DNA of 64,000 nucleotides from Ceratodon purpureus (taxonomy: Eukaryota; Streptophyta; Bryopsida; Pseudoditrichales; Ditrichaceae): positions 22,134,771 through 22,198,770 of the forward strand of contig CM026424.1 in assembly GCA_014871385.1 (NCBI GenBank), in the 5' to 3' direction. Below, piece by piece: positions 1-64,000 of this stretch. The notes beneath the pieces are model-generated. The model ran no database searches, was not told the DNA's origin, and saw nothing but the letters and a program-made list of their open reading frames with translations. Both the position numbers and the translations under genes were made by a program. Position 1 is the first letter of the stretch. Every line of letters begins with the position of its first letter.

Positions 1-2409
1 GATTGATGAAGATTGATGACGAGGGTCGTGTTCTTTACTTCAATGAGAAGCCTAAAGGAGCCGATTTAAAGGCCATGGTATGGTTTGTACCTTGATTTTC
101 GGTTATTAAGTTATAGATTATTTTCTATAGTCACAGCTCAACGCGAAACTCCTCTACCGTGGCATTTCCGTCCTCACCACAACATCTCTTGAATGAACTT
201 TGTGCTAGCTAATAGAGTGTTGTCAAAAGCTAAAAATAACGAGGGTAGTGAAGATAGATAGAATATTATGTTGTGATTGGGTAGCTTGGAGATGACTTAA
301 TCGAAGTGATTGTAATTGGGATGCAGCAAGTGGACACATCCGTTCTGGGCCTGTCAGCCGAGGAGGCGAAGAAGATGCCTTACATCGCATCCATGGGTAT
401 ATATGTGTTCAGAAAAGATATTCTGCTGAATCTACTACGGTTAGTGGAAGCTTTCCTTAGCTCCTTCATTGAAGTTGTTCGCATCTAAATGGCTGAAGAA
501 GTACAAATCAGAAGAACTTTTCTCCAGGAACTAACATGTTGGGATGGATCAGTTGGCGGTACCCAACAGCTAATGATTTTGGCTCGGAGATCATTCCTGC
601 AGCAGCGAGGGATCAACAGCACAATGTTCAGGTTTCTATCAAATCACTGTTTGAGGATTCTAAGTTTGAACAAAATTGAGATATTACATCATCTGCAATA
701 CAAATTGAACAAGTGATAAGCATGCGTACTCCGTGTCGTGATGAGTAGTTATTTATTTGGTCAATTCAAAGGTGTTTTTTATTAACGATTAAATTTTGTG
801 GCAGGCATATTTGTTCAATGATTACTGGGAGGACATTGGAACAATCAAGTCTTACTTTGATGCTAACCTGGCATTGGCAGCTCAGGTAATATTCTGGGTC
901 TACTCTTTTATTTGATTTCTTAATCGTAAAACTCGATATTACTACCTCTTGGTTTGAGTGGTGTGTCGATATTTAAGTAAGAGATTACGTGTGCGTGATT
1001 CTCCTTGAAGCTGTTTTTAAGGAACAGCTATATGTTTGACGCTGCTCGTTGTCCTTGCATTGTTTTGGTTGGGGTGGGCTGTGAGAACTTCGTGACTTTC
1101 TTGGGTTCTTAATTATATTTATTTGGCCTTTACTGAGCTATTATGATTAAGGATATCCCCTATTTACTTTTGAATGTTGAGTATCACGGTTTTCTGTGTT
1201 CTTTTGCTTTGACAGCCTCCGAAATTCAAATTTTACGATGCAGCTAAACCAATCTTCACATCACCCCGCTACTTACCACCTTCGAAAGTGGAGCAATGCA
1301 GGGTAGGCTACTACTTCATCACGGGTCATATTCTGTTTTACAATTTTATGCCTTGTGGCTCTTGATGTGCATTTCAACCAGTATCTACTAAAATATGGGA
1401 TAAAGTGGACCTGTGTTGGGCCCTAGCTCATAGTTTTGGTATTTCCTGCTGCAATACATGTTGTGGGTGGGTGCATCATCAGTTTGGATGCTAACAATGA
1501 ATTCGTTATGCAGATTATAGAATCGATTGTGTCGCACGGTTGTTTTCTGCGGGATTGTTCTGTGGAGCATTCTTTAATTGGACTTCGGTCACGGCTCGAA
1601 TCTGGTGTTGAAGTCAAGGTAGAGCTCTTAGATGTTTTTTTTTGTAATTCCTGCATGCAAGCTATTCTTTATATTGATTTTTTTGCTGAAGTGAGTTGTG
1701 CAGCTAAAAACTTCCATTTCAGTGACCTCTGATAGTTCAAAGTCAACACGGTCTAATTGCATTCTATGTTATTTGAATGTATAGGATACAATGATGCTCG
1801 GAGCAGATTTCTACGAAACTGATGAGGAACGAAGTGCCTTAATTGCTGCTGGGAAAGTGCCCATGGGAATTGGCCAAAACTCAAAAATCAGGTGCTAACC
1901 TTAGACCAAGTGATGTATCAGAACCTGACAAAGGAAACGAATTCGCTCTTCACAGCATAGTTTACATTCGTTTTCCAGGCCTGGCTAATGAATGTTTGGG
2001 GAGGTTTGCAGGAACTGCATTATCGACAAGAATGCGAGGATAGGGAGGAATGTTGTTGTCGCCAATACAGATGTACGAAATTCACCGTTCTTCTTGAGAA
2101 ACATATGTGGTGTCGATGGTGTTGTACCCTGGAACACGTTGGCAGTACTGAAGATTGCGATAAGGATGAAATACCTATCCTGCACATAGGACTTTTTTTG
2201 TCAGAATATTGTGAAGTTTTGAAATGCATTCATCTTCTTTCACTGTAGTTTTGACGTTCTTCTAGTTGCTCACTTGAAAGTCACAACACTTCTCTGTTTG
2301 GTTGCAGGCTGTTTTGGAAGCGGACAGAGAAGATGAAGGCTTTTGGATTCGCTCTGGTATTGTTGTTTTCCCGAAGAACTCTTACATCAAGGACAACACA
2401 GTGATTTGA
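1..2409 (+). CDS. ADP-glucose pyrophosphorylase large subunit, 3' part (5' end outside window)
   Basis: Glucose-1-phosphate adenylyltransferase makes ADP-glucose from glucose-1-phosphate and ATP, the committed step of plastid starch synthesis; the large subunit is mainly regulatory. Nine exons can be read with GT..AG borders: 1-77, 327-439, 553-631, 805-885, 1216-1302, 1514-1618, 1785-1891, 2012-2072 and 2308-2409. They join in frame to 269 residues ending in TGA. Visible signatures are [63 protein letters not shown] and IIDKNARIG, the last part being the left-handed beta-helix region. The end ([15 protein letters not shown] ... DNTVI) resembles large rather than small subunits. The N-terminal half of the protein, including the nucleotide-binding start, lies beyond the left edge. 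The protein class is secure; the large-subunit assignment is likely. No frame breaks were seen. Confidence 0.93.
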
Positions 2410-3299
2410 ATCCATTGCAACAATTATGGGGAAGCCAATAAACAGGGATTCCAGATGACCTCGTATCTTGTTCTCATCATTGGTCATCACACACCATTTA
2501 GAGGTATTAGTCATGGTATAGAAGGGTGTTGGTATTAAACAAGAGCTTCACTTGAAGGAGGGCGTGGGATTGGGTGGAAGGTACGAGATGTTCGAGAATG
2601 ATTAGGAAAGACATTAAGTAGGAGAGACATTAGACGCCAACTGCGATCAGTGTGGTACTCCTTTTTGAACATAGAATCGATGCAAGTGGACTGCAGAATT
2701 CTTCGGTCGGAGACCTCTTTGTACAGTATAATAAATCATCCATTCTGTATACTAATATTATTATGCTTCTTACATTGGCATCCTGATATCACAATGATGA
2801 ACTATGCAGGATGTATGTTGAAGGTAGACTCATAGTTGAAGGTAGACTCATAATACAGGTTTTTGTGGCGAAAGGCTGATGTGCATTGAGACAAATAAAT
2901 TGGCATCTGTTACGTTGTGAACCACACTCTAGATTTCTAGTTTTGTTCTAAATTTTGCACTAATTTTCCATAGCCATACCGCCGAGGTTTTGCCGTCTTG
3001 TTCGTGGTAAACACTACAGGTAAGTCATTTGCTCTCAAGAAATCTGGATCGTACCAGTAGAGCAAGGCAATATGTGTATACCGTCTACAGGCTTCCACTT
3101 CAGCTTTGTAATAGCAACTTCTATGCACAAGGTAACATGACTTGAATGTGGGAACCTTGTTACATGGATTCTCTGGGTGGCTTCTGCAACATCGAAGAGA
3201 AGCTCCTGATCCTCATTAGTAAATTAACACATGTTACCGGATGATACATGATCGTCCTTGCTCTAAGTACTGTGCCAGCCGAGATGGTGGTGATTTAAT
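2410..3299. other. Non-coding, 3' flank of the AGPase gene
   Basis: This stretch must hold the 3' UTR and intergenic DNA. A short direct repeat, gttgaaggtagactcata, occurs twice around 2817-2850. I see no supported gene in it. Confidence 0.5.
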
Positions 3300-3912
3300 C
3301 ATAGAGCCATGCAAGCTTCTTTCCAGATCATTTGTTGACACCAGATGATGGAAGCCTAGCATATTCCATCAAGAAACCATTGTTTACATAAAATCTCACG
3401 ACGTTATCTGTCTTTGGAGGGTGCTCAAAGGGAACGGTACATAATCTGTGGGTTTACCCAACCCACATTTCCCAACGAAGCTCTTCGATGAATTAGCAAG
3501 GACCATAGAATCTCCGTTTTGGATCAAAAAGTTGCTTCTTGTAAGAGGCGAGTTCATCAAACAATCCTCAATCATCCAGGGTGACGAACCGCACATTTGC
3601 AAAATCGTAAGCCATTGTCTTTCTACAGTTTTGCAAAAAACAAAATTAGAGAATAAGGACTTATATGCTGCAGCCCATTTTTTCATCAGAGTCATAGACT
3701 TGTACTGCAGCTCCAGTGACTGTTCATCCTGTGCTTGCATTTGTCCAAGCAGTCCTAGTATCAGCCACAATAACCAAGTTCTTGAATCCTTTGAAATTTC
3801 TGACTTTCCACCTGAATAATTTGGTTGTTCTGAAATTACTAGAATAGTTGGAATTGGTGGCTCCAAGAAAAGGAAGAGAGCATTGATTGCAATGGTGGCT
3901 GAAATTGAACAC
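3300..3912 (-). pseudogene. Degraded coding relic, family not recognised
   Basis: Protein-like sequence is spread over at least three minus-strand frames. One frame near 3724-3840 contains NFKGFKNLVIVADTRTAW. The frame at 3396-3730 contains KSLFSNFVFCKTVERQWL, GSSPWMIEDC and SFVGKCGLGKPTDYVPF. A third frame continues below 3430 with FEHPPKTDNVVRFYV and NNGFLMEYARLP. The frame changes occur without obvious splice signals, so this looks like a frameshifted remnant rather than a working gene. The plus strand at 3448-3819 is also open, but I take it as the shadow of this relic. I do not recognise the family. Confidence 0.35.
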
Positions 3913-4653
3913 TAATTTTAAAATTTATGAGTAGTAGTGTATTGTATGACTTTCAATGAATGATACCAATAGTTACATAACACTAATCAACAACTTTAGT
4001 GTAGTTCATCTCAAATTCTCTCTAGACGTGCTCACCTAAACTTGAACCTTACTTCTTTCTAAAGAGTATAATTCCATTCAAACATCAATTCCATTTTGCT
4101 TAGAGAATTATTTAAATAGCGACATAGTGTTCACCCTTCAGAGGGTTTAGTAGTCTCACTATTGGTGTTCTGCCCTCTAAACATAAACATCCAAGGATAG
4201 GGTAAGCAAACACTCTATTTACACCGGCCTTGAAATAGGTTCATAATTCTTCTTTTTAATCTTGTAATGGCACTTATCTTTGACTCCCTCATATTAGAGG
4301 TGGCCAAGGACTTCAAATCTTCATCTCCTCGAATTCCTTCTTACAATGTCATCCATCCAAAAGGAAGATGACTCCAACTCCTCATCTGAGAATTTTATTA
4401 TTTCATCAACAAACTTATCTTTGCACCCAACAGAAGCATGTACAAAACACATAAAGAAATGGTCAAATTGTGAAGGTACCAGTAACCATATGCTGATGGT
4501 AAGTAGAATATGGAGAACCAAGAAACAATGCAATCTTCAAGCCTTCTTTCTACGTGGAAAGATATCTCATAACATATTCATTGATGAAAGTAGATATCAA
4601 AGTTTGAAAGTACAGTATACATAAACTTTCACAATAAAAACTCCACAACTCAC
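3913..4653. other. Non-coding or unassigned
   Basis: No supported gene. The kinase-like gene to the right ends at a splice-donor-like site at 4648-4653, so a terminal exon could lie here, but I could not identify one. Confidence 0.3.
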
Positions 4654-6030
4654 CTTGTGAATAATCATTGCAATTGTATCACATATTTCTTGAAATGTGG
4701 GCCTCTCACAAGGATCTTCATGCCAACAGCTTTCCAACATCTTCCATATCCAAGGTTTCACATGGGGTGGTAGTATCGGTCTTCCACCTCCAAGAACAAT
4801 GTCATACTCATTACTTTTCAAATCTTCAAAAGGAAGGCATCCTGTCCATATCTCATAGCAAGTCATTGCATAACTATAAACATCCGACACCTTGGTGAAC
4901 ATATCTGGGGTGACACATCTCCGCTTTACAGCAAGCAAGATCTCAGGAGCTCGCCAAAAGCCTGTGCCCAATACTCCTTTGGATGATTCAAAGTCAGCCA
5001 CCCTGCAATAGAATGTATCAACTTCTTTGTTCCCAATCTCTTCCATCTCTGCCTCACTTCTTTCTATCATCTCCACTAGAACATTAGATGCTTTGAGGTC
5101 CCTATGTATAATATTGGATATGTGTAGATCTCGCATCCCCTTGGCAATGAATAACATGCTCCTGGTGGCTTCCCAATCTGAGCAAGGAGGATAGGTGCAA
5201 TCCAACCTCAGTTGCATTCTTTCACCTAGGAACTTGCGCAAATCACCCCAATTTCGTGGCATCAGAAAAGCAAATCGTCCATCCTCAAGCAACACTCCCC
5301 GTCGTATGGGACAAGTATACAAAGTGGAATATCCAGTAACCACTTGCTTAGGCTACACCCTCGCCAAATCTCGGGCATGGTATCCTTTTCTGAACACCTT
5401 GTATACATACTTTTTTGTGAAGGTCTGATCATTATCAATTCCAGGGAGTGCTTTGTAGATTCCGGCTTGTGCTCCCTCCGCAATTTTCCTCCCAACCTTC
5501 CATTCAGACTCCGATGAACCAGAGTAGAATCGCAATGGCCATCGGAGGAAAAGCATGGCCATAAGTTCAATTTCTCTAAATTCGGAGGGTACAGAAACAT
5601 CATACACATATTCCAACTTTCTCACGGTGACAGAATTGTCATTGGCGAGAATCCCCTGCTCAATAAATGCTTGCAGATCTAGTGACACTAGCTCCGAATC
5701 ATCGGTAAGTGGAGCCACCTCACTCCAGTGAACTTTGGAGCTCTCAATCTCGAACTCCAGGTCTGTGCTAAAAGTGCTCCTTGTTTGCATCATCCTTTCT
5801 ATGCGTGGAGATGAGTACACCCCTGATGCCGATGACGGTGAAGCACAGGAAGGTGCAGGCAGACACTTCTCCACTCTTTGAGGGGTTAGCGTTGATAGTC
5901 CTACACCACTGCTATTGGCATTGTGTGTTGTGGGCACATCATCAATGGTACATTCGACTATGCGATGTACTGACTCTTCATCCTCGCTAACCTGGCGTTC
6001 TACTTCTTCTACTGGAGGCAGACATGTCAT
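4654..6030 (-). pseudogene. Protein-kinase-like gene with an in-frame TAG and a changed DFG motif
   Basis: One reading frame runs from an ATG at 6030 to 4654 and is broken only by TAG at 5353-5355. Residues 1-150 are low complexity and unrecognised. The kinase-like fold starts near residue 180: a weak glycine-rich loop (GRKIAEGAQAGIYKA), lysine in YVYKVF (about residue 211), then after the stop HRDLKASNVLVE (about 309-320) and GTGFWRAPEIL. The DFG motif reads DFE (about 346-348), losing the glycine. SDVYSYAMTCYEIWTG and CWHEDPCERPTFQEI match the C-lobe of plant Ser/Thr or MLKL/RIP-like kinases. A GTGAGT donor follows the last codon, so a terminal exon may be missing. The TAG and DFE point to a decayed gene or pseudokinase. 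The kinase family is secure; activity is doubtful. Confidence 0.75.
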
Positions 6031-6263
6031 ACCAGATTGTTTACGGGGGAGAGCACAATAAAGTGTACCACAAAGTGCAACATGTGATCACTAGGAAGTG
6101 AATATGAAGTGTGCTGTTTTTTATTGCTCAAAGCTGATTTTGAGCATTTTGGTGTAGTTTTTGAGCATTTTAGTCACTTTTTAAGGTGTCACAAGGTATC
6201 TTACAGGCTTCTCCATAAGAAAAACATCTTCAATTGAAACTTAATTTGACCGCTAGTTCTAAA

Positions 6264-6691
6264 TCATGAAAATGAACTTTTCCAAAGTTCATTTTTCTTA
6301 GTGTTTACAACAATGGCTGAAATTGGCAATGAGCTAAGCACTTTTGTGGTACACTTTATTGTGCTTCCCCCCTTACGCCTTGATTTCCGAAAACCGTACA
6401 TGACTCTCTGGTACACAGCCTTTAGTGTAGACGAAGTTCTTGCAATTGGAGTTTCCAATTCCACGACTCCCAAGTTTCTAGCATCCTGTAGTGATTGCTC
6501 CATGCCTCTTCCACCACCATACAAGAGCAGCAGTTCGCAGTTGGTGAAAAGGTGGCAAACTGCTTCCAACAAACCTCTGCAATCCGACAGAACCAACTAA
6601 GTAAATTCGCTTGCTCTTCTGGACCAAGTGCCCAATCCGAAACCCTATCAATAATAAGAAGCAGTTTTCCGTTGGTTGACCCATAGATCAC
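6264..6691 (-). pseudogene. Protein-like remnant upstream of the kinase, family not recognised
   Basis: Two minus-strand frames look coding in succession. One contains YGSTNGKLLLIIDRVSDWA and GPEEQANLL. The next has LSDCRGLLEAVCHLFTNCEL, LLLYGGGRGMEQSL and STLKAVYQRVMYGFRKS. The hydrophobic KLLLIIDRVSD stretch is faintly like a kinase-2 strand of NB-ARC ATPases, but that is weak. It is 230 bp upstream of the kinase start and on the same strand, so it may be a 5' exon of that gene. The frame change without a clear intron suggests decay. Confidence 0.3.
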
Positions 6692-7409
6692 AACTCAATA
6701 TCATATCCAGCCCAACACGTGCGCTTCCGTTTCTCATACAGTCTTTCATTCCATGTGTGTATAAGAACTAGAAATCACATCAATTGGAATCCAATGTGTC
6801 AACACTTGTTCACAAGAACATTAGAAGTTACGAATTGACGAGAGATACTGGTACTCACATACATGGACTGAGGTAGAAACGCACTCCCGGGAGATATGTC
6901 GGTGAGACGCTATTCAACAGGTTTGTGACGAATGTACAACGATGTTCACTTCTTGAAAACGTGAACAAGGCTCGATCTCAAATTTGCGAACACCCAGAAG
7001 CTCATTGACCAGGTCGCCAAGTTGTGTCGGTACGCACCCAAGCCAGAGACGGAGCACCAAGTCGACCTTCGATGAATGTCAGACTATGAGCTCCATGTGT
7101 CGAAGTAGCTGATACAAATCTTACAGCCTTGCATCTCAATCCTGAGGAAACCTCATCGCACACAACGCTGTGTAAGGTGACGATCAAGGGGAGACAGAGT
7201 GAAGAAATGAGCAGGAAGCTCACTTTCCTAGGAACATATATGGTGGCGTGAAAGTCCTACAACACTGCAAGTTGCCCACCATTTTCCACGACGACAGTCA
7301 TTTTCAACCTGAGGATGGCCACAAGTCCAGGAAGCCAATGAAAACTGCTTTTGGATATGGAGAACGTGATGAACAATGCCAAAATGTATATTCTTATGGA
7401 TTGCTTGCT
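6692..7409. other. Non-coding, nothing recognised
   Basis: I see no gene, RNA gene or clear repeat here. Confidence 0.3.
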
Positions 7410-8545
7410 AAAGGGGCCTTCGCACCTGGCACTAGGTAAGGTGCGTTACTGGACGATAAGACCCTCCAGTTGGATTAGTAACTTCCTTTCACACTGGGGA
7501 CGTGGTCAATACAGTTTCCGTATTATACGGTAAGAATACAGTGACATGCCGTTCACACCAGGGGAGGTCTTTTCTAACAGAACACCAAGATGTCACGTAA
7601 GCACGCATGAAATTCCGCCCCCAGTCACACCAGGCGATGTGATTTTCGGGGGTTTTACCTGTCCCTCCTTCCTGTCTGCGCATCGTCTCTCTCATGTGCT
7701 CGATATTTCCCAGGTTGAGGAGTTCTCTTATGTGGTTTATCGTCTACTCGATATTGCGAGCAATTTTCCTACAGTGTGATGGCGGAGCTCATGTGCTGAA
7801 TGTGGATCGGTGGAGCTTTACGGCGTCTCCGATTTCTCACGGTCTGGTAGTGGGTTCGTATCTCATTCACGCCATTTTTATTTGCTTGTCTCCGGTGGTT
7901 GTGCGCAGGCGGACGGTAGGGTCTCAGAACGTCGGTCTGCAGCGTGCTTGCTAGCATAGAATTATTTTTTTTGTTTTTTTTATTTCGCCGTCAATGGTTT
8001 CAGTTTCTCGCTTTGTTTGTTATGTCGCTGAATTCATTGTCTAGTACAAGTCGATGTTGTAGAGTGACTGTCCCCGACTGCTCCTCGTGCAGGTTCTTCA
8101 CGTCCTTAGGAGTTGCGCGGCTCCATCTGAGGCACTTCTTGACCCTTTAAATCAATTCCGGAGAGGTACGTGTCCTCGACTTGTTTGGTTTCTTGTTTTT
8201 CGATTGGTTTTGTTTCTACATGCTCAGAGCTTGCATTTAGGGTTCCGTGTCACCAGTAGCTACGGGAGTGAAGATATGATAATGGAATTCCCTGAAATTG
8301 GCTGTATCGTTTCTGTCGGGGGTAGCTTGTATGCGTGCGGCGAGCCCCGAGCGGAGAGCGGCGAGCGGAGATTTGGTGAGCGACGAGCAGAAAATAGAGG
8401 TCTAAATCTAAAAACAGTAATATTATTACTAAAAATACAAACTATTAATTAGCAGATTCGAATATTCTCAGAATATTTTTAGAATATTCTGAGAATATTA
8501 CTATTTTTGGTATAGGGTCACGACCCTATAACCGTGGACCGAAAT
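7410..8545 (-). mobile_element. Deleted Harbinger-like element related to the one at 57.3-61.9 kb
   Basis: Both ends match the Harbinger element in inverted orientation. The left end, ctaaaggggccttcgcacct and onward to about 7436, equals the reverse complement of about 61865-61891. The right end matches 57295-57410 inverted: ccacggttatagggt at the terminus and the gctcgccgctctccgctcg array further in (here 8341-8375). The middle shows no transposase or Myb/SANT coding, so this is an internally deleted, non-autonomous copy or a sibling element. A subterminal motif like tcacaccagg recurs near 7489, 7552 and 7623. An AT-rich insert with a hairpin lies near its right end. Confidence 0.55.
8461..8499. 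repeat. 17-bp perfect inverted repeat, hairpin
   Basis: The arms aatattctcagaatatt and aatattctgagaatatt are exact reverse complements separated by five bases. They lie within an AT-rich insertion absent from the related end at 57.3 kb. Confidence 0.7.
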
Positions 8546-9812
8546 TCACTATTTCTGATAATTCTCAATCCAGCTCTTATGTCCCTTTATTTAAAGGTGA
8601 TATGACTGATAAACTAAATTTTGAATCCTATGTCATTTTCTTCACATTACTACATTTCTACTGATCTCTTTTGATTATTTTTTTATTCTTCTCATCTTTT
8701 CAATTCCAATTCTATCTACCTTTTTTTATCTCCAGTATATCTGCAACAGCATTAATAATAATCGCCATTTAATCTTCCTTTTTTTGGTGTTCAAATTTTT
8801 TTTAATTTACTTTTTTTATTTTTTATTTATATTTTAAAATTATTCCCTTATAATTTTGTTTTTTAAATCCTGTTTACTTTTCGTATTCATTAGAAAAGTT
8901 TTCGAGTCTCCAAGGGGCCCTGTGGAAGATCAGGGGGGCAGCAAGTTTGTGGCGGGGAAAGGACTTACAATGTACAAAAACCTTGCTGGCACGGTGGGTG
9001 CCACCTTTGCTTGGGACATTGTCGTTGCTCCCAGGTACTAGAACCACAGCCAATCAGGTTCGACATCCATTTCTGCGAGTACCAAGTGCTGTGTGCGGTA
9101 GCGATGGTACCGTGATTAAACAACTATTCTCCACTTGATGTGGTGAACATTATTTTAGAACTTGTTGTCCTGAGAGATGGAATAGATTAAGCGGAATAGA
9201 TTGGCGGGAACATATAGTTGGGTTACACGTCGGTGCTTCACCACTGATCCAGCCTTGTTAGTTTATCGACAAAAATGCAGTGTTCATTGTTGCAGCCGCA
9301 AGAGTATAGATAAGTAGCAAAACTACGTGCTGACAACCTTGAATAAAAATTTCCGCAAAGTTTATAACAATGTGTGCAATGACATGCTTATATCAAATGC
9401 ATCGCATGCTTGGGCTGCGGTTACAAACATCTTGCTACAATTTTTGAATGTTATTCTAAGTTCACAAAATCTACTACGAAACCAACAAGCTTAACAAACT
9501 TAACAAGCTCACCAACAAACCTCCAAGCAATGTATACAATATAGCAGACCACCTGATACAACATTCTGTATGGTTCAGAACTTCCGCAAGAGCTCTTCAA
9601 ATTAAGAAACGATACTCTATTTACAAGAGGAAAACATTGAGTTAGTCTGCAACTTCAAGGCCCAGGAAAGTCTTTGTCCATCAATATCACCAAAATGAAA
9701 GCATTATGTAAGTCTGAAATTTGAAGAGTTTAAGGTTATGGTCTGTGAACAACGTGTATGTAGCTAAAAACGTTGAAGTCCTCAGAATTTCCCATTTTCG
9801 CAGTAACATGTA
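8546..9812. other. Non-coding, AT-rich, nothing recognised
   Basis: Homopolymer-rich AT sequence up to about 8900, then mixed sequence without a supported gene. Part of 9500-9812 may be 3' flank of the minus-strand gene that ends at 9813. Confidence 0.3.
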
Positions 9813-11934
9813 CTACCCGCTAGTTTGCGTGGCTGCATAAAGCACAATGGCATTATGCTGTAATGGGCTCGGTGTAGAAAGTCCGAGTGACTGCTGGCGT
9901 GCATCAGCAACCTTCGCTTGAGCACGAGTCAACAAATCAACTGCCGCGTGGTGTGCTTCACCCTGCGTTGCGCAGATGGACTCGAGCCTCTGCACCTCCT
10001 CCCGAAAAGCGGCGTCTGCTGCTCGCAAAGTATCAAGGTCAGTGGCCAAGGACTTCACCTCCGCGGCCTTGTTTGCGTAATCTGCAGCTGGAGCGCCCTC
10101 ACGCAGAAGTTGCTTTGCCTCCTTTGATGCTGCAAGATAAGCTGCATGAAGTGCATCCGCAGCGTCGTCGTCCTCCTCACGCAACTTCTCCAAGGCGGAG
10201 TCGAGCTTCATCCGCGCCTCCTTCAGAAGCGCTTCTGTCTTAGCAACCTCCTTTGCTGCCGCTAACTCCTCCTCCTTTGCGCCAGCAAGTGCATCTTGAG
10301 TCTGCGTGCTTTTGTTGCAAGTAACCGCTGCTTTGCAAACAGGAAGCACACATTGAGGTAAGTAGGTCTTCATAAATCGATTGTGCGTGGTCAGTACGTA
10401 GATTCACCACAGAAGAAAACTCCCCATAAACCAGAGGCAATGTTTTAGTCTTGAGCTCACAAAATTCCACCCTCATTTTTAGCAAATTGCAAAGACGTCA
10501 AATATCAGAAACAATGAAATGCTCTTCTGAAATGATATGGAGGCGGAAGTCATAAATGATTAAGCAAACGCTCGTGGTTATCTTTTTTTTTTTTTTTTAA
10601 AAACATTGCAAGGATTGGTTGAGTATCATTCAGTAGATGAGTACTGAAGACTCTGAGGGTGGTGGACTCTACAATTTTTGATTCTTTCTACAAATTGAAC
10701 TTTTCTAATTATGTGCAAAAAATAGAACTAGTTTCCAATCCGCCAACACGAACTTCTGAAAGTTCCGTATTACTTTTGAGAAATTTCAAAAATAAATCCC
10801 AATCCGGGTATCAAGTGGTCTCACGGTTCATACCCCCCAGCACCTTGCACGAATCAACAAAACAGTCCGCAAATTTATTCAATGCTACGATGTTAATTCT
10901 GATCTTATCCCTAATCAACTGACTTGTTGAGAAGTTGTTACCGCATATTTATCTTGATTATGTAGGAATCAATCCCAAATGTGTTCAGACTGGACGAGGC
11001 AATGAAAGGATGAAACAAAAAACATCGAATACAACACTTTCACGAAACCTTAAAAGTAAAGAGCATCGTCGTTACAGAGTGGAAAATGAAAGACAAAAAA
11101 CGAGAAACATGTAAGCACACAACATAAAGGCTCAAAACAGATCCTCTCAAATTAGAAATGAAAGTGGAATATTACAAAGTGGAATAAAGCAAAGGCAGAT
11201 GAAGAACCTGAAGTGGATGCCCCAGGGTCAAGGTTCACCGGTGCTGCGCTCCCGCACGACAATTGTGCAATAATTTTGCACAATCCTTCGACTTGGCAGC
11301 GCGTCGCCACCGGCCCAAGCTTCAGAGGATTGCGGCGCTGATTCTTCAGTCGAAGCGCCATGCGGGACATTGCTTCCGCAAGCCAATTCACAGGTAAACC
11401 ATAACCAAAAGTAGCATAGCAAGCCCTCAAGAATCGGAGGGAATAATACGAATTGTCAGGCTTGTTCCCGTAGACTTTGAAGTACTGGATTGCAAATTGC
11501 TTTCGCTCAGCAAGATCTGTGCACCTGGAGATCTCGTACCGGTTTGGTTGACCACCTGGCCTCCACACGGCTACAATCTCCTCTTCGGTGATGAAGGGAT
11601 AGGCCTTTGGCAAATGTTTCAGCAATGGACCTTCGGCGCAGAGGCCCACCTGAGACATGAAGAACTCAGAGTCGTAATGCGCATCACGCCCAAGCAGCAT
11701 TGGTGCTGCAGCCAGCATGCGCTGACGAACTTTGGGGAGGATTCCAGACAAATCAAACGGTTCATCAAACTCCTCCATTGTCACTGCCCGCCCATTCGAT
11801 TGCTCGATGTTACTGCCCTCTGAAGAGGAGTCATCGGAAGCATACTGTGATGGAGCACCGTGACGAGTCGGGGGTGGACTGCAGCTTGGCTTCCGCTTGG
11901 TGCGCTTCGCCATCTGCTTGGAACGCGACGTCAT
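9813..11934 (-). CDS. Coiled-coil protein, paralogue A of the unnamed RING-like family (zinc module missing)
   Basis: Exon 1 runs from ATG at 11934 (MTSRSKQMAKRTKRK, aligned to the start of paralogue D) to a donor-like CAG/GTTCTT near 11208. It carries the family N-terminal domain: AAPMLLGRDAHYDSEFF, VGLCAEGPLL, YPFITEEEIVAVW, QYFKVYGNKPDNSYYSLRF and KLGPVATRCQVEGLCKII. The second coding part, about 10300-9813, encodes an alanine- and glutamate-rich coiled coil that aligns with D (SKEAKQLLRE against QKEARQILRS). The acceptor is uncertain; ACGCAG near 10300 fits. The frame ends soon after GLSTPS, just where D continues with FQYPKPPSVPP and its zinc module, so the RING-like end is absent. This is either a truncated variant or a decaying copy. 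Function is unknown. Confidence 0.6.
10374..11207 (-). other. Probable intron of paralogue A
   Basis: The region separates the two coding parts of paralogue A. It is AT-rich and includes a T run of about 17 near 10584-10600. No other gene is supported. Confidence 0.4.
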
Positions 11935-12779
11935 CGGAGCGAGAAAACAGAGAAATCCAAGGTAAGAGTGACACTTCTGTGAGCTTAGGTGAGTCTGTGA
12001 CAACAAGCGGCAACATAAACAGAAAAATCAAGGGGCATGCCAAGCAATCAAGCAATATGTGAAGCGTGGATGCAAAGTGAACCTGCTCAGACTATGAGGC
12101 TGAAGCAAAACCCAGACATGGCGATTAAGCATAAAGGTGTTGTGGAGAGACGGACATGGCCACCAATGTTCCATCACTCCCAGTACCAAGTGTGGAATTA
12201 GTGGGACTCGACGGTTTGTTATCATGGCAAATATTTACATGGTGTGAAATTAGTGGGACTTGACGGTGTGGTGTCATGGCAAATATTCACATGATCTTCA
12301 TTGCATGGGGAGGGGACGTTTGAGTCTACATGAAGTCACACTACTGTAGGGAAATAGTGAGGTGTACCATTACATGAGAAATGAAGTTAGTAACTGCCGT
12401 AGGATGAGGATGCTTCAACAAAGATGTGGTCCATGGGCTCTGAGATTATTCGTGGGAACTTGGAAGTCTGAATCAGTCACAGGTAGAGCTGGATGGATGG
12501 GTCGATAGCAAGTGGAAAATGGGTAGCCTCGGTAGCTTGGAAAATGGATGGGGGGTGGACGCCTATTGCCATGTTGGAGCCTTTAAATTTAAGTCAATTG
12601 GTGATAAATAAGGACATATGAAAAAAACCGAAAGTAGCCATAAAATATAAAACAAAAGGCATAAAAGTAAATAATAAATGAAAGAACAAAAATTGAATCC
12701 CAGGAAGGGTAAATACATAATTCCAGAACAAAAAATGAAGAGATCATTAAGGAAGAATTAGTTATTATTCACGTTTCAC
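11935..12779. other. Intergenic, upstream of paralogue A
   Basis: Holds the presumed promoter and 5' UTR of paralogue A. A direct repeat sharing attagtgggac, tgacggt and tcatggcaaatattcacat occurs near 12197-12240 and 12246-12292. Nothing else is recognised. Confidence 0.35.
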
Positions 12780-14400
12780 TCAAACTTCATTTCTCATCTC
12801 ATTTTTAATCCACTCATAAAAGATAAGTTCACTTCAATGTTTCCTTCAATTTCCTATAATTGTGAATATTGTTTTCAACTCTTGCCATGCTGCACTACTG
12901 TAATTTTTAATATGGTTCTAATTGGGGTTAGTTCTGTGCACAATGATTAAGGAAGAATTAGTTCTTATTCATGTTTGACTGAAAATTCATTTGTCATTCA
13001 TCCATTTTTCATCCGCAAAAGATAAGTTCTCTTCCATGTTGCTTTCAAAATTCATATTTACGAATACCATTTCACCCTTGCCATGCTTCATTGCCTTTTT
13101 CTGTTATTTGGTTCCAATTGGGGAGCTATATCTCGCACAGTGATTAAGGTGGAATTAGTTCAGATTCATGTTCAACTGAAACTCCAATTTTCATTCATCT
13201 ATTTTTCATCCACCCTTAAATGAATGTTTCCTTCAAATTTCAGTAATTACAAAAATTGTTTTGACCCTTGCCATGCTTCAGCGTCTATTTTTTTTATTTG
13301 CTTCAAATTGGATTGAGTTCTGTACAAGCCGATTAAGGAAGGATTAGTTCTGATTCATGTTTCACTGAAACTTCAATTTTTAGTCATCTAGTTTTCATCC
13401 ATCCACAAATGATGCACGTGCACTTCAAGGTTTCCTTCAAATTTCAGCGATTATGAAAATTGTTTTGACCCTTGCCATGCTTCAGTGTTTTTTTTTTTTT
13501 CGCTGAAATTTGCTGAAATTTTTCACAAATGATGCACATGCACTTCAATGTTTCCTTCAAATTTCAGTTGTTCTAATTGGATTGAGATCTGTGCAAACCG
13601 ATTGAAGGAAGGATTAGTTCTGATTCATGTTTCACATAACTTCATTTTTCAATCTTTCGTTTTACCTCCACCCATAAAAGAAAAGGTCACCGTTATGTTT
13701 CTTACAAGTTTCATAATAACGGATACCGTTTTCACCCTTGCCATGCTTCAGTGCCTTTTTTTTTTATTTGGTTCTACTTGGGGAGCTATATCTCGCACAG
13801 TGATTAAGGTGGAATTAGTTCACATTCATGTTCAACTGAAACTCCAATTTTCATTCATCTATTTTTCATCCACCCTTAAAAGATAACATATGAATGTTTC
13901 CTTCAAATTTCAGTAATTACGAAAACTGTTTTCATCGAGCCTCCATGCTTCAGTGCTTTATTTGTTATTTTTATTTGGTTCTAATTGGGTTCAGTTCTGT
14001 TCACACTGATTGGAGGTGTGTTCTTTCTTATTCATGTTTCACCGAATCTGGCTTCTTCATTCATTCGTTTATCGTTCACAAAAGTTAGGGTCTCTTTAAT
14101 GTTTCTTCATCCTTGCCATGCTTCAGCGTCCTATGGTTTAGATGCTTCAAATTGGATTGAGTTCTGTGCAAGCCGATTAAGGAAGAATTAGTTCTCATTC
14201 ATGTTTCATTGAAACTTCAATTTTCAGTCATCTAGTTTTCATCCATCCACAAATGATGCACGTGCACTTCAATGTTTCCTTCAAATTTCAGCGATTACGA
14301 AAACTATTTTGACCCTTGAAGTGCTTCAGTGTTTTTTTTTTTTTTTTTTAGTTGTTCTAATTGGATTGAGTTCTACGCCTTGAAAAAAGATTACCTCTAA
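12780..14400 (+). repeat. Diverged tandem array, about 170-270 bp unit
   Basis: The phrase gattaaggaRgaattagttc followed by attcatgttt, aaacttcaatttt, tttccttcaaatttcag, ttgccatgcttcag and a T run recurs at about 12945, 13143, 13330, 13600, 13802, 14008 and 14176. Copies are diverged, which indicates an old array. Its right part from 13611 lies inside the left inverted-repeat arm. Confidence 0.7.
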
Positions 14401-15571
14401 ATGGGCTAGAAACTGGGCAAAAAATGATTAATTGTGAATGAAGAAGTAACAAAGTAGCAGGATTTAATTCACAAGTATAATGAATTTAGAAATCTGTAGC
14501 AGATTGAATGGTATCTGAAGATAATAAACTGCTGAAACATACTTGTGTTCTTTGAAAAAGAAAGACATTAGACTTTGGAATATAAACTTATACGTCTGGA
14601 AAGAACCTTGGATACTCAGTTGCTTATATTGGTTTTAGAATTATACAAGACTCTGTTAATGGTTGAACAAAATTCTAAGTATTGAAAAAACGGTGATAGT
14701 AAAGAAGTTCCTACAAAACAATTTACATCAAAATCTTCATATCTGGTAAAAGAACACTTCAGTGAAAATAATTAATAAAAGAAAAAAAAAATTAAAAAAG
14801 GCACTCGATCTGTGCGGGCGTGTAAGCGTGGTGGGGTGGGTGCCGGAGGGTGGATTCGAACCCGGCACCAGCACCCTAAGGCCGCCACGTCAGTTCGTAT
14901 CCGTAGCCTCGGAACACCAAGCCACCAAGGCTTTGACGAAAGGGAGTGTGTTCTGAGCATATTTATATCAAAACTGAGATCCAAAAAATCCAAAAAATTA
15001 AAAAATTAAAAAGTTTTGCGCCATCAACTGCGCTTCGAAAGCGTGGTGGGGTGGGTGTCGGAGGGTGGATTCGAACCCGGCACCAGCACCCTGAGGCCGC
15101 CACGTCAGTTCGTATCCGTAGCCTCGGAACACCAAGCCACCAAGGCTTTGACGAAAGGGAGTGTGTTCTGAGCATATTTATATCAAAGCTGAGATCCAAA
15201 AAATCCAAAAAATTAAAAAATTAAAAAGTTTTGCGCCATCAACTGCGCTTCGAAAGCGTGGTGGGGTGGGTGTCGGAGGGTGGATTCGAACCCGGCACCA
15301 GCACCCTGAGGCCGCCACGTCAGTTCATATCCGAAGCCTCGGAACACCAAGCCACCAAGGCTTTGACGAAATAGAGTGTGTTTTGAGCATATTTATATCA
15401 AAACTGAGATCCAAAAAATCCAAAAAATTAAAAATTAAAGAATTCTTCATTAGAACTTTAAATCTCGTATTCTGATTTATGCATAACTAATAAGCATCTC
15501 CTTGTTCCAAACTCGGGATTGCATAAAAAATTCGATTTTAAATTAAGCAGTGGACACCAAATTGAACATAG
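13611..15571 (+). repeat. Left arm of a large inverted repeat
   Basis: This 1,961 bp arm is the near-identical reverse complement of 32670-34413. Matching runs from ggattagttc at 13611 to acatag at 15571. The arms differ by about one 215-bp unit (three here, two in the right arm). High identity over unconstrained AT-rich sequence means a recent duplication or ongoing gene conversion. Confidence 0.85.
14800..15440 (-). repeat. Three tandem 215-bp units with a tRNA-like B box
   Basis: Each unit, read on the minus strand, contains ggttcgaatcc, a perfect RNA polymerase III B-box type sequence (14852-14862, 15067-15077, 15282-15292), preceded by ccttggtggcttggtgttcc, which could serve as an A box. 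Spacing between B boxes is exactly 215 bp. The units are joined by AT-rich linkers of the aaaaaatccaaaaaatt type. A tRNA-derived SINE amplified in tandem is the best guess; no complete tRNA cloverleaf is visible. Confidence 0.65.
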
Positions 15572-15996
15572 GAAGCAAATCAAAGCCGACACCAAATTGA
15601 GCAATCTGGACAGCAAGCTTAGGCAAATGAAACAAGTCAAATTGAAACAAACTGGTCAGCAAGCGTGAGCAATTGAAACAAATCAAACTGAAATTACACA
15701 TGCAATTGAAATATTTAGAACCATATAAGTTTTTAAGCACATCATGCTATTTGAAGTCCCGGGAGTGGTAAGCTCCACTGACTTAATGAGATTACCGAAT
15801 CACTTGTCACCAATTTCCACGGAAAATTTAGCAACAACCAATTAAGGCACAAAATGTGCATGCTCAATGTTCGAGGGGCTTCATTCTACGTACACACAGT
15901 AGGAGATAGAAAGTAAGTTCCGGGATAAACGGGCTCTAGAAGTAACTTAGAGTTCTAATTTAGGCTTCAGCATATAAAGTGAACCACGACTTTCAT
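15572..15996. other. Non-coding, degenerate repeats
   Basis: Contains phrases such as ggacaccaaattgagc and agcaagc...gcaattgaaacaa that recur in the intron of the adjacent pseudogene. No gene is supported. Confidence 0.35.
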
Positions 15997-18215
15997 CTAG
16001 TTCCTTGCAGCTGGGGGGTATGTTGCTCCAACACGCTTGACAAGGTCCACTGTTTGCTCCATCCAACGATCCTGCTCAGGAGTCAACTGCCCGCCCCACT
16101 GTGCAACCCACGATGCGTCAAGATCTGTGTCGCAAAAGAGGCAACGGTGACACTTGGAATCAATCATCTCTGCAACACAAGTGTTATGGAAAAGGCAACC
16201 ACATGATCCGAGCACAGCAGCCCCAGCCACGAATCCCTTTGAGCACATCGAGCACCAATCCTTCAAACTTGCCACTCCAACCGGTGGTACCGACTGTCGA
16301 TGCGGGTACTGGAACAAAGACTTGGGACGCAACACCAAATTATCCATCCGTGCCTTCTTGAATGCCGCATCAGCTACAGCACGTGCCACCTGGGATTGCT
16401 TGAAAACCGCGGCAGCCATGGAGAGTGGCCATTCTCCTCAGCAAGACGGTCGATGGTAAATCGAGCGGTCATCACGGCCTCCTGCAAATCAGCGAGTTTT
16501 TCGGAGGGGGACCGAACCATTCCACCTGGGCCTTGTAATCCGCTGGAGTCCCGATTGGAAGAGCCTTTTCTGCTCCAACAAGGCCGCGGCAGCCCTGCTT
16601 CGGCATCTGCTAAATCCTTGATGGAGCACCTTCCCATAACTGCCTCAGCGTCATCCTTCTCCTTTTGAAGTGCACGAAGCCCCTCCGCTGCGGATATCTC
16701 AGCTGCTGCCGCAAGCTGCGCCGCCATTCCGCTGCATCGACCAAGGTTCCAGTGTCGGTGGAGATGGAGATGCTCTGGACAAGCTTCGGATGATGCCGCA
16801 TAGGCCCTCAACTTGGCGGCGGAGTGCGATGGGGCCAAGCTTGCGGGGGTTCTTCAATGCCGTGGCGATGCGTCTGCTCCGACAATGCAGTGCTTCAGCC
16901 ACCCAGTTGACCTCCAATCCGTGCACAAATGTCGCAAAGGCAGCCTTCAAAAACCGCATGGAGTAGTACTTGTTGTCGGGGCTGTGTCCATAGACTTCGT
17001 AGCAGTGTTTGCTGAATAACCGAGAGCTCCTTGTCGGTGCAGTTGATAATCTCAAAAACGGTTTGCTTGATTTCCAACCCTCCAGATCTTGGTGATGTCA
17101 CTGTCCGAAATGTGCGGGTAAACAAATCCAACGTCGTCGACCATGGCACCTTTGTGCACAAGCCAACCTGAAAAAAATAAATCACCATGTGAAACAAGCT
17201 GGACCGCAAGATTCGGCAATTTAGAGTAAAATCAATTGAACAAAGTGGAGAATAAGCTAAAAGAAACTAGAAATAGTATGGGCCGCAAGCTTTAGCAAAT
17301 GAAGAAAAAGCAAATACAAAAAATGGCTTGAGCAAGCTGAAAGAGTCTTGACACAAACTGGACCGCTTGGCATGGGCCAATTCAAACTGAAACAGTGGAC
17401 TTATGGAATAAAAAAAAAAAAGCCATGTGAAAAAAAAATGATGTGAAACAAGCTGGACCGCAAGATTCGGCAATTTAGAGTAAAATCAAATTCAAACAAA
17501 GTGGAGAATAAGCTAAAAGAAACTAGAAATAGTATGGGCCGCATGCTTTAGCAAATGAAGAAAAAGCAAATACAAGCAAAATGGCTTGAGCAAGCTGAAA
17601 GACTCTTGACACAAACTGGACCGCTTGGGCATGTCCAATTCAAACTGAAACAGTGGACTTATGGAATAAAAAAAAAAGCCAACCTGCAAATGAAACAAGT
17701 CTTGAAACAAGCTGGACCAAACAAGGATCGAAACAAGCTGGACCAAACAAGGATCGAAACAAGCTGGACCAAACAAGGATCGAAACAAGCTGGACCGCAA
17801 GCTTCGGCATACGAAGTAAAATCAAATTCAAAAAACTTGGAGAGCAAGCTGAAAAAGACTTCAAACCGGAATGTCATGCAAGCTTCAACTATCTAATTTC
17901 AGTACAACTCAAATTCAAACAAACTCATGCGGCAAGCTGAAAAAGACTTCAAATAGACTGATAGGAAGCTTACAGGCAAGTGAGGTAACATCAATCGATA
18001 CCAACCTTCTCACTGAAGAATTCCGCATCGTACTCAGCTTCGCGGCCAACAATCGCTGGAGCCACCTTACCATGGATGCTCGCAATGGTTCGGGATTCCG
18101 TGAGATCCAGTGGAAACATCCCACTCATAGTTTCCCACGTCAATGCTTGGGCGATGCTTTCCAAATCTGCTTCAGGCATTTGACATTGCTTGCCCCGGAT
18201 CCTTCGCTTCGTCAC
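15997..18215 (-). pseudogene. Paralogue B of the unnamed RING-like family, frame-disrupted
   Basis: Family segments appear in order on the minus strand but in different frames. 18180-17991 has KVAPAIVGREAEYDAEFF. About 17165-16700 has VGFVYPHISDSDITKIW, CYEVYGHSPDNKYYSMRF, LEVNWVAEAL and KLGPIALRRQVEGL. About 16838-16374 holds a coiled coil. 16419-15997 holds FQYPHRQSVPP and the zinc module C-x2-C-x13-C-x-C-x2-H-x2-C-x11-C-x2-C, followed by SWVAQWGGQLTPEQ. Frame changes near 17050, 16720 and 16400 lack convincing introns, so the copy is probably dead, although an intron at about 17170-17990 looks real. Protein-level identity to paralogues C and D confirms the family. Confidence 0.65.
17184..17810 (-). 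repeat. Direct duplication and 26-bp minisatellite inside the intron of paralogue B
   Basis: A block starting tgtgaaacaagctggaccgc at about 17185 is repeated from about 17440 (period about 255 bp). Next, a 26-bp unit beginning gaaacaagctggaccaaaca repeats between about 17704 and 17800. The phrase aacaagctggacc also seeds the larger block. Confidence 0.75.
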
Positions 18216-21200
18216 TGTAGTCGGAGTCGCTCACCACATTGCGGCTGAATCTCCTGGTTGGTGTGGTAGCGGCCCGGGATTCCGTTTCTTCTCTTGCACC
18301 ATGGCGACACTCTCAAGCTGAGAAGCAAACATGTTAGCCACTGTGATTTCGCAAGAAGAAGGAGGTTAATAAAAATCAAGAGCTTAGTATAGCAAATTGA
18401 AAATGGAATTAGAGTCAACCTTTGCAGTGGGCGGGAGGGAGGTGCGTGCTGTAGGAGATCCACAGTTTTGCGTGGCGGAGGTGACGATTGTCGGGCGCAT
18501 GGGAGCACTCTGCCACTGCATTGGCTTCTCGTCTTCAAAAATCCAGCGTCCTTTGTCTCCCATCATTGTGCAAAATTTAATGAGAAAGCGCTTCCTTGGA
18601 GAAGCGCCGTTCTAAAATGGATTGATGGGGAGTACATGCAATTGCTTAAGCATCCCATTAAATGCTACGATGGAACTCTTGGGTCAGCTCAATGAAGATG
18701 CTGGTTCCATGTTGTCTAATCTGAGTACGTGTAACGTCCCATAACTTGGAAAAAAGGCTGCTGACCATTCGTCCACCTTCATTCGTCGAATGTGAGGAAA
18801 TACAAAGAGGATAACCGGCGCTGGATGAAAGGGAGTGGACAGTGTTACGTGGAAACTTCATCCCTCCAAACAGTTGTAACCATTCGTAACAGAAAATCAA
18901 ACCATGTTTTCTTGGCGGAGCTTCCTTATTGATTAATCACTGAAACTACATTTTTCATCCATATTGTTCTTCATCCACCCACGGAAGATTAGTTTATTTT
19001 AATATTTCTTTCAGCCCTTGCCATGTTGCACGGTTTTTTTTGGGGGGATGCTCTCTAGATTCCTTGTTCCTCAATATCTTAAGATATATTAAGTCGCATT
19101 TGCATAACTAATTAGCATTTCGATATTCGAAAATCGAATCATCAACTTACACCATTCCAAGGAAAACAGTGGGCACCAAATTAAGCACATCAGATTCCCA
19201 ATAAACCATGCTTTAAGCGAGCTCTTGCATAAGCATCACTAACATGCATAAAAGGAATAAAGAAAGGTGAGGGGATTAAAACAAAATTAATTAAAAAAAG
19301 GCACGACGAAGGTATTGAAGAAAGATGAAGGGAATTCAAAAAAAATAAAAAATAAACAAACAAATAAGAATGATGACATGGCTCAAAGAAAGATGAAGGG
19401 AATAAAATTAAAAAATAAATAAAGAATGATGAAAGCATTAAAGAAATATGAGGGGAATAAATAAATTAAAAATAGTATAAGGGATGATGAAGAGGATAAC
19501 GAAAGATGAAGTGGGTAAAGAGAAAGAATGAAATAAAGAAAGATGAAGGGGGGTGGAAGTAGAAGAAGGGAATATTAAAAATGGAACAAAAAAAAAGGAA
19601 TATTAAATTTCAAATTAAACAAGGAATTAGTCAACAATGAACTACATTTTATTTTGAAGGACATTGACTCGGAGGCGCATTCTAAATGTATAATCTTTCT
19701 GAATATTTGTTAAAGAAGATGGCGAGTCCAGTAAAAAGAGTCATCGGCGATTAAGACTCCAAGTTTGGAGTGATACCCAAAGTTGCCAGTTGGTAGTGAT
19801 TAGAAGATTGATATATTATCCAGGAGGAAGAATCCAAATGTACGGTTAGAGTTCTTTGTAAAGACATTCAACACTTTTCATATAGATCTAACATTTCTTG
19901 TATTAGATTATTTGTAAAGGCATCGAATATTCGTGATTGGATCTAAGGTAACCTTGAACTGCTTATTTGAGCAATTCCAATTTTTATTGCATAGTATGGC
20001 AAAATGTTAAAACTTTTGTCTTGCATGTATGTCATTGCAATTTAATATTTGAGAACCCACAGTAATATACGAAACACCAATTTTTTGCTAATAAATCTGT
20101 AACCTCTTATCCAATCACCATATTTGAATTTCCAATGCACTTCGAAGACTTGCAAGCAATAAGGAATTTTTTAATTTTTTAATTTTTGGGATTTTTTGGA
20201 TCTCAGCTTTGATATAAATATGCTCAGAACACACTCTCTATCGTCAAAGCCTTGGTGGCTTGGTGTTCCGAGGCTTCGGATACGAACTGACGTGGCGGCC
20301 TCAGGGTGCTGGTGCCAGGGTTCGAATCCACCCTCCGACACCCACCCCACCACGCTTTCGAAGCGCAGTTGATGGCGCAAAACTTTTTATTATTTTATAT
20401 TTTTTGGATTTTTTGGATGTCAGCTTTGATATAAATATGCTCAGAACACACTCCCTATCGTCAAAGCCTTGGTGGCTTGGTGATCCGAGGCTACGGATTG
20501 AACTGACGTGGCGGCCTCAGGGTGCTGGTGCCGGGTTCGAATCCACCCTCCGACACCCACCCCACCACGCTTACACGCCCGCACAGATCGAGTGCCTTTT
20601 TTAATTTTTTTTTCCTTTTATTAATTATTTTCACTGAAGTGTTCTTTTACCAGATATGAAGATTTTGATGTAAATTGTTTTGTAGGAACTTCTTTACTAT
20701 CACCGTTTTTTCAATACTTAGAATTTTGTTCAACCATTAACAGAGTCTTGTATAATTCTAAAACCAATATAAGCAACTGAGTATCCAAGGTTCTTTCCAG
20801 ACGTATCTTTATATTCCAAAGTCTAATGTCTTTCTTTTTCAAAGAACACAAGTATGTTTCAGCAGTTTATTATCTTCAGATACCATTCAACCTGCTACAG
20901 ATTTCTAAATTCATTATACTTGTGAATTAAATCCTGCTACTTTGTTACTTCTTCATTCACAATTAATCATTTTTTGCCCAGTTTCTAGCCCATTTAGCCT
21001 GGTAATCTTTTTTCAAGGCGCAGAACTCCATTTTCAACCATCTACAAGAGAATCATTGGGACAAGTTCATGTTTCTTTCAAATTTCAATAGATATAGACA
21101 TTGTTATTGAGCTTCCCTTGCCTCATTGAAACTTTATTTTGCGTTCATGTTGTATTTCATCCATCCACCAATATCTTAAAATATATCGAGTCGCATTTGC

Positions 21201-22905
21201 ATAACTAATTAGCATTTCAATATTTGAAAACTGAGTCATCAACTTACAATGATTGCAAGGTAAATCAGGCTTCAAGCTAAAACAAAGTGGACACCAGGCT
21301 TAAGCAACTAAGCTTGGATCGAATTCAAATTACACATCCAATTGAAGGTCTAGAAACATAGAACGATGAAGGGAATAAAGAAAGATGAGGGGATTTTTAA
21401 AAAATAAATTATGCAAGCAATAGAATTTTCAAGATCAAATTTTGTGGTTTTATATAATTTTTTATTCCAAACAATTGGTGATGAATTTTTTTATTTAAAT
21501 ATAGGAAATATTCATTTACACATCCTTCATATTAAAAAATACCTCATTAAAAAATAAAAATGAGCTGATCTAGGAAGACCTCAACATGAGGTGTTAGTAT
21601 GATCAAATTTTGTGAAATAAGTATCTTTATATTTTAATCAGATCTTAATAAAGTAATTATATCGTCATGCTCAAGTGTATAAACTTAGTTACGATATGGA
21701 GGGAAACAAAAATTCGGGTTATAATAAAGAATCAAAACATATCTATTGTTATAACAATTGGGCTTTGTTTAGTCCATATCAAATTCCTTCAAAGTATATA
21801 TTGAACTTTTTGTAGACACTTGCAAAAAGAAAGATGTGCATACATACAAAATATAACCTACATACATTCAAAATATAACCTTGGATGTTCCCTACATACA
21901 TTCAAAATATAACCTTGAAAATCGCCAAACCTTAATTTTTTGCAAAAAAAAGAGGTGCAAAATCATAAAAAGTGACTTAAAAAATCATCAAGAATGGATT
22001 ATTATTTTCCTTAAACTAAGATTTGGTAGACATTGACTCAGTTGTTCCTCGTGTCCTTACTACAGTAGTGGATTGGATGTGGAGCCTGATGTAGAGCCTC
22101 AGCGCCCAGATAGGCAGACTTTTTGGTGCCATGTTTAGAAATGATAAATTTATTATTTATTAGAATAGTTTTGCAGAAAATATAGTGAATAGTGAAAACA
22201 CAGTGAACAATAACAGAGAATAGGGATTTCAAGAGTAGAGAAATGAAGGATTTAACATTGGTTTTAAAAGCAATATTTCAAACAATTTCAAAGTATTTCT
22301 ATTTTCTTTGAATTAGTTCCCAAAAAAATCAATTTTGCAAATTTAAATTGAAAGACAACCTATACCTCATTTAACGGTATAGGGATCCAACACTTCAAAA
22401 CTTTAAATATCCAAAAAACTTCATTGTCAATTTTGGATTTTGATATTGACTTTGAATAACCCTGTTTAGAAGTTTGAGCTTTTTCATCTCTTCGTGTTTT
22501 GTTCTTTTCATCTCTTTTTTTATTGTGTTTTCCTCTTGGGTTTAATCTTTAATTGAATTTGATTTTAGATTATGTTTCCTTTGACCACATTTTTAATGTT
22601 TTATATTACCTTTGTTTTTCAATTTCTGATTTTTGGTTTTTCGATTCTACTGTGTTCCTTGTTTCAGTGCATATTAAAGGCTCCAAAATGCAAAGTTACT
22701 TAATTCAGATCCCATCAATCACTGCCATGCAATGAAGCACCGAAACCTGTGTTGATACTTGGATATCATCTCATTAAAGTGCTGTAGCACATTCTGTTAC
22801 TGTTCAAAAATTGGGCTTCACAACAAAAGCACCTGCTACATCAAAATTTGATTGTCAATCTTTAGTGCACCTAATTGCCTACTGCATTGCTATAGCAATG
22901 CTCCT
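18216..22905. other. Repeat-rich gap without a supported gene
   Basis: 18216-18900 has no supported gene. About 18920-19030 is a diverged member of the 12.8-14.4 kb array. 19080-19180 and 21175-21300 are a direct repeat pair sharing cgcatttgcataactaatta. 19250-19570 is a purine-rich stretch with repeated gaaagatgaaggg phrases. A partial copy of the inverted-repeat arm sits at 20165-21028. 21838-21920 has three copies of a short unit (tacattcaaaatataacct). The remainder is AT-rich. Confidence 0.5.
20165..21028 (+). repeat. Third, partial copy of the inverted-repeat arm
   Basis: It matches the right arm 32810-33650 in the same orientation, including two 215-bp units with B boxes at 20319-20329 and 20534-20544 and the unique stretch ending at aaggcgcagaactc. 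It shows more differences than the two main arms do from each other. Confidence 0.8.
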
Positions 22906-24132
22906 TTACGATTGGACAATTTTGAATCTACTTGAATTCTGTGCTACAAGCGCTCCAATCTCTGTGCTTCGCTCCGACCGAGCATTGATCTTGAAATCGG
23001 GGAAACCAGGGCGCTTCACGACAAGGTCGTAGTAGTCAGGTATGGCTTCTCGCGGAAGCAAGATCGATATCTCTTCGCGGATGTGCGACACCGGCCAAAG
23101 CGAACCAACTTCAATACCAGGTAACTCTTTACCTTGGAACTCAACTGTGACACAAATCATGTGCTGCACCACGGCCTGATCGATGGGTATCCATAGAAGG
23201 CCCTCTTTCCTGTATCGCACATACTGGAAATTGAGGTATAAAACTTGACGTGCTAGATGATAGCGGAAGATCATGCTAGGCTTGGAGACAACACACTTCA
23301 ATACATCTTGGCCCGCTTGAAACTTCTCGTCCCATCCGACATCCATAAGACTACTCAGAATTGCTTCAGCTGGCGATTTGAAGACGTACATGGTGGCTGT
23401 GCGACGCGGGTTCTCTGCTACAGCAAACAAGTCAACCATGACATGCACAGGCATGAACCATTTCACGTGTGCTGATTTACTCCCAGTTCCACCTTTCATT
23501 GCTTCAGAGATGTCGGTGGCCAACTTCAATCTAAATGCCTCGGACGTGTGCATGTCAGGGAGGGGCCAGTAGGGGTCATCAAGGGCGGGCAATGGCAACT
23601 CCTCTAAGCTGCCATACAAAGAAGAGCCAGACTGTGGAACGTACACTGCTTTCAGGAAAAAGGTGCCATTCTCCAGCAAAGTCTTATGACTGCGGCCATT
23701 GCGCACCGCTGCCTCTCCGACTTCATGGTGAAGCACGAGGATGACATCCATGACCGCCGTTGGATCAACCCAGTCGTCCCAATACGACTGATAAAGCAAG
23801 TTACATCCGCGGGGCTCCCTCGCAGCAGTGGCCGGATCCAAGAGCAACTGCCGGCGTTGATAAGCATGCCGAACTTTGATGGCGTCTAGCTTCAGCACAT
23901 CCCTACCACGCCTCGCCATTGCTTTGAAACGAAATCCAAGGATCTGAGCCTTCCATGCCCCAGCGAATGAGTCTGGACCATGAATCCTCGCGTCTCGGGA
24001 CCAGGGACCTCTCACGGCCGCTCTCAATGTCACCCAACTGCCTATTTCTACCCGAAGGGGAACGTAATTACCACGATCGTCCAAGTTGTTATAAAGCACG
24101 ACAGCATGCACCTCTTCAACTGGCTTATCCAT
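22906..24132 (-). CDS. Orphan 408-residue protein
   Basis: A single uninterrupted frame runs from ATG at 24132 (MDKPVEEVHAVVLYNN) to 22906. I chose this ATG over a non-ATG extension upstream. I do not recognise the family. Early residues (VEIGSWVTLRAAVRGPW ... AWKAQILGFRFKAM) have a BAH- or Tudor-like rhythm of strand and tryptophan, but this is only a resemblance. The middle has KWFMPVHVMVDLFAVAE and the end IREEISILLPREAIPDYYDL. There is no signal peptide, membrane segment or zinc motif. It lies alone in the spacer of the large inverted repeat. Length, balanced composition and lack of stops favour a real gene, possibly one carried by a mobile element. Confidence 0.6.
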   Translation of the reverse strand: MDKPVEEVHAVVLYNNLDDRGNYVPLRVEIGSWVTLRAAVRGPWSRDARIHGPDSFAGAWKAQILGFRFKAMARRGRDVLKLDAIKVRHAYQRRQLLLDPATAAREPRGCNLLYQSYWDDWVDPTAVMDVILVLHHEVGEAAVRNGRSHKTLLENGTFFLKAVYVPQSGSSLYGSLEELPLPALDDPYWPLPDMHTSEAFRLKLATDISEAMKGGTGSKSAHVKWFMPVHVMVDLFAVAENPRRTATMYVFKSPAEAILSSLMDVGWDEKFQAGQDVLKCVVSKPSMIFRYHLARQVLYLNFQYVRYRKEGLLWIPIDQAVVQHMICVTVEFQGKELPGIEVGSLWPVSHIREEISILLPREAIPDYYDLVVKRPGFPDFKINARSERSTEIGALVAQNSSRFKIVQS

Positions 24133-25019
24133 TTTCGCTCTAGCAAAGATCACAAGAAACCTAAGATGAAGCAAAGATCACTAAAGAACTTGCGAAGTAC
24201 TCACTGACGAGCTCCAAAGAGGAGAACAGATTCAGATGGCAATGGTTTCACGAAGGTCTACAGAACTTGAGCATGGCAGCGATGGAAGGGCTCTGGTTTT
24301 AGAAGGTGCTACAGCAGACTAGGAGGGCATCTTCGAAGTGCATGGAATGTTAGAAGGAGATCGATGAATTTCTGTATCTGTGTGAGCCAACCCACGAGGG
24401 AAAGCATTTCCCCATATCTAGTAAGTGGTGTATGAGTACTGTGTCAGTCCAGTTTGGTAAGGACATTATGCGAGCATTTTGTTTTCTATGAAAAGTCGTT
24501 GCACATGTAAACTGATCTCAGTGTCACAGTAGAGCAGCGCCAAATCATGCCGTGCATTGTACCTATAATCCTGGGCTTGGATATATCTGATTGGCAGGCA
24601 ATGTACATCAGAATAGTACGTGGATTTAGACAATGTTAACCTATCGTCGAATATTGATTAATAACAAGGTGGTGCAGCTTGCCAAATGCTTGGATCGTTG
24701 CACCCGTATATTATAACTTTTCATAAGACGTTGTCGGAAGAGCACTGATGTTGAAATCAACCACGACAGGAGTTTGTGTACAATGTCGTAACTCGCTAAT
24801 CCCGGCGTTGGTCCGTGACCTTCATCATCAATGTGAGCCCCTACATTGCAGCTAGGTGCCTACTGCCGCCCACACTTCCACCCCTACATGTGTTTTCAAG
24901 TGAAATTTGCTCTTTGAAGTAATAAACAACATTGTAATGGTGTCACTTGTACTGCTGCCAAATGTATTGTTGCCAATTGAAATGTTGCAAATTGTAAACA
25001 AAATTGTGAAAAAATAGTT

Positions 25020-25138
25020 GCGGCCATGGAACCGAAGGCCATGGCCATGGGACCCAATGCTGCGGTCATGGGGCCAGAACCGGCGGTCTTGGGCTCAGTG
25101 GAACGGTCATGGGTAGGCAGCAGTGGCCATGGGTAGTT
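25020..25138 (+). repeat. Degenerate catggg-type minisatellite
   Basis: Variants of ggccatggg, cggtcatggg and gaaccggcggtc follow each other in a GC-rich island within AT-rich DNA. Units are imperfect. Confidence 0.5.
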
Positions 25139-27338
25139 TTTTTAATAAAAGAGTAAAAGAAAGATGAAAGAAAACGGGGAAGAAGAAGATTTTTTTAAAA
25201 AAAAAAACCCAAAAAAATAAACGATGAAAAAACTATATATCTCTCTTTTATTTGTGAATTTGCGAAATAGCATTTGAGAAACTTGAGGAAACAGGTTCTG
25301 AAGCGCACGAGGACCTTGCGAGGTTACCAATTATAATTTACATCCTTCTTGTCATCAAATTGTTGCTTAAACAGTAGTACTTGAGCTACATTGTAAAATG
25401 ACCTGCCCATATCATAATAGCGCATTGAAAAATGGAACAATCAATTATATATTTATTAAGAGGGTTAAATAAATAATGGAGCATCTTTAGGAAGAAACAT
25501 AATGCATGAAGAATAAAATCGAGATGAGTAAATCTTCTTCAACGCATCTTCAAGAAGAAGCATTAGACATAAAAATACAGAAATCAAGAAAAATAAATAA
25601 ACCAAGGTAAATAAATAAATAAATAACGTTGCATCTCCATGAAGACGCATACTAAAAAAAAACATCGCATCTTCTGGAAGAAGAATTATGAATCAAATAA
25701 ATAAATATTAGTAACTTGGCCTCACGAATTACAAGCTCAGCCACCTTGCTATAAAATAAATGATTATAGACTACTGAAATATAAAGTAATCATAGCATAG
25801 GGCAATAAATATTTATATATACATTATAATGAATAAGAATATATACTTTCTTTATATAATACAGTTACTTAAGCTAGCTTTTACTTTACTTTTAAAAATA
25901 AAAGTAACTTCAAAAGTAAAGAAAAATGTAAAAGTGTGTACTAAATTTAAAAAATATAAAGAGTCAGTATTACATTAACAAGATGTGTGGGACCTCAAGG
26001 TTCGCGTATAAATACTAAATTTGGAGAAATAAAGTTGAAACTAAAGTGTAGGGTTGAAGTGTAGGAGTATATGAAGATATACAAGTAGAAAAAGAAGTAA
26101 ATGAAGCTTACAACTTACGGTTTTGCATTTCTGGAGTTTCATGGTCCCAAAATTTTGTGATAATTTTGCAATATAAATACAAGTTTCATCATTGATGTAT
26201 ATTGTGATACCTTATCAATATTATTTGTTCAGTTGTAAATCTATACTATATAGTAGTATGCATTTTAACAATTTTGTCGTTGTTAAATCATTTTTTTAAC
26301 AAGTTTGTGAAGATAGATATTCTAGTAAACCGTTCTCATAACCCAAAGTTCTAGATACATTACTTTTCCTTCTTTTAGATATAGTTATTGAATTTACGAT
26401 ATCAAGGATGAAATTGATGTTGGAACTTGTTAGAAGCTTGATGTTAGAAGCTTGTTCCGATAGCAAGAAATGATACAATGACATACGGAACTCAATGTGG
26501 AAGTCCACGTCAAACAAAGGAACATTAATTTATAGACCATACGTGATTTATTTTTTATTTTTTTAGATTCGTATTTACTTTTATTTATATATTTTTGAAC
26601 ATTTATATTCACTCTCAATAAAATTTAATCTTTAAAGTATTCAAGTTGATAAAATAATAGAATTTTCTTCATCATCTTGAAATATTGGGCTTTTAGATGA
26701 AGATATAAGAATATAATATAGTATAGAATTTATAGCATACATATTATGACAAAAACATTACTCTCATCCTTTAAAACATCAAAGTGACTCCAAATATTTA
26801 CTATATATACTAAAGTCAATTCATGTATCCATGGTTCAACATGAGAATTTTGAGACTGGACTACAAACAATCAAAATATTTAAATACGATAATTTTAAAA
26901 TTAACAATTGCCATTTACTTTTACAGATACTATAATTTTTATAGTGATTTTTACTTTGTATGTAAGAGATTCTTTTACTTTTACTTGACTTTTGTATCAT
27001 ATGCATAATGCACGGGAGCATTATTCAGCGTTACCTGCAAGTGTAAGGTACGAGTCAAAGCTACGGTGATTATACATTCAAAACAACACGAATTATCCAA
27101 AGCAACAAAACTTATAGTGTTCTATAATGTAACATTATAATATTTGGAAGTCTCATTTTAAGCTTGTTTTTCATTAGTCTTTTGAAAAATTTCCTTCAAA
27201 CTAGACTAAACACTTAATATACAGCATGTGCAACCAATGAAACTTATTTTAATGATAGTCTAATTATCGTGTTATTTGTCCATAAAAAGTAAGAACTATG
27301 TATTAAAACAAAGTCGAAAGGTATGTTCTAAGATTGCA

Positions 27339-27560
27339 GTTGGGGCCCCCAACTAGTGCAGTCACGGGCCCCCAACTAGTGCAGCTGGGACCCCCAACTA
27401 GTGCAGCTGGGACCCCCAACTAGATACAGCTGGGCCCCCCAACTAGTGCAGCTGGGACCCCCAACTAGTTGCAGCTGGGGCCCCAACCAGTGCGACCGGG
27501 GCCCCCAACTAGTGTGGCCGGGGCCCCCAACTAGTGCGACTGGGGGTCGTACCTAGTGCA
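27339..27560 (+). repeat. Minisatellite of about 22-26 bp units with ACTAGT
   Basis: The unit cccccaactagtgcagctgg recurs about nine times with small changes (ctagatacag, ctagtgtggc and similar). It is a GC-rich island in AT-rich surroundings. Confidence 0.85.
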
Positions 27561-29493
27561 ACCGAACCCTTCAATTCAACATTGTATTCATTAAATTGGC
27601 AAATCTTGTTTATATCGGGCGTGGTAGCTGTGCAGATTATGATTGGCTCAAAATGAATGAAGACAAACTTGTGGAAAAGAAGATCCAGGTCTATTGAAAC
27701 ATACAAAACAAATCCAAAACAAAAGAAAGAGGGTGGAAGCACACTAGGGTGGACTGCTTTTGACATGTAATTGTACCCAAGAAAGCACTAAAAGCCAACG
27801 CCCAATTTTGATGGGTATTTAAGGTACTAGAAAACTTAAATTGTAAATAAACAAGGTTTAGAAGGAGCATTGGAAGAATATGGTTCAATACTTCAAAAAT
27901 CCACCTGAAAATTCTAATTTTTTACTAAACTAAATAATGTCAAAATTTTTGCCCTTTGATCGCTAAGAATTGTAAGGAAAGGATGAGTGCTTGGGAAATA
28001 ATGATACAACATGTGTTACCGTAGAAGGTGCTCTTTTTAACCATATAATTTTTTATGTACTTTGCAACTTAATTTTTATCAATATTGATTACTTTGTGAC
28101 ATTTTTTTACTGCTGTAAGGTACTTTTTCTGAAAAGCAAGAAGTGCAATTTTCAGTATGTTTCTAATGTTTTTCAAAAATTGGTGAAGTGATTGCACACT
28201 CCATTACTCCTTTCACCCAAATCCACAAAAAATTGAATGCTGTAGGATGTAGAGGGGTCCAAGAAAGGCCATTGAAGAAGAAATTTTACAGGATTTAGAG
28301 GGTGTAATGTACTTTTGGATCCACCCTGGTGTCCTTCCATCCAAGAACAATGGAAAAAATAACCAGGGAGTCGAAATATTAATCAAAACATAAAACAAAG
28401 GCTACGAAATTGGGAATAACGGGAAAATGAAACCGGGTAAAATAAAGATGAAAAATAACAAGCAACAATACATTTTCACAATTTTTTTATAAAAAGGACT
28501 ATGAATGGAAGATAGAATGGAAGAAGGATGAAAAAACATTAACAAGGACAAAAGGAAAGAAAAAATGACGTGGAGAAGAAGAATGAAAAAGTTACACAAA
28601 AAAGAAAAATAGAAAAATGCGTTGGACTTCTCGTTGGTTTTAGAAATGAAGAAGAAATTTCAATAAAACTGAAATCTAGTAACTTGAAGAAGATGACATA
28701 GGATTATAAAAGTTGACGAAATTGAATTGAGTTTTACATGCAGCTTTTATTCAAATAGGAGTATGAGCGTCTTCAAAAGCTTTTCCCTTGTTGTACATCT
28801 AATTTAAAATACATCGTGCAAAGAGGCTCAGAAAACAATTTAGTGACCTCAATTACAGGACACCATATTACTGACCCCCCGAGTTCATCTCCATTTCTAG
28901 TACCACTAGAGAGTATGTACACTAAAAATTATCCACTACTGTTCATTGAGTAAACTCTCTTCGTCATGAGTACTTGCGTTGACTTCTCTAATATTAAGCA
29001 TTAATCAAATATCAGAAGCGGAGAGCTTATTCTAAAGAGATTCACAGAATGGACTGATGTATCCTGAAAAGTTTAATAATGCCCAAGCCAAACAAGCAAG
29101 GTCTCAGGTTACATCTGCGGTACAGATTCTAAGCCCCACTAACGTGTACACACTGTTGTATATCCGCATGGAATAGTGTTTCTAATCCCACAATATCATG
29201 ATAAGCCTTGATGCGTACGCAGAATACTAAACGGGCGGGAGAGGTTCAGAAATAATCCACCCGTTTCATTGATTTAACAGACCACATCACGAGTACGTAA
29301 GTTGACTTTTTCCAAATCATGTCCATGCAATGATGATACGTTTAACTAAGAAGGACATGGACTTCAGGATATTAGACTCACACCTCCAGGAAGATGTTCT
29401 CTCATTCTCTACGCCCTGCAACCAACTTTCTCATTCAACCCCGCATCTTCTCTCCCAAACTCCTCCTTAATTCTGCTGTAGCAACCTAGCTCG

Positions 29494-31695
29494 ATGGGGA
29501 AAAGCAAGAAACCACAACGAGTGGTTGTGCCAGCAGCTCAGGCAAGTTCTAGTGAGACTAGCTCCTTTGAAGCACCTTTGAGTTCTGATTTCATCAATCC
29601 TTCGATTTGGGCTGAGGCATTCGACTTGAGAGGAGTGGGTGAGAATATGCGGAAGCACCTCACAAGCGTGGCTCCATTTTTGCTTGGAGACGCCGCATGC
29701 TATAGCTCTGATTTTTTTGTTGACGTGGGAGGACTATGTGGTAGCGGCGTCCCATTCAAGCGACTCAAGGAAGAGCACAACCTGCCACTTGAAGCAATTG
29801 TGGGCACCTATCCGCTCAACAAGAATGAAAATCGCCATCCATTGCGGCATATGACAGAGGATGTTGCAGCGAGGGCACTTAGGATGTACCAGCGCGTTTA
29901 TGGGGGGACAGCTCCAGACAATGGCGAGTTTGGCACGGCATTTGTCAGGGGCTTAATGCTTGATGCCAAACGCTGGAAAATCAACTGGGCCGAAGGTGCT
30001 GCTGAGATAGCGAAAGTAAGTCTCCTTAATTTTGATGTATGTCTTCTCCTCGTTGATTTGGATCATATCATCATAGACTAACTGTTGCTTCTGTGTACGC
30101 AGAGCCGCCTCAAAAGTCCAGTGCTAAATCCAGCGAAGCTCACACCGCCGTGCTTGCGTGAGCAGATCCAGGCGATGCTGAAAGTGTTCAGAGCAGTAGT
30201 CGATAAGGTGGTACGCGAGAAGAATGCGGCAGCAAAAACCATCTCTGAAGGAGGTGTGCCGCGTCCAGGAGGTATTGTGCGACAACTACGTGCTCCAGAG
30301 CCTGAAGTCGAAGTGCCGATCCGGAAGTCACCTGTGAGCCGTCGAAGTGTGGTGGTCAAGGGTCCTGCTCCAGCTCCGAACTTGCTTCCGCCCACTCCTG
30401 CAACAGCCTCGGCAAGCAGTAAGAAGAAACCCCTTGAGGTTACTTCAGACACTGGACGCCAGAAGCTCGCCACCGTAGAGGGATCCGCATCTCTGCTGAA
30501 GCAACGGGACTTCAAAGAAGGATTACTCATCAAGATGAAGGATGAACTGGAGCGCGCTGAAATAGCGCTTGCAATGCGGGAATCTAGGCGACAGGAGTTG
30601 CAGCGGTTGGAGCAGACCAAGTGGGATGAGTTCGCTGGTATCCAACATTCCAAGCAAGCAATGACTTCGATGGATGACGCCGCTAAGAAGGTGATTGATG
30701 CGCGCCTGAGATCACTCATGGAGGATGCAGTTGCCGTGTCTACCAACCTGGCGACCCTGAACCCTGAGATTAAGCACTGGACCGAAGCTGCCGCCAATTT
30801 ACGTTCTCAGCTGCTGCAGCTTCAGGAGTCCATTAAGATACTTGAAGCAAAAATTGATGTTCTCATAGTTCAAGAGAGTTGTATACGCCCACAGCATCTT
30901 TATACAGCATTTCCTGTGAACCTTGGAGATGTGGTGCCGCTGAAGACGCACCTCCCCTGTGTGGGGTGCGGACGCTACTGGGCTGACATGGCTTTAGCAA
31001 ACCTCCCTTGCGGATGTCTTCTCCACCCAATATGTTTGTTCCAGGTCGCCCTCAATGCTTCACCATGCTGTCCTGGCTGCAATGCCAAGCCATGTGCTGG
31101 CTGGATGGGACAATGGGGCTTCAAGTCTGACTTTGCTACCGCACGCACTGCTGCAGCAGCGGTGAAGAGAGAAGGTTGGGCACCTCCACTGAGTCGCTCT
31201 GAAGCAAAGACACAATTCACAAAGCGGAAGACCACTGATGAACCGTCACCCCTGATCTCCTCCCCCAAGCGAGCTTGTCTTCCAGCACTGCTGGAAAATG
31301 GGCCCGATGACGAAGTGCTTGAGCACATGTCTGTGGAGCCTGCTTTTCCACCACGTGTCGATGCACCTGGTGTCACCACTAAAGCACCCTCTTGTGAAGA
31401 AGTAACTGTTCACAAGAACAAGGTCGTCGAAGTAGGAAGCGGCGCCACAACAGCAACGACGTGCGGAAAGCCAGGAGAGGCTGCTGCAAGTGATACCCTG
31501 AAGAAGTTAGTTTCCAAAGTCGACGATGCAGGCCACGACACGGCATCATCCCGCTGCAGCCCACTCGTAGATGCAAAACTTGAGCTGATCGTTGGAACTC
31601 CTCCTGGAACCGTGGATCCCGCCGAGTTAAGAGACATTGTGAACATTGCATGTGCAGCCGCAGCAGAAGCAAAATTTCCTACTACTCCAACATGA
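29494..31695 (+). CDS. Paralogue C: N-terminal domain, coiled coil and RING-like zinc module, 704 residues
   Basis: Exon 1 is 29494-30015 and exon 2 is 30103-31695, with a GTAAGT donor and CGCAG acceptor; they join in frame. The first 174 residues hold the family domain (SVAPFLLGDAACYSSDFF, VGGLCGSGVPF, YQRVYGGTAPDNGEFGTAF, KINWAEGAAEIAK). Residues about 290-460 form a long coiled coil. The zinc module (CVGCGRYWAD ... CGCLLHPIC ... CPGC) has the exact spacing C-x2-C-x13-C-x-C-x2-H-x2-C-x11-C-x2-C seen in B and D, followed by GWMGQWG. A 200-residue tail with KRKTTDEPSPLISSPKRAC, a possible nuclear signal, is unique to this copy. A RING-like fold would suggest E3 ubiquitin ligase activity, but the Cys/His order is unusual, so function is unproven. 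Confidence 0.8.
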
Positions 31696-32669
31696 AGGAC
31701 CACGAAGGAAGTTTTAGCTGCCTCTGAAAGATAGCATACATACACTTTTAGAAGACTAGCTGCAGATAGAAGTTCGATCTTCACTAGACCCTTCCGTTTC
31801 TTAGCACAACAGCATGTCACATGTGCACGTAATGTATTATCTTTTTTGCAATGGAATCTAAAAATGTGCCCTTTTTTTCCCACAATTCTGAACTCTCTGA
31901 ATTGCTAATATCTGTCCACTTCGTAAGTATGAAGGGCTGAAATTCTATCCTTGATTTGTGGCCGTGCAGGTATACTCATGGTCGTCAGTGCTGGTGTGCG
32001 ATGCATTGCTTAGCAACCATTAATTCTTCTTCGATGCTTCAATGTAAATATCTATGCACATCGATAAGAATCTGAAGCACTCGGGTCTTGATCAAGTTCG
32101 ACTCTACTCTTTGGAATACACCAGCATGTCCTTCTTCCTATCATATACAAATTGAAAGAGTTTTGTTATCGAGTGGTTGATCATTGGCTATAATTATGTA
32201 TTACAATGAATGATGTGAATTGAGTAGTGGGCATGTAAGGGAATGCCTTTTGGTCATGTAAGGCAGTGCCTTGATGTTCTGGTTCTGAAGCTCATTTGTA
32301 CAGAGCTGATTACTTAATGTTCTTGAAATTACCAACAATTAGAAAAAAATTTATGTGTTGATAGACTTCAATGTTTATGTGATGATAAACAATTTCTGTG
32401 TTAAAAGACTTCGATTTTTACAGACTTACATATGCATATGTGATCCACAATTTGACTTGTTTCAGTTACATACGCATGGTGTCCACTTTGTTGAAGCTTC
32501 AACACTGCTTTGCGTGTATTTGTTAATTGCTTGCTTTGCTCAAATTCGGGTGGACATTCCTTTTCTTCAGAATGAAGTACCTTTTGCAATTCCAGATTTG
32601 GATTAGTGAAAAGCTTGTTAGATATGCAAACACAAGATTATTAAGCATAAAATCTGATTTGCAAGGACT
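31696..32669. other. 3' flank of paralogue C, non-coding
   Basis: Presumed 3' UTR and intergenic AT-rich DNA up to the right inverted-repeat arm. No gene is supported. Confidence 0.4.
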
Positions 32670-34413
32670 CTATGTTCAATTTAGTGTCCACTACTTAATT
32701 TAAAATCGAATTTTTTATGCAATCCCGAGTTTGGAACAAGGAGATGCTTATTAGTTATGCATAAATCAGAATACGAGATTTAAAGTTCTAATGTAGAATT
32801 CTTTAATTTTTTAATTTTTTGGATTTTTTGGATCTCAGCTTTGATATAAATATGCTCAGAACACACTCCCTTTCGTCAAAGCCTTGGTGGCTTGGTGTTC
32901 CGAGGCTACGGATACGAACTGACGTGGCGGCCTCAGGGTGCTGGTGCCGGGTTCGAATCCACCCTCCGACACCCACCCCACCACGCTTTCGAAGCGCAGT
33001 TGATGGCGCAAAACTTTTTAATTTTTTAATTTTTTGGATTTTTTGGATCTCAGTTTTGATATAAATATGCTCAGAACACACTCTCTTTCGTCAAAGCCTT
33101 GGTGGCTTGGTGTTCCGAGGCTTCGGATACGAACTGACGTGGCGGCCTCAGGGTGCTGGTGCCGGGTTCGAATCCACCCTCCGACACCCACCCCACCACG
33201 CTTACACGCCCGCACAGATCGAGTGCCTTTTTTAATTTTTTTTTCCTTTTATTAATTATTTTCACTGAAGTGTTCTTTTACCAGATATGAAGATTTTGAT
33301 GTAAATTGTTTTGTAGGAACTTCTTTACTATCACCGTTTTTTCAATACTTAGAATTTTGTTCAACCATTAACAGAGTCTTGTATAATTCTAAAACCAATA
33401 TAAGCAACTGAGTATCCAAGGTTCTTTCCAGACGTATCTTTATATTCCAAAGTCTAATGTCTTTCTTTTTCAAAGAACACAAGTATGTTTCAGCAGTTTA
33501 TTATCTTCAGATACCATTCAATCTGCTACAGATTTCTAAATTCATTATACTTGTGAATTAAATCCTGCTACTTTGTTACTTCTTCATTCACAATTAATCA
33601 TTTTTTGCCCAGTTTCTAGCCCATTTAGAGGTAATCTTTTTTCAAGGCGTAGAACTCAATCCAATTAGAACAACTAAAAAAAAAAAAAAAAACACTGAAG
33701 CACTTCAAGGGTCAAAATAGTTTTCGTAATCGCTGAAATTTGAAGGAAACATTGAAGTGCACGTGCATCATTTGTGGATGGATGAAAACTAGATGACTGA
33801 AAATTGAAGTTTCAATGAAACATGAATGAGAACTAATTCTTCCTTAATCGGCTTGCACAGAACTCAATCCAATTTGAAGCATCTAAACCATAGGACGCTG
33901 AAGCATGGCAAGGATGAAGAAACATTAAAGAGACCCTAACTTTTGTGAACGATAAACGAATGAATGAAGAAGCCAGATTCGGTGAAACATGAATAAGAAA
34001 GAACACACCTCCAATCAGTGTGAACAGAACTGAACCCAATTAGAACCAAATAAAAATAACAAATAAAGCACTGAAGCATGGAGGCTCGATGAAAACAGTT
34101 TTCGTAATTACTGAAATTTGAAGGAAACATTCATATGTTATCTTTTAAGGGTGGATGAAAAATAGATGAATGAAAATTGGAGTTTCAGTTGAACATGAAT
34201 GTGAACTAATTCCACCTTAATCACTGTGCGAGATATAGCTCCCCAAGTAGAACCAAATAAAAAAAAAAGGCACTGAAGCATGGCAAGGGTGAAAACGGTA
34301 TCCGTTATTATGAAACTTGTAAGAAACATAACGGTGACCTTTTCTTTTATGGGTGGAGGTAAAACGAAAGATTGAAAAATGAAGTTATGTGAAACATGAA
34401 TTAGAACTAATCC
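32670..34413 (-). repeat. Right arm of the large inverted repeat
   Basis: This 1,744 bp stretch is the reverse complement of 13611-15571, nearly identical across AT-rich non-coding sequence. It contains two 215-bp B-box units against three in the left arm, which accounts for the length difference. The spacer between arms is 17,098 bp. Confidence 0.85.
32810..33230 (+). repeat. Two tandem 215-bp units with a tRNA-like B box
   Basis: B-box sequences ggttcgaatcc lie at 32950-32960 and 33165-33175, 215 bp apart, each preceded by the same candidate A-box region as in the left arm. Confidence 0.65.
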
Positions 34414-34719
34414 AGAATGAATCAAGTTTCAGGTTCTCATAAAGGTGAACTATTCTTGCTCTGATTACTACTGATTTGGGTACTTCGTTTCCACACAATC
34501 AAAGTCTTCTCGAGTTGCTTAGGTGGGCATTCCGCTACACATAAAAAGCGGAATTGAAACATGACAGCCGAATACATACATCCACTTCCACAAAGTGACA
34601 TCGGATATGGGACTTCACAAAATTTTACCTCCACAGATAGACTAAAAAGAAAATATTTTGTGTAAAACTTCTCATTTCGAATGGCTTAGCAGTTTCTAAC
34701 ATCAAAGTTCTCAGTAAAA

Positions 34720-37158
34720 TCAAGTGATATCAGTCACATCTTCTACACTAGTCTGAGATTCACTAGCACCCGCTTCTGTGCCCCTACTTGTCTCTTCGAT
34801 ATCTGCTGCCTCAGGAGACACATATCTACTGCCCTGGCGGGTGCGACTCTCACGCCAGGCCTCACTAGCCGCCCCTGCCCCAGATGCATGCCATGCTTCA
34901 CGCCTCCTAGCCATACATTCAAGGGTTGCTGGATCTGGCAACACCTGCTCGGATGCCGAAGTCCTCATTTGCAACTTTGCAGCATACCTGTGCTGTATAT
35001 TTCTATACCAGAACTCATACTGCTGAACGATAACACTCGTCCTAGCTACTGTCCCACCATGCTGTCCATGGTATTGGCTAGATGCTTTAGCAGCATGGTG
35101 CGATTTCTCCATTCCTTGGCAGTTCCATACAGACAAACTGCCATACTGTTCAATAAACCAGGGTCCGTGCTTCACCAACACGTGCTGCCAACAAAAGATC
35201 AGGGTCAATTCAAAACTTGTAAACATAGTATAAAAAGCAAACATGGTTGTTGAAGCATCAATTACATGGAGGCCATAGCGAGCCTAAACCACGAACAAGC
35301 TAAAACGCTCACAACACAAGCCAGTTAACACTTTGAAATACTCACGATATAGTGCGTCACGTGACCCTCCCCATGTGCCGCAACAAATGCTCTCCCGAAA
35401 CTCTCAATGACAGATTTACAGTTCCTCCTCTGATCGTCTGTCAGAACCAAGCCAGTGAAGTATGGCTGCAATGCCTCGAGAGTCTCCCATACTCGCCTGC
35501 GCTTCACCCTTGCTTGCCCACTTTCCAGGTTATTTGATTCTGAAGCGAGTACGTCCTTCCAAACCCGATCATTTCCGGACCACGAACTTGGTCCAAACAG
35601 TTTGCTTGCACAGACTCCGCCAAGGCTGGGCTTCTGAACAACATTCCCTGTTTTCCCAGAGAGTTGCGGGTCTTGCTTTAGCACACAGTTCGACCCTTCT
35701 ACACCAATAGCAGACATTGTTTTCTCCATAGCGTCAATTGCAGCGGATTTCCTCTCCCCCTCTTGCATGTTCCAGACGAACATGAAGTGCAGATGTAACA
35801 CTTTCTCAACAATTCGAACCAGTGCATGCAAAGTGCATATGTGTGTCCTGCTCAAAGGAATTGGCAGAATAGGTTTCCATCTCGGATGTGTGTCGATGTC
35901 GCATGGTGCACCTTGAATCCTTGTAGCAAACAAACCTCCCTGCCAGGTTCCTTTCCCACGTGCTGAAGCAGTCTGCTCTGCTTCAGCACTTGTGCACGTC
36001 CTCAAACGTTCGTGCTTCTGCTCACAGTATATGCAATTCATCTTGCATGCCGGCCCATGCTGTAGCCCATACATACACTTGATGGTCTTCATATCAGCAC
36101 TTAAATGCCACTCAACTGGATAACTTCCGTAACCTGCTACATCAAGTTGTTCCCCGCTTGACTGCGCTTTAATGATATCCGGAAAGCTTGTTTGTTCAAA
36201 TACCCACTGCAAGATATCATGTGATTCCTTCTCCACCTGAAAGCAGCCTATTGGCCAAATCTCTTGCTCAGACTGGACAGAGAAATATTTATCATTGTTT
36301 CTCTGTATCTCTGGATCTAGGGCTCGATTCATCAGTGTCAGGCTCACTCGCTCAAACTTCTTCCCGTGCAGCACTTCCGCCTCATCAAGCTTCAGCACGA
36401 ATATCAATGGCCCGCCCCTCAACTCTGATTTAAACCAAGGTAATAAACAGCACTTAGCATCGAATACATTAACAAGAGCCCGCTACCTTCCGATAAATGA
36501 CAAAACAGAGATTTCGATTTTGGAACTCACCTTCAACCGTGATGTCATAGAACAACACCATTGATTTTTGAACTACTCTAATGTCTGCAAAGAGGTTGTT
36601 TTTTTCATTTAGAATAACCTCCCTTGACTGTCTCACCACATTCTTACCGACCCTCGCCTCTGAAATCACTCTGCGCCCGTTTATGTGACTATACTCTCCA
36701 ATGAATTGTGGCAGCTTGCTATTCATGCTCCTTCGCAACTCCGCCACCTTATTACTAGACGGCAACAGACCTCGCTTCAGCTCAGGCGCTACAGACATCA
36801 CTCGGTGCTTGATGACCTTGCAGAGTGCATGGTATCCTCTATGTGTTACGTTGTTACCATCGCACACTCCCAGCATGACTTCTTGACTCAACTCCCCTTG
36901 AATCTTTTTGAATACATTCTTGGTTGCGGCCGCATTTGCTTGGCTCATCTTGGGCTGCTCTCCTAACCTCAAAGCCTCACCTGCAGACAAAACGCTTGCA
37001 ATAGCGCGTGCTGTAGCAGTTTGTGAATCTCTTGCCCCGTTCAGCCTTTTCCTCTCCCCCCGTGCCTTGTTTGATCGCTGCAGTTGACTGACCAGTCGAG
37101 GTTGAATCTGAGCCCGCAATATAGTCCTTCGACGCTTAGCATTCCCTGATCCTGCCAT
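34720..37158 (-). CDS. Spliced gene for a possible transposase-like protein, family not named
   Basis: Three exons join in frame on the minus strand: 37158-36531, 36424-35346 and 35184-34720 (donors GTGAGT and GTGAGT, acceptors ATCAG and GGCAG). The ATG at 37158 begins MAGSGNAKRRR; the frame is open further upstream, so it could instead be an internal methionine. Landmarks are a basic N-terminus, VFKKIQGELS, LPSSNKVAELRRSMN, an acidic site in FVLKLDEAEVLHG, a zinc-like CKMNCIYCEQKHE, HALVRIVEKVLHLH, HVTHYIHVLVKHGPWF and NCQGMEKSHH. This pattern (early acid, Cys/His knuckle, late acid after a conserved histidine) recalls DDE-type transposase cores, but I cannot name the superfamily. The C-terminus is low complexity. 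Intact frame and clean introns suggest a functional or recently active gene. Confidence 0.55.
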
Positions 37159-37415
37159 GCATCCATCTGGTATCAATGACCTTACACCCTGTTTAAATAA
37201 ACTCCTTCAAAGAAGATATTAAATACTTACTGCACTACTTGGTTAATGTCCTCCACATTGACTTGCTGCAATGCAGCAAGCAAGTTGGTTCGCTTGTTTA
37301 GAGCAAAATAAGATACCATGAATTCGCAGCAGCCTGCTTCCATATTACACTCACAGATAAGTAAATAGCCGCAACAGCACTATAAAACGTAACTGCCGAA
37401 GCATTTCACAAACGT

Positions 37416-38087
37416 CTAAGAACCTGGAGCGAGCTCGTCTACATTCTTCATGCTTGACGTGTGTACGCGCTTGCGGAGACCCCTCGGGGTCTCAACCATG
37501 TATTTCATTTTTGCTTGTAGATCTTCACGCGCTGTTTTTGATTTCGATAACTCTGCCTGCAATGAAACTACCGTTGCTCTAAATCCCTCCGCTGCAGCAA
37601 GAAGTGACGTCCTCAACTCTGTACATGTGGCTTCTGAATTGACCAGTTCGCTCACTAATCTTTCACGCTCTTCCCCAAGCAAGGACACGGTGCTCTTCAA
37701 ATTGTCAATATGGCGTCTACATTCTTCATGTTGCTGACGAAGACAATGTATGTCAAATTCATAACCACGGACCGTCGATTGCAAGCTCGTGACTGCACTG
37801 CCCAAGCGTTTTGTGTATCCCAGCATACCTCCTTCGCCGTGGCATAGGAATTCCAAGTACTCTTTCAACGTCCTAAAGCATGGATGCAAACTTGTTGCAG
37901 GATCGACTGGATATAAGCTCCCGTCCACCCACAGGTCGATGTTCTTCTCCCCATTAGCCCTCCTTACAGCAAATCCTGCACGTGAACTGCGTTCGTCTAA
38001 CAAATGACCTCGCTTAAGCACTGGAGCGTAGATCGATGCCAAACGCACAGAAGGCACGTACGTGTTGGTCACATCTCGAAGCGCCAT
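37416..38087 (-). CDS. Coiled-coil protein or 5' exon of the neighbouring transposase-like gene
   Basis: The frame opens at ATG 38087 (MALRDVTNTYVPSVRLAS). Residues 1-95 look globular (LYPVDPATSLHPCFRTLKEYLEFL) and 95-200 form a coiled coil (ECRRHIDNLKSTVSLLGEER, AELSKSKTAREDLQAKM). It ends ELAPGS before TAG at 37416. It lies 257 bp upstream of the transposase-like gene on the same strand and could be its first exon, but the only nearby donor-like site (CCAG/GTTCTT) does not give a good phase with the candidate acceptor before 37158. I do not recognise the family. Confidence 0.5.
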   Translation of the reverse strand: MALRDVTNTYVPSVRLASIYAPVLKRGHLLDERSSRAGFAVRRANGEKNIDLWVDGSLYPVDPATSLHPCFRTLKEYLEFLCHGEGGMLGYTKRLGSAVTSLQSTVRGYEFDIHCLRQQHEECRRHIDNLKSTVSLLGEERERLVSELVNSEATCTELRTSLLAAAEGFRATVVSLQAELSKSKTAREDLQAKMKYMVETPRGLRKRVHTSSMKNVDELAPGS

Positions 38088-39136
38088 CTTCTAATCCGAC
38101 AAAAAAAGCAATAACACATAAAGTTGAATCTCACAACACTGTACAAATGTGAACAACGATAAAATTAACAGCACTTTCCATTCCTAAATTGGGCAGATAT
38201 GACACACACGGTGCATGAATAGAACTGACAGCATACTTCAAGTAGAATGCTGTAGCAAATTTTCATAACTGTAGACAGCTCTCAATTTGGCGCGCCACTG
38301 CCACGGGACATGCCATGCTTGCACCTCCCGCCTTTTTAGTGGAGGTATTTCCCGCCCCCAGTTTGCCCACGGGGCTTATTTAATTCCCATCAAATATATC
38401 AAATAGGGGATGTTCGAATATTATAACCCAAGATTACACTGACCCATGGGTACAATGGATTGACTTTGCAGAATGCTAATAGTTATTTTATCCGGGTTTC
38501 AACGACTGTTGGTTGGTACTGGTCACTATTCTACTTTGTTTTATTGGAGTGCTATGGACTGCTCCTAGGATAGAATGATTACTTTGACCCTGCCCAAGCA
38601 CTGTTGGCCGGTTGCCCCCAACGAAAAAAGGACTACCTTTCAACTGCCCGGGACTCCCTTGGAGGGCCTCTTGGAGACTCGAAAACTTTTCTAATGATCG
38701 CATCCTCTTTAAGTTGCATCTTTGAAATTTAATGCATATATTATTATTCTTTATTTATATGTTTGTTTTAATTTGTTTTATCTTTTATCTTTTGACGGAG
38801 TTTATCACTTTTTCTATTTATCTTTAATCGTCTTTTATTTAATTTTATTTTTCATACCTTTTAACTTTTTATTGTATTTATCTTGTATCTTTTTAATTTT
38901 GTATTACTTATACACTTCTTTCAATTTTTTCCCCAATTTATATATACATATTTTTTTCCACTTCTCCGTTTTAATTTTTAAAGGTATCAATCAATTATTC
39001 AATTTTTTCTTAATTTTTTTCCATATTTTTTTTTAGGTGTTATCGTGTAACTTTTTAACTCTTATTTTAAATATTTTTTTTTCATATTTTACTGTGTAAA
39101 TATACATTTGTATTTCTCTCTCTCTCTCTCTCTCTA

Positions 39137-39221
<85 letters not shown>

Positions 39222-39630
39222 ATTCACTCTGTATTCTATCATTTGTATTACAATTAAGTTATTATTTTTTCTACGTGTTATCGGATTTATTTTATATGTA
39301 ATGTGAAGGGTTCATTATAAATCTATTAACTGAGGAAGCCCTCAAATGCATTAATGATGCCTTCCTAACCTTGTGATTATCCAGGACTACCTCTAATAAA
39401 TGCACTCCCTTCATGTACACAGAAAGAATGATTTCCGACAACTCCAATGATAAGAATTTATTGCCTCATGCATTTTGCGGCTGTTTGCAATTCTAGTCTT
39501 AACTTCGTGCTTGGTTACCTCTTGCGGTTCAGTAGCCAGCAATTCCATAGTTTAGCAAGTCTTTAGTCCATAGTTGAGCATCGTCATTTCCGTGTGGTGA
39601 AGATAGAAGTGTGTAGTGAAACTTGAGAGG
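38088..39630. other. Intergenic, divergent promoters and AT-rich satellite
   Basis: 38280-38370 is a GC-richer patch with ggcgcgcc and cccgcc motifs, possibly the promoter of the minus-strand gene starting at 38087. 38720-39110 is extremely T-rich. 39115-39217 is a dinucleotide microsatellite. 39500-39630 should hold the 5' UTR of paralogue D. Confidence 0.4.
39115..39217 (+). repeat. (TC)n followed by (TA)n microsatellite
   Basis: About ten TC dinucleotides change to about forty TA dinucleotides. Its length is likely to be polymorphic. Confidence 0.95.
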
Positions 39631-41106
39631 ATGACATCGAAGAGGAAGAAAGCTTGCAAGCATCATCGGACCAGGCAACAGCAGCGCGTAGTTGATGTTA
39701 GTGACGACAATAGTGGGTCCCGGAGTGATGGAGAGGGTGGAACTGATAGGGTTTTTAGCACAGAGGAGTTTGGAGACCCGATTAACCTCAATGACATGGA
39801 AGAGGGACTTAGACAGCGTTTGATAGTTGCGGCCCCAATGCTCATGGGGCGAGATGCTGTCAATGGTAGTGATTTCTTCACTGATGTTGTTGGACTATGT
39901 GATCAGGGGCCGGTTTTGAGGGATGTTTCCAAGGTTTACAGCTTCATAACTGATGAGGAGGTGACAAGTGTGTGGAAGGAGGGAGTCTCAAAGGGCCGTT
40001 ACGACTTCTCAAGGTGCCAGGATGAGGACCAGCTGAAGATGTTCGGACAGCAGTACTTCAAGGTGTATGGTAACAGGCCCCATAACAACTACTTCTGTCT
40101 TCGTTTTTTAAAAGCTTGTTTCGCAACTTTTATTCAACAGAAGCCTGTAAATTGGTGTGCGGAAGCTCTGGATCGACACCAATCACGTATAAAGAGCGCA
40201 TCCCGAAACCCATCTAAGTTAGGACCAGTCGCCACTAGATGCCAGGTGGAGGGTTTGTTGAAGATAATCAAGGAACTCTCAACTACAGATAAGGTTGAAT
40301 CCGGACCTGACCCTAATGCACGCGAGCTTCTAGTAGCAATAGAAGTAGAGAAAGAGAAGGCTGACATTGTGAAGACTATTGAAGAGCGGGTTCAGATCTT
40401 ACGGCTCAAGTACAACGACAGTCTTGAGAGGATGAGAGCGGAGTCATTTGAAATTGCTGAGGAGGATTTAAATGAGAGGTATGTTACAAAACAGAAGGAG
40501 GCTCGACAGATTCTTCGGAGTGTGGGTCCCACTGTCCAATACAAAGCCGCTGTTGCAGAATCTGAGAACCTATTCAAACTACTCGTTTATGTGAGGGAGG
40601 GTGATGCTCTTATCCGTGAGAACGTTGTTCAGTTGGAACTGGACTTGGCTAATGAAACTAATCTTTTGGAGAATGCCAAAGCAGAGCTAGAGTCTTCTGC
40701 GATGGTAGTCTCGACAGCAAGGGGGCAGATGCTCACTTTGAAGACTCCACGGGTGTTTCAATATCCTAAGCCTCCATCTGTACCACCACTGGGCTATGCT
40801 GGTAAGGAATCTTGTGCATATTGTGGCCTTGGATTTGTATGGAAAGCCGCTGTCCTCTCCTCATGTGGATGTTTCTTGCACCCTCCATGTGTTGCAGAAA
40901 TAATCTCAACCCAGATTTACCAATGCAAGGTATGTAAGGATATTCTCCTAGCCTCATCTCCTATCCATCTAACTGAGGCATGGGTTGCTCAATTCGGTGG
41001 CGTATTAAATCCACATCAGCAGATTGAGTGTGCAAGCTTCTCGGCCGTACTGGAAGTTGCAAGTGAATGTACTAATGCGCCTAAAAGTCTTGGAAGCAAG
41101 AGCTGA
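39631..41106 (+). CDS. Paralogue D: intact single-exon RING-like coiled-coil protein, 491 residues
   Basis: A continuous frame runs from ATG 39631 (MTSKRKKACKHHRTRQQQR), chosen because paralogue A starts with the aligned MTSRSKQ. The N-terminal domain, about residues 45-215, has VAAPMLMGRDAVNGSDFF, VVGLCDQGPVL, YSFITDEEVTSVW, QYFKVYGNRPHNNYFCLRF and KLGPVATRCQVEGLLKII. Residues 235-370 form a coiled coil. The zinc module at 395-435 reads CAYC ... CGCFLHPPC ... CKVC with the spacing C-x2-C-x13-C-x-C-x2-H-x2-C-x11-C-x2-C. After it comes AWVAQFGG. A basic N-terminus suggests a nuclear location. The swapped Cys-x2-His order differs from a standard RING (His then Cys). No function can be assigned; it is the best-preserved single-exon member of the family here. 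Confidence 0.82.
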   Translation: MTSKRKKACKHHRTRQQQRVVDVSDDNSGSRSDGEGGTDRVFSTEEFGDPINLNDMEEGLRQRLIVAAPMLMGRDAVNGSDFFTDVVGLCDQGPVLRDVSKVYSFITDEEVTSVWKEGVSKGRYDFSRCQDEDQLKMFGQQYFKVYGNRPHNNYFCLRFLKACFATFIQQKPVNWCAEALDRHQSRIKSASRNPSKLGPVATRCQVEGLLKIIKELSTTDKVESGPDPNARELLVAIEVEKEKADIVKTIEERVQILRLKYNDSLERMRAESFEIAEEDLNERYVTKQKEARQILRSVGPTVQYKAAVAESENLFKLLVYVREGDALIRENVVQLELDLANETNLLENAKAELESSAMVVSTARGQMLTLKTPRVFQYPKPPSVPPLGYAGKESCAYCGLGFVWKAAVLSSCGCFLHPPCVAEIISTQIYQCKVCKDILLASSPIHLTEAWVAQFGGVLNPHQQIECASFSAVLEVASECTNAPKSLGSKS

Positions 41107-41740
41107 AATGTGAAAGAATTTTAAAGACAAAATTCAGTTTTCTTAATTTTGTTTCTCTTCTGATTGATAGCCAAAATCGTAGGATATACTTAGGCTTTAA
41201 TATAGGCTATATGCTCTAAGGTTGAGTTAGTCTCGGCTGTTACTGCAACATAGGACTGCAGGATTTTAATAGAAAAAGTGTTCCAAAGACAACCACCTTA
41301 ATATTGAGACTTTGACCTTCTAAGGTGTGGAAATATATTGTAATAGTGCTTAATATGTCATTGCCCTTCATTTTCTATGGCTATCTGGGCATGTTACTCT
41401 AGTAACCTTGCATACGGTTGTCATAGCGCTATCATCGATGCCCTCATTGCGTAGACTTAACATGAACAAAAAAAAACTTGGAGTATTTGTGCGTATAGAT
41501 ACATTGGGTGTCGCAGGGAACAGTTTTGTTTCTCTATTATCACTAAGGGAGGTATTAGCTAATGAATGTTGTTTCTACATTCTACAGTCCCATGAGACCA
41601 ATTAAAAAGAAGTGTTTTTAGCTGAATCGCAAAATGTGTCTTTAAATGCGAAGAAATCGCCACGTAGACTTTCTGAACTTGAAGAGCTGCTGAGTGAGGT
41701 ACTAAAAAAACAAGAAGAAAGAAGAGGGGTGAAAAGAAAA
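41107..41740. other. 3' flank of paralogue D, non-coding
   Basis: Presumed 3' UTR and intergenic DNA. No gene supported. Confidence 0.4.
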
Positions 41741-42110
41741 TAAAAAATATAAATAATAAAATAAAATAAAAGAGGAAGAAGAATAAGACGAAAGAAGAAG
41801 GGTGTAAAAAACTGAAATAAAAAATAAAAGAGGAAGAAGAAACAAGAGGAAAGAAGAAGGGTGTAAAAAATAAAAATAAAAAATAAAAGAGGAAGAAGAA
41901 ACAAGAGGAAAGAAGAAGGGTGTAAAAAATAAAAATAAAAATAAAAGAGGAAGAAGAAACAAGAGGAAAGAAGAAGGGTGTAAAAAATAATATTATAAAA
42001 AATAAAAGAGGAAGAAGAAACAAGAGGAAAGAAGAAGGGTGTAAAAAATAAAAATAAAAAATAAAAGAGGAAGAAGAAACAAGAGGAAAGAAGAAGGGTG
42101 TAAAAAAGAA
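41741..42110 (+). repeat. Purine-rich minisatellite, 58-62 bp unit, six copies
   Basis: The phrase gaggaagaagaaacaagagg followed by aaagaagaagggtgtaaaaa recurs with ends at about 41801, 41860, 41919, 41977, 42039 and 42097. Units differ mainly in the A/T-rich linker. Confidence 0.9.
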
Positions 42111-42507
42111 ATTTTAAATTTTAAATAAAAGAGGAATGGAGGGTTATGTGAATCATGATTAGTGAACCAATTAGTCATGATTATGTTGGTTAGTGTCCTA
42201 TGTTGTATTCCATTAGTGTCTCCATTGGATTCCATTCTTCCAGTTTTTGAATTCCAATTCTTCCCACACTTCCCTATCTTTCCAATTTCTGAATTCTCAT
42301 ACACCGGGAGACGCCAAACAGTGGAGGGAAAACGATTTAAAAATTAAAATAAAATGAGAAGTAGAACCGCCTTCTCCAAGAAGAAAAATTACAAATAAAA
42401 TAAAAAGAACAAAAAATAAGAAGAAAAAACAAAAACAGTGAAAGGTCTTGAATTACAAAGACACCCAAGAGTTAAGATTTAAAAAAAAAAAAAAACCATA
42501 GAGCCGG
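42111..42507. other. Non-coding between two minisatellites
   Basis: AT-rich sequence without a supported gene, including an A run at about 42481-42495. Confidence 0.4.
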
Positions 42508-43855
42508 GACACCCACTGGGAGAGAGGGAGAGGGAGAGGGACACGGGAGAGGGACAGGGAGTGAGGGAGAGGGAGAAGTAGAGGGAGTGAGGGAGAGGGA
42601 GAGGTAGAGGGAGAGGGAGAGGGACAGGGAGTGAGGGAGAGGGAGAGGGAGAGGGAGAGGGAGAGGGAGAGGGACAGGGAGAGGGAGTGAGGGAGAGGGA
42701 CAGGGAGTGAGGGAGAGGGAGAAGGAGAGGGAGTGAGGGAGAGGGAGAGGTAGAGGGACACGGGAGAGGGACAGGGAGTGAGGGAGAGGGACAGGGAGTG
42801 AGGGAGAGGGAGAAGGAGAGGGAGTGAGGGAGAGGGAGAGGTAGAGGGAGAGGGAGAGGGAGAGGGACAGGGAGTGAGGGACAGGGACAGGGAGAGGGAG
42901 AGGGAGAGGGAGAGGGAGAGGGAGAGGGAGAGGGAGAGGGAGAGGGAGAGGGAGAGGGAGAGGGAGAGGGAGAGGGAGAGGGAGAGGGAGAGGGAGAGGG
43001 AGTGAGGGAGAGGGACAGGGAGTGGCCACGAGGGAGAGGGAGAGGGAGAGGGAGAGGGAGAGGGAGAGGGAGAGGGAGAGGGACTGGGAGTGACGGAGCG
43101 GGAGATGGAGAGGGAGAGGGACAGGGAGTGGCCACGAGGGAGCGGGAGAGGAGAGGGACAAGGAGTGACGGAGCGGGAGATGGAGAGGGAGAGGGACAGG
43201 GAGTGACCGCGAGGGAGTGGGAGAGGGAGAGGGAGAGGGAGTGACGGAGCGGGAGATGGAGAGGGAGAGGAAGAGGGAGTGACCGCGAGGGAGTGGGAGA
43301 GGGAGAGGGAGAGGGAGTGATGGAGCGGGAGATGAAGAGGGAGAGGGAGAGGGAGTGACCGCGAGGGAGTGGGAGAGGGAGAGGGACAGGGAGTGACGGA
43401 GCGGGAGATGGAGAGGGAGAGGGAGTGACCGCGAGGGAGTGGGAGAGGGAGAGGGACAGGGAGTGACGGAGCGGGAGATGGAGAGGGAGAGGGACAGGGA
43501 GTGACCGCGAGGGAGTGGGAGAGGGAGAGGGAGAGGGAGTGACGGAGCGGGAGATGGAGAGGGAGAGGGAGAGGGAGTGACCGCGAGGGAGTGGGAGAGG
43601 GAGAGGGACAGGGAGTGACGGAGCGGGAGATGGAGAGGGAGAGGGAGAGGGAGTGACCGCGAGGGAGTGGGAGAGGGAGAGGGACAGGGAGTGACGGAGC
43701 GGGAGATGGAGAGGGAGAGGGAGAGGGAGTGACCGCGAGGGAGTGGGAGAGGGAGAGGGACAGGGAGTGATGGAGCGGGAGATGGAGAGGGAGAGGGAGA
43801 GGGAGTGACCGCGAGGGAGTGGGAGAGGGAGAGGGACAGGGAGTGACGGCGCTGA
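42508..43855 (+). repeat. GGGAGA hexamer array grading into a 76-bp higher-order repeat
   Basis: 42508-43130 consists almost wholly of gggaga, gggaca and gggagt hexamers. From about 43130 a 76-bp unit containing tgaccgcgagggagtgggag and tgacggagcgggagatggag appears; its gaccgc markers sit at 43205, 43281, 43357, 43427, 43503, 43579, 43655, 43731 and 43807 (76 bp apart, once 70). The C-rich strand is open over long stretches in two frames, giving artificial Ser/Pro/Leu proteins. It directly abuts the 3' end of the ParB-like/methylase gene. Confidence 0.95.
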
Positions 43856-43962
43856 GTGAGGTGCTGAAGTAAGGATTTGCATATAACACCAGAAAATAAT
43901 CCATACAGGTATTACAAGTTATGGGGTCAACAGAAGTCTTGAAATGTGAAAAATAATTCAAT

Positions 43963-46900
43963 CTAAGGTATGAACTCGTCGTCGCTCTCTTCTGCAATAT
44001 CATCTACAAAATAGAGTACCCTAGGATCATAATCCCTCTGATGGCTAGATGAGGAGCTTGAGCTTCTTGTGGATTCTGCTGCATATCGACAGGCGGCCTC
44101 TTCAGCATAGCAAGGAAGTTCAAGTCTCGAGCTCGTTGGTGAAGAATAGTTCCAACATGTAGTGGTGGTTTTCAAACTGAAGGAGAGAAATGAAGTTAGT
44201 CAATTACCATAACTCGAGTATAGAAGTATTATGAAACTCAAACGATAAAGAAATACGGACTTACTCACATAGATTAACCTCATCCTCCTCAGGTAGGTCT
44301 TCCTCGTAATCATCCTCTACCTCTTCATTTTGAATCAGCCGCACCTCGTTTTTCTGGGTAGATTCTTGAAGGGGGCGGAGAATTTCTTCAAATATGGACG
44401 CGTCAGCCTCAAGAGCAACAACGTGCTTGTTGCAGGATATGGCTGCACGGACCGAATTCCCTGCAAAATACATATCACGGTCAGATAACCAAGTATAATA
44501 CTGAAAAAAAAATTTAGGAGAAGATTAGTGTCAAGGAACCACTCACCTGTGCCAGCAGTGAGGTCCGCCACAAGGCCGGCTCTTGGACAAAGTCCACCTA
44601 TGAGAAGCTGCATGAGAGGCTCGGATTTCTCCTTGGGACCTCTCCAGAGCTTCTCATCCGACTTTCTCTTGAGTGCATTTTCTTTGGTGATGACATTGAA
44701 AAGTACGTCATCTTTGAGAAGATCAACGTTCTCAAAGCGGGGATCGGTTGTAATCACAAGCTCCGCAGGTTGCCGTTTAGAGGAGTCACTTTTCGATCGA
44801 ACGCACACCATAGCCTTAAACTTGAGAGTCTGAAATACCAAATTTTAAGAGACATTAGAATGTGCTCAAACTTCGAAATGAGAAGTACACAGTATCTTAG
44901 AGAGTATGAATACTGGAAACTTACCAATTCTAAAGAATCCAAAGGATGAGCTAGATGGAGGGAGTTGATGATAGTCCATTCTCTTTTCAACGTCAGTCTG
45001 TTCTTTTTGAAGAAGCTCGAAATCTCCTTGCCGGTGACAACACTGTCAGGGTAGAATATGAGTAATGCTCCATCGTCGTGAAGATACCCACCGCAGAATC
45101 CTACGGTGTATCTGATAAAATCCTTCACTGTTGCATTCCAGTGGGGGACATCTGTTGCTGAAGTAGAGATTCCCGGGACATGACTTCCATCCGGGAAATC
45201 TGCAATGACCAGGTCCACTGCTGGCTTCAGGAGAAGCTTGCCATCGAAGTAATACTCTCGACCTCCACCAACCTAACATCATATTATAAACTTATTAGTT
45301 AAGGCATTCGAAATGAAAAAGAGATTTACAAAGAGTAAACATTGCTGGTAGAGAGTAATTTACCTTTGTCATAAAGGCCACCATGGAATTCCAAGTCTCA
45401 GGAAATTCCTTGTGCTTGTCCTTGTATGCCATGATCGCAGGAAAGGAATCATTAATGACGAGCACATCCGAGGAGGGTAGGGTTGAAGAGCCAGGCTTGG
45501 CAGCAACCATGAACTTCATCGAAGGGGGAGTGAAAGCGTGTTTTGATACTGGGAGGCTTGTTGATGCTGGGGCCGTGACTGCTGGGCGCTTGGCCTCTGG
45601 CTCAGTTTGACTTCGATTGTCAAGCTTTTTGGTCACAGCAACCATGGCTTCGATGTCCTCCTCCTCCTCGTCATCAAGAACCTCAACTACCTTCCTCTTC
45701 TCTCCTCTGCTTCTAGCAACTTTTCCTTTACCTCTTGATGTAGCCGCAACTTTCTGGCTAGGTGAATTGGATGCAGGGCCCGAAATTGCTGGAGCCGGCA
45801 TCTTAGATAGAGCGGGTTGGAGTGAGTCACGGAGTTCAATGTCAAAGGCAGGTGGTTTCTTCACCGGGCAGTCAAGGTACCATCCGCAACTGTCATAGTG
45901 ACATGGGTCCCAGACTTTCGTAATCCCGGGAGTGAACATAGTGTCTGGATGGGTGGTATCCAAGTAATTTGGAAAAAAGGCCGGGACTCTAGTCACAACC
46001 TTTCGTTTTAGGAGAACATACTTGAAATACCTGTACAGGGTTCTTCGTAAAGCCTGCTGAAATCCCGGTTGTTGTGCCGAAGTCTTGTTCTTATGAGCTT
46101 GGTCCTCCCCGGTGAACGCCCGGAAAAATGCAGTATCCCAAAGGGAGCATCGCATCTCCTCAACCCAGTCGAATATTGTAGGGATAACGTTCTCACTCTC
46201 TGGAGAATAATTTATCGTAACCCCTAGGTCCGTTAAAACACCTTCAAATAAGATCTCTGCCTCATCAGCCAACTGCAAACAAAGATCGTTGGAATTAATC
46301 CATGACTTGAATTCCAGAAATCATGTGTCCAAGAAACTTCTAATCTCACAATATAAACTGAAGCACATCAAAAATAGTCGTTGCCTTCTAAAGCAATGCG
46401 TCAACCAAGACTAAGTGCCGGCACCGGCACTTAGTTGAACGCCAACCACCACTATCATCCTCATTGGTTTCCAGCTATAGTAAACGACTGCCGGCACCGG
46501 CACTTAGTTGAACACCAACCACCACTATCATCCTCATTGGTTTCCAGCTATAGTAAACGACTGCCGGCACCGGCAGTTCTAGTGAAGAAGTCAGCAGATG
46601 GAATCTTCCACCACCGGCATATGAATAGACAGTCACATGGCATCATAACTCTCACCAATATATTGCTGTCACAGACAAGTGCCGGCACCGGCACTTGAAT
46701 ACTCACTCACTCAATCTAAATACTCGGTTCCCTAGAGGGTTCACGCTACTCTGGTCCGCGCTACTCTCAGTAAATTTAGGCTCACTCATTCGTGATGGAT
46801 CTTGAATTTTGACAGATTTCAAACTCTTGGCTTTGACTCCTCTCTGAATCTGGGATACCAATATATGCAAAGCGTCTTGAAGATCATGGTTATCGATTCT

Positions 46901-49900
46901 CTGAAGGACTATGAGGTTTGGTTAGATCGATGACTATGACTTGTCAAAACCAGGACCTGCTAGCGAACGCACACAACTGATGACTGTCCCTTATTAAACG
47001 ATGTTACTGAACGATGTTACTCTCCCTTATTAACCAACAACAAATTACTTCATTATTGTATTAGAGCACTCACGAATCACGTAGCAGATCAGTGTCACTC
47101 ACGCTACTCCCTCACCCACTCACATTTCCGGCAAAGAGAGTATCCAATACCAACTGCCGGCACCGGCAGTTACAAAGGGGTTAAAAACACATGCAAATAC
47201 AACTGAGAATGAACAAAATAATGAACACTTGATCGGAGTAAAAGGGGTTGTATAAAATTACTTGTGCCCACCAGGTGGCTCGATGAAGCCAAGGTAGGAA
47301 CACGGCATCTCCAAAATTTTCTTTTGGAAACTTGTGACCCTCTCTTATAGCTTTTGGAGAATTCCATCCCTGTAACCACTTGATTTTCATTTTCACGGGC
47401 ATCGCTGACAGGGCAAACATCCATAGTTTTTCTTGTTGCATCTCCGGTTGCTCAAATTTTTCGTAATGTTGCTTCACTTGCTCAAGAAAGGCCGAAGTTT
47501 GAATGGGATCAGCAATAGGAAGAAGTTTCCTAAGCTCAGCCTGAAGTGACTTTTCAGCACTTTTTACGGTTTTATTGACCCAGTCGTCAACAGACCTGCT
47601 CGTCCACTCATTTGATTGCGGGAATCTTTCATAAAACCTTCGCTCAGCGGCAGCAGCGGCTTCTCCAAGCTCTGTCTGTAAATTAAAATCATTTGCTTAA
47701 GGTCAGTAAATTCTGATTAACAATAACAAATTAAAATAACCAGATGAACAAATTGTACTTACTTGATAAAGTACAGCATTCAGCGCCTCCACTGTAAGCG
47801 TATACCAGGTTTTTTTCGGGCCCGACTGCTTCTTTTTAGAACTCTCCATAGCTGCTGGAGAAATTAGTTTCTCAAAGTACGAAAAGGGTTGTGGAGCGAT
47901 CCTCTGAATTCGAAACAGTTTGTGCACAATGTTTGTGGCTACATGTGACTTTTGATTCCTCCTGCGGAAGTTCGAAAGAGCACTTAGAAATCTATTTCTA
48001 ATATCAAAGTTGGCAGTCGAAAAAAATGAAATACTGGATGATTACTCACCAATTAACCTCATGAAGGGCAGTAATCACGGATGGGACATCACCTTGTGGA
48101 TCAAGTACAACACACTCAACTTTGTAGTGCCAATTGATGTTGTCGGAATGGTATTCTTCAATTATTGGCATCCATGCTTGAAGGCGATGGTTTCCATCCC
48201 AAACCATAAACATCTTGTTACTGAAAACCTTTAAATCAGGATCAGACCTCAATGACTCTTCAAAGTCGTCGTTCACCTCCAACAAGTGCTGACTCCACTT
48301 CGCTGTAATTGAAGGTGTGACATCAATTGTATGACCGTTGTTGTCCTCAAGAGCAACATAAAAATACCCATTGCCATCCATGTAGCCACAAGTTGTGAAA
48401 TGAGAAGCCAATTGGGAGACGTCATTCTTCAAATAGGGTCTAACCACAGGTAGGGATATCATCCTGCACAAGGGAATAAAAAGACGCCCTTTCCATTTAG
48501 GTTCCCACTTCAGTTGTTCCAGCCTCGAAGCAGTATTGACGGTCTCTTTGGCCACCAAATCATGTAACTTTCTCTTAACCTGATGGCCGGATAAAGGGAC
48601 TTGGGGCTCATCTGACTCCTTCTCTTTCTGGCTACCTCCTTCACTAATGGAGGAGTCTGTAATACAAGTTAGCCTAAGTTAGAAAAAATATTTAGAACTT
48701 AAAATATATTTTGCAAATAAAAATCTAACTTAATAAAACTGCCCGCACCACCAGTGCTATTACTGTCGATATGAGCAGGGATAAGTTAGAAGACAATCAG
48801 TAGTTCAGAGCAGTGCCGGTGCCGGCACTACTCAAAGAAGGAAAAAACGAACATAGAGATCAGTCGACAACATTGAGAACATCATATATTCAGTTACCTA
48901 CAATACAACATGCATAACATAATGATTACAAAATGACTCCAGAACCTAACAACGAACAGGATGCTTTGGCATCAACACAACCAAAGTGCCTTCAAAAACA
49001 ATCCACAAAAGAACCGCCGGTGCCGGCACTACTCAAAGCAGAAAAATACGAACATAGAGATCAGTCGAAAACATTGAGAAAAACATATATATCAGTAACC
49101 TACAATACAACATGCATAACATAATGATTACAAAATGACTCCAGAACTTAACAACGAACAGGATGCTTTGGCTTCAACACAACCATAGTGTCTTCAAAAA
49201 CAATCCACAAAAGAACCGCCGGTGCCGGCACTTCTTTGCATTGCCCGGGTGATGAAAATTTAATGTGCACTTGAACTGTTCAAGGTTGCACCGATTCCGT
49301 TAAATGTAGGACACTCACAGTCCAAAGGGTATTAAAAAGAATAGCCGGCACCGGCAGATGTCTTAGAAGATTAAAATCAGCCAATATTACTGTACAATAT
49401 ACGTGAAATACACTTTACCGGCACTTACGATAATATTGGAGGTTGATATTTAGCTGTTTCAAGCAATGCCGGCACCGGCAGTAAAGAAAGTAGCCTTAAA
49501 TTGACAATACACTAATCTCACCTGTTACTGCAAGCAAGAATCTCTTGGAGCCAATGCCGGCACCGGCGGTTCTAAATCGACACGAGTAGCAACATTTTAC
49601 CACTAACCAGAGCTCGGTTCTGAACGCCATGCTCCACAAAAATTAACATATTCTATGTACATAGAACTGCCGGCACCGGCAATGCTAGTGAAGGTCCGAA
49701 TAACCATGTGAACTCGTTGCCTAATTCTTCTCCGTCTTGTACAGTGGGCTGACTGTAGACTAATGGCTCCTAAACAAATGACATTATGTTTCTCATATTA
49801 TGGAACCGCCGGCACCGGCACTACTTGAGAAGGGATGAATGTTCCTAATTTTCTAATGATCGCATTGCTTGGGATGGTCTACGTTTTGTTTTATTATCTT

Positions 49901-51317
49901 GTGAACTTGCTGTCTACGATGCCCTCTAAGGAACTGCCGGTGCCGGCAGTTCCTTTTATTCCAAAAATGCATATCGATACTCTACTCGAAACTTACTGCT
50001 CTCGGGAACCGCCGGCACCGGCACTCCTTATCTAGACAATTAAAGACAGACCCAATCATCCTCAAATCACGCAGTCGAGCTGCGCCTCACAAACGCATCC
50101 GTCTCAACTACCAAACCACAAACAAACAAAACCTAAAAAATTGAGAAATAAGAAATTCCGAAGCTCCACCTCTCACCGCAATTCCCCTGCGAAGCATCAT
50201 ACCCTAACTCGAGGCCACAGACCTGACCTTTATCGCAACGAGCCTCCATCGGATAAGCAGCTTTTGTGAGGCATCACAGTAACCGCCGGCACCGGCACTT
50301 GTTATGGAGGTCTAGAATTGCCGAAACCTAATTCGAAACTATCCTCTTCTATGCAAGAATTTCTTTGGAGGGCAAGCGCAGTAGAGCACCAAGACTGAAC
50401 TCTAAACTTGCACTAGGCTTTGAAGATGGGAAGCACTACAGCGATGCAAAGCAATCAAACGAGAACAGAAGTGAAAAAATGCAAACAAAGCTCACCTTCA
50501 ACATGCTCGCGATTTGAGTTCCCATCGTTGTCGCCGTCAGTCTCTTGTCTGGATCTTTGAGTGCACGGCATCTCCTCCTCCTGAGACCCTTTAGAGATCT
50601 CCTGCTCCTGAGTCACTTTCGACATCGCTGCCGCCTTCTTGTTGTTAGCCGTCTGGGAGTCGACAGAAAAGCAAGAGGTAAGCAGAAATTAGGGATTCGC
50701 GACAACAAAAGAACCTTCTGACTGAATGATAAAATGAAGTCCAGATATTGTAAAACGAACCCTACAACGGAGCAAAACTTTTGAGTAACGCTGGAGTACC
50801 AAGTAAACACAAAGACGAGGAGACAGTGGAAGATCCGCTAGCAGGACCTAGCTCGCGGCAGTTGATTCAAAAAAGAGCTCTAGGTCTGTTTGCGACAATA
50901 TAATAAACTATTACCTACGGAACCCTAACAAGAAAGGACTCTGAATCGAAAGATTGATAGTTGAGAATAGGAGTCTTAATCCACATCATGACTTGATAGT
51001 TGAGAGTGCATTCAAGGGGTCAGATTAAAATGCTGGCCATTACATACCTTTTCACCACTACTGTTGTTGGAGGTAGAGTCCGAAATAACAGGTTTCTTCG
51101 ATTTACCACGACGCTCATATTGCTTCGTGCTTTCGTCCTCTCCTTTCTCTACCTGTGAAGTTTCGGCCATTCTATCGAAATCTAATGTTTTGGCCACGCC
51201 AGCCATCTCAATCACGGCGTCCTTCTTCTTCCTCCCCATTCTACTAGCCACTAGCTGCCTCTTAGTACTATAATAAAACTTGCCTCTCTTCTTCCTCTTC
51301 CTAGTCTCAGCTTGCAT
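43963..51317 (-). CDS. ParB-like domain fused to a class-beta DNA amino-methyltransferase-like domain, 10 exons
   Basis: Exons: 51317-51048, 50652-50496, 48656-48050, 47961-47763, 47675-47262, 46272-45364, 45272-44925, 44829-44547, 44460-44265, 44176-43963. All have GT..AG borders and sum to 3,597 nt, an exact multiple of three (1,198 residues). Exons 1-2 are basic (RKRKKRGKFYY, MGRKKKDA), probably nuclear. Residues about 225-370 resemble ParB/sulfiredoxin-like domains, with VWDGNHRLQAWMP at 294-306. Residues 549-850 are low complexity with an acidic run and a CHYDSCGWYLDC patch. Residues 853-1110 follow the class-beta order: motif IV region VDLVIADFPDG (871-881), motif V GYLHDDGALLIFY, motif X EKSEPLMQLLIGGL, motif I ADLTAGTGNSVRAAI (1057-1063 core), motif II VALEAD. 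Motif IV lacks the usual (D/N/S)PP(Y/F/W), so catalysis is uncertain. ParB-methylase fusions are known in phages and prophages; here the gene is spliced and eukaryotic. Confidence 0.7.
46273..47261 (-). repeat. Intron 5 with five copies of palindromic GCCGGYRCCGGC
   Basis: Copies lie at 46417-46428, 46490-46501, 46563-46574, 46681-46692 and 47156-47167. The first three are 73 bp apart within a tandem duplication. Flanks often extend the dyad (aagt..actt or aact..agtt). A half-site (accggca) is present near 46610. Confidence 0.9.
48657..50495 (-). repeat. Intron 2 with eleven copies of palindromic GCCGGYRCCGGC
   Basis: Copies start at 48815, 49016, 49218, 49344, 49468, 49556, 49669, 49808, 49936, 50011 and 50285. 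Those at 48815, 49016, 49218 and 49936 read GCCGGTGCCGGC, the rest GCCGGCACCGGC. The first three share an approximately 201-bp tandem duplication, but the others sit in unrelated sequence. A half-site lies near 49417. The surrounding intron is AT-rich, so the 12-mers stand out. Confidence 0.92.
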
Positions 51318-51996
51318 GTCACATCAAAAGAAGCAGTTGCATACAAAGCCAGGCATATATAAGAATGACTCCAGTACATTGGACAATGATGTTCTATTGG
51401 CATAGGACGATGAATGTGATGCTCTGTTCCTTTACAAGATTCGATTAGAAACGGCGCTTATTAAAAATATATATAAAAGTTAAAAGGACAAGAATTAGAG
51501 TTAGTCCACGACATAAATAAATCAAGAATGACAGCGCATATCTAACAATCATAAATGTCCAACAAATAAAATAACAGGCATGACGGCAAGGAGTTTTTTA
51601 TAATAATTCGTGGCAAATCTATTTCAATCTGGGGTACTCTAGATACAATGTACTCTTGCGTTAGAGAATTAATAATAAGTTAGTATTTATGATTCATTCT
51701 ACATTTATAACAATATTCTACTTTACGCTTAATGGGACGGCTAATAATAATGAGAGAGAATTAGGTGAGCAAGTAGAATTCTAAGCATGATGTTCCGATC
51801 AGTAAGGGCGGCTACATGATAACAATAACCAGAATGCCAGCTAACCTAACGAACTACATTCGTTCATTTATGTTTTCTTGGAAATTAGGTGGGTCCTGAC
51901 AGTTACACTATTGCATAAATTGATTACAATCGAAGCAACATTCCTCTCATTCTAGAATTTTGAATTCTTTACTCAAGTACTATCCTCTCTCCTGCG
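51318..51996. promoter_or_regulatory. Shared 680-bp region between two divergent genes
   Basis: It separates the ParB-like/methylase gene (minus) from the MULE-like gene (plus). It is AT-rich with no open frame of note. Promoters for both presumably lie here, but I can identify no specific site. Confidence 0.35.
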
Positions 51997-54949
51997 ATGG
52001 CTCATCTCCCTGCAGACAGAGTGTTAGGCATGGCCGTGCTGAGAGCTCATGGTGTTGGTATTCCACTTACAGTACGTGTAGATGAGGATGGCTTGGCCCT
52101 TGTGACGGCACAACGCCTTAGCCTCAGATTTCACTTCAGAGAGGAGACTGTCTGTTTAGAAGAAGAGATTTATGACGATGAGACAAATGAAATTATACAT
52201 ATGCTAGATCAAGTTTCTGAGAAAGATGATGACGATAACAGGTTCTGGAACCTTTATCCTGGTAGATACAGAGTTTATGGTCTTACAGAGTCCCAGATGC
52301 AGGCGTCTACTGAGATTCTAACTCCTCGTAGATCATCTACAGTTCAGACTCCTCTGCCTCGTGATGTGAAGGTTAAGGTAGAGCCTGGCTTGGACACTCC
52401 TGATGTAACACCAGTCATCTCACTCTCCTCAGATGAAGAGTCTAGTCCCCTGAAGGCATCACCTCCTTTGCCTAGAGAGACTGTAGTATCTAGCACGCCA
52501 GCTACACTACCTGATAAATGTGCCAGTACCTCACAGACATCAAAGGATGAGACGGTCAATGTACTCCCACTCATTAGGACACTAGCTGGGAGACCTGGGA
52601 GGAAAAATATTCTGAAGAGAATAGATTTCTCCACGGTGCGTCAGGAGAAGGTGGAATACTTACCTGCAGTCTTCAACAACAATGTGATATTCGAGCTCCC
52701 TCCAGTTGGTGACGGGGCTTCCAAGACGCAAGCGAAGGCTATGAAGGGGATGGACAAGCGTTACGACGGCCACGTTTGGACGAAGACAATCACTACCAAC
52801 ATCACAAACGAGTTTGGCCTGTCGTTCCGCTACTCCAGCTGCGTTGGTTGGCTGCGGTGCGTCAACAAAGAATGTGAATTTTTCAACCGTCGACCTCGAA
52901 TCGTTGCGACATGCAATCCGAGGACACTGAGGCTCAGCTGGTCTTCTGGAAGAACTTAAACAGCGTTATGGAGAGGAATGGCGTTGCAGCGCCAAACTTC
53001 AAAGGGTTCATGGCGGACAATGCACAAGCAAATTGGAATGCGGTTCGTATTCTCTACGGAAACGGCAACAAAGAAGACAAAATGGAGGATCGGGAAAGGT
53101 CATGCTTGTTCCACTGGACCCAGAACATGGTCCAGTACACTGACAAGTACTTCCCCGAAGAGCTCCGGGAACAGCACAAGAAGATGTGCAACCAGTATAG
53201 GACAGCAACGACTTTGACAGAGGCGGACACTCTTTATCACGCGTTGCAGGCTTGGTGGATATCTACTGGGGTCCTGGGAGAGAAGGCCCTAACCAATCTA
53301 GGGACTTGGCTCGCATTCTGGCACCACCGCTATCGTCAATGGGGTGGATTCATGTCAGCGGTATGATGCTACTAAACCCTGCTGTACTTGTTTTCTGTTG
53401 AGGTAAATTTAATGGAAATCACCTCTATAATTGATTCTAATTATTGTAATTGCTCAAACTGCAGAAATTTTCTGAAGAAGAACTCACAGAGATGCCGACC
53501 TGTAACCTTGCCGATACAGTTCACAATAAGTGGTTACAAGCATCAGGCAACAACGGCAGCGACCTCTATGTTGCGACTGTGGACGATTACGTTCGGGGCT
53601 TTCTGCAGGTTGTAAACTACTACCAGTTCCTGAAAGGAGATGTAGGCGGAACTGGACCTTCAAAGAAGGAACTCAAGCTTCGAATGGCGGAACGCTTGGC
53701 GAAGAAAACAGGAAATCCTAAAGTCCTTAAAGATCCCATGCAGGATATGCCTGGTGCAGATGAGTTCTGCACCCGTCAGCCTGTCCTGGCTGGAGCAGAG
53801 GTGTTTGGATCACAGAAGCGTAAGGCGGACGTTCCCATCGGAGCTGACGAGGAGTCACACCGACCAGACAAGGTTAACTTCTCACGTCCTAGAGGTGTTG
53901 GACGCAACGTTCGAGCTCGCCCTGTCCAGCTGCCCATCATCGTCGAGGACGATGCTGAAGAAGAAGAGGCCCAAGAATCTCCCGCCCAAGAAGCTTACAC
54001 GCCCCCAACGTCTCCTGTGAACGAGGTCGGCGTTCGCCATGTCAACGCTGTTGAAGAAACCAAGGTTGATGTGAAGGAGTGGCACATTGCAAGACTTCAC
54101 AAAGCTTCTGCAAAGTGCTGCTGGGCCCAAAGAGCTGGTACAAAAAAGAAGTGCACTGAGAGAATCGTCAGGGGCCCAAACTTCACTGCTGCACCGACCT
54201 ACACCGGAGTTTGGACTAACTATCGCAGGAATACGGTGGAGAGGACAGAGTTTTTCTTCTGCTCCGATGATATTGAGCGCTGCGTGAAAGGCACAAGGCG
54301 CAAGTGGGTTGCACACTACTCCAAGGACCTCGAAGTGCCGCCGATTCCAGAGGTGTGGCCAGTAAAACTAGGTACTAACCTGAAGCTCATTGAGATCCTC
54401 GCCCTTGAAGCCGCAGGGTTCCAACTCCCGCCGAAGAAGCCAGTCTCCCCAAGACGTCTCTTCTCGTCTGCTCCTCCTCCTGCAAACCTCGCTTCGTTGC
54501 CGATTCCAGCAGAAGCTGACCGCTACCCTGGTAAGCGAGATGGGAAGATGGTCAAACGCACAGCAACTCGACCTAACCCGGCGCAGCGACTCTCCATGGG
54601 CTCCTCTCAGTCTCTCAAGGCTCGCCTCCGTTTCATCACCATGATACCTTATCCAGGCCATGGTTGCATCATCGGGCTGGATTCGGGCGTTGCTCCAAAC
54701 ATCACACAGTACAACATCACCATCACCTCTTACCCGAGTTGCAATTGTCCAGCATTCAGGAAGACGATGACTAAGTTTCGAGGTAAGATACAGTTTTCAT
54801 ACTGTAAACATATTTATTACATCCTTTTGAAGGTCTGCAACCGCAATCCGGAGGCCGAGCTTTTCATCCATGCGCCTACCTTTAGTTTCAACGAAGTCAA
54901 GCTAGTCCTAGAGAACGGAATCTTGACACACCCTTTGGCTAAAAAGTAG
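51997..54949 (+). pseudogene. MULE-like transposase gene with a lost central segment
   Basis: The frame starts at ATG 51997 (MAHLPADRVLGMAVLRAHG). Residues 1-245 are partly acidic and low complexity. About 255-310 resemble a GCM/WRKY-type zinc domain (GHVWTKTITTNITNEFGLSF, SSCVGWLRC, KECEFF). At about 52890-52905 the sequence jumps frame directly into RCDMQSEDTEAQLVFW and FKGFMADNAQANWNAVRILY, the second catalytic-Asp region of MULE transposases, so the part with the first Asp is missing. An intron at 53361-53464 joins FMSA to KFSEEEL. The C-terminal part, to 54949, has acidic linkers and ends with a SWIM zinc finger (CNCPAF ... YCKHIYYILL). Terminal inverted repeats were not found. Family is secure; activity in this form is unlikely. 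Confidence 0.75.
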
Positions 54950-55183
54950 GAGGCACTTTACTATTATGGGTTCATGCGTATACTTAGCCTTTGGTGATTG
55001 AATTTTTCCTTGTACTGAGTCAGCAATACAAATCTCGTATTGCCTATTTCAATATAAAGGTTTTGTCATTCACATTTATTACATTGTGTTACAATAGCAT
55101 TCATTTCGACAAGTGGCATTTGTTATTTATATCAATGCACAGTTCGACTGTACTATTTCCATGAATACATTTAAATATAGATT
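54950..55183. other. Short gap between convergent genes
   Basis: 3' flanks only; nothing recognised. Confidence 0.4.
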
Positions 55184-55654
55184 TTATTCCTTGAACTTAA
55201 TGCGTTTAGGTATCCCTTTCGCATTTTCAGCAAAATCACTAACTACCTCCTGCACTACAGGACAGGCTACACTGAACTTCATTGTTCGTTCCCCAATTGG
55301 CACTTGTCGTAAACGGGGACGTTTCAACAATAGAATAGCTTCACTCTTTCCACGTAATGCCTCCCTAGAATAAGTCCCCGGTGGAATCTTCCCGACCTTA
55401 GAGTACGCATGAGGTGCCAAAGGGACAACCGGTTCCTCTAGGGAAAGTGCGTGAACACTAGGCTCTGACACAGCCACTAGGTCTCCTATCACATCTACTT
55501 TCACTTCCACGCCATCATTTCCAGAATGCCCTTCAGTGCACCCATTCAACTCCTCTTCCCCATCGACCTCCACATACGGATGAAATGGGCCAACGACATC
55601 ACCAAGTGAGATAGTGGTTTCCGCAGCAACTTCCATATCACAACACGCTCTCAT
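55184..55654 (-). CDS. Small orphan protein, 156 residues
   Basis: The frame from ATG 55654 (MRACCDMEVAAETTISLGD) to 55184 is uninterrupted. The first half is acidic (VEVDGEEELNGCTEG, VDVIGDLVAVSEPSVH); the second half is basic (LLLKRPRLRQVPIGERTMKF) and ends GIPKRIKFKE. I recognise no family, signal peptide or membrane segment. It is convergent with the MULE-like gene, 234 bp away, and could be an accessory gene of that element. Its length gives modest support for being real. Confidence 0.4.
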   Translation of the reverse strand: MRACCDMEVAAETTISLGDVVGPFHPYVEVDGEEELNGCTEGHSGNDGVEVKVDVIGDLVAVSEPSVHALSLEEPVVPLAPHAYSKVGKIPPGTYSREALRGKSEAILLLKRPRLRQVPIGERTMKFSVACPVVQEVVSDFAENAKGIPKRIKFKE

Positions 55655-56245
55655 TAGAACTTGATTCAAGAAGAGAACAAACAAAGAGGATGAGACCTTC
55701 TACTCCAACTACTTAAATATCGAAGAGGTGGGTGCTCAGCGCCCTTGATTAGTGGGATATATAAGAATGTATAAATATTATTACCTTAGTGGCTTGAATG
55801 GATATTGAAGTCTATATCTATCTCCTGAATTTTAATCCTTCTTTTATTTTCCACATTTCATCTACATGTTTTACAAGTTATCCTTTTCTACCCTTGAATC
55901 TATCTTTCTTTCTCTACCCTTCAGTCTATCATTCTTTATATATAATTCACCTTATTTCAATTTATTTTCTTTTTCTTTAACTGATTTATTAATTTGTATT
56001 CATAATTTATTCCCCACACATGCAATATATCCTCATGCTACGTTCTCAATCAAATTTTTCTTTTTTTTCTATATCTAGTAATGATTTTTAATATTCACTT
56101 GATATGATTCATTTACCTCCCTCCACCACTGTCTTAAATTTTTATTTTTTTTAAAAATGGTACAAAAAAATACAACAGTTAAGGAAGTCCAGGTCGTTTC
56201 AATATATATGTTTATTAATGCAAAGATGCTGATGTATCAATAATT
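55655..56245. other. AT-rich non-coding
   Basis: Pyrimidine- and AT-rich sequence; no supported gene. Confidence 0.4.
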
Positions 56246-56764
56246 TCAAAATGATCTATGCATAGGAGAGACCCATATATCAGGTGCTGGCACCACCTTT
56301 TCTCCTGGCTGAAACCAAAGAAAATTGACCCTATACTCTCTTAGGAATAACCTCAGCCGATCTAATTCACAACAACTCAATTCGCCTAAAGATGCTCTCT
56401 CCAATCTATCATCATTAATTGGACGAGCTAATGACCAAGAACTCTTAAAGATTTTCCAGTTCTCGTTAAAGCTGCATGATTCATACTCCTTCTTCGAAGT
56501 CCAGTGTTGTCCCGGGTATGTATCATAATCCCACTTGGCAAGTCGAAGACAAGCGTATTCGGAACTGCCATCAATCTCACGTTTCCATAACTTCGATACA
56601 GCACGAGCATTCTCAACATCTTGAAAGGTTATCACCGCTGGATTACTCCTAAACCTTGATGTACTACACTCCACTAAATCCCAGGGGTCAGGTCCATTCG
56701 CCATGCGCTGAAGTAATCCATGTAGAACTGTTTCACAAGCAATAACCTCAAGGGAGTCACTCAT
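56246..56764 (-). CDS. Small orphan protein, 172 residues, possibly F-box-adjacent family
   Basis: From ATG 56764 the frame reads MSDSLEVIACETVLHGLLQR then MANGPDPWDLVECSTSRF, and later RLAKWDYDTYPGQHWTSKKE, SSWSLARPINDDRL and VNFLWFQPGEKVVPAPDIWV. The tryptophan-rich pattern looks like a folded cytoplasmic domain. I half-recognise it as one of many similar moss proteins but cannot name a function; an F-box-like start is possible and unproven. There is no signal peptide or membrane segment. Confidence 0.5.
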   Translation of the reverse strand: MSDSLEVIACETVLHGLLQRMANGPDPWDLVECSTSRFRSNPAVITFQDVENARAVSKLWKREIDGSSEYACLRLAKWDYDTYPGQHWTSKKEYESCSFNENWKIFKSSWSLARPINDDRLERASLGELSCCELDRLRLFLREYRVNFLWFQPGEKVVPAPDIWVSPMHRSF

Positions 56765-57289
56765 TCTCCCTAAAGTGTGCCTCAAACATCTAAACAACTG
56801 TATTCTACAAATCAATGCTCCTAGTGAGGTGAGGATCAAACTTGTGAGGTTTATATACGGTTATGCTAGACAAAATAAGCAGCATCTGATCTCATCCGAT
56901 AAGGTGAAATTATTGTATGGGACAAAAACGTTTTCAAAGAATATATCTCGGTTCTAGCTACAACATTATGAAACCACTTTTTAATAATATCAGGATATTT
57001 ACAAAGTTTACATTTATGAATTTTGAATTATGTTTTAACTTTCTATATTAGCTAGTAACTGGAAAAAGCAAATAGCATACTTTCACATCTTCGAAGAAAT
57101 TCAGAATGACTCTACAAAAAAATTTTGTATTCATAAGAAAAACTGCAGATCTTCACATATGACATCATCATGACGTCAGCCCTAAATTTACAATATGAAT
57201 GTGAATCTATTTAAAAAATTAGGTTTCAAATAATATATCCACGGCAATACATACACTTAGTTAATAAAATCTAAAATTATAACTCTTAA
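56765..57289. other. Non-coding, AT-rich
   Basis: Includes the 5' flank of the small minus-strand gene. Nothing else recognised. Confidence 0.4.
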
Positions 57290-57556
57290 TTTAGTAGTGG
57301 CCCACGGTTATAGGGTATACTCTTCTTCAGAAAAGTTGATGAAACGTAGTAATTCTGCTCTCCAAATCTTCGCTCGCCGCTCTCCGCTCGCCGCTCGCCG
57401 CACGCATGCTAACTTTCCCCCGTTTCTGTCATGTTTCCTCGCCAATTGTGCACATTGTCATGCTCCGTCCATTGTTTTCAAAGTCCACCTGCCTCAGTGT
57501 TATATGCGCACTAACATGTACTTCGTTGACGCTGTTCGTAGGTCTCGGCCACAGCC

Positions 57557-58902
57557 ATGGACTCTCTGGGGCTCCCTGAGAATGCCATTGCATTCACATT
57601 GTGGGTCATGCTGATCATTTTGAACACGACGGAAGCTCCGACCTTTCAACAGTTCCTGGATTACGAGGATGTTGAGGATGACCATGTACTTGCCATGGCC
57701 GAGGGTTCCATGACCGAGTACTTCATGCAGACAATGAGATGATGGCCACTTTGCATCACTTCCGATTATCACTGGCCTATTCATTTTTGGATGATGAGCT
57801 CGGATTCTGGGTGAAGCCCAGATCGACTACTTGGTTTTCTAGGTTTCTCCTCGAGCAGTACGATAAGCAGAGATGGGTGGAAATGTTTCGGATGACTAAA
57901 CCTGCTGTGCTCTCACTGTAGGAGGTGCTGCGGCCTCATGTGTCGCGTGAGAACACGAAGTACAGGCTTGCGATACCGGTTCTAATTCGAGTAGCTTGTA
58001 CTCTATTCAAGCTTGCACATGGAGCAAACCAAGCCCTCTGCAGCGAAATGTTTGCGATTGGTCGCAGTACCGTCTCAGTTGTCTTGAGAGACGTTGTCGA
58101 CGCTGTGAACGAGACATTGAGATCTGAGATTATGTGGCCGACAGGCGAGAGGCTGCGTGAGACAGAGGCGAAGTTCCATGCTCTCTGTGGTCTCCGAGGA
58201 GTTGTGGGAGCGATTGACGGGACTCACGTTGGTATTTCCAAGCCAAGTTACGGGGCCGCTGATTACTATTATTTCAAAACTAGAGGATATACCGTGAACT
58301 GCCAAGCAGTTGCGGACAGCGAGAAGAGGTTCATTGATTTATACCTGGGGATGCCAAGTAGTACCAACGACGCCCGCATGCTCCAAAGGTCTTCGCTCTA
58401 TAACTTGGCAATGCAGCACACCATACTGGGACCGAACAATGTTGTGCGGGGTTTTACACCGTACCTAATTGGAGACTTGGGCTACCCCCTCCAATCTTGG
58501 CTGATGATACCGCACAAGACGACTCGCCAAATTTCTGTGTCCGAGGCCCTTTTCAATCGAAGGCTGAGACGGGGCCGAGTAGTTGTTGAGAACGCGTTTG
58601 GTATCCTTAAGCAAACCTTCCGTGAATTGCTCTTTAAATCTGAGTTACATGTGGCCTTCATTCCAGACGTGATTCTTTGTTGCGCTATATTGCACAATAT
58701 TCTAATGGAGGGGTCTCATGAAGAGGTGGAGGACCTGCTCGAAGTTCTGCGAAGTGAGGGCATGGATGGGGCTGTTGATGATGTGGACGAGGCTCCTGAT
58801 GTGGCCGACGCTGTGCAGGAAGACACACCTGCACCCGCTGCGAATCAGAAACGCACGGAACTGGGCCTGTACTTGTCCATGCAGCGCCGTCCGAATCCTT
58901 GA
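57557..58902 (+). pseudogene. Harbinger transposase with a frameshift and one in-frame TAG
   Basis: The core frame 57925-58902 has the DDE residues in family context: D in VVGAIDGTHVGISKP, D in MPSSTNDARML and E in VVVENAFGILKQTF (positions 98, 149 and 222 counted from 57925). Just upstream, 57739-57918 encodes LDDELGFWVKPRST ... WVEMFRMTKPAVLSL in the same frame, separated only by TAG at 57919-57921. A further 5' piece from ATG 57557 (MDSLGLPENAIAFTLW) ends at a TGA overlapping 57739 in another frame, implying a frameshift near 57740. Length without the breaks is about the usual 400-450 residues. The C-terminus is acidic. The transposase family is secure. Confidence 0.85.
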
Positions 58903-59305
58903 GACCAGCAGATTCGTCACTCCAGCCCTTCCCATTGACGTTCAAATTCATTTCTTTATGTCGTCTTCAGTGTGTATGTATTTGACAATGCGATTACTCA
59001 TTGTTTACTTTCGTGGCAGAGCAATCAAGCTAGGCAGTACACAACTAATGCATCCGAACTGATAAGCCATAATTCAATAGTCATAATGTGATAGTATAAA
59101 TAAACTGTAGGAACACATAACGAACCTTTATGTAGAATGAGAAGGAACACAGTGCCGATAACAGATCCTAACAATGCATATTGGGAACTCATGATCTGGA
59201 CCTATATGTGCAGGACTGACGGCTGGGTAGAGGGAGGAAGGAGTCGGGTAGAGTAAACAAAGATGAAAGAAGAAGGGGTGGGGACGGGGTTCGTGTTGCC
59301 TAGAA

Positions 59306-59333
<28 letters not shown>
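59306..59333 (+). repeat. Run of 28 G
   Basis: An uninterrupted homopolymer within the 3' convergent zone of the Harbinger element. Its length may be a sequencing or assembly approximation. Confidence 0.9.
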
Positions 59334-59336
<3 letters not shown>

Positions 59337-59414
59337 CGAGATTAGAAAGCGGTGGCAGTGAGGCTCTTCACGGGGCCGCTGTAGCACATACCATCCAGCG
59401 TAGACCGCATACCA

Positions 59415-60800
59415 TCAAAGCAGTGACACAGGATCGGTAGTGTCGTCGTTAGCAGCTTGGCTGCAGGTTGCATCGTCGTTTGATGAATGCTGGTCAGGTC
59501 CTTTCCTTGCAGTACCAGATTCAGGATTTGTAGATGATGGTGCCCGTTGAGCATACCCGAAATGTGGGGATGTGAAGACGGCGCCTTGCCGAGGGATTGC
59601 TTGGCCAGGATACACACGAGCACTTGCTCCATTGTACTCCTGCTGGCCAACACCGGCCCTCTCTCCATGTGCTTTTGGGCCTGACATGCTGAGCCCCCTG
59701 CTCAATACAGTTGACAATTGTGCTAAATACCCGACCATCTCCCCTTGCTTCAGTATGGCCAGTCTCGCGTTTTCATTGGCAAGTGCCGCATTCTCATACA
59801 TACGTCTATCTTTTTCTCTCTGATACTCCATCTGCTCGGAGAAAATCTTCAACTGCACCTCAATTTTTGAACGTTCCATCTCACGGTTCGCGGATGCGAT
59901 CTCCTGCATCTGTACGGCCATGGCAGTACCTGTCGCCTTTGTAGCTTCGGCTATTACGGAATGCCCAGATATATTCTTCCTGCGTACCACGGTGTTGCCT
60001 GGTCGGCGATGCACAGTATACTGGGAGTTCTCCGATGAACTCATGACCTGTGGATTAATGCCTGCCGGCACTCCAGTGAAAGGCCGTGATGCAGGGCTAC
60101 CGTGAGCATCTGCTTGCACCGGATGACGAGGGGTTGTGGGTGCACTCCTCCGCTATGAACCTGCAGGTGAGGACTCCTCCGTAGTTTCTACTGGTTCAGA
60201 ATGCGGACCTTCGTGCGGGTCCTCTGTTTCAGTTTCACTCTGAACCTCCTCCTCTCCTTCTTGTGTAGCATGCGAATTCTGTCTGTAATTGTCGTCGTTG
60301 TTTGCAAGTAAGTCTCGAACATGTGGTGGCTGTATCTGTGGTCGATTGCCAAACCATTCATGAATGGCATAGTACACATCCTGAGCAAAAAGACGGGGGA
60401 GACCTTCACCTTTCCTCTCGGCAGAGTTCAACTCCCAATAGTCTGCTGAATTCCGCCCAGTCCGGCTGAGGTAGTCTGCAATCTTTCTGTAGTCATGAAT
60501 GAGTTGATTCCACTTTGTCTTGCAAGCTGGTCCATCACGCGGACATGGTGAAATGCCTAGACGCATAATCTGAGTAGACACCCGTTGCCATTTGCTGGTG
60601 TCCGGGGTCATTAAATCCCGCCTGTCAACTGTGTCTAGTTCTTCGAGGTACATCTCCCTCTTCGCAGCAATGAGTGCGAATACTTCTTGAGGAAGCCAAT
60701 TCGGTCCTCTATCTTTTCTTGCACGCTTTGCACGGCTGGGCCCTGTGGACTGGGAGGGAACAGGTGCTGGCCGTACCACTCCCGCAACGCCATTCGCCAT
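59415..60800 (-). pseudogene. Harbinger Myb/SANT-like protein with one in-frame TAG
   Basis: A frame from ATG 60800 to 59415 (461 sense codons) is interrupted only by TAG at 60153-60155. Residues 25-150 form a trihelix Myb/SANT-like DNA-binding domain: NWLPQEVFALIAAKREMYLE, WQRVSTQIM, CKTKWNQLIHDYRKIADYL, SADYWELNSAERK and FAQDVYYAIHEWFG. After the stop, the same frame continues with a coiled coil (MQEIASANREMERSKIEVQL, ILKQGEMVGYLAQLS). In Harbinger elements this protein binds the ends and helps the transposase enter the nucleus. The clean continuation on both sides of the TAG argues for one recent nonsense change rather than two genes. Confidence 0.8.
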
Positions 60801-61891
60801 GTTCCATGGCCTGGAAGCACCGAAGCCACCTATGAACGCAGACCCTGTACATACAGTGGAAAAGTTAGTATGAATCCATGATCGGGTCCTCTATATTGCA
60901 TGCAGTTATTTACTGAAGCATCGGAGTGGTTTTCTGTGTCTTGCAGGTTTATGTTTGCATGGGAGAGAAGTCCTAGTTTATCTCAATCACGTTAGATTCA
61001 CTTACCTTCAACTGGCATGGCGCTTCGTCGCACTGGTGAGCTGAACTGCTGAGACTCCAATCGACTATCCATTGCTGTACGAAGATGAGCGCTGCATCCA
61101 GCAAGAGATACGTTAGTACATATGGTGACGAAATGATACCCGAGGTGAGTAGTATATATACAATGTGCACAAGCTGTAAGCATGCCTCGGAGCATGCATT
61201 CATTTGCCTCGGTCCTGCTATTACTCTTGACTGACAACGCTCATGTAGTCAATGTACTTGCTCGCATAACGCCGTCTATGGTTGCTGACATCATGAACCG
61301 AATCCATGAGCGTCACTACCGGTTGCTTACAAAACGCAGTGGATGTCACGATACAAAATCAATTCACCTACAGTGTTCTATCGGGCACTGTTGCGGCACA
61401 TGCAGAAAAATTCTAACAACATTCGCAGTAATTGGACAGAATTGACACAGGTGTGCAGAGGAAAGGAGCGTACCTTGGAGGAGCAACGATGGAAGATGTG
61501 AGTCTCCTGACCGTCGTTGTTGAATTTTATTTCGAGGTCCATCGTTGAAGTCGCTGTGCTCTCAGCGGTGACTCCGATTTAATGTGCAAGAAATCCTGAC
61601 TGCGCTCTCATGTAATACGCCCCCCGGATCTCAACTAGAAAAGACCCCCCACTAAACCGCAAATGTTCAGATAAAGAAGATTTTTAATTATTTCGCAACT
61701 AGCAGTCCTTGCATAGTGGCCACCAAAGTAGCGGCAAGTTTGGTGGCAAACACCACTCCTTACGGGGCGCCATGTAGGCAACCACGTAGGCTCGGTGAAT
61801 ACCGATGCCTGTGGTGTGAATTCCCCTGGGAACTTTCCCCAGTTTTTACCACTAAGCACTGGCCCATAGTGCCAGGTGCGAAGGCCCCTTT

Positions 61892-63568
61892 AGTATTGGA
61901 TTATTCTGTCAGGGAACATTCTCAAACAATACAGCTACATGGAAAAGCAAGCGGAAATTGTTGCTTCTTTAAGCTTAGAGCCTGCCAAAACATGTTTAAT
62001 CTCGCGAGGATCGGAAGCAAACCCGTGTTGCAACAACCCTGATGGCTCCCATTCGTTGCGCAATTGCATATGAATGAGGCAGGTGCCTCACAGCGTGCAT
62101 TGCTGCAGACGCCTTGAATCGACAAGTCGAGCCCCTGCTTGCGAGTGTGACGGAGGACTGGCCATCCGAAGCGGGTTCTGGGGATTGCGGTTTGGGATTT
62201 GGAGTGGGACGGAGCAGTGGGTAATCAAAGTACAGTTTCATTGCATGCAATGAGGTAGTTAGCAAACAAGCAGGCGCCCAAGGAATCATATTTCTGAATT
62301 CGTGGAATCACTCGAGTTAACGAGAGGGTGTGCCAACCCAAAATAGGCCACGCAAACACCGCTACGGATACACGACCTACTGCAAGAGGTTCCTTCCTCG
62401 GATGCCCTCGTCCTTGCAGTACGCAAGAGTACAAGTCGGGATAACTGGAGTGAAAAATCGAAAATTTATGCCATATGGGAAGGACATGGTTGACATTCTG
62501 CGCGGATCCTTGGAGGTTTTTGTGGTGCAACAGAGGCCAGAGAACTTTTGGGGCGGAGAAAAGCCACTTGTTGTCGAGGAGTACGTCATGCCTTTGAGCT
62601 TTCGAGTCGTACGCATGCATGATTGCTGTCGTCGGATGTTGTCGTTGTGTGCGAATGTTGCCAGCGGAACGCCGTCGTTTGAGGGGCCTCGAAGCCTCCG
62701 GAGTCCGGAGCCAGGCCCGGGTTGCCCAACTTACGAAGCGGAGGAGGTGCAGTTTGACCTTTTCCAGGAGTGAAATGCTTATTATATTGGCGCCGATGCG
62801 CTTTCCCTCGAGCCTGCACAAGTGCCTGAAGATTCGGAGACTCTGCAACACTGCAAGTTGCTGCAACTGGTGCCATCACCGCTGGCGACCCCCGAGTTGG
62901 CTTTATGATTATTATTCTCACCCAATTGCTCATTGCTCAATGCTGCCCACAGACCTGAAAAGTTCGAGCCTCCATTTTCTCGGGGAAGGCATCCGGATGC
63001 CTAAATGTCTTATGGGGCCGTCTCGCCGGCATCCCTACTGACACCAAATTGCATGACTAGGAGAACGTTTGCCGCAAGTTGGCTCATGGAGCTGGGGTGC
63101 CCACTTTTGGGATCAATAAGTTTTAGCGCTTGATGACGGCCGTTCTGTGTGTTGGCTGGGGCGAGCAGGAGTTTGGAGCCCTTTGAATCTTCTGAAGCTT
63201 CATGAGGTTAGCTCTTGAGTTTGTTTGGCCTTTGGTGATCGAGTCAGGATTATTCTGGAGTTCGTTTTTCATTGTTGTGACCTTCTCTGCTCTTCAGGTC
63301 TGGGTAGGGTTTGCAGTGCCGGAGCTCACAAACAAATTTCTCGTAGGAGTTGGGTCGTCATTACTTCAGGTCTTTGGGGCGTTTTTGCATATTATGCCCA
63401 GGACTTGGTTCTAGAATTCTCTGCAAAGATTCGGACTAGTGCCAGCTTTTGGAATAATCCGGACTCCGACAGTAAAACTTCTCTCTCATAATTGCTGCTC
63501 TCAAATTCGTGCAGCTTGAGAGCGAGCCCCATTGTGTAGAAGAACCCTTCGGGGGTTGAGCAAGGAAG
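61892..63568. other. Non-coding, upstream of the last gene
   Basis: Several overlapping frames of 100-210 codons exist on both strands at 62225-62930, but none shows recognisable or coherent protein features. The final few hundred bases, with gcttgagagcgagcccc and similar, probably include the promoter and 5' UTR of the gene at 63569. Confidence 0.35.
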
Positions 63569-64000
63569 ATGTTGCAGATCCTGTCTACAGATCCCGTACT
63601 CGGTAAGCACCTCAACTCCTGCACCACTTTCAGCTAGCACACCTTGACTTTGGCTAGCTTCTTTATAGAGTTTCGCTGATGCTCATACAATGTATTACAC
63701 AATTGCAGGATGCAAGTGCGGTCCGGAGTCTCCGGCTGACGCTGGGTGGCAACCTAACGAGAGCATTATCACAGCGCTTGAGACAGGAGGGGCCTGTAAG
63801 CGGGCCCGCTATGGTGACGATGTGGTCGCCATAGAAGAAGTTAGGGTGAAGTCCTCCGAGGTTCGAAGCACCGGCAGCTTAGAGACTAATCCGCACCCTA
63901 CTCACGAGGACGACGAGCAACTTGCGTCCTGGGACCCTCTCGACGCGCTTGGTTTGGATGTATTCCAGTCCCACATTTTGACACTGTTGGATTCACGGAG
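63569..64000 (+). CDS. 5' part of a gene, possibly an F-box protein (runs off right edge)
   Basis: Exon 1, 63569-63602, encodes MLQILSTDPVLG with a GTAAGC donor; exon 2 begins at 63709 after AATTGCAG and stays open to the edge. The joined frame reads CKCGPESPADAGWQPNES, then an acidic stretch and WDPLDALGLDVFQSHILTLL at the edge. This last part resembles the start of an F-box (hydrophobic helix after a proline, then LDSR), which would make it a substrate adaptor of an SCF ubiquitin ligase. Only about 107 residues are visible, so the assignment is tentative; the exon structure is better supported than the function. Confidence 0.45.

Follow-up and report, generated by a model that had tools for sequence, protein, structure and literature searches.

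The locus raises the question of why one short palindrome should be packed into just two introns of a single gene. In the window, by which we mean the whole 64-kb stretch of DNA that was analysed, GCCGGYRCCGGC occurs in 16 exact copies, 11 of them in intron 2 (48657–50495, minus strand) and 5 in intron 5 (46273–47261, minus strand) of a ParB-like/methylase-like accessory gene (44269–51317, minus strand), which was modelled as a spliced open frame with at least 9 exons and an uncertain 3′ end. Further copies were found neither in introns 1, 3, and 4 nor elsewhere in the 64 kb, and none of 100 dinucleotide shuffles contained the motif. The number, placement, and two orientations of the copies are thus as the original prediction had them. 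Read on the plus strand, the centre is CA in 12 copies and TG in 4; deamination of a central CG to CA or TG was considered as the origin of the two centres, using CpG ratios.

The copies in intron 5 all lie on the plus strand. Three of them (46417–46428, with the sequence GCCGGCACCGGC, 46490–46501, and 46563–46574) form the left edge, middle, and right edge of a 73-bp array, and the other two are found at 46681–46692 and 47156–47167. In intron 2, a 201-bp array is edged by copies at 48815–48826 and 49218–49229, with a third at 49016–49027 in its middle, all on the minus strand. The remaining minus-strand copy (49936–49947) is part of a 28-bp palindrome that includes its flanks, while seven copies are on the plus strand (49344–49355, 49468–49479, 49556–49567, 49669–49680, 49808–49819, 50011–50022, and 50285–50296). 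Both local duplications, which had been noted earlier, are real and start and stop at motif copies, so that the copies at 46490 and 49016 are recombinant middles and the number of independent positions is 14.

The proposal that most copies sit in unrelated sequence also held: spacers more than 6 bp from the core were no more alike than shuffled ones (mean score 11.55 versus 11.48, 380 pairs), and the motif was accordingly rejected as a remnant of a longer repeat. The immediate flanks are partly conserved, with 27 of the 28 half-sites showing A at -3 and 22 showing T at -1. Introns 2 and 5 contain no one-mismatch copies, and their sole two-mismatch match overlaps a perfect copy. One possible degenerate copy with 3 mismatches (48741–48752, plus strand) reached a matrix score of 13.7, a value that 2 of 30 random sequences also attained. 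The window gave no matches in Rfam and tRNA scans.

The gene itself is carried by a giant DNA transposon of 49,103 bp (8318–57420), recognized by its inverted ends and by a perfect 10-bp target-site duplication, CGTTTCTGTC, at 8308–8317 and 57421–57430. Its terminal inverted repeats (8318–8381, minus strand, and 57357–57420, plus strand) match at 86% over 64 bp, and the left end could be aligned with the ends of other copies. Four other copies, T1 to T4, have target-site duplications of their own and 18–23 kb between their ends; the duplications measure 10 bp in the window, T2, T3, and T4, and 10–11 bp in T1. A fifth (T5) has no clear target-site duplication, and a sixth (T6) is incomplete. 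Exon 3 of the accessory gene has at least 150 matches in the genome.

Divergent from the accessory gene, which runs from 51317 to 44269, a second, transposase-like gene lies on the plus strand (51997–54949). It travels with the accessory gene and would be the transposase. Compared with T1, T3, T4, and T5, about 750 bp is missing from it at 52903–52906. The Pfam scan of the window's reading frames gave no match for this gene, to MULE or otherwise, and its longer relative in T4 likewise showed no MULE match, with a SWIM finger below the cut-off (E 0.053). MULE superfamily duplications are given as 8–11 bp in the available text of PMC6446971, a range into which the 10-bp duplication fits, and we do not file the element as a MULE.

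The palindromes might be internal sites for the transposase-like protein that aid transposition. Short repeats that serve the transposase may occur in DNA transposons. In L046, a copy with TTAA centres, the transposase-like gene has three palindromes within an intron, and palindromes are placed likewise in the copy beside T1. Such a role is nonetheless quite improbable, as the palindromes are intronic and kilobases away from the ends. The ends are different sequences, and the motif was accordingly rejected as an end of this transposon; the possibility that it was the end sequence of an unrelated short transposon, which had been named as an outcome against the original prediction, is not borne out for this element.

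Clusters of the motif recur beyond the window, in relatives of this gene. The GYRC form has 901 places in the genome, and 48 of the first 50 listed fall in six such relatives. The places listed contradict an abundance unconnected with the gene family and support the predicted link between motif and family. A reversed GYRC control was also common genome-wide (727 versus 901 places); GCCGTTAACGGC has 1460 places and its reversed control 6. Twenty further copies were sampled by exon-3 identity, and all 20 carry GCCG-NNNN-CGGC upstream of exon 3, at 4–16 per copy; their exon 3 contains no palindrome in 11.3 kb. When five copies found through or beside clusters were added to these 20, each of the resulting 25 had at least 3 palindromes, totalling 250 in 57.5 kb versus no reversed controls. 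Every copy examined has its arrays within introns of the accessory gene. The spacing is about 106 bp in T1a and several other copies with TTAA centres. GYRC arrays are restricted to the accessory gene in the window, in T1 (main copy), in T2, and in T4.

The half-site is common to the subfamilies, with a consensus close to ACTGCCGG or ACTGCCGT over 261 palindromes, and the centre differs between them, being GYRC, TTAA, or GCAA/TTGC. On a 26-copy exon-3 tree, the majority centres required 4 changes, compared with a mean of 10.8 and a minimum of 6 in 2000 shuffles; T3 and L039 have mixed centres. This distribution bears on the idea that the palindromes bind a host regulator, forming an intronic enhancer used for the element's own expression. 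Clustered palindromic sites in introns would suit such a role, as would the closeness of intron 2, which holds 11 of the 16 copies, to the 5′ part of the gene. However, a centre that changes by subfamily would be difficult for any one host factor to track. Moreover, GCCGTTAACGGC greatly outnumbers its reversed control, and its first 50 listed places are inside family copies or close to them, with 20 kb between 3 of them, unchecked, and the nearest exon 3. Host regulation therefore seems unlikely to us. The literature searched offered nothing useful for explaining the palindromes by plant LOB-type binding sites.

The palindromes lie in transcribed introns and could also act in RNA, where hairpins or mutual pairing would fold the long introns for splicing or yield small RNAs. 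Folding of 9 of 16 copies gave z-scores of -2.0 to -3.8 in 5 of the 9, and of -1.05 to +0.44 in the other 4. The arms show no covariation between copies, leading us to reject them as covarying RNA hairpins. In addition, a subfamily keeps the core sequence itself almost unchanged, and not just the pairing, and we regard an RNA role as very unlikely.

Selection on the motif, one of two alternatives in the original prediction, is supported by its rate of change. In four close pairs, core mismatches numbered 12 of 483, versus 37.6 expected in a neutral simulation allowing for ascertainment, and none of 2000 draws was as low. The cores of these pairs changed three times less than the neutral prediction and more slowly than the spacers; they represent 4 of 19 compared pairs, under a 16% limit fixed after the table was seen. 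Several of the other 15 pairs (e.g., L027 with T4) have core divergence about that of the spacers, because positions no longer correspond. The palindrome cores look constrained. This argues against neutral or selfish hairpin repeats spreading by recombination, which the bounding of both tandem arrays by motif copies would otherwise suggest. Short palindromic repeats have spread in Volvox organelles, likewise in both orientations and in introns, as described in the accessible part of PMC2670323. Those repeats have other sequences, however, and fill organelle DNA both between genes and within introns, whereas here they belong to one nuclear gene family. Given the restriction to one gene in the window, the slower cores, and centres that track element phylogeny, such spreading is highly improbable.

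The accessory protein is itself constrained, with dN/dS of 0.03–0.26 in the five pairs, of eight compared, for which dS could be estimated, and its ParB assignment is only hinted at. The best DndB match (E 0.065, in 4 of 21 copies) hints at the ParB-like domain named earlier, but its 12.7 bits fall below the curated cut-off of 29.1; DUF6551 matched in 1 of 21 copies (E 0.29), and ParB was absent from PDB matches to the family profile. Helix-turn-helix domains were found neither by Pfam (exons 3 and 6–9) nor by PHROGs (exons 3, 5, 6, and 7), and no C-terminal dimerisation domain was recognized in the exons searched. A single-sequence structure prediction for exon 3 had a pLDDT of 39 and was not used for a fold search.

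The methylase part matched PF01555 below the cut-off (E 0.0014, 19 bits versus 26.7) and in a PDB search drew nothing but weak, unrelated matches. Its glycine-rich motif is AGTG in the window and in 3 of 4 copies aligned there, and PGTG in T1a. Motif IV, usually [DNS]PP[YFW] in methylases, is [DE][FYI]PDG in the window and all 6 other copies, all of them lacking the usual catalytic tetrad. With the match below the cut-off and the tetrad missing, the suggestion that the motif is a methylation site is doubtful. Autoregulation by the gene's own protein is too narrow as worded, since a giant transposon carries the gene. Overall, the original prediction is supported in part, namely in tying the motif to the gene family.

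We favour, with somewhat better than even confidence, the reading that the palindromes are sites by which the giant transposon recognizes itself through a protein it encodes, in the manner of VANC. A dimeric protein would bind both half-sites, and the protein is probably the ParB-like/methylase-like accessory protein whose introns hold the arrays. Binding at the arrays might protect the genes of the element against being silenced by the host, in the way that VANC does for Arabidopsis VANDAL elements, and each subfamily might change protein and sites together and so serve itself only. The sites would multiply by tandem duplication and turnover within introns, tolerated because no coding harm arises there.

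In the accessible text of PMC5735166, YAGTATTAY is the motif that VANC21 binds, both in introns and elsewhere in the noncoding DNA of VANDAL21, and VANC6 binds a different one. That MULE system, as far as the text available of PMC5735166 and PMC10398659 describes it, likewise combines a transposon-borne accessory gene with clusters of a short motif in the noncoding DNA of the element, introns included, the motif differing between related elements. Tandem repeats form around its motifs; here, two arrays occur among the 14 independent positions in the window. The present sites differ in being a palindrome with two half-sites, in elements of 18–49 kb with inverted ends, and would plausibly be read by a ParB-like/methylase-like protein. 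Several points weigh against self-recognition: the ParB and methylase domains are below cut-off; in the window, T1 (main copy), T2, and T4 the accessory gene alone holds GYRC arrays, while VANC motifs occupy intergenic and terminal parts besides introns; reversed GYRC is common genome-wide as well; centres are mixed in T3 and L039; and the constraint test used few pairs.

In bacterial ParB–parS systems, palindromic sites cluster beside the gene for a ParB-like protein; our sites are similarly clustered at a ParB-like gene, but are eukaryotic and intronic. ParB–methylase fusions occur in phages according to the accessible part of a ParB-fold survey (PMC12704722). Viral contigs contained no relatives of exon 3. 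A eukaryotic parS-like system, in which the ParB-like/methylase-like protein would load as a dimer at the intronic palindromes of its own subfamily, spread, and protect or mark the whole element, with the protein changing together with the half-sites (GG, GT, and TT combinations), is conceivable though rather doubtful.

A further counterpart is found in giant algal transposons. Sola1-1_Ec32 from Ectocarpus, a 21.5-kb element, encodes, opposite its transposase, an 1104-aa protein with predicted ParB-like and N4C/N6A methyltransferase domains, and the authors suggest that accessory proteins of this kind might bind the element that carries them and modify it (PMC12477816, available text). Hints of both domains and a gene opposite the putative transposase are seen here, with the differences that target-site duplications are 10 bp and the domains below cut-off. 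Target sites are unnamed in that part of the source and in the literature searched on ParB–methylase transposon genes, while two earlier reports it cites may name some. As far as these sources go, ParB–methylase genes in transposons were already known, and a candidate target with subfamily-specific forms is new.

The palindromes provide a precise, testable target for one ParB–methylase family, with natural site variants matched to protein variants. If the reading is correct, transposons other than VANDAL would have arrived at sequence-specific self-recognition, using another protein and a palindrome as the site, and the site–protein pairs could serve epigenome work.

The original prediction that 16 copies of the 12-mer GCCGGYRCCGGC are confined to two introns of the ParB-like/methylase-like gene held on re-counting. 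All 16 were recovered where predicted, and 100 shuffled sequences contained none. On the spliced model of this accessory gene (51317 to about 44269, minus strand), intron 2 holds 11 copies and intron 5 the remaining 5, and no GCCG-NNNN-CGGC palindrome was found in the window outside these introns. The centre of the copies was CA or TG without exception. The local duplications of 73 and 201 bp were likewise present, as two tandem arrays that both start and stop at motif copies, which leaves 14 independent positions. A scan with a 24-bp matrix returned the 16 strong sites (27–37 bits) and a weak site at 48741 (13.7, equalled in 2 of 30 random sequences); beyond these, no score exceeded 5.4. The surrounding sequence had been described as unrelated, and indeed the spacers showed no relatedness past about 6 bp, so that the palindrome itself is the repeated unit.

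In the 362-Mb genome, GCCGGYRCCGGC occurred at 901 places. The reversed control of this pattern, with its GYRC centre, was unexpectedly frequent (727 places), which makes the raw count weak proof. The predicted link with related genes was borne out by the first 50 of the 901 places, of which 48 lay in six clusters and 2 were single. All six clusters (T1–T6) lay in relatives of the accessory gene by tblastn, the match in T6 covering just part of exon 3; L011, the one single place that was fetched, had no match to the gene. A divergent transposase-like gene, located at 51997-54949 (plus strand) in the window, accompanied the accessory gene in five of the six clusters (T1–T5). Its window copy lacks about 750 bp at 52903-52906 relative to T1, T3, T4, and T5. 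For GCCGTTAACGGC, 1460 places were found versus 6 for its control. Among the first 50 of these, 15 lay inside fetched family sequence (L032, L045, L046), 5 adjoined a partial transposase-like gene (L044), 27 were at most 5 kb from a listed exon 3, and 3 (C1:14853917-14854175) were 20 kb from one.

These genes are carried by a giant transposon, which in the window spans 8318 to 57420. Alignment of copies showed sharp ends with inverted repeats of about 65 bp, and CGTTTCTGTC flanks both ends as a 10-bp target-site duplication. T1–T4 measure 18–23 kb end to end and have duplications of their own (10 bp in T2, T3, and T4; 10–11 bp in T1), while T5 showed no clear duplication and the T6 copy is incomplete. 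Compared with T1–T4, the window element carries its inner genes inverted between the two end types, and the transposase-like gene adjoins the other end; the duplication is perfect despite this inversion. Within the element, a GA-rich minisatellite of ~38-bp units with strong strand asymmetry (42518-43849) lies downstream of the accessory gene. Seemingly related 215-bp tandem repeats occur in opposite orientation at 14824-15439 and 32802-33203, one of them containing what by eye resembles a tRNA B-box. On visual inspection, three ORFs (11152-12006, 29494-31695, and 39616-41106) apparently form one family whose cysteine-rich end is RING-like; the one tested, 39616-41106, had no Pfam match. Just beyond the right end, 57925-60800 encodes a DDE_Tnp_4 transposase (E 1.2e-29), which we take to be PIF/Harbinger-type, with an ORF on the opposite strand (60153-60800) that is SANT-like by eye. 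The 10-bp duplication falls within the 8–11 bp described for Mutator-like elements (PMC6446971); nevertheless, the element was not classed as such, since Pfam recognized no MULE transposase among the ORFs of the window or the T4 relative.

Searching the genome with the exon-3 protein gave at least 150 scored matches from 1868 first-look candidates, many of the matches being on the 110.5-Mb contig C6, possibly a sex chromosome. Twenty of the 150 were hand-picked across 61–98% identity, blind to their introns. The 2.3 kb upstream of exon 3 contained 4–16 GCCG-NNNN-CGGC palindromes in every one of the 20, versus none in the 11.3 kb of exon 3 itself. Together with T1, T1a (a further copy beside T1), T2, T3, and T4, they held 250 palindromes versus 0 reversed controls. 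The four centre letters varied by subfamily: GYRC in that of the window, GCAA/TTGC in L040 and L041, and TTAA in others. Mapped onto a 26-protein exon-3 tree, this label (the largest class for T3 and L039, whose centres are mixed) changed 4 times, versus at least 6 (mean 10.8) in 2000 shuffles. The half-site was conserved as ACTGCCG, its first three letters variable, followed by G or T; among 261 palindromes (the 250 plus 11 of the window), the pairs were T/T in 127, G/G in 92, G/T in 37, and other in 5.

The cores diverge slowly. In four pairs with introns at most 16% different, a limit chosen after inspection of 19 pairs, 12 of 483 aligned core positions were mismatched, versus 37.6 expected from a neutral simulation allowing for core choice; all 2000 draws gave a higher count. 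The other 15 pairs had introns beyond this limit and were therefore left out; most pointed in the same direction, with cores less diverged than spacers, while in some, such as L027 with T4, the two diverged about equally because positions no longer correspond. The accessory protein is under strong constraint: dS could be estimated in five of eight pairs and not in the other three, and dN/dS was 0.26 in the closest pair and 0.03–0.05 in four more, one with dS near saturation. Between L010 and L027, exon 3 is close (dS 0.09) and intron 2 barely alignable, which may reflect quick exchange or rebuilding of whole introns.

The ParB likeness of the protein rests on an invariant DGNHR stretch, which we take to be ParB-like, and on sub-threshold matches. 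The methylase match, to PF01555, was weak (E 0.0014, under the cut-off). A glycine-rich motif is retained in most copies compared, and at the catalytic region the window sequence and all six other copies compared have [DE][FYI]PDG, which differs from the tetrad usual in methylases. Given the weak match and this departure, a protein that would bind without methylating is at least as likely.

The combination found here, of a transposon-borne accessory gene, a short motif clustered in introns, and variation of that motif with subfamily, matches that of the VANC anti-silencing system of Arabidopsis VANDAL transposons (PMC5735166, PMC10398659). An Ectocarpus transposon protein has the same two predicted domains and, as its authors suggest, may bind and modify the element that encodes it (PMC12477816); to that description, the present analysis adds a candidate target site and its coevolution with the protein. 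The best-supported inference is that the palindromes are read by some protein of the element, with anti-silencing, self-marking, or autoregulation as effects that this reading may have.
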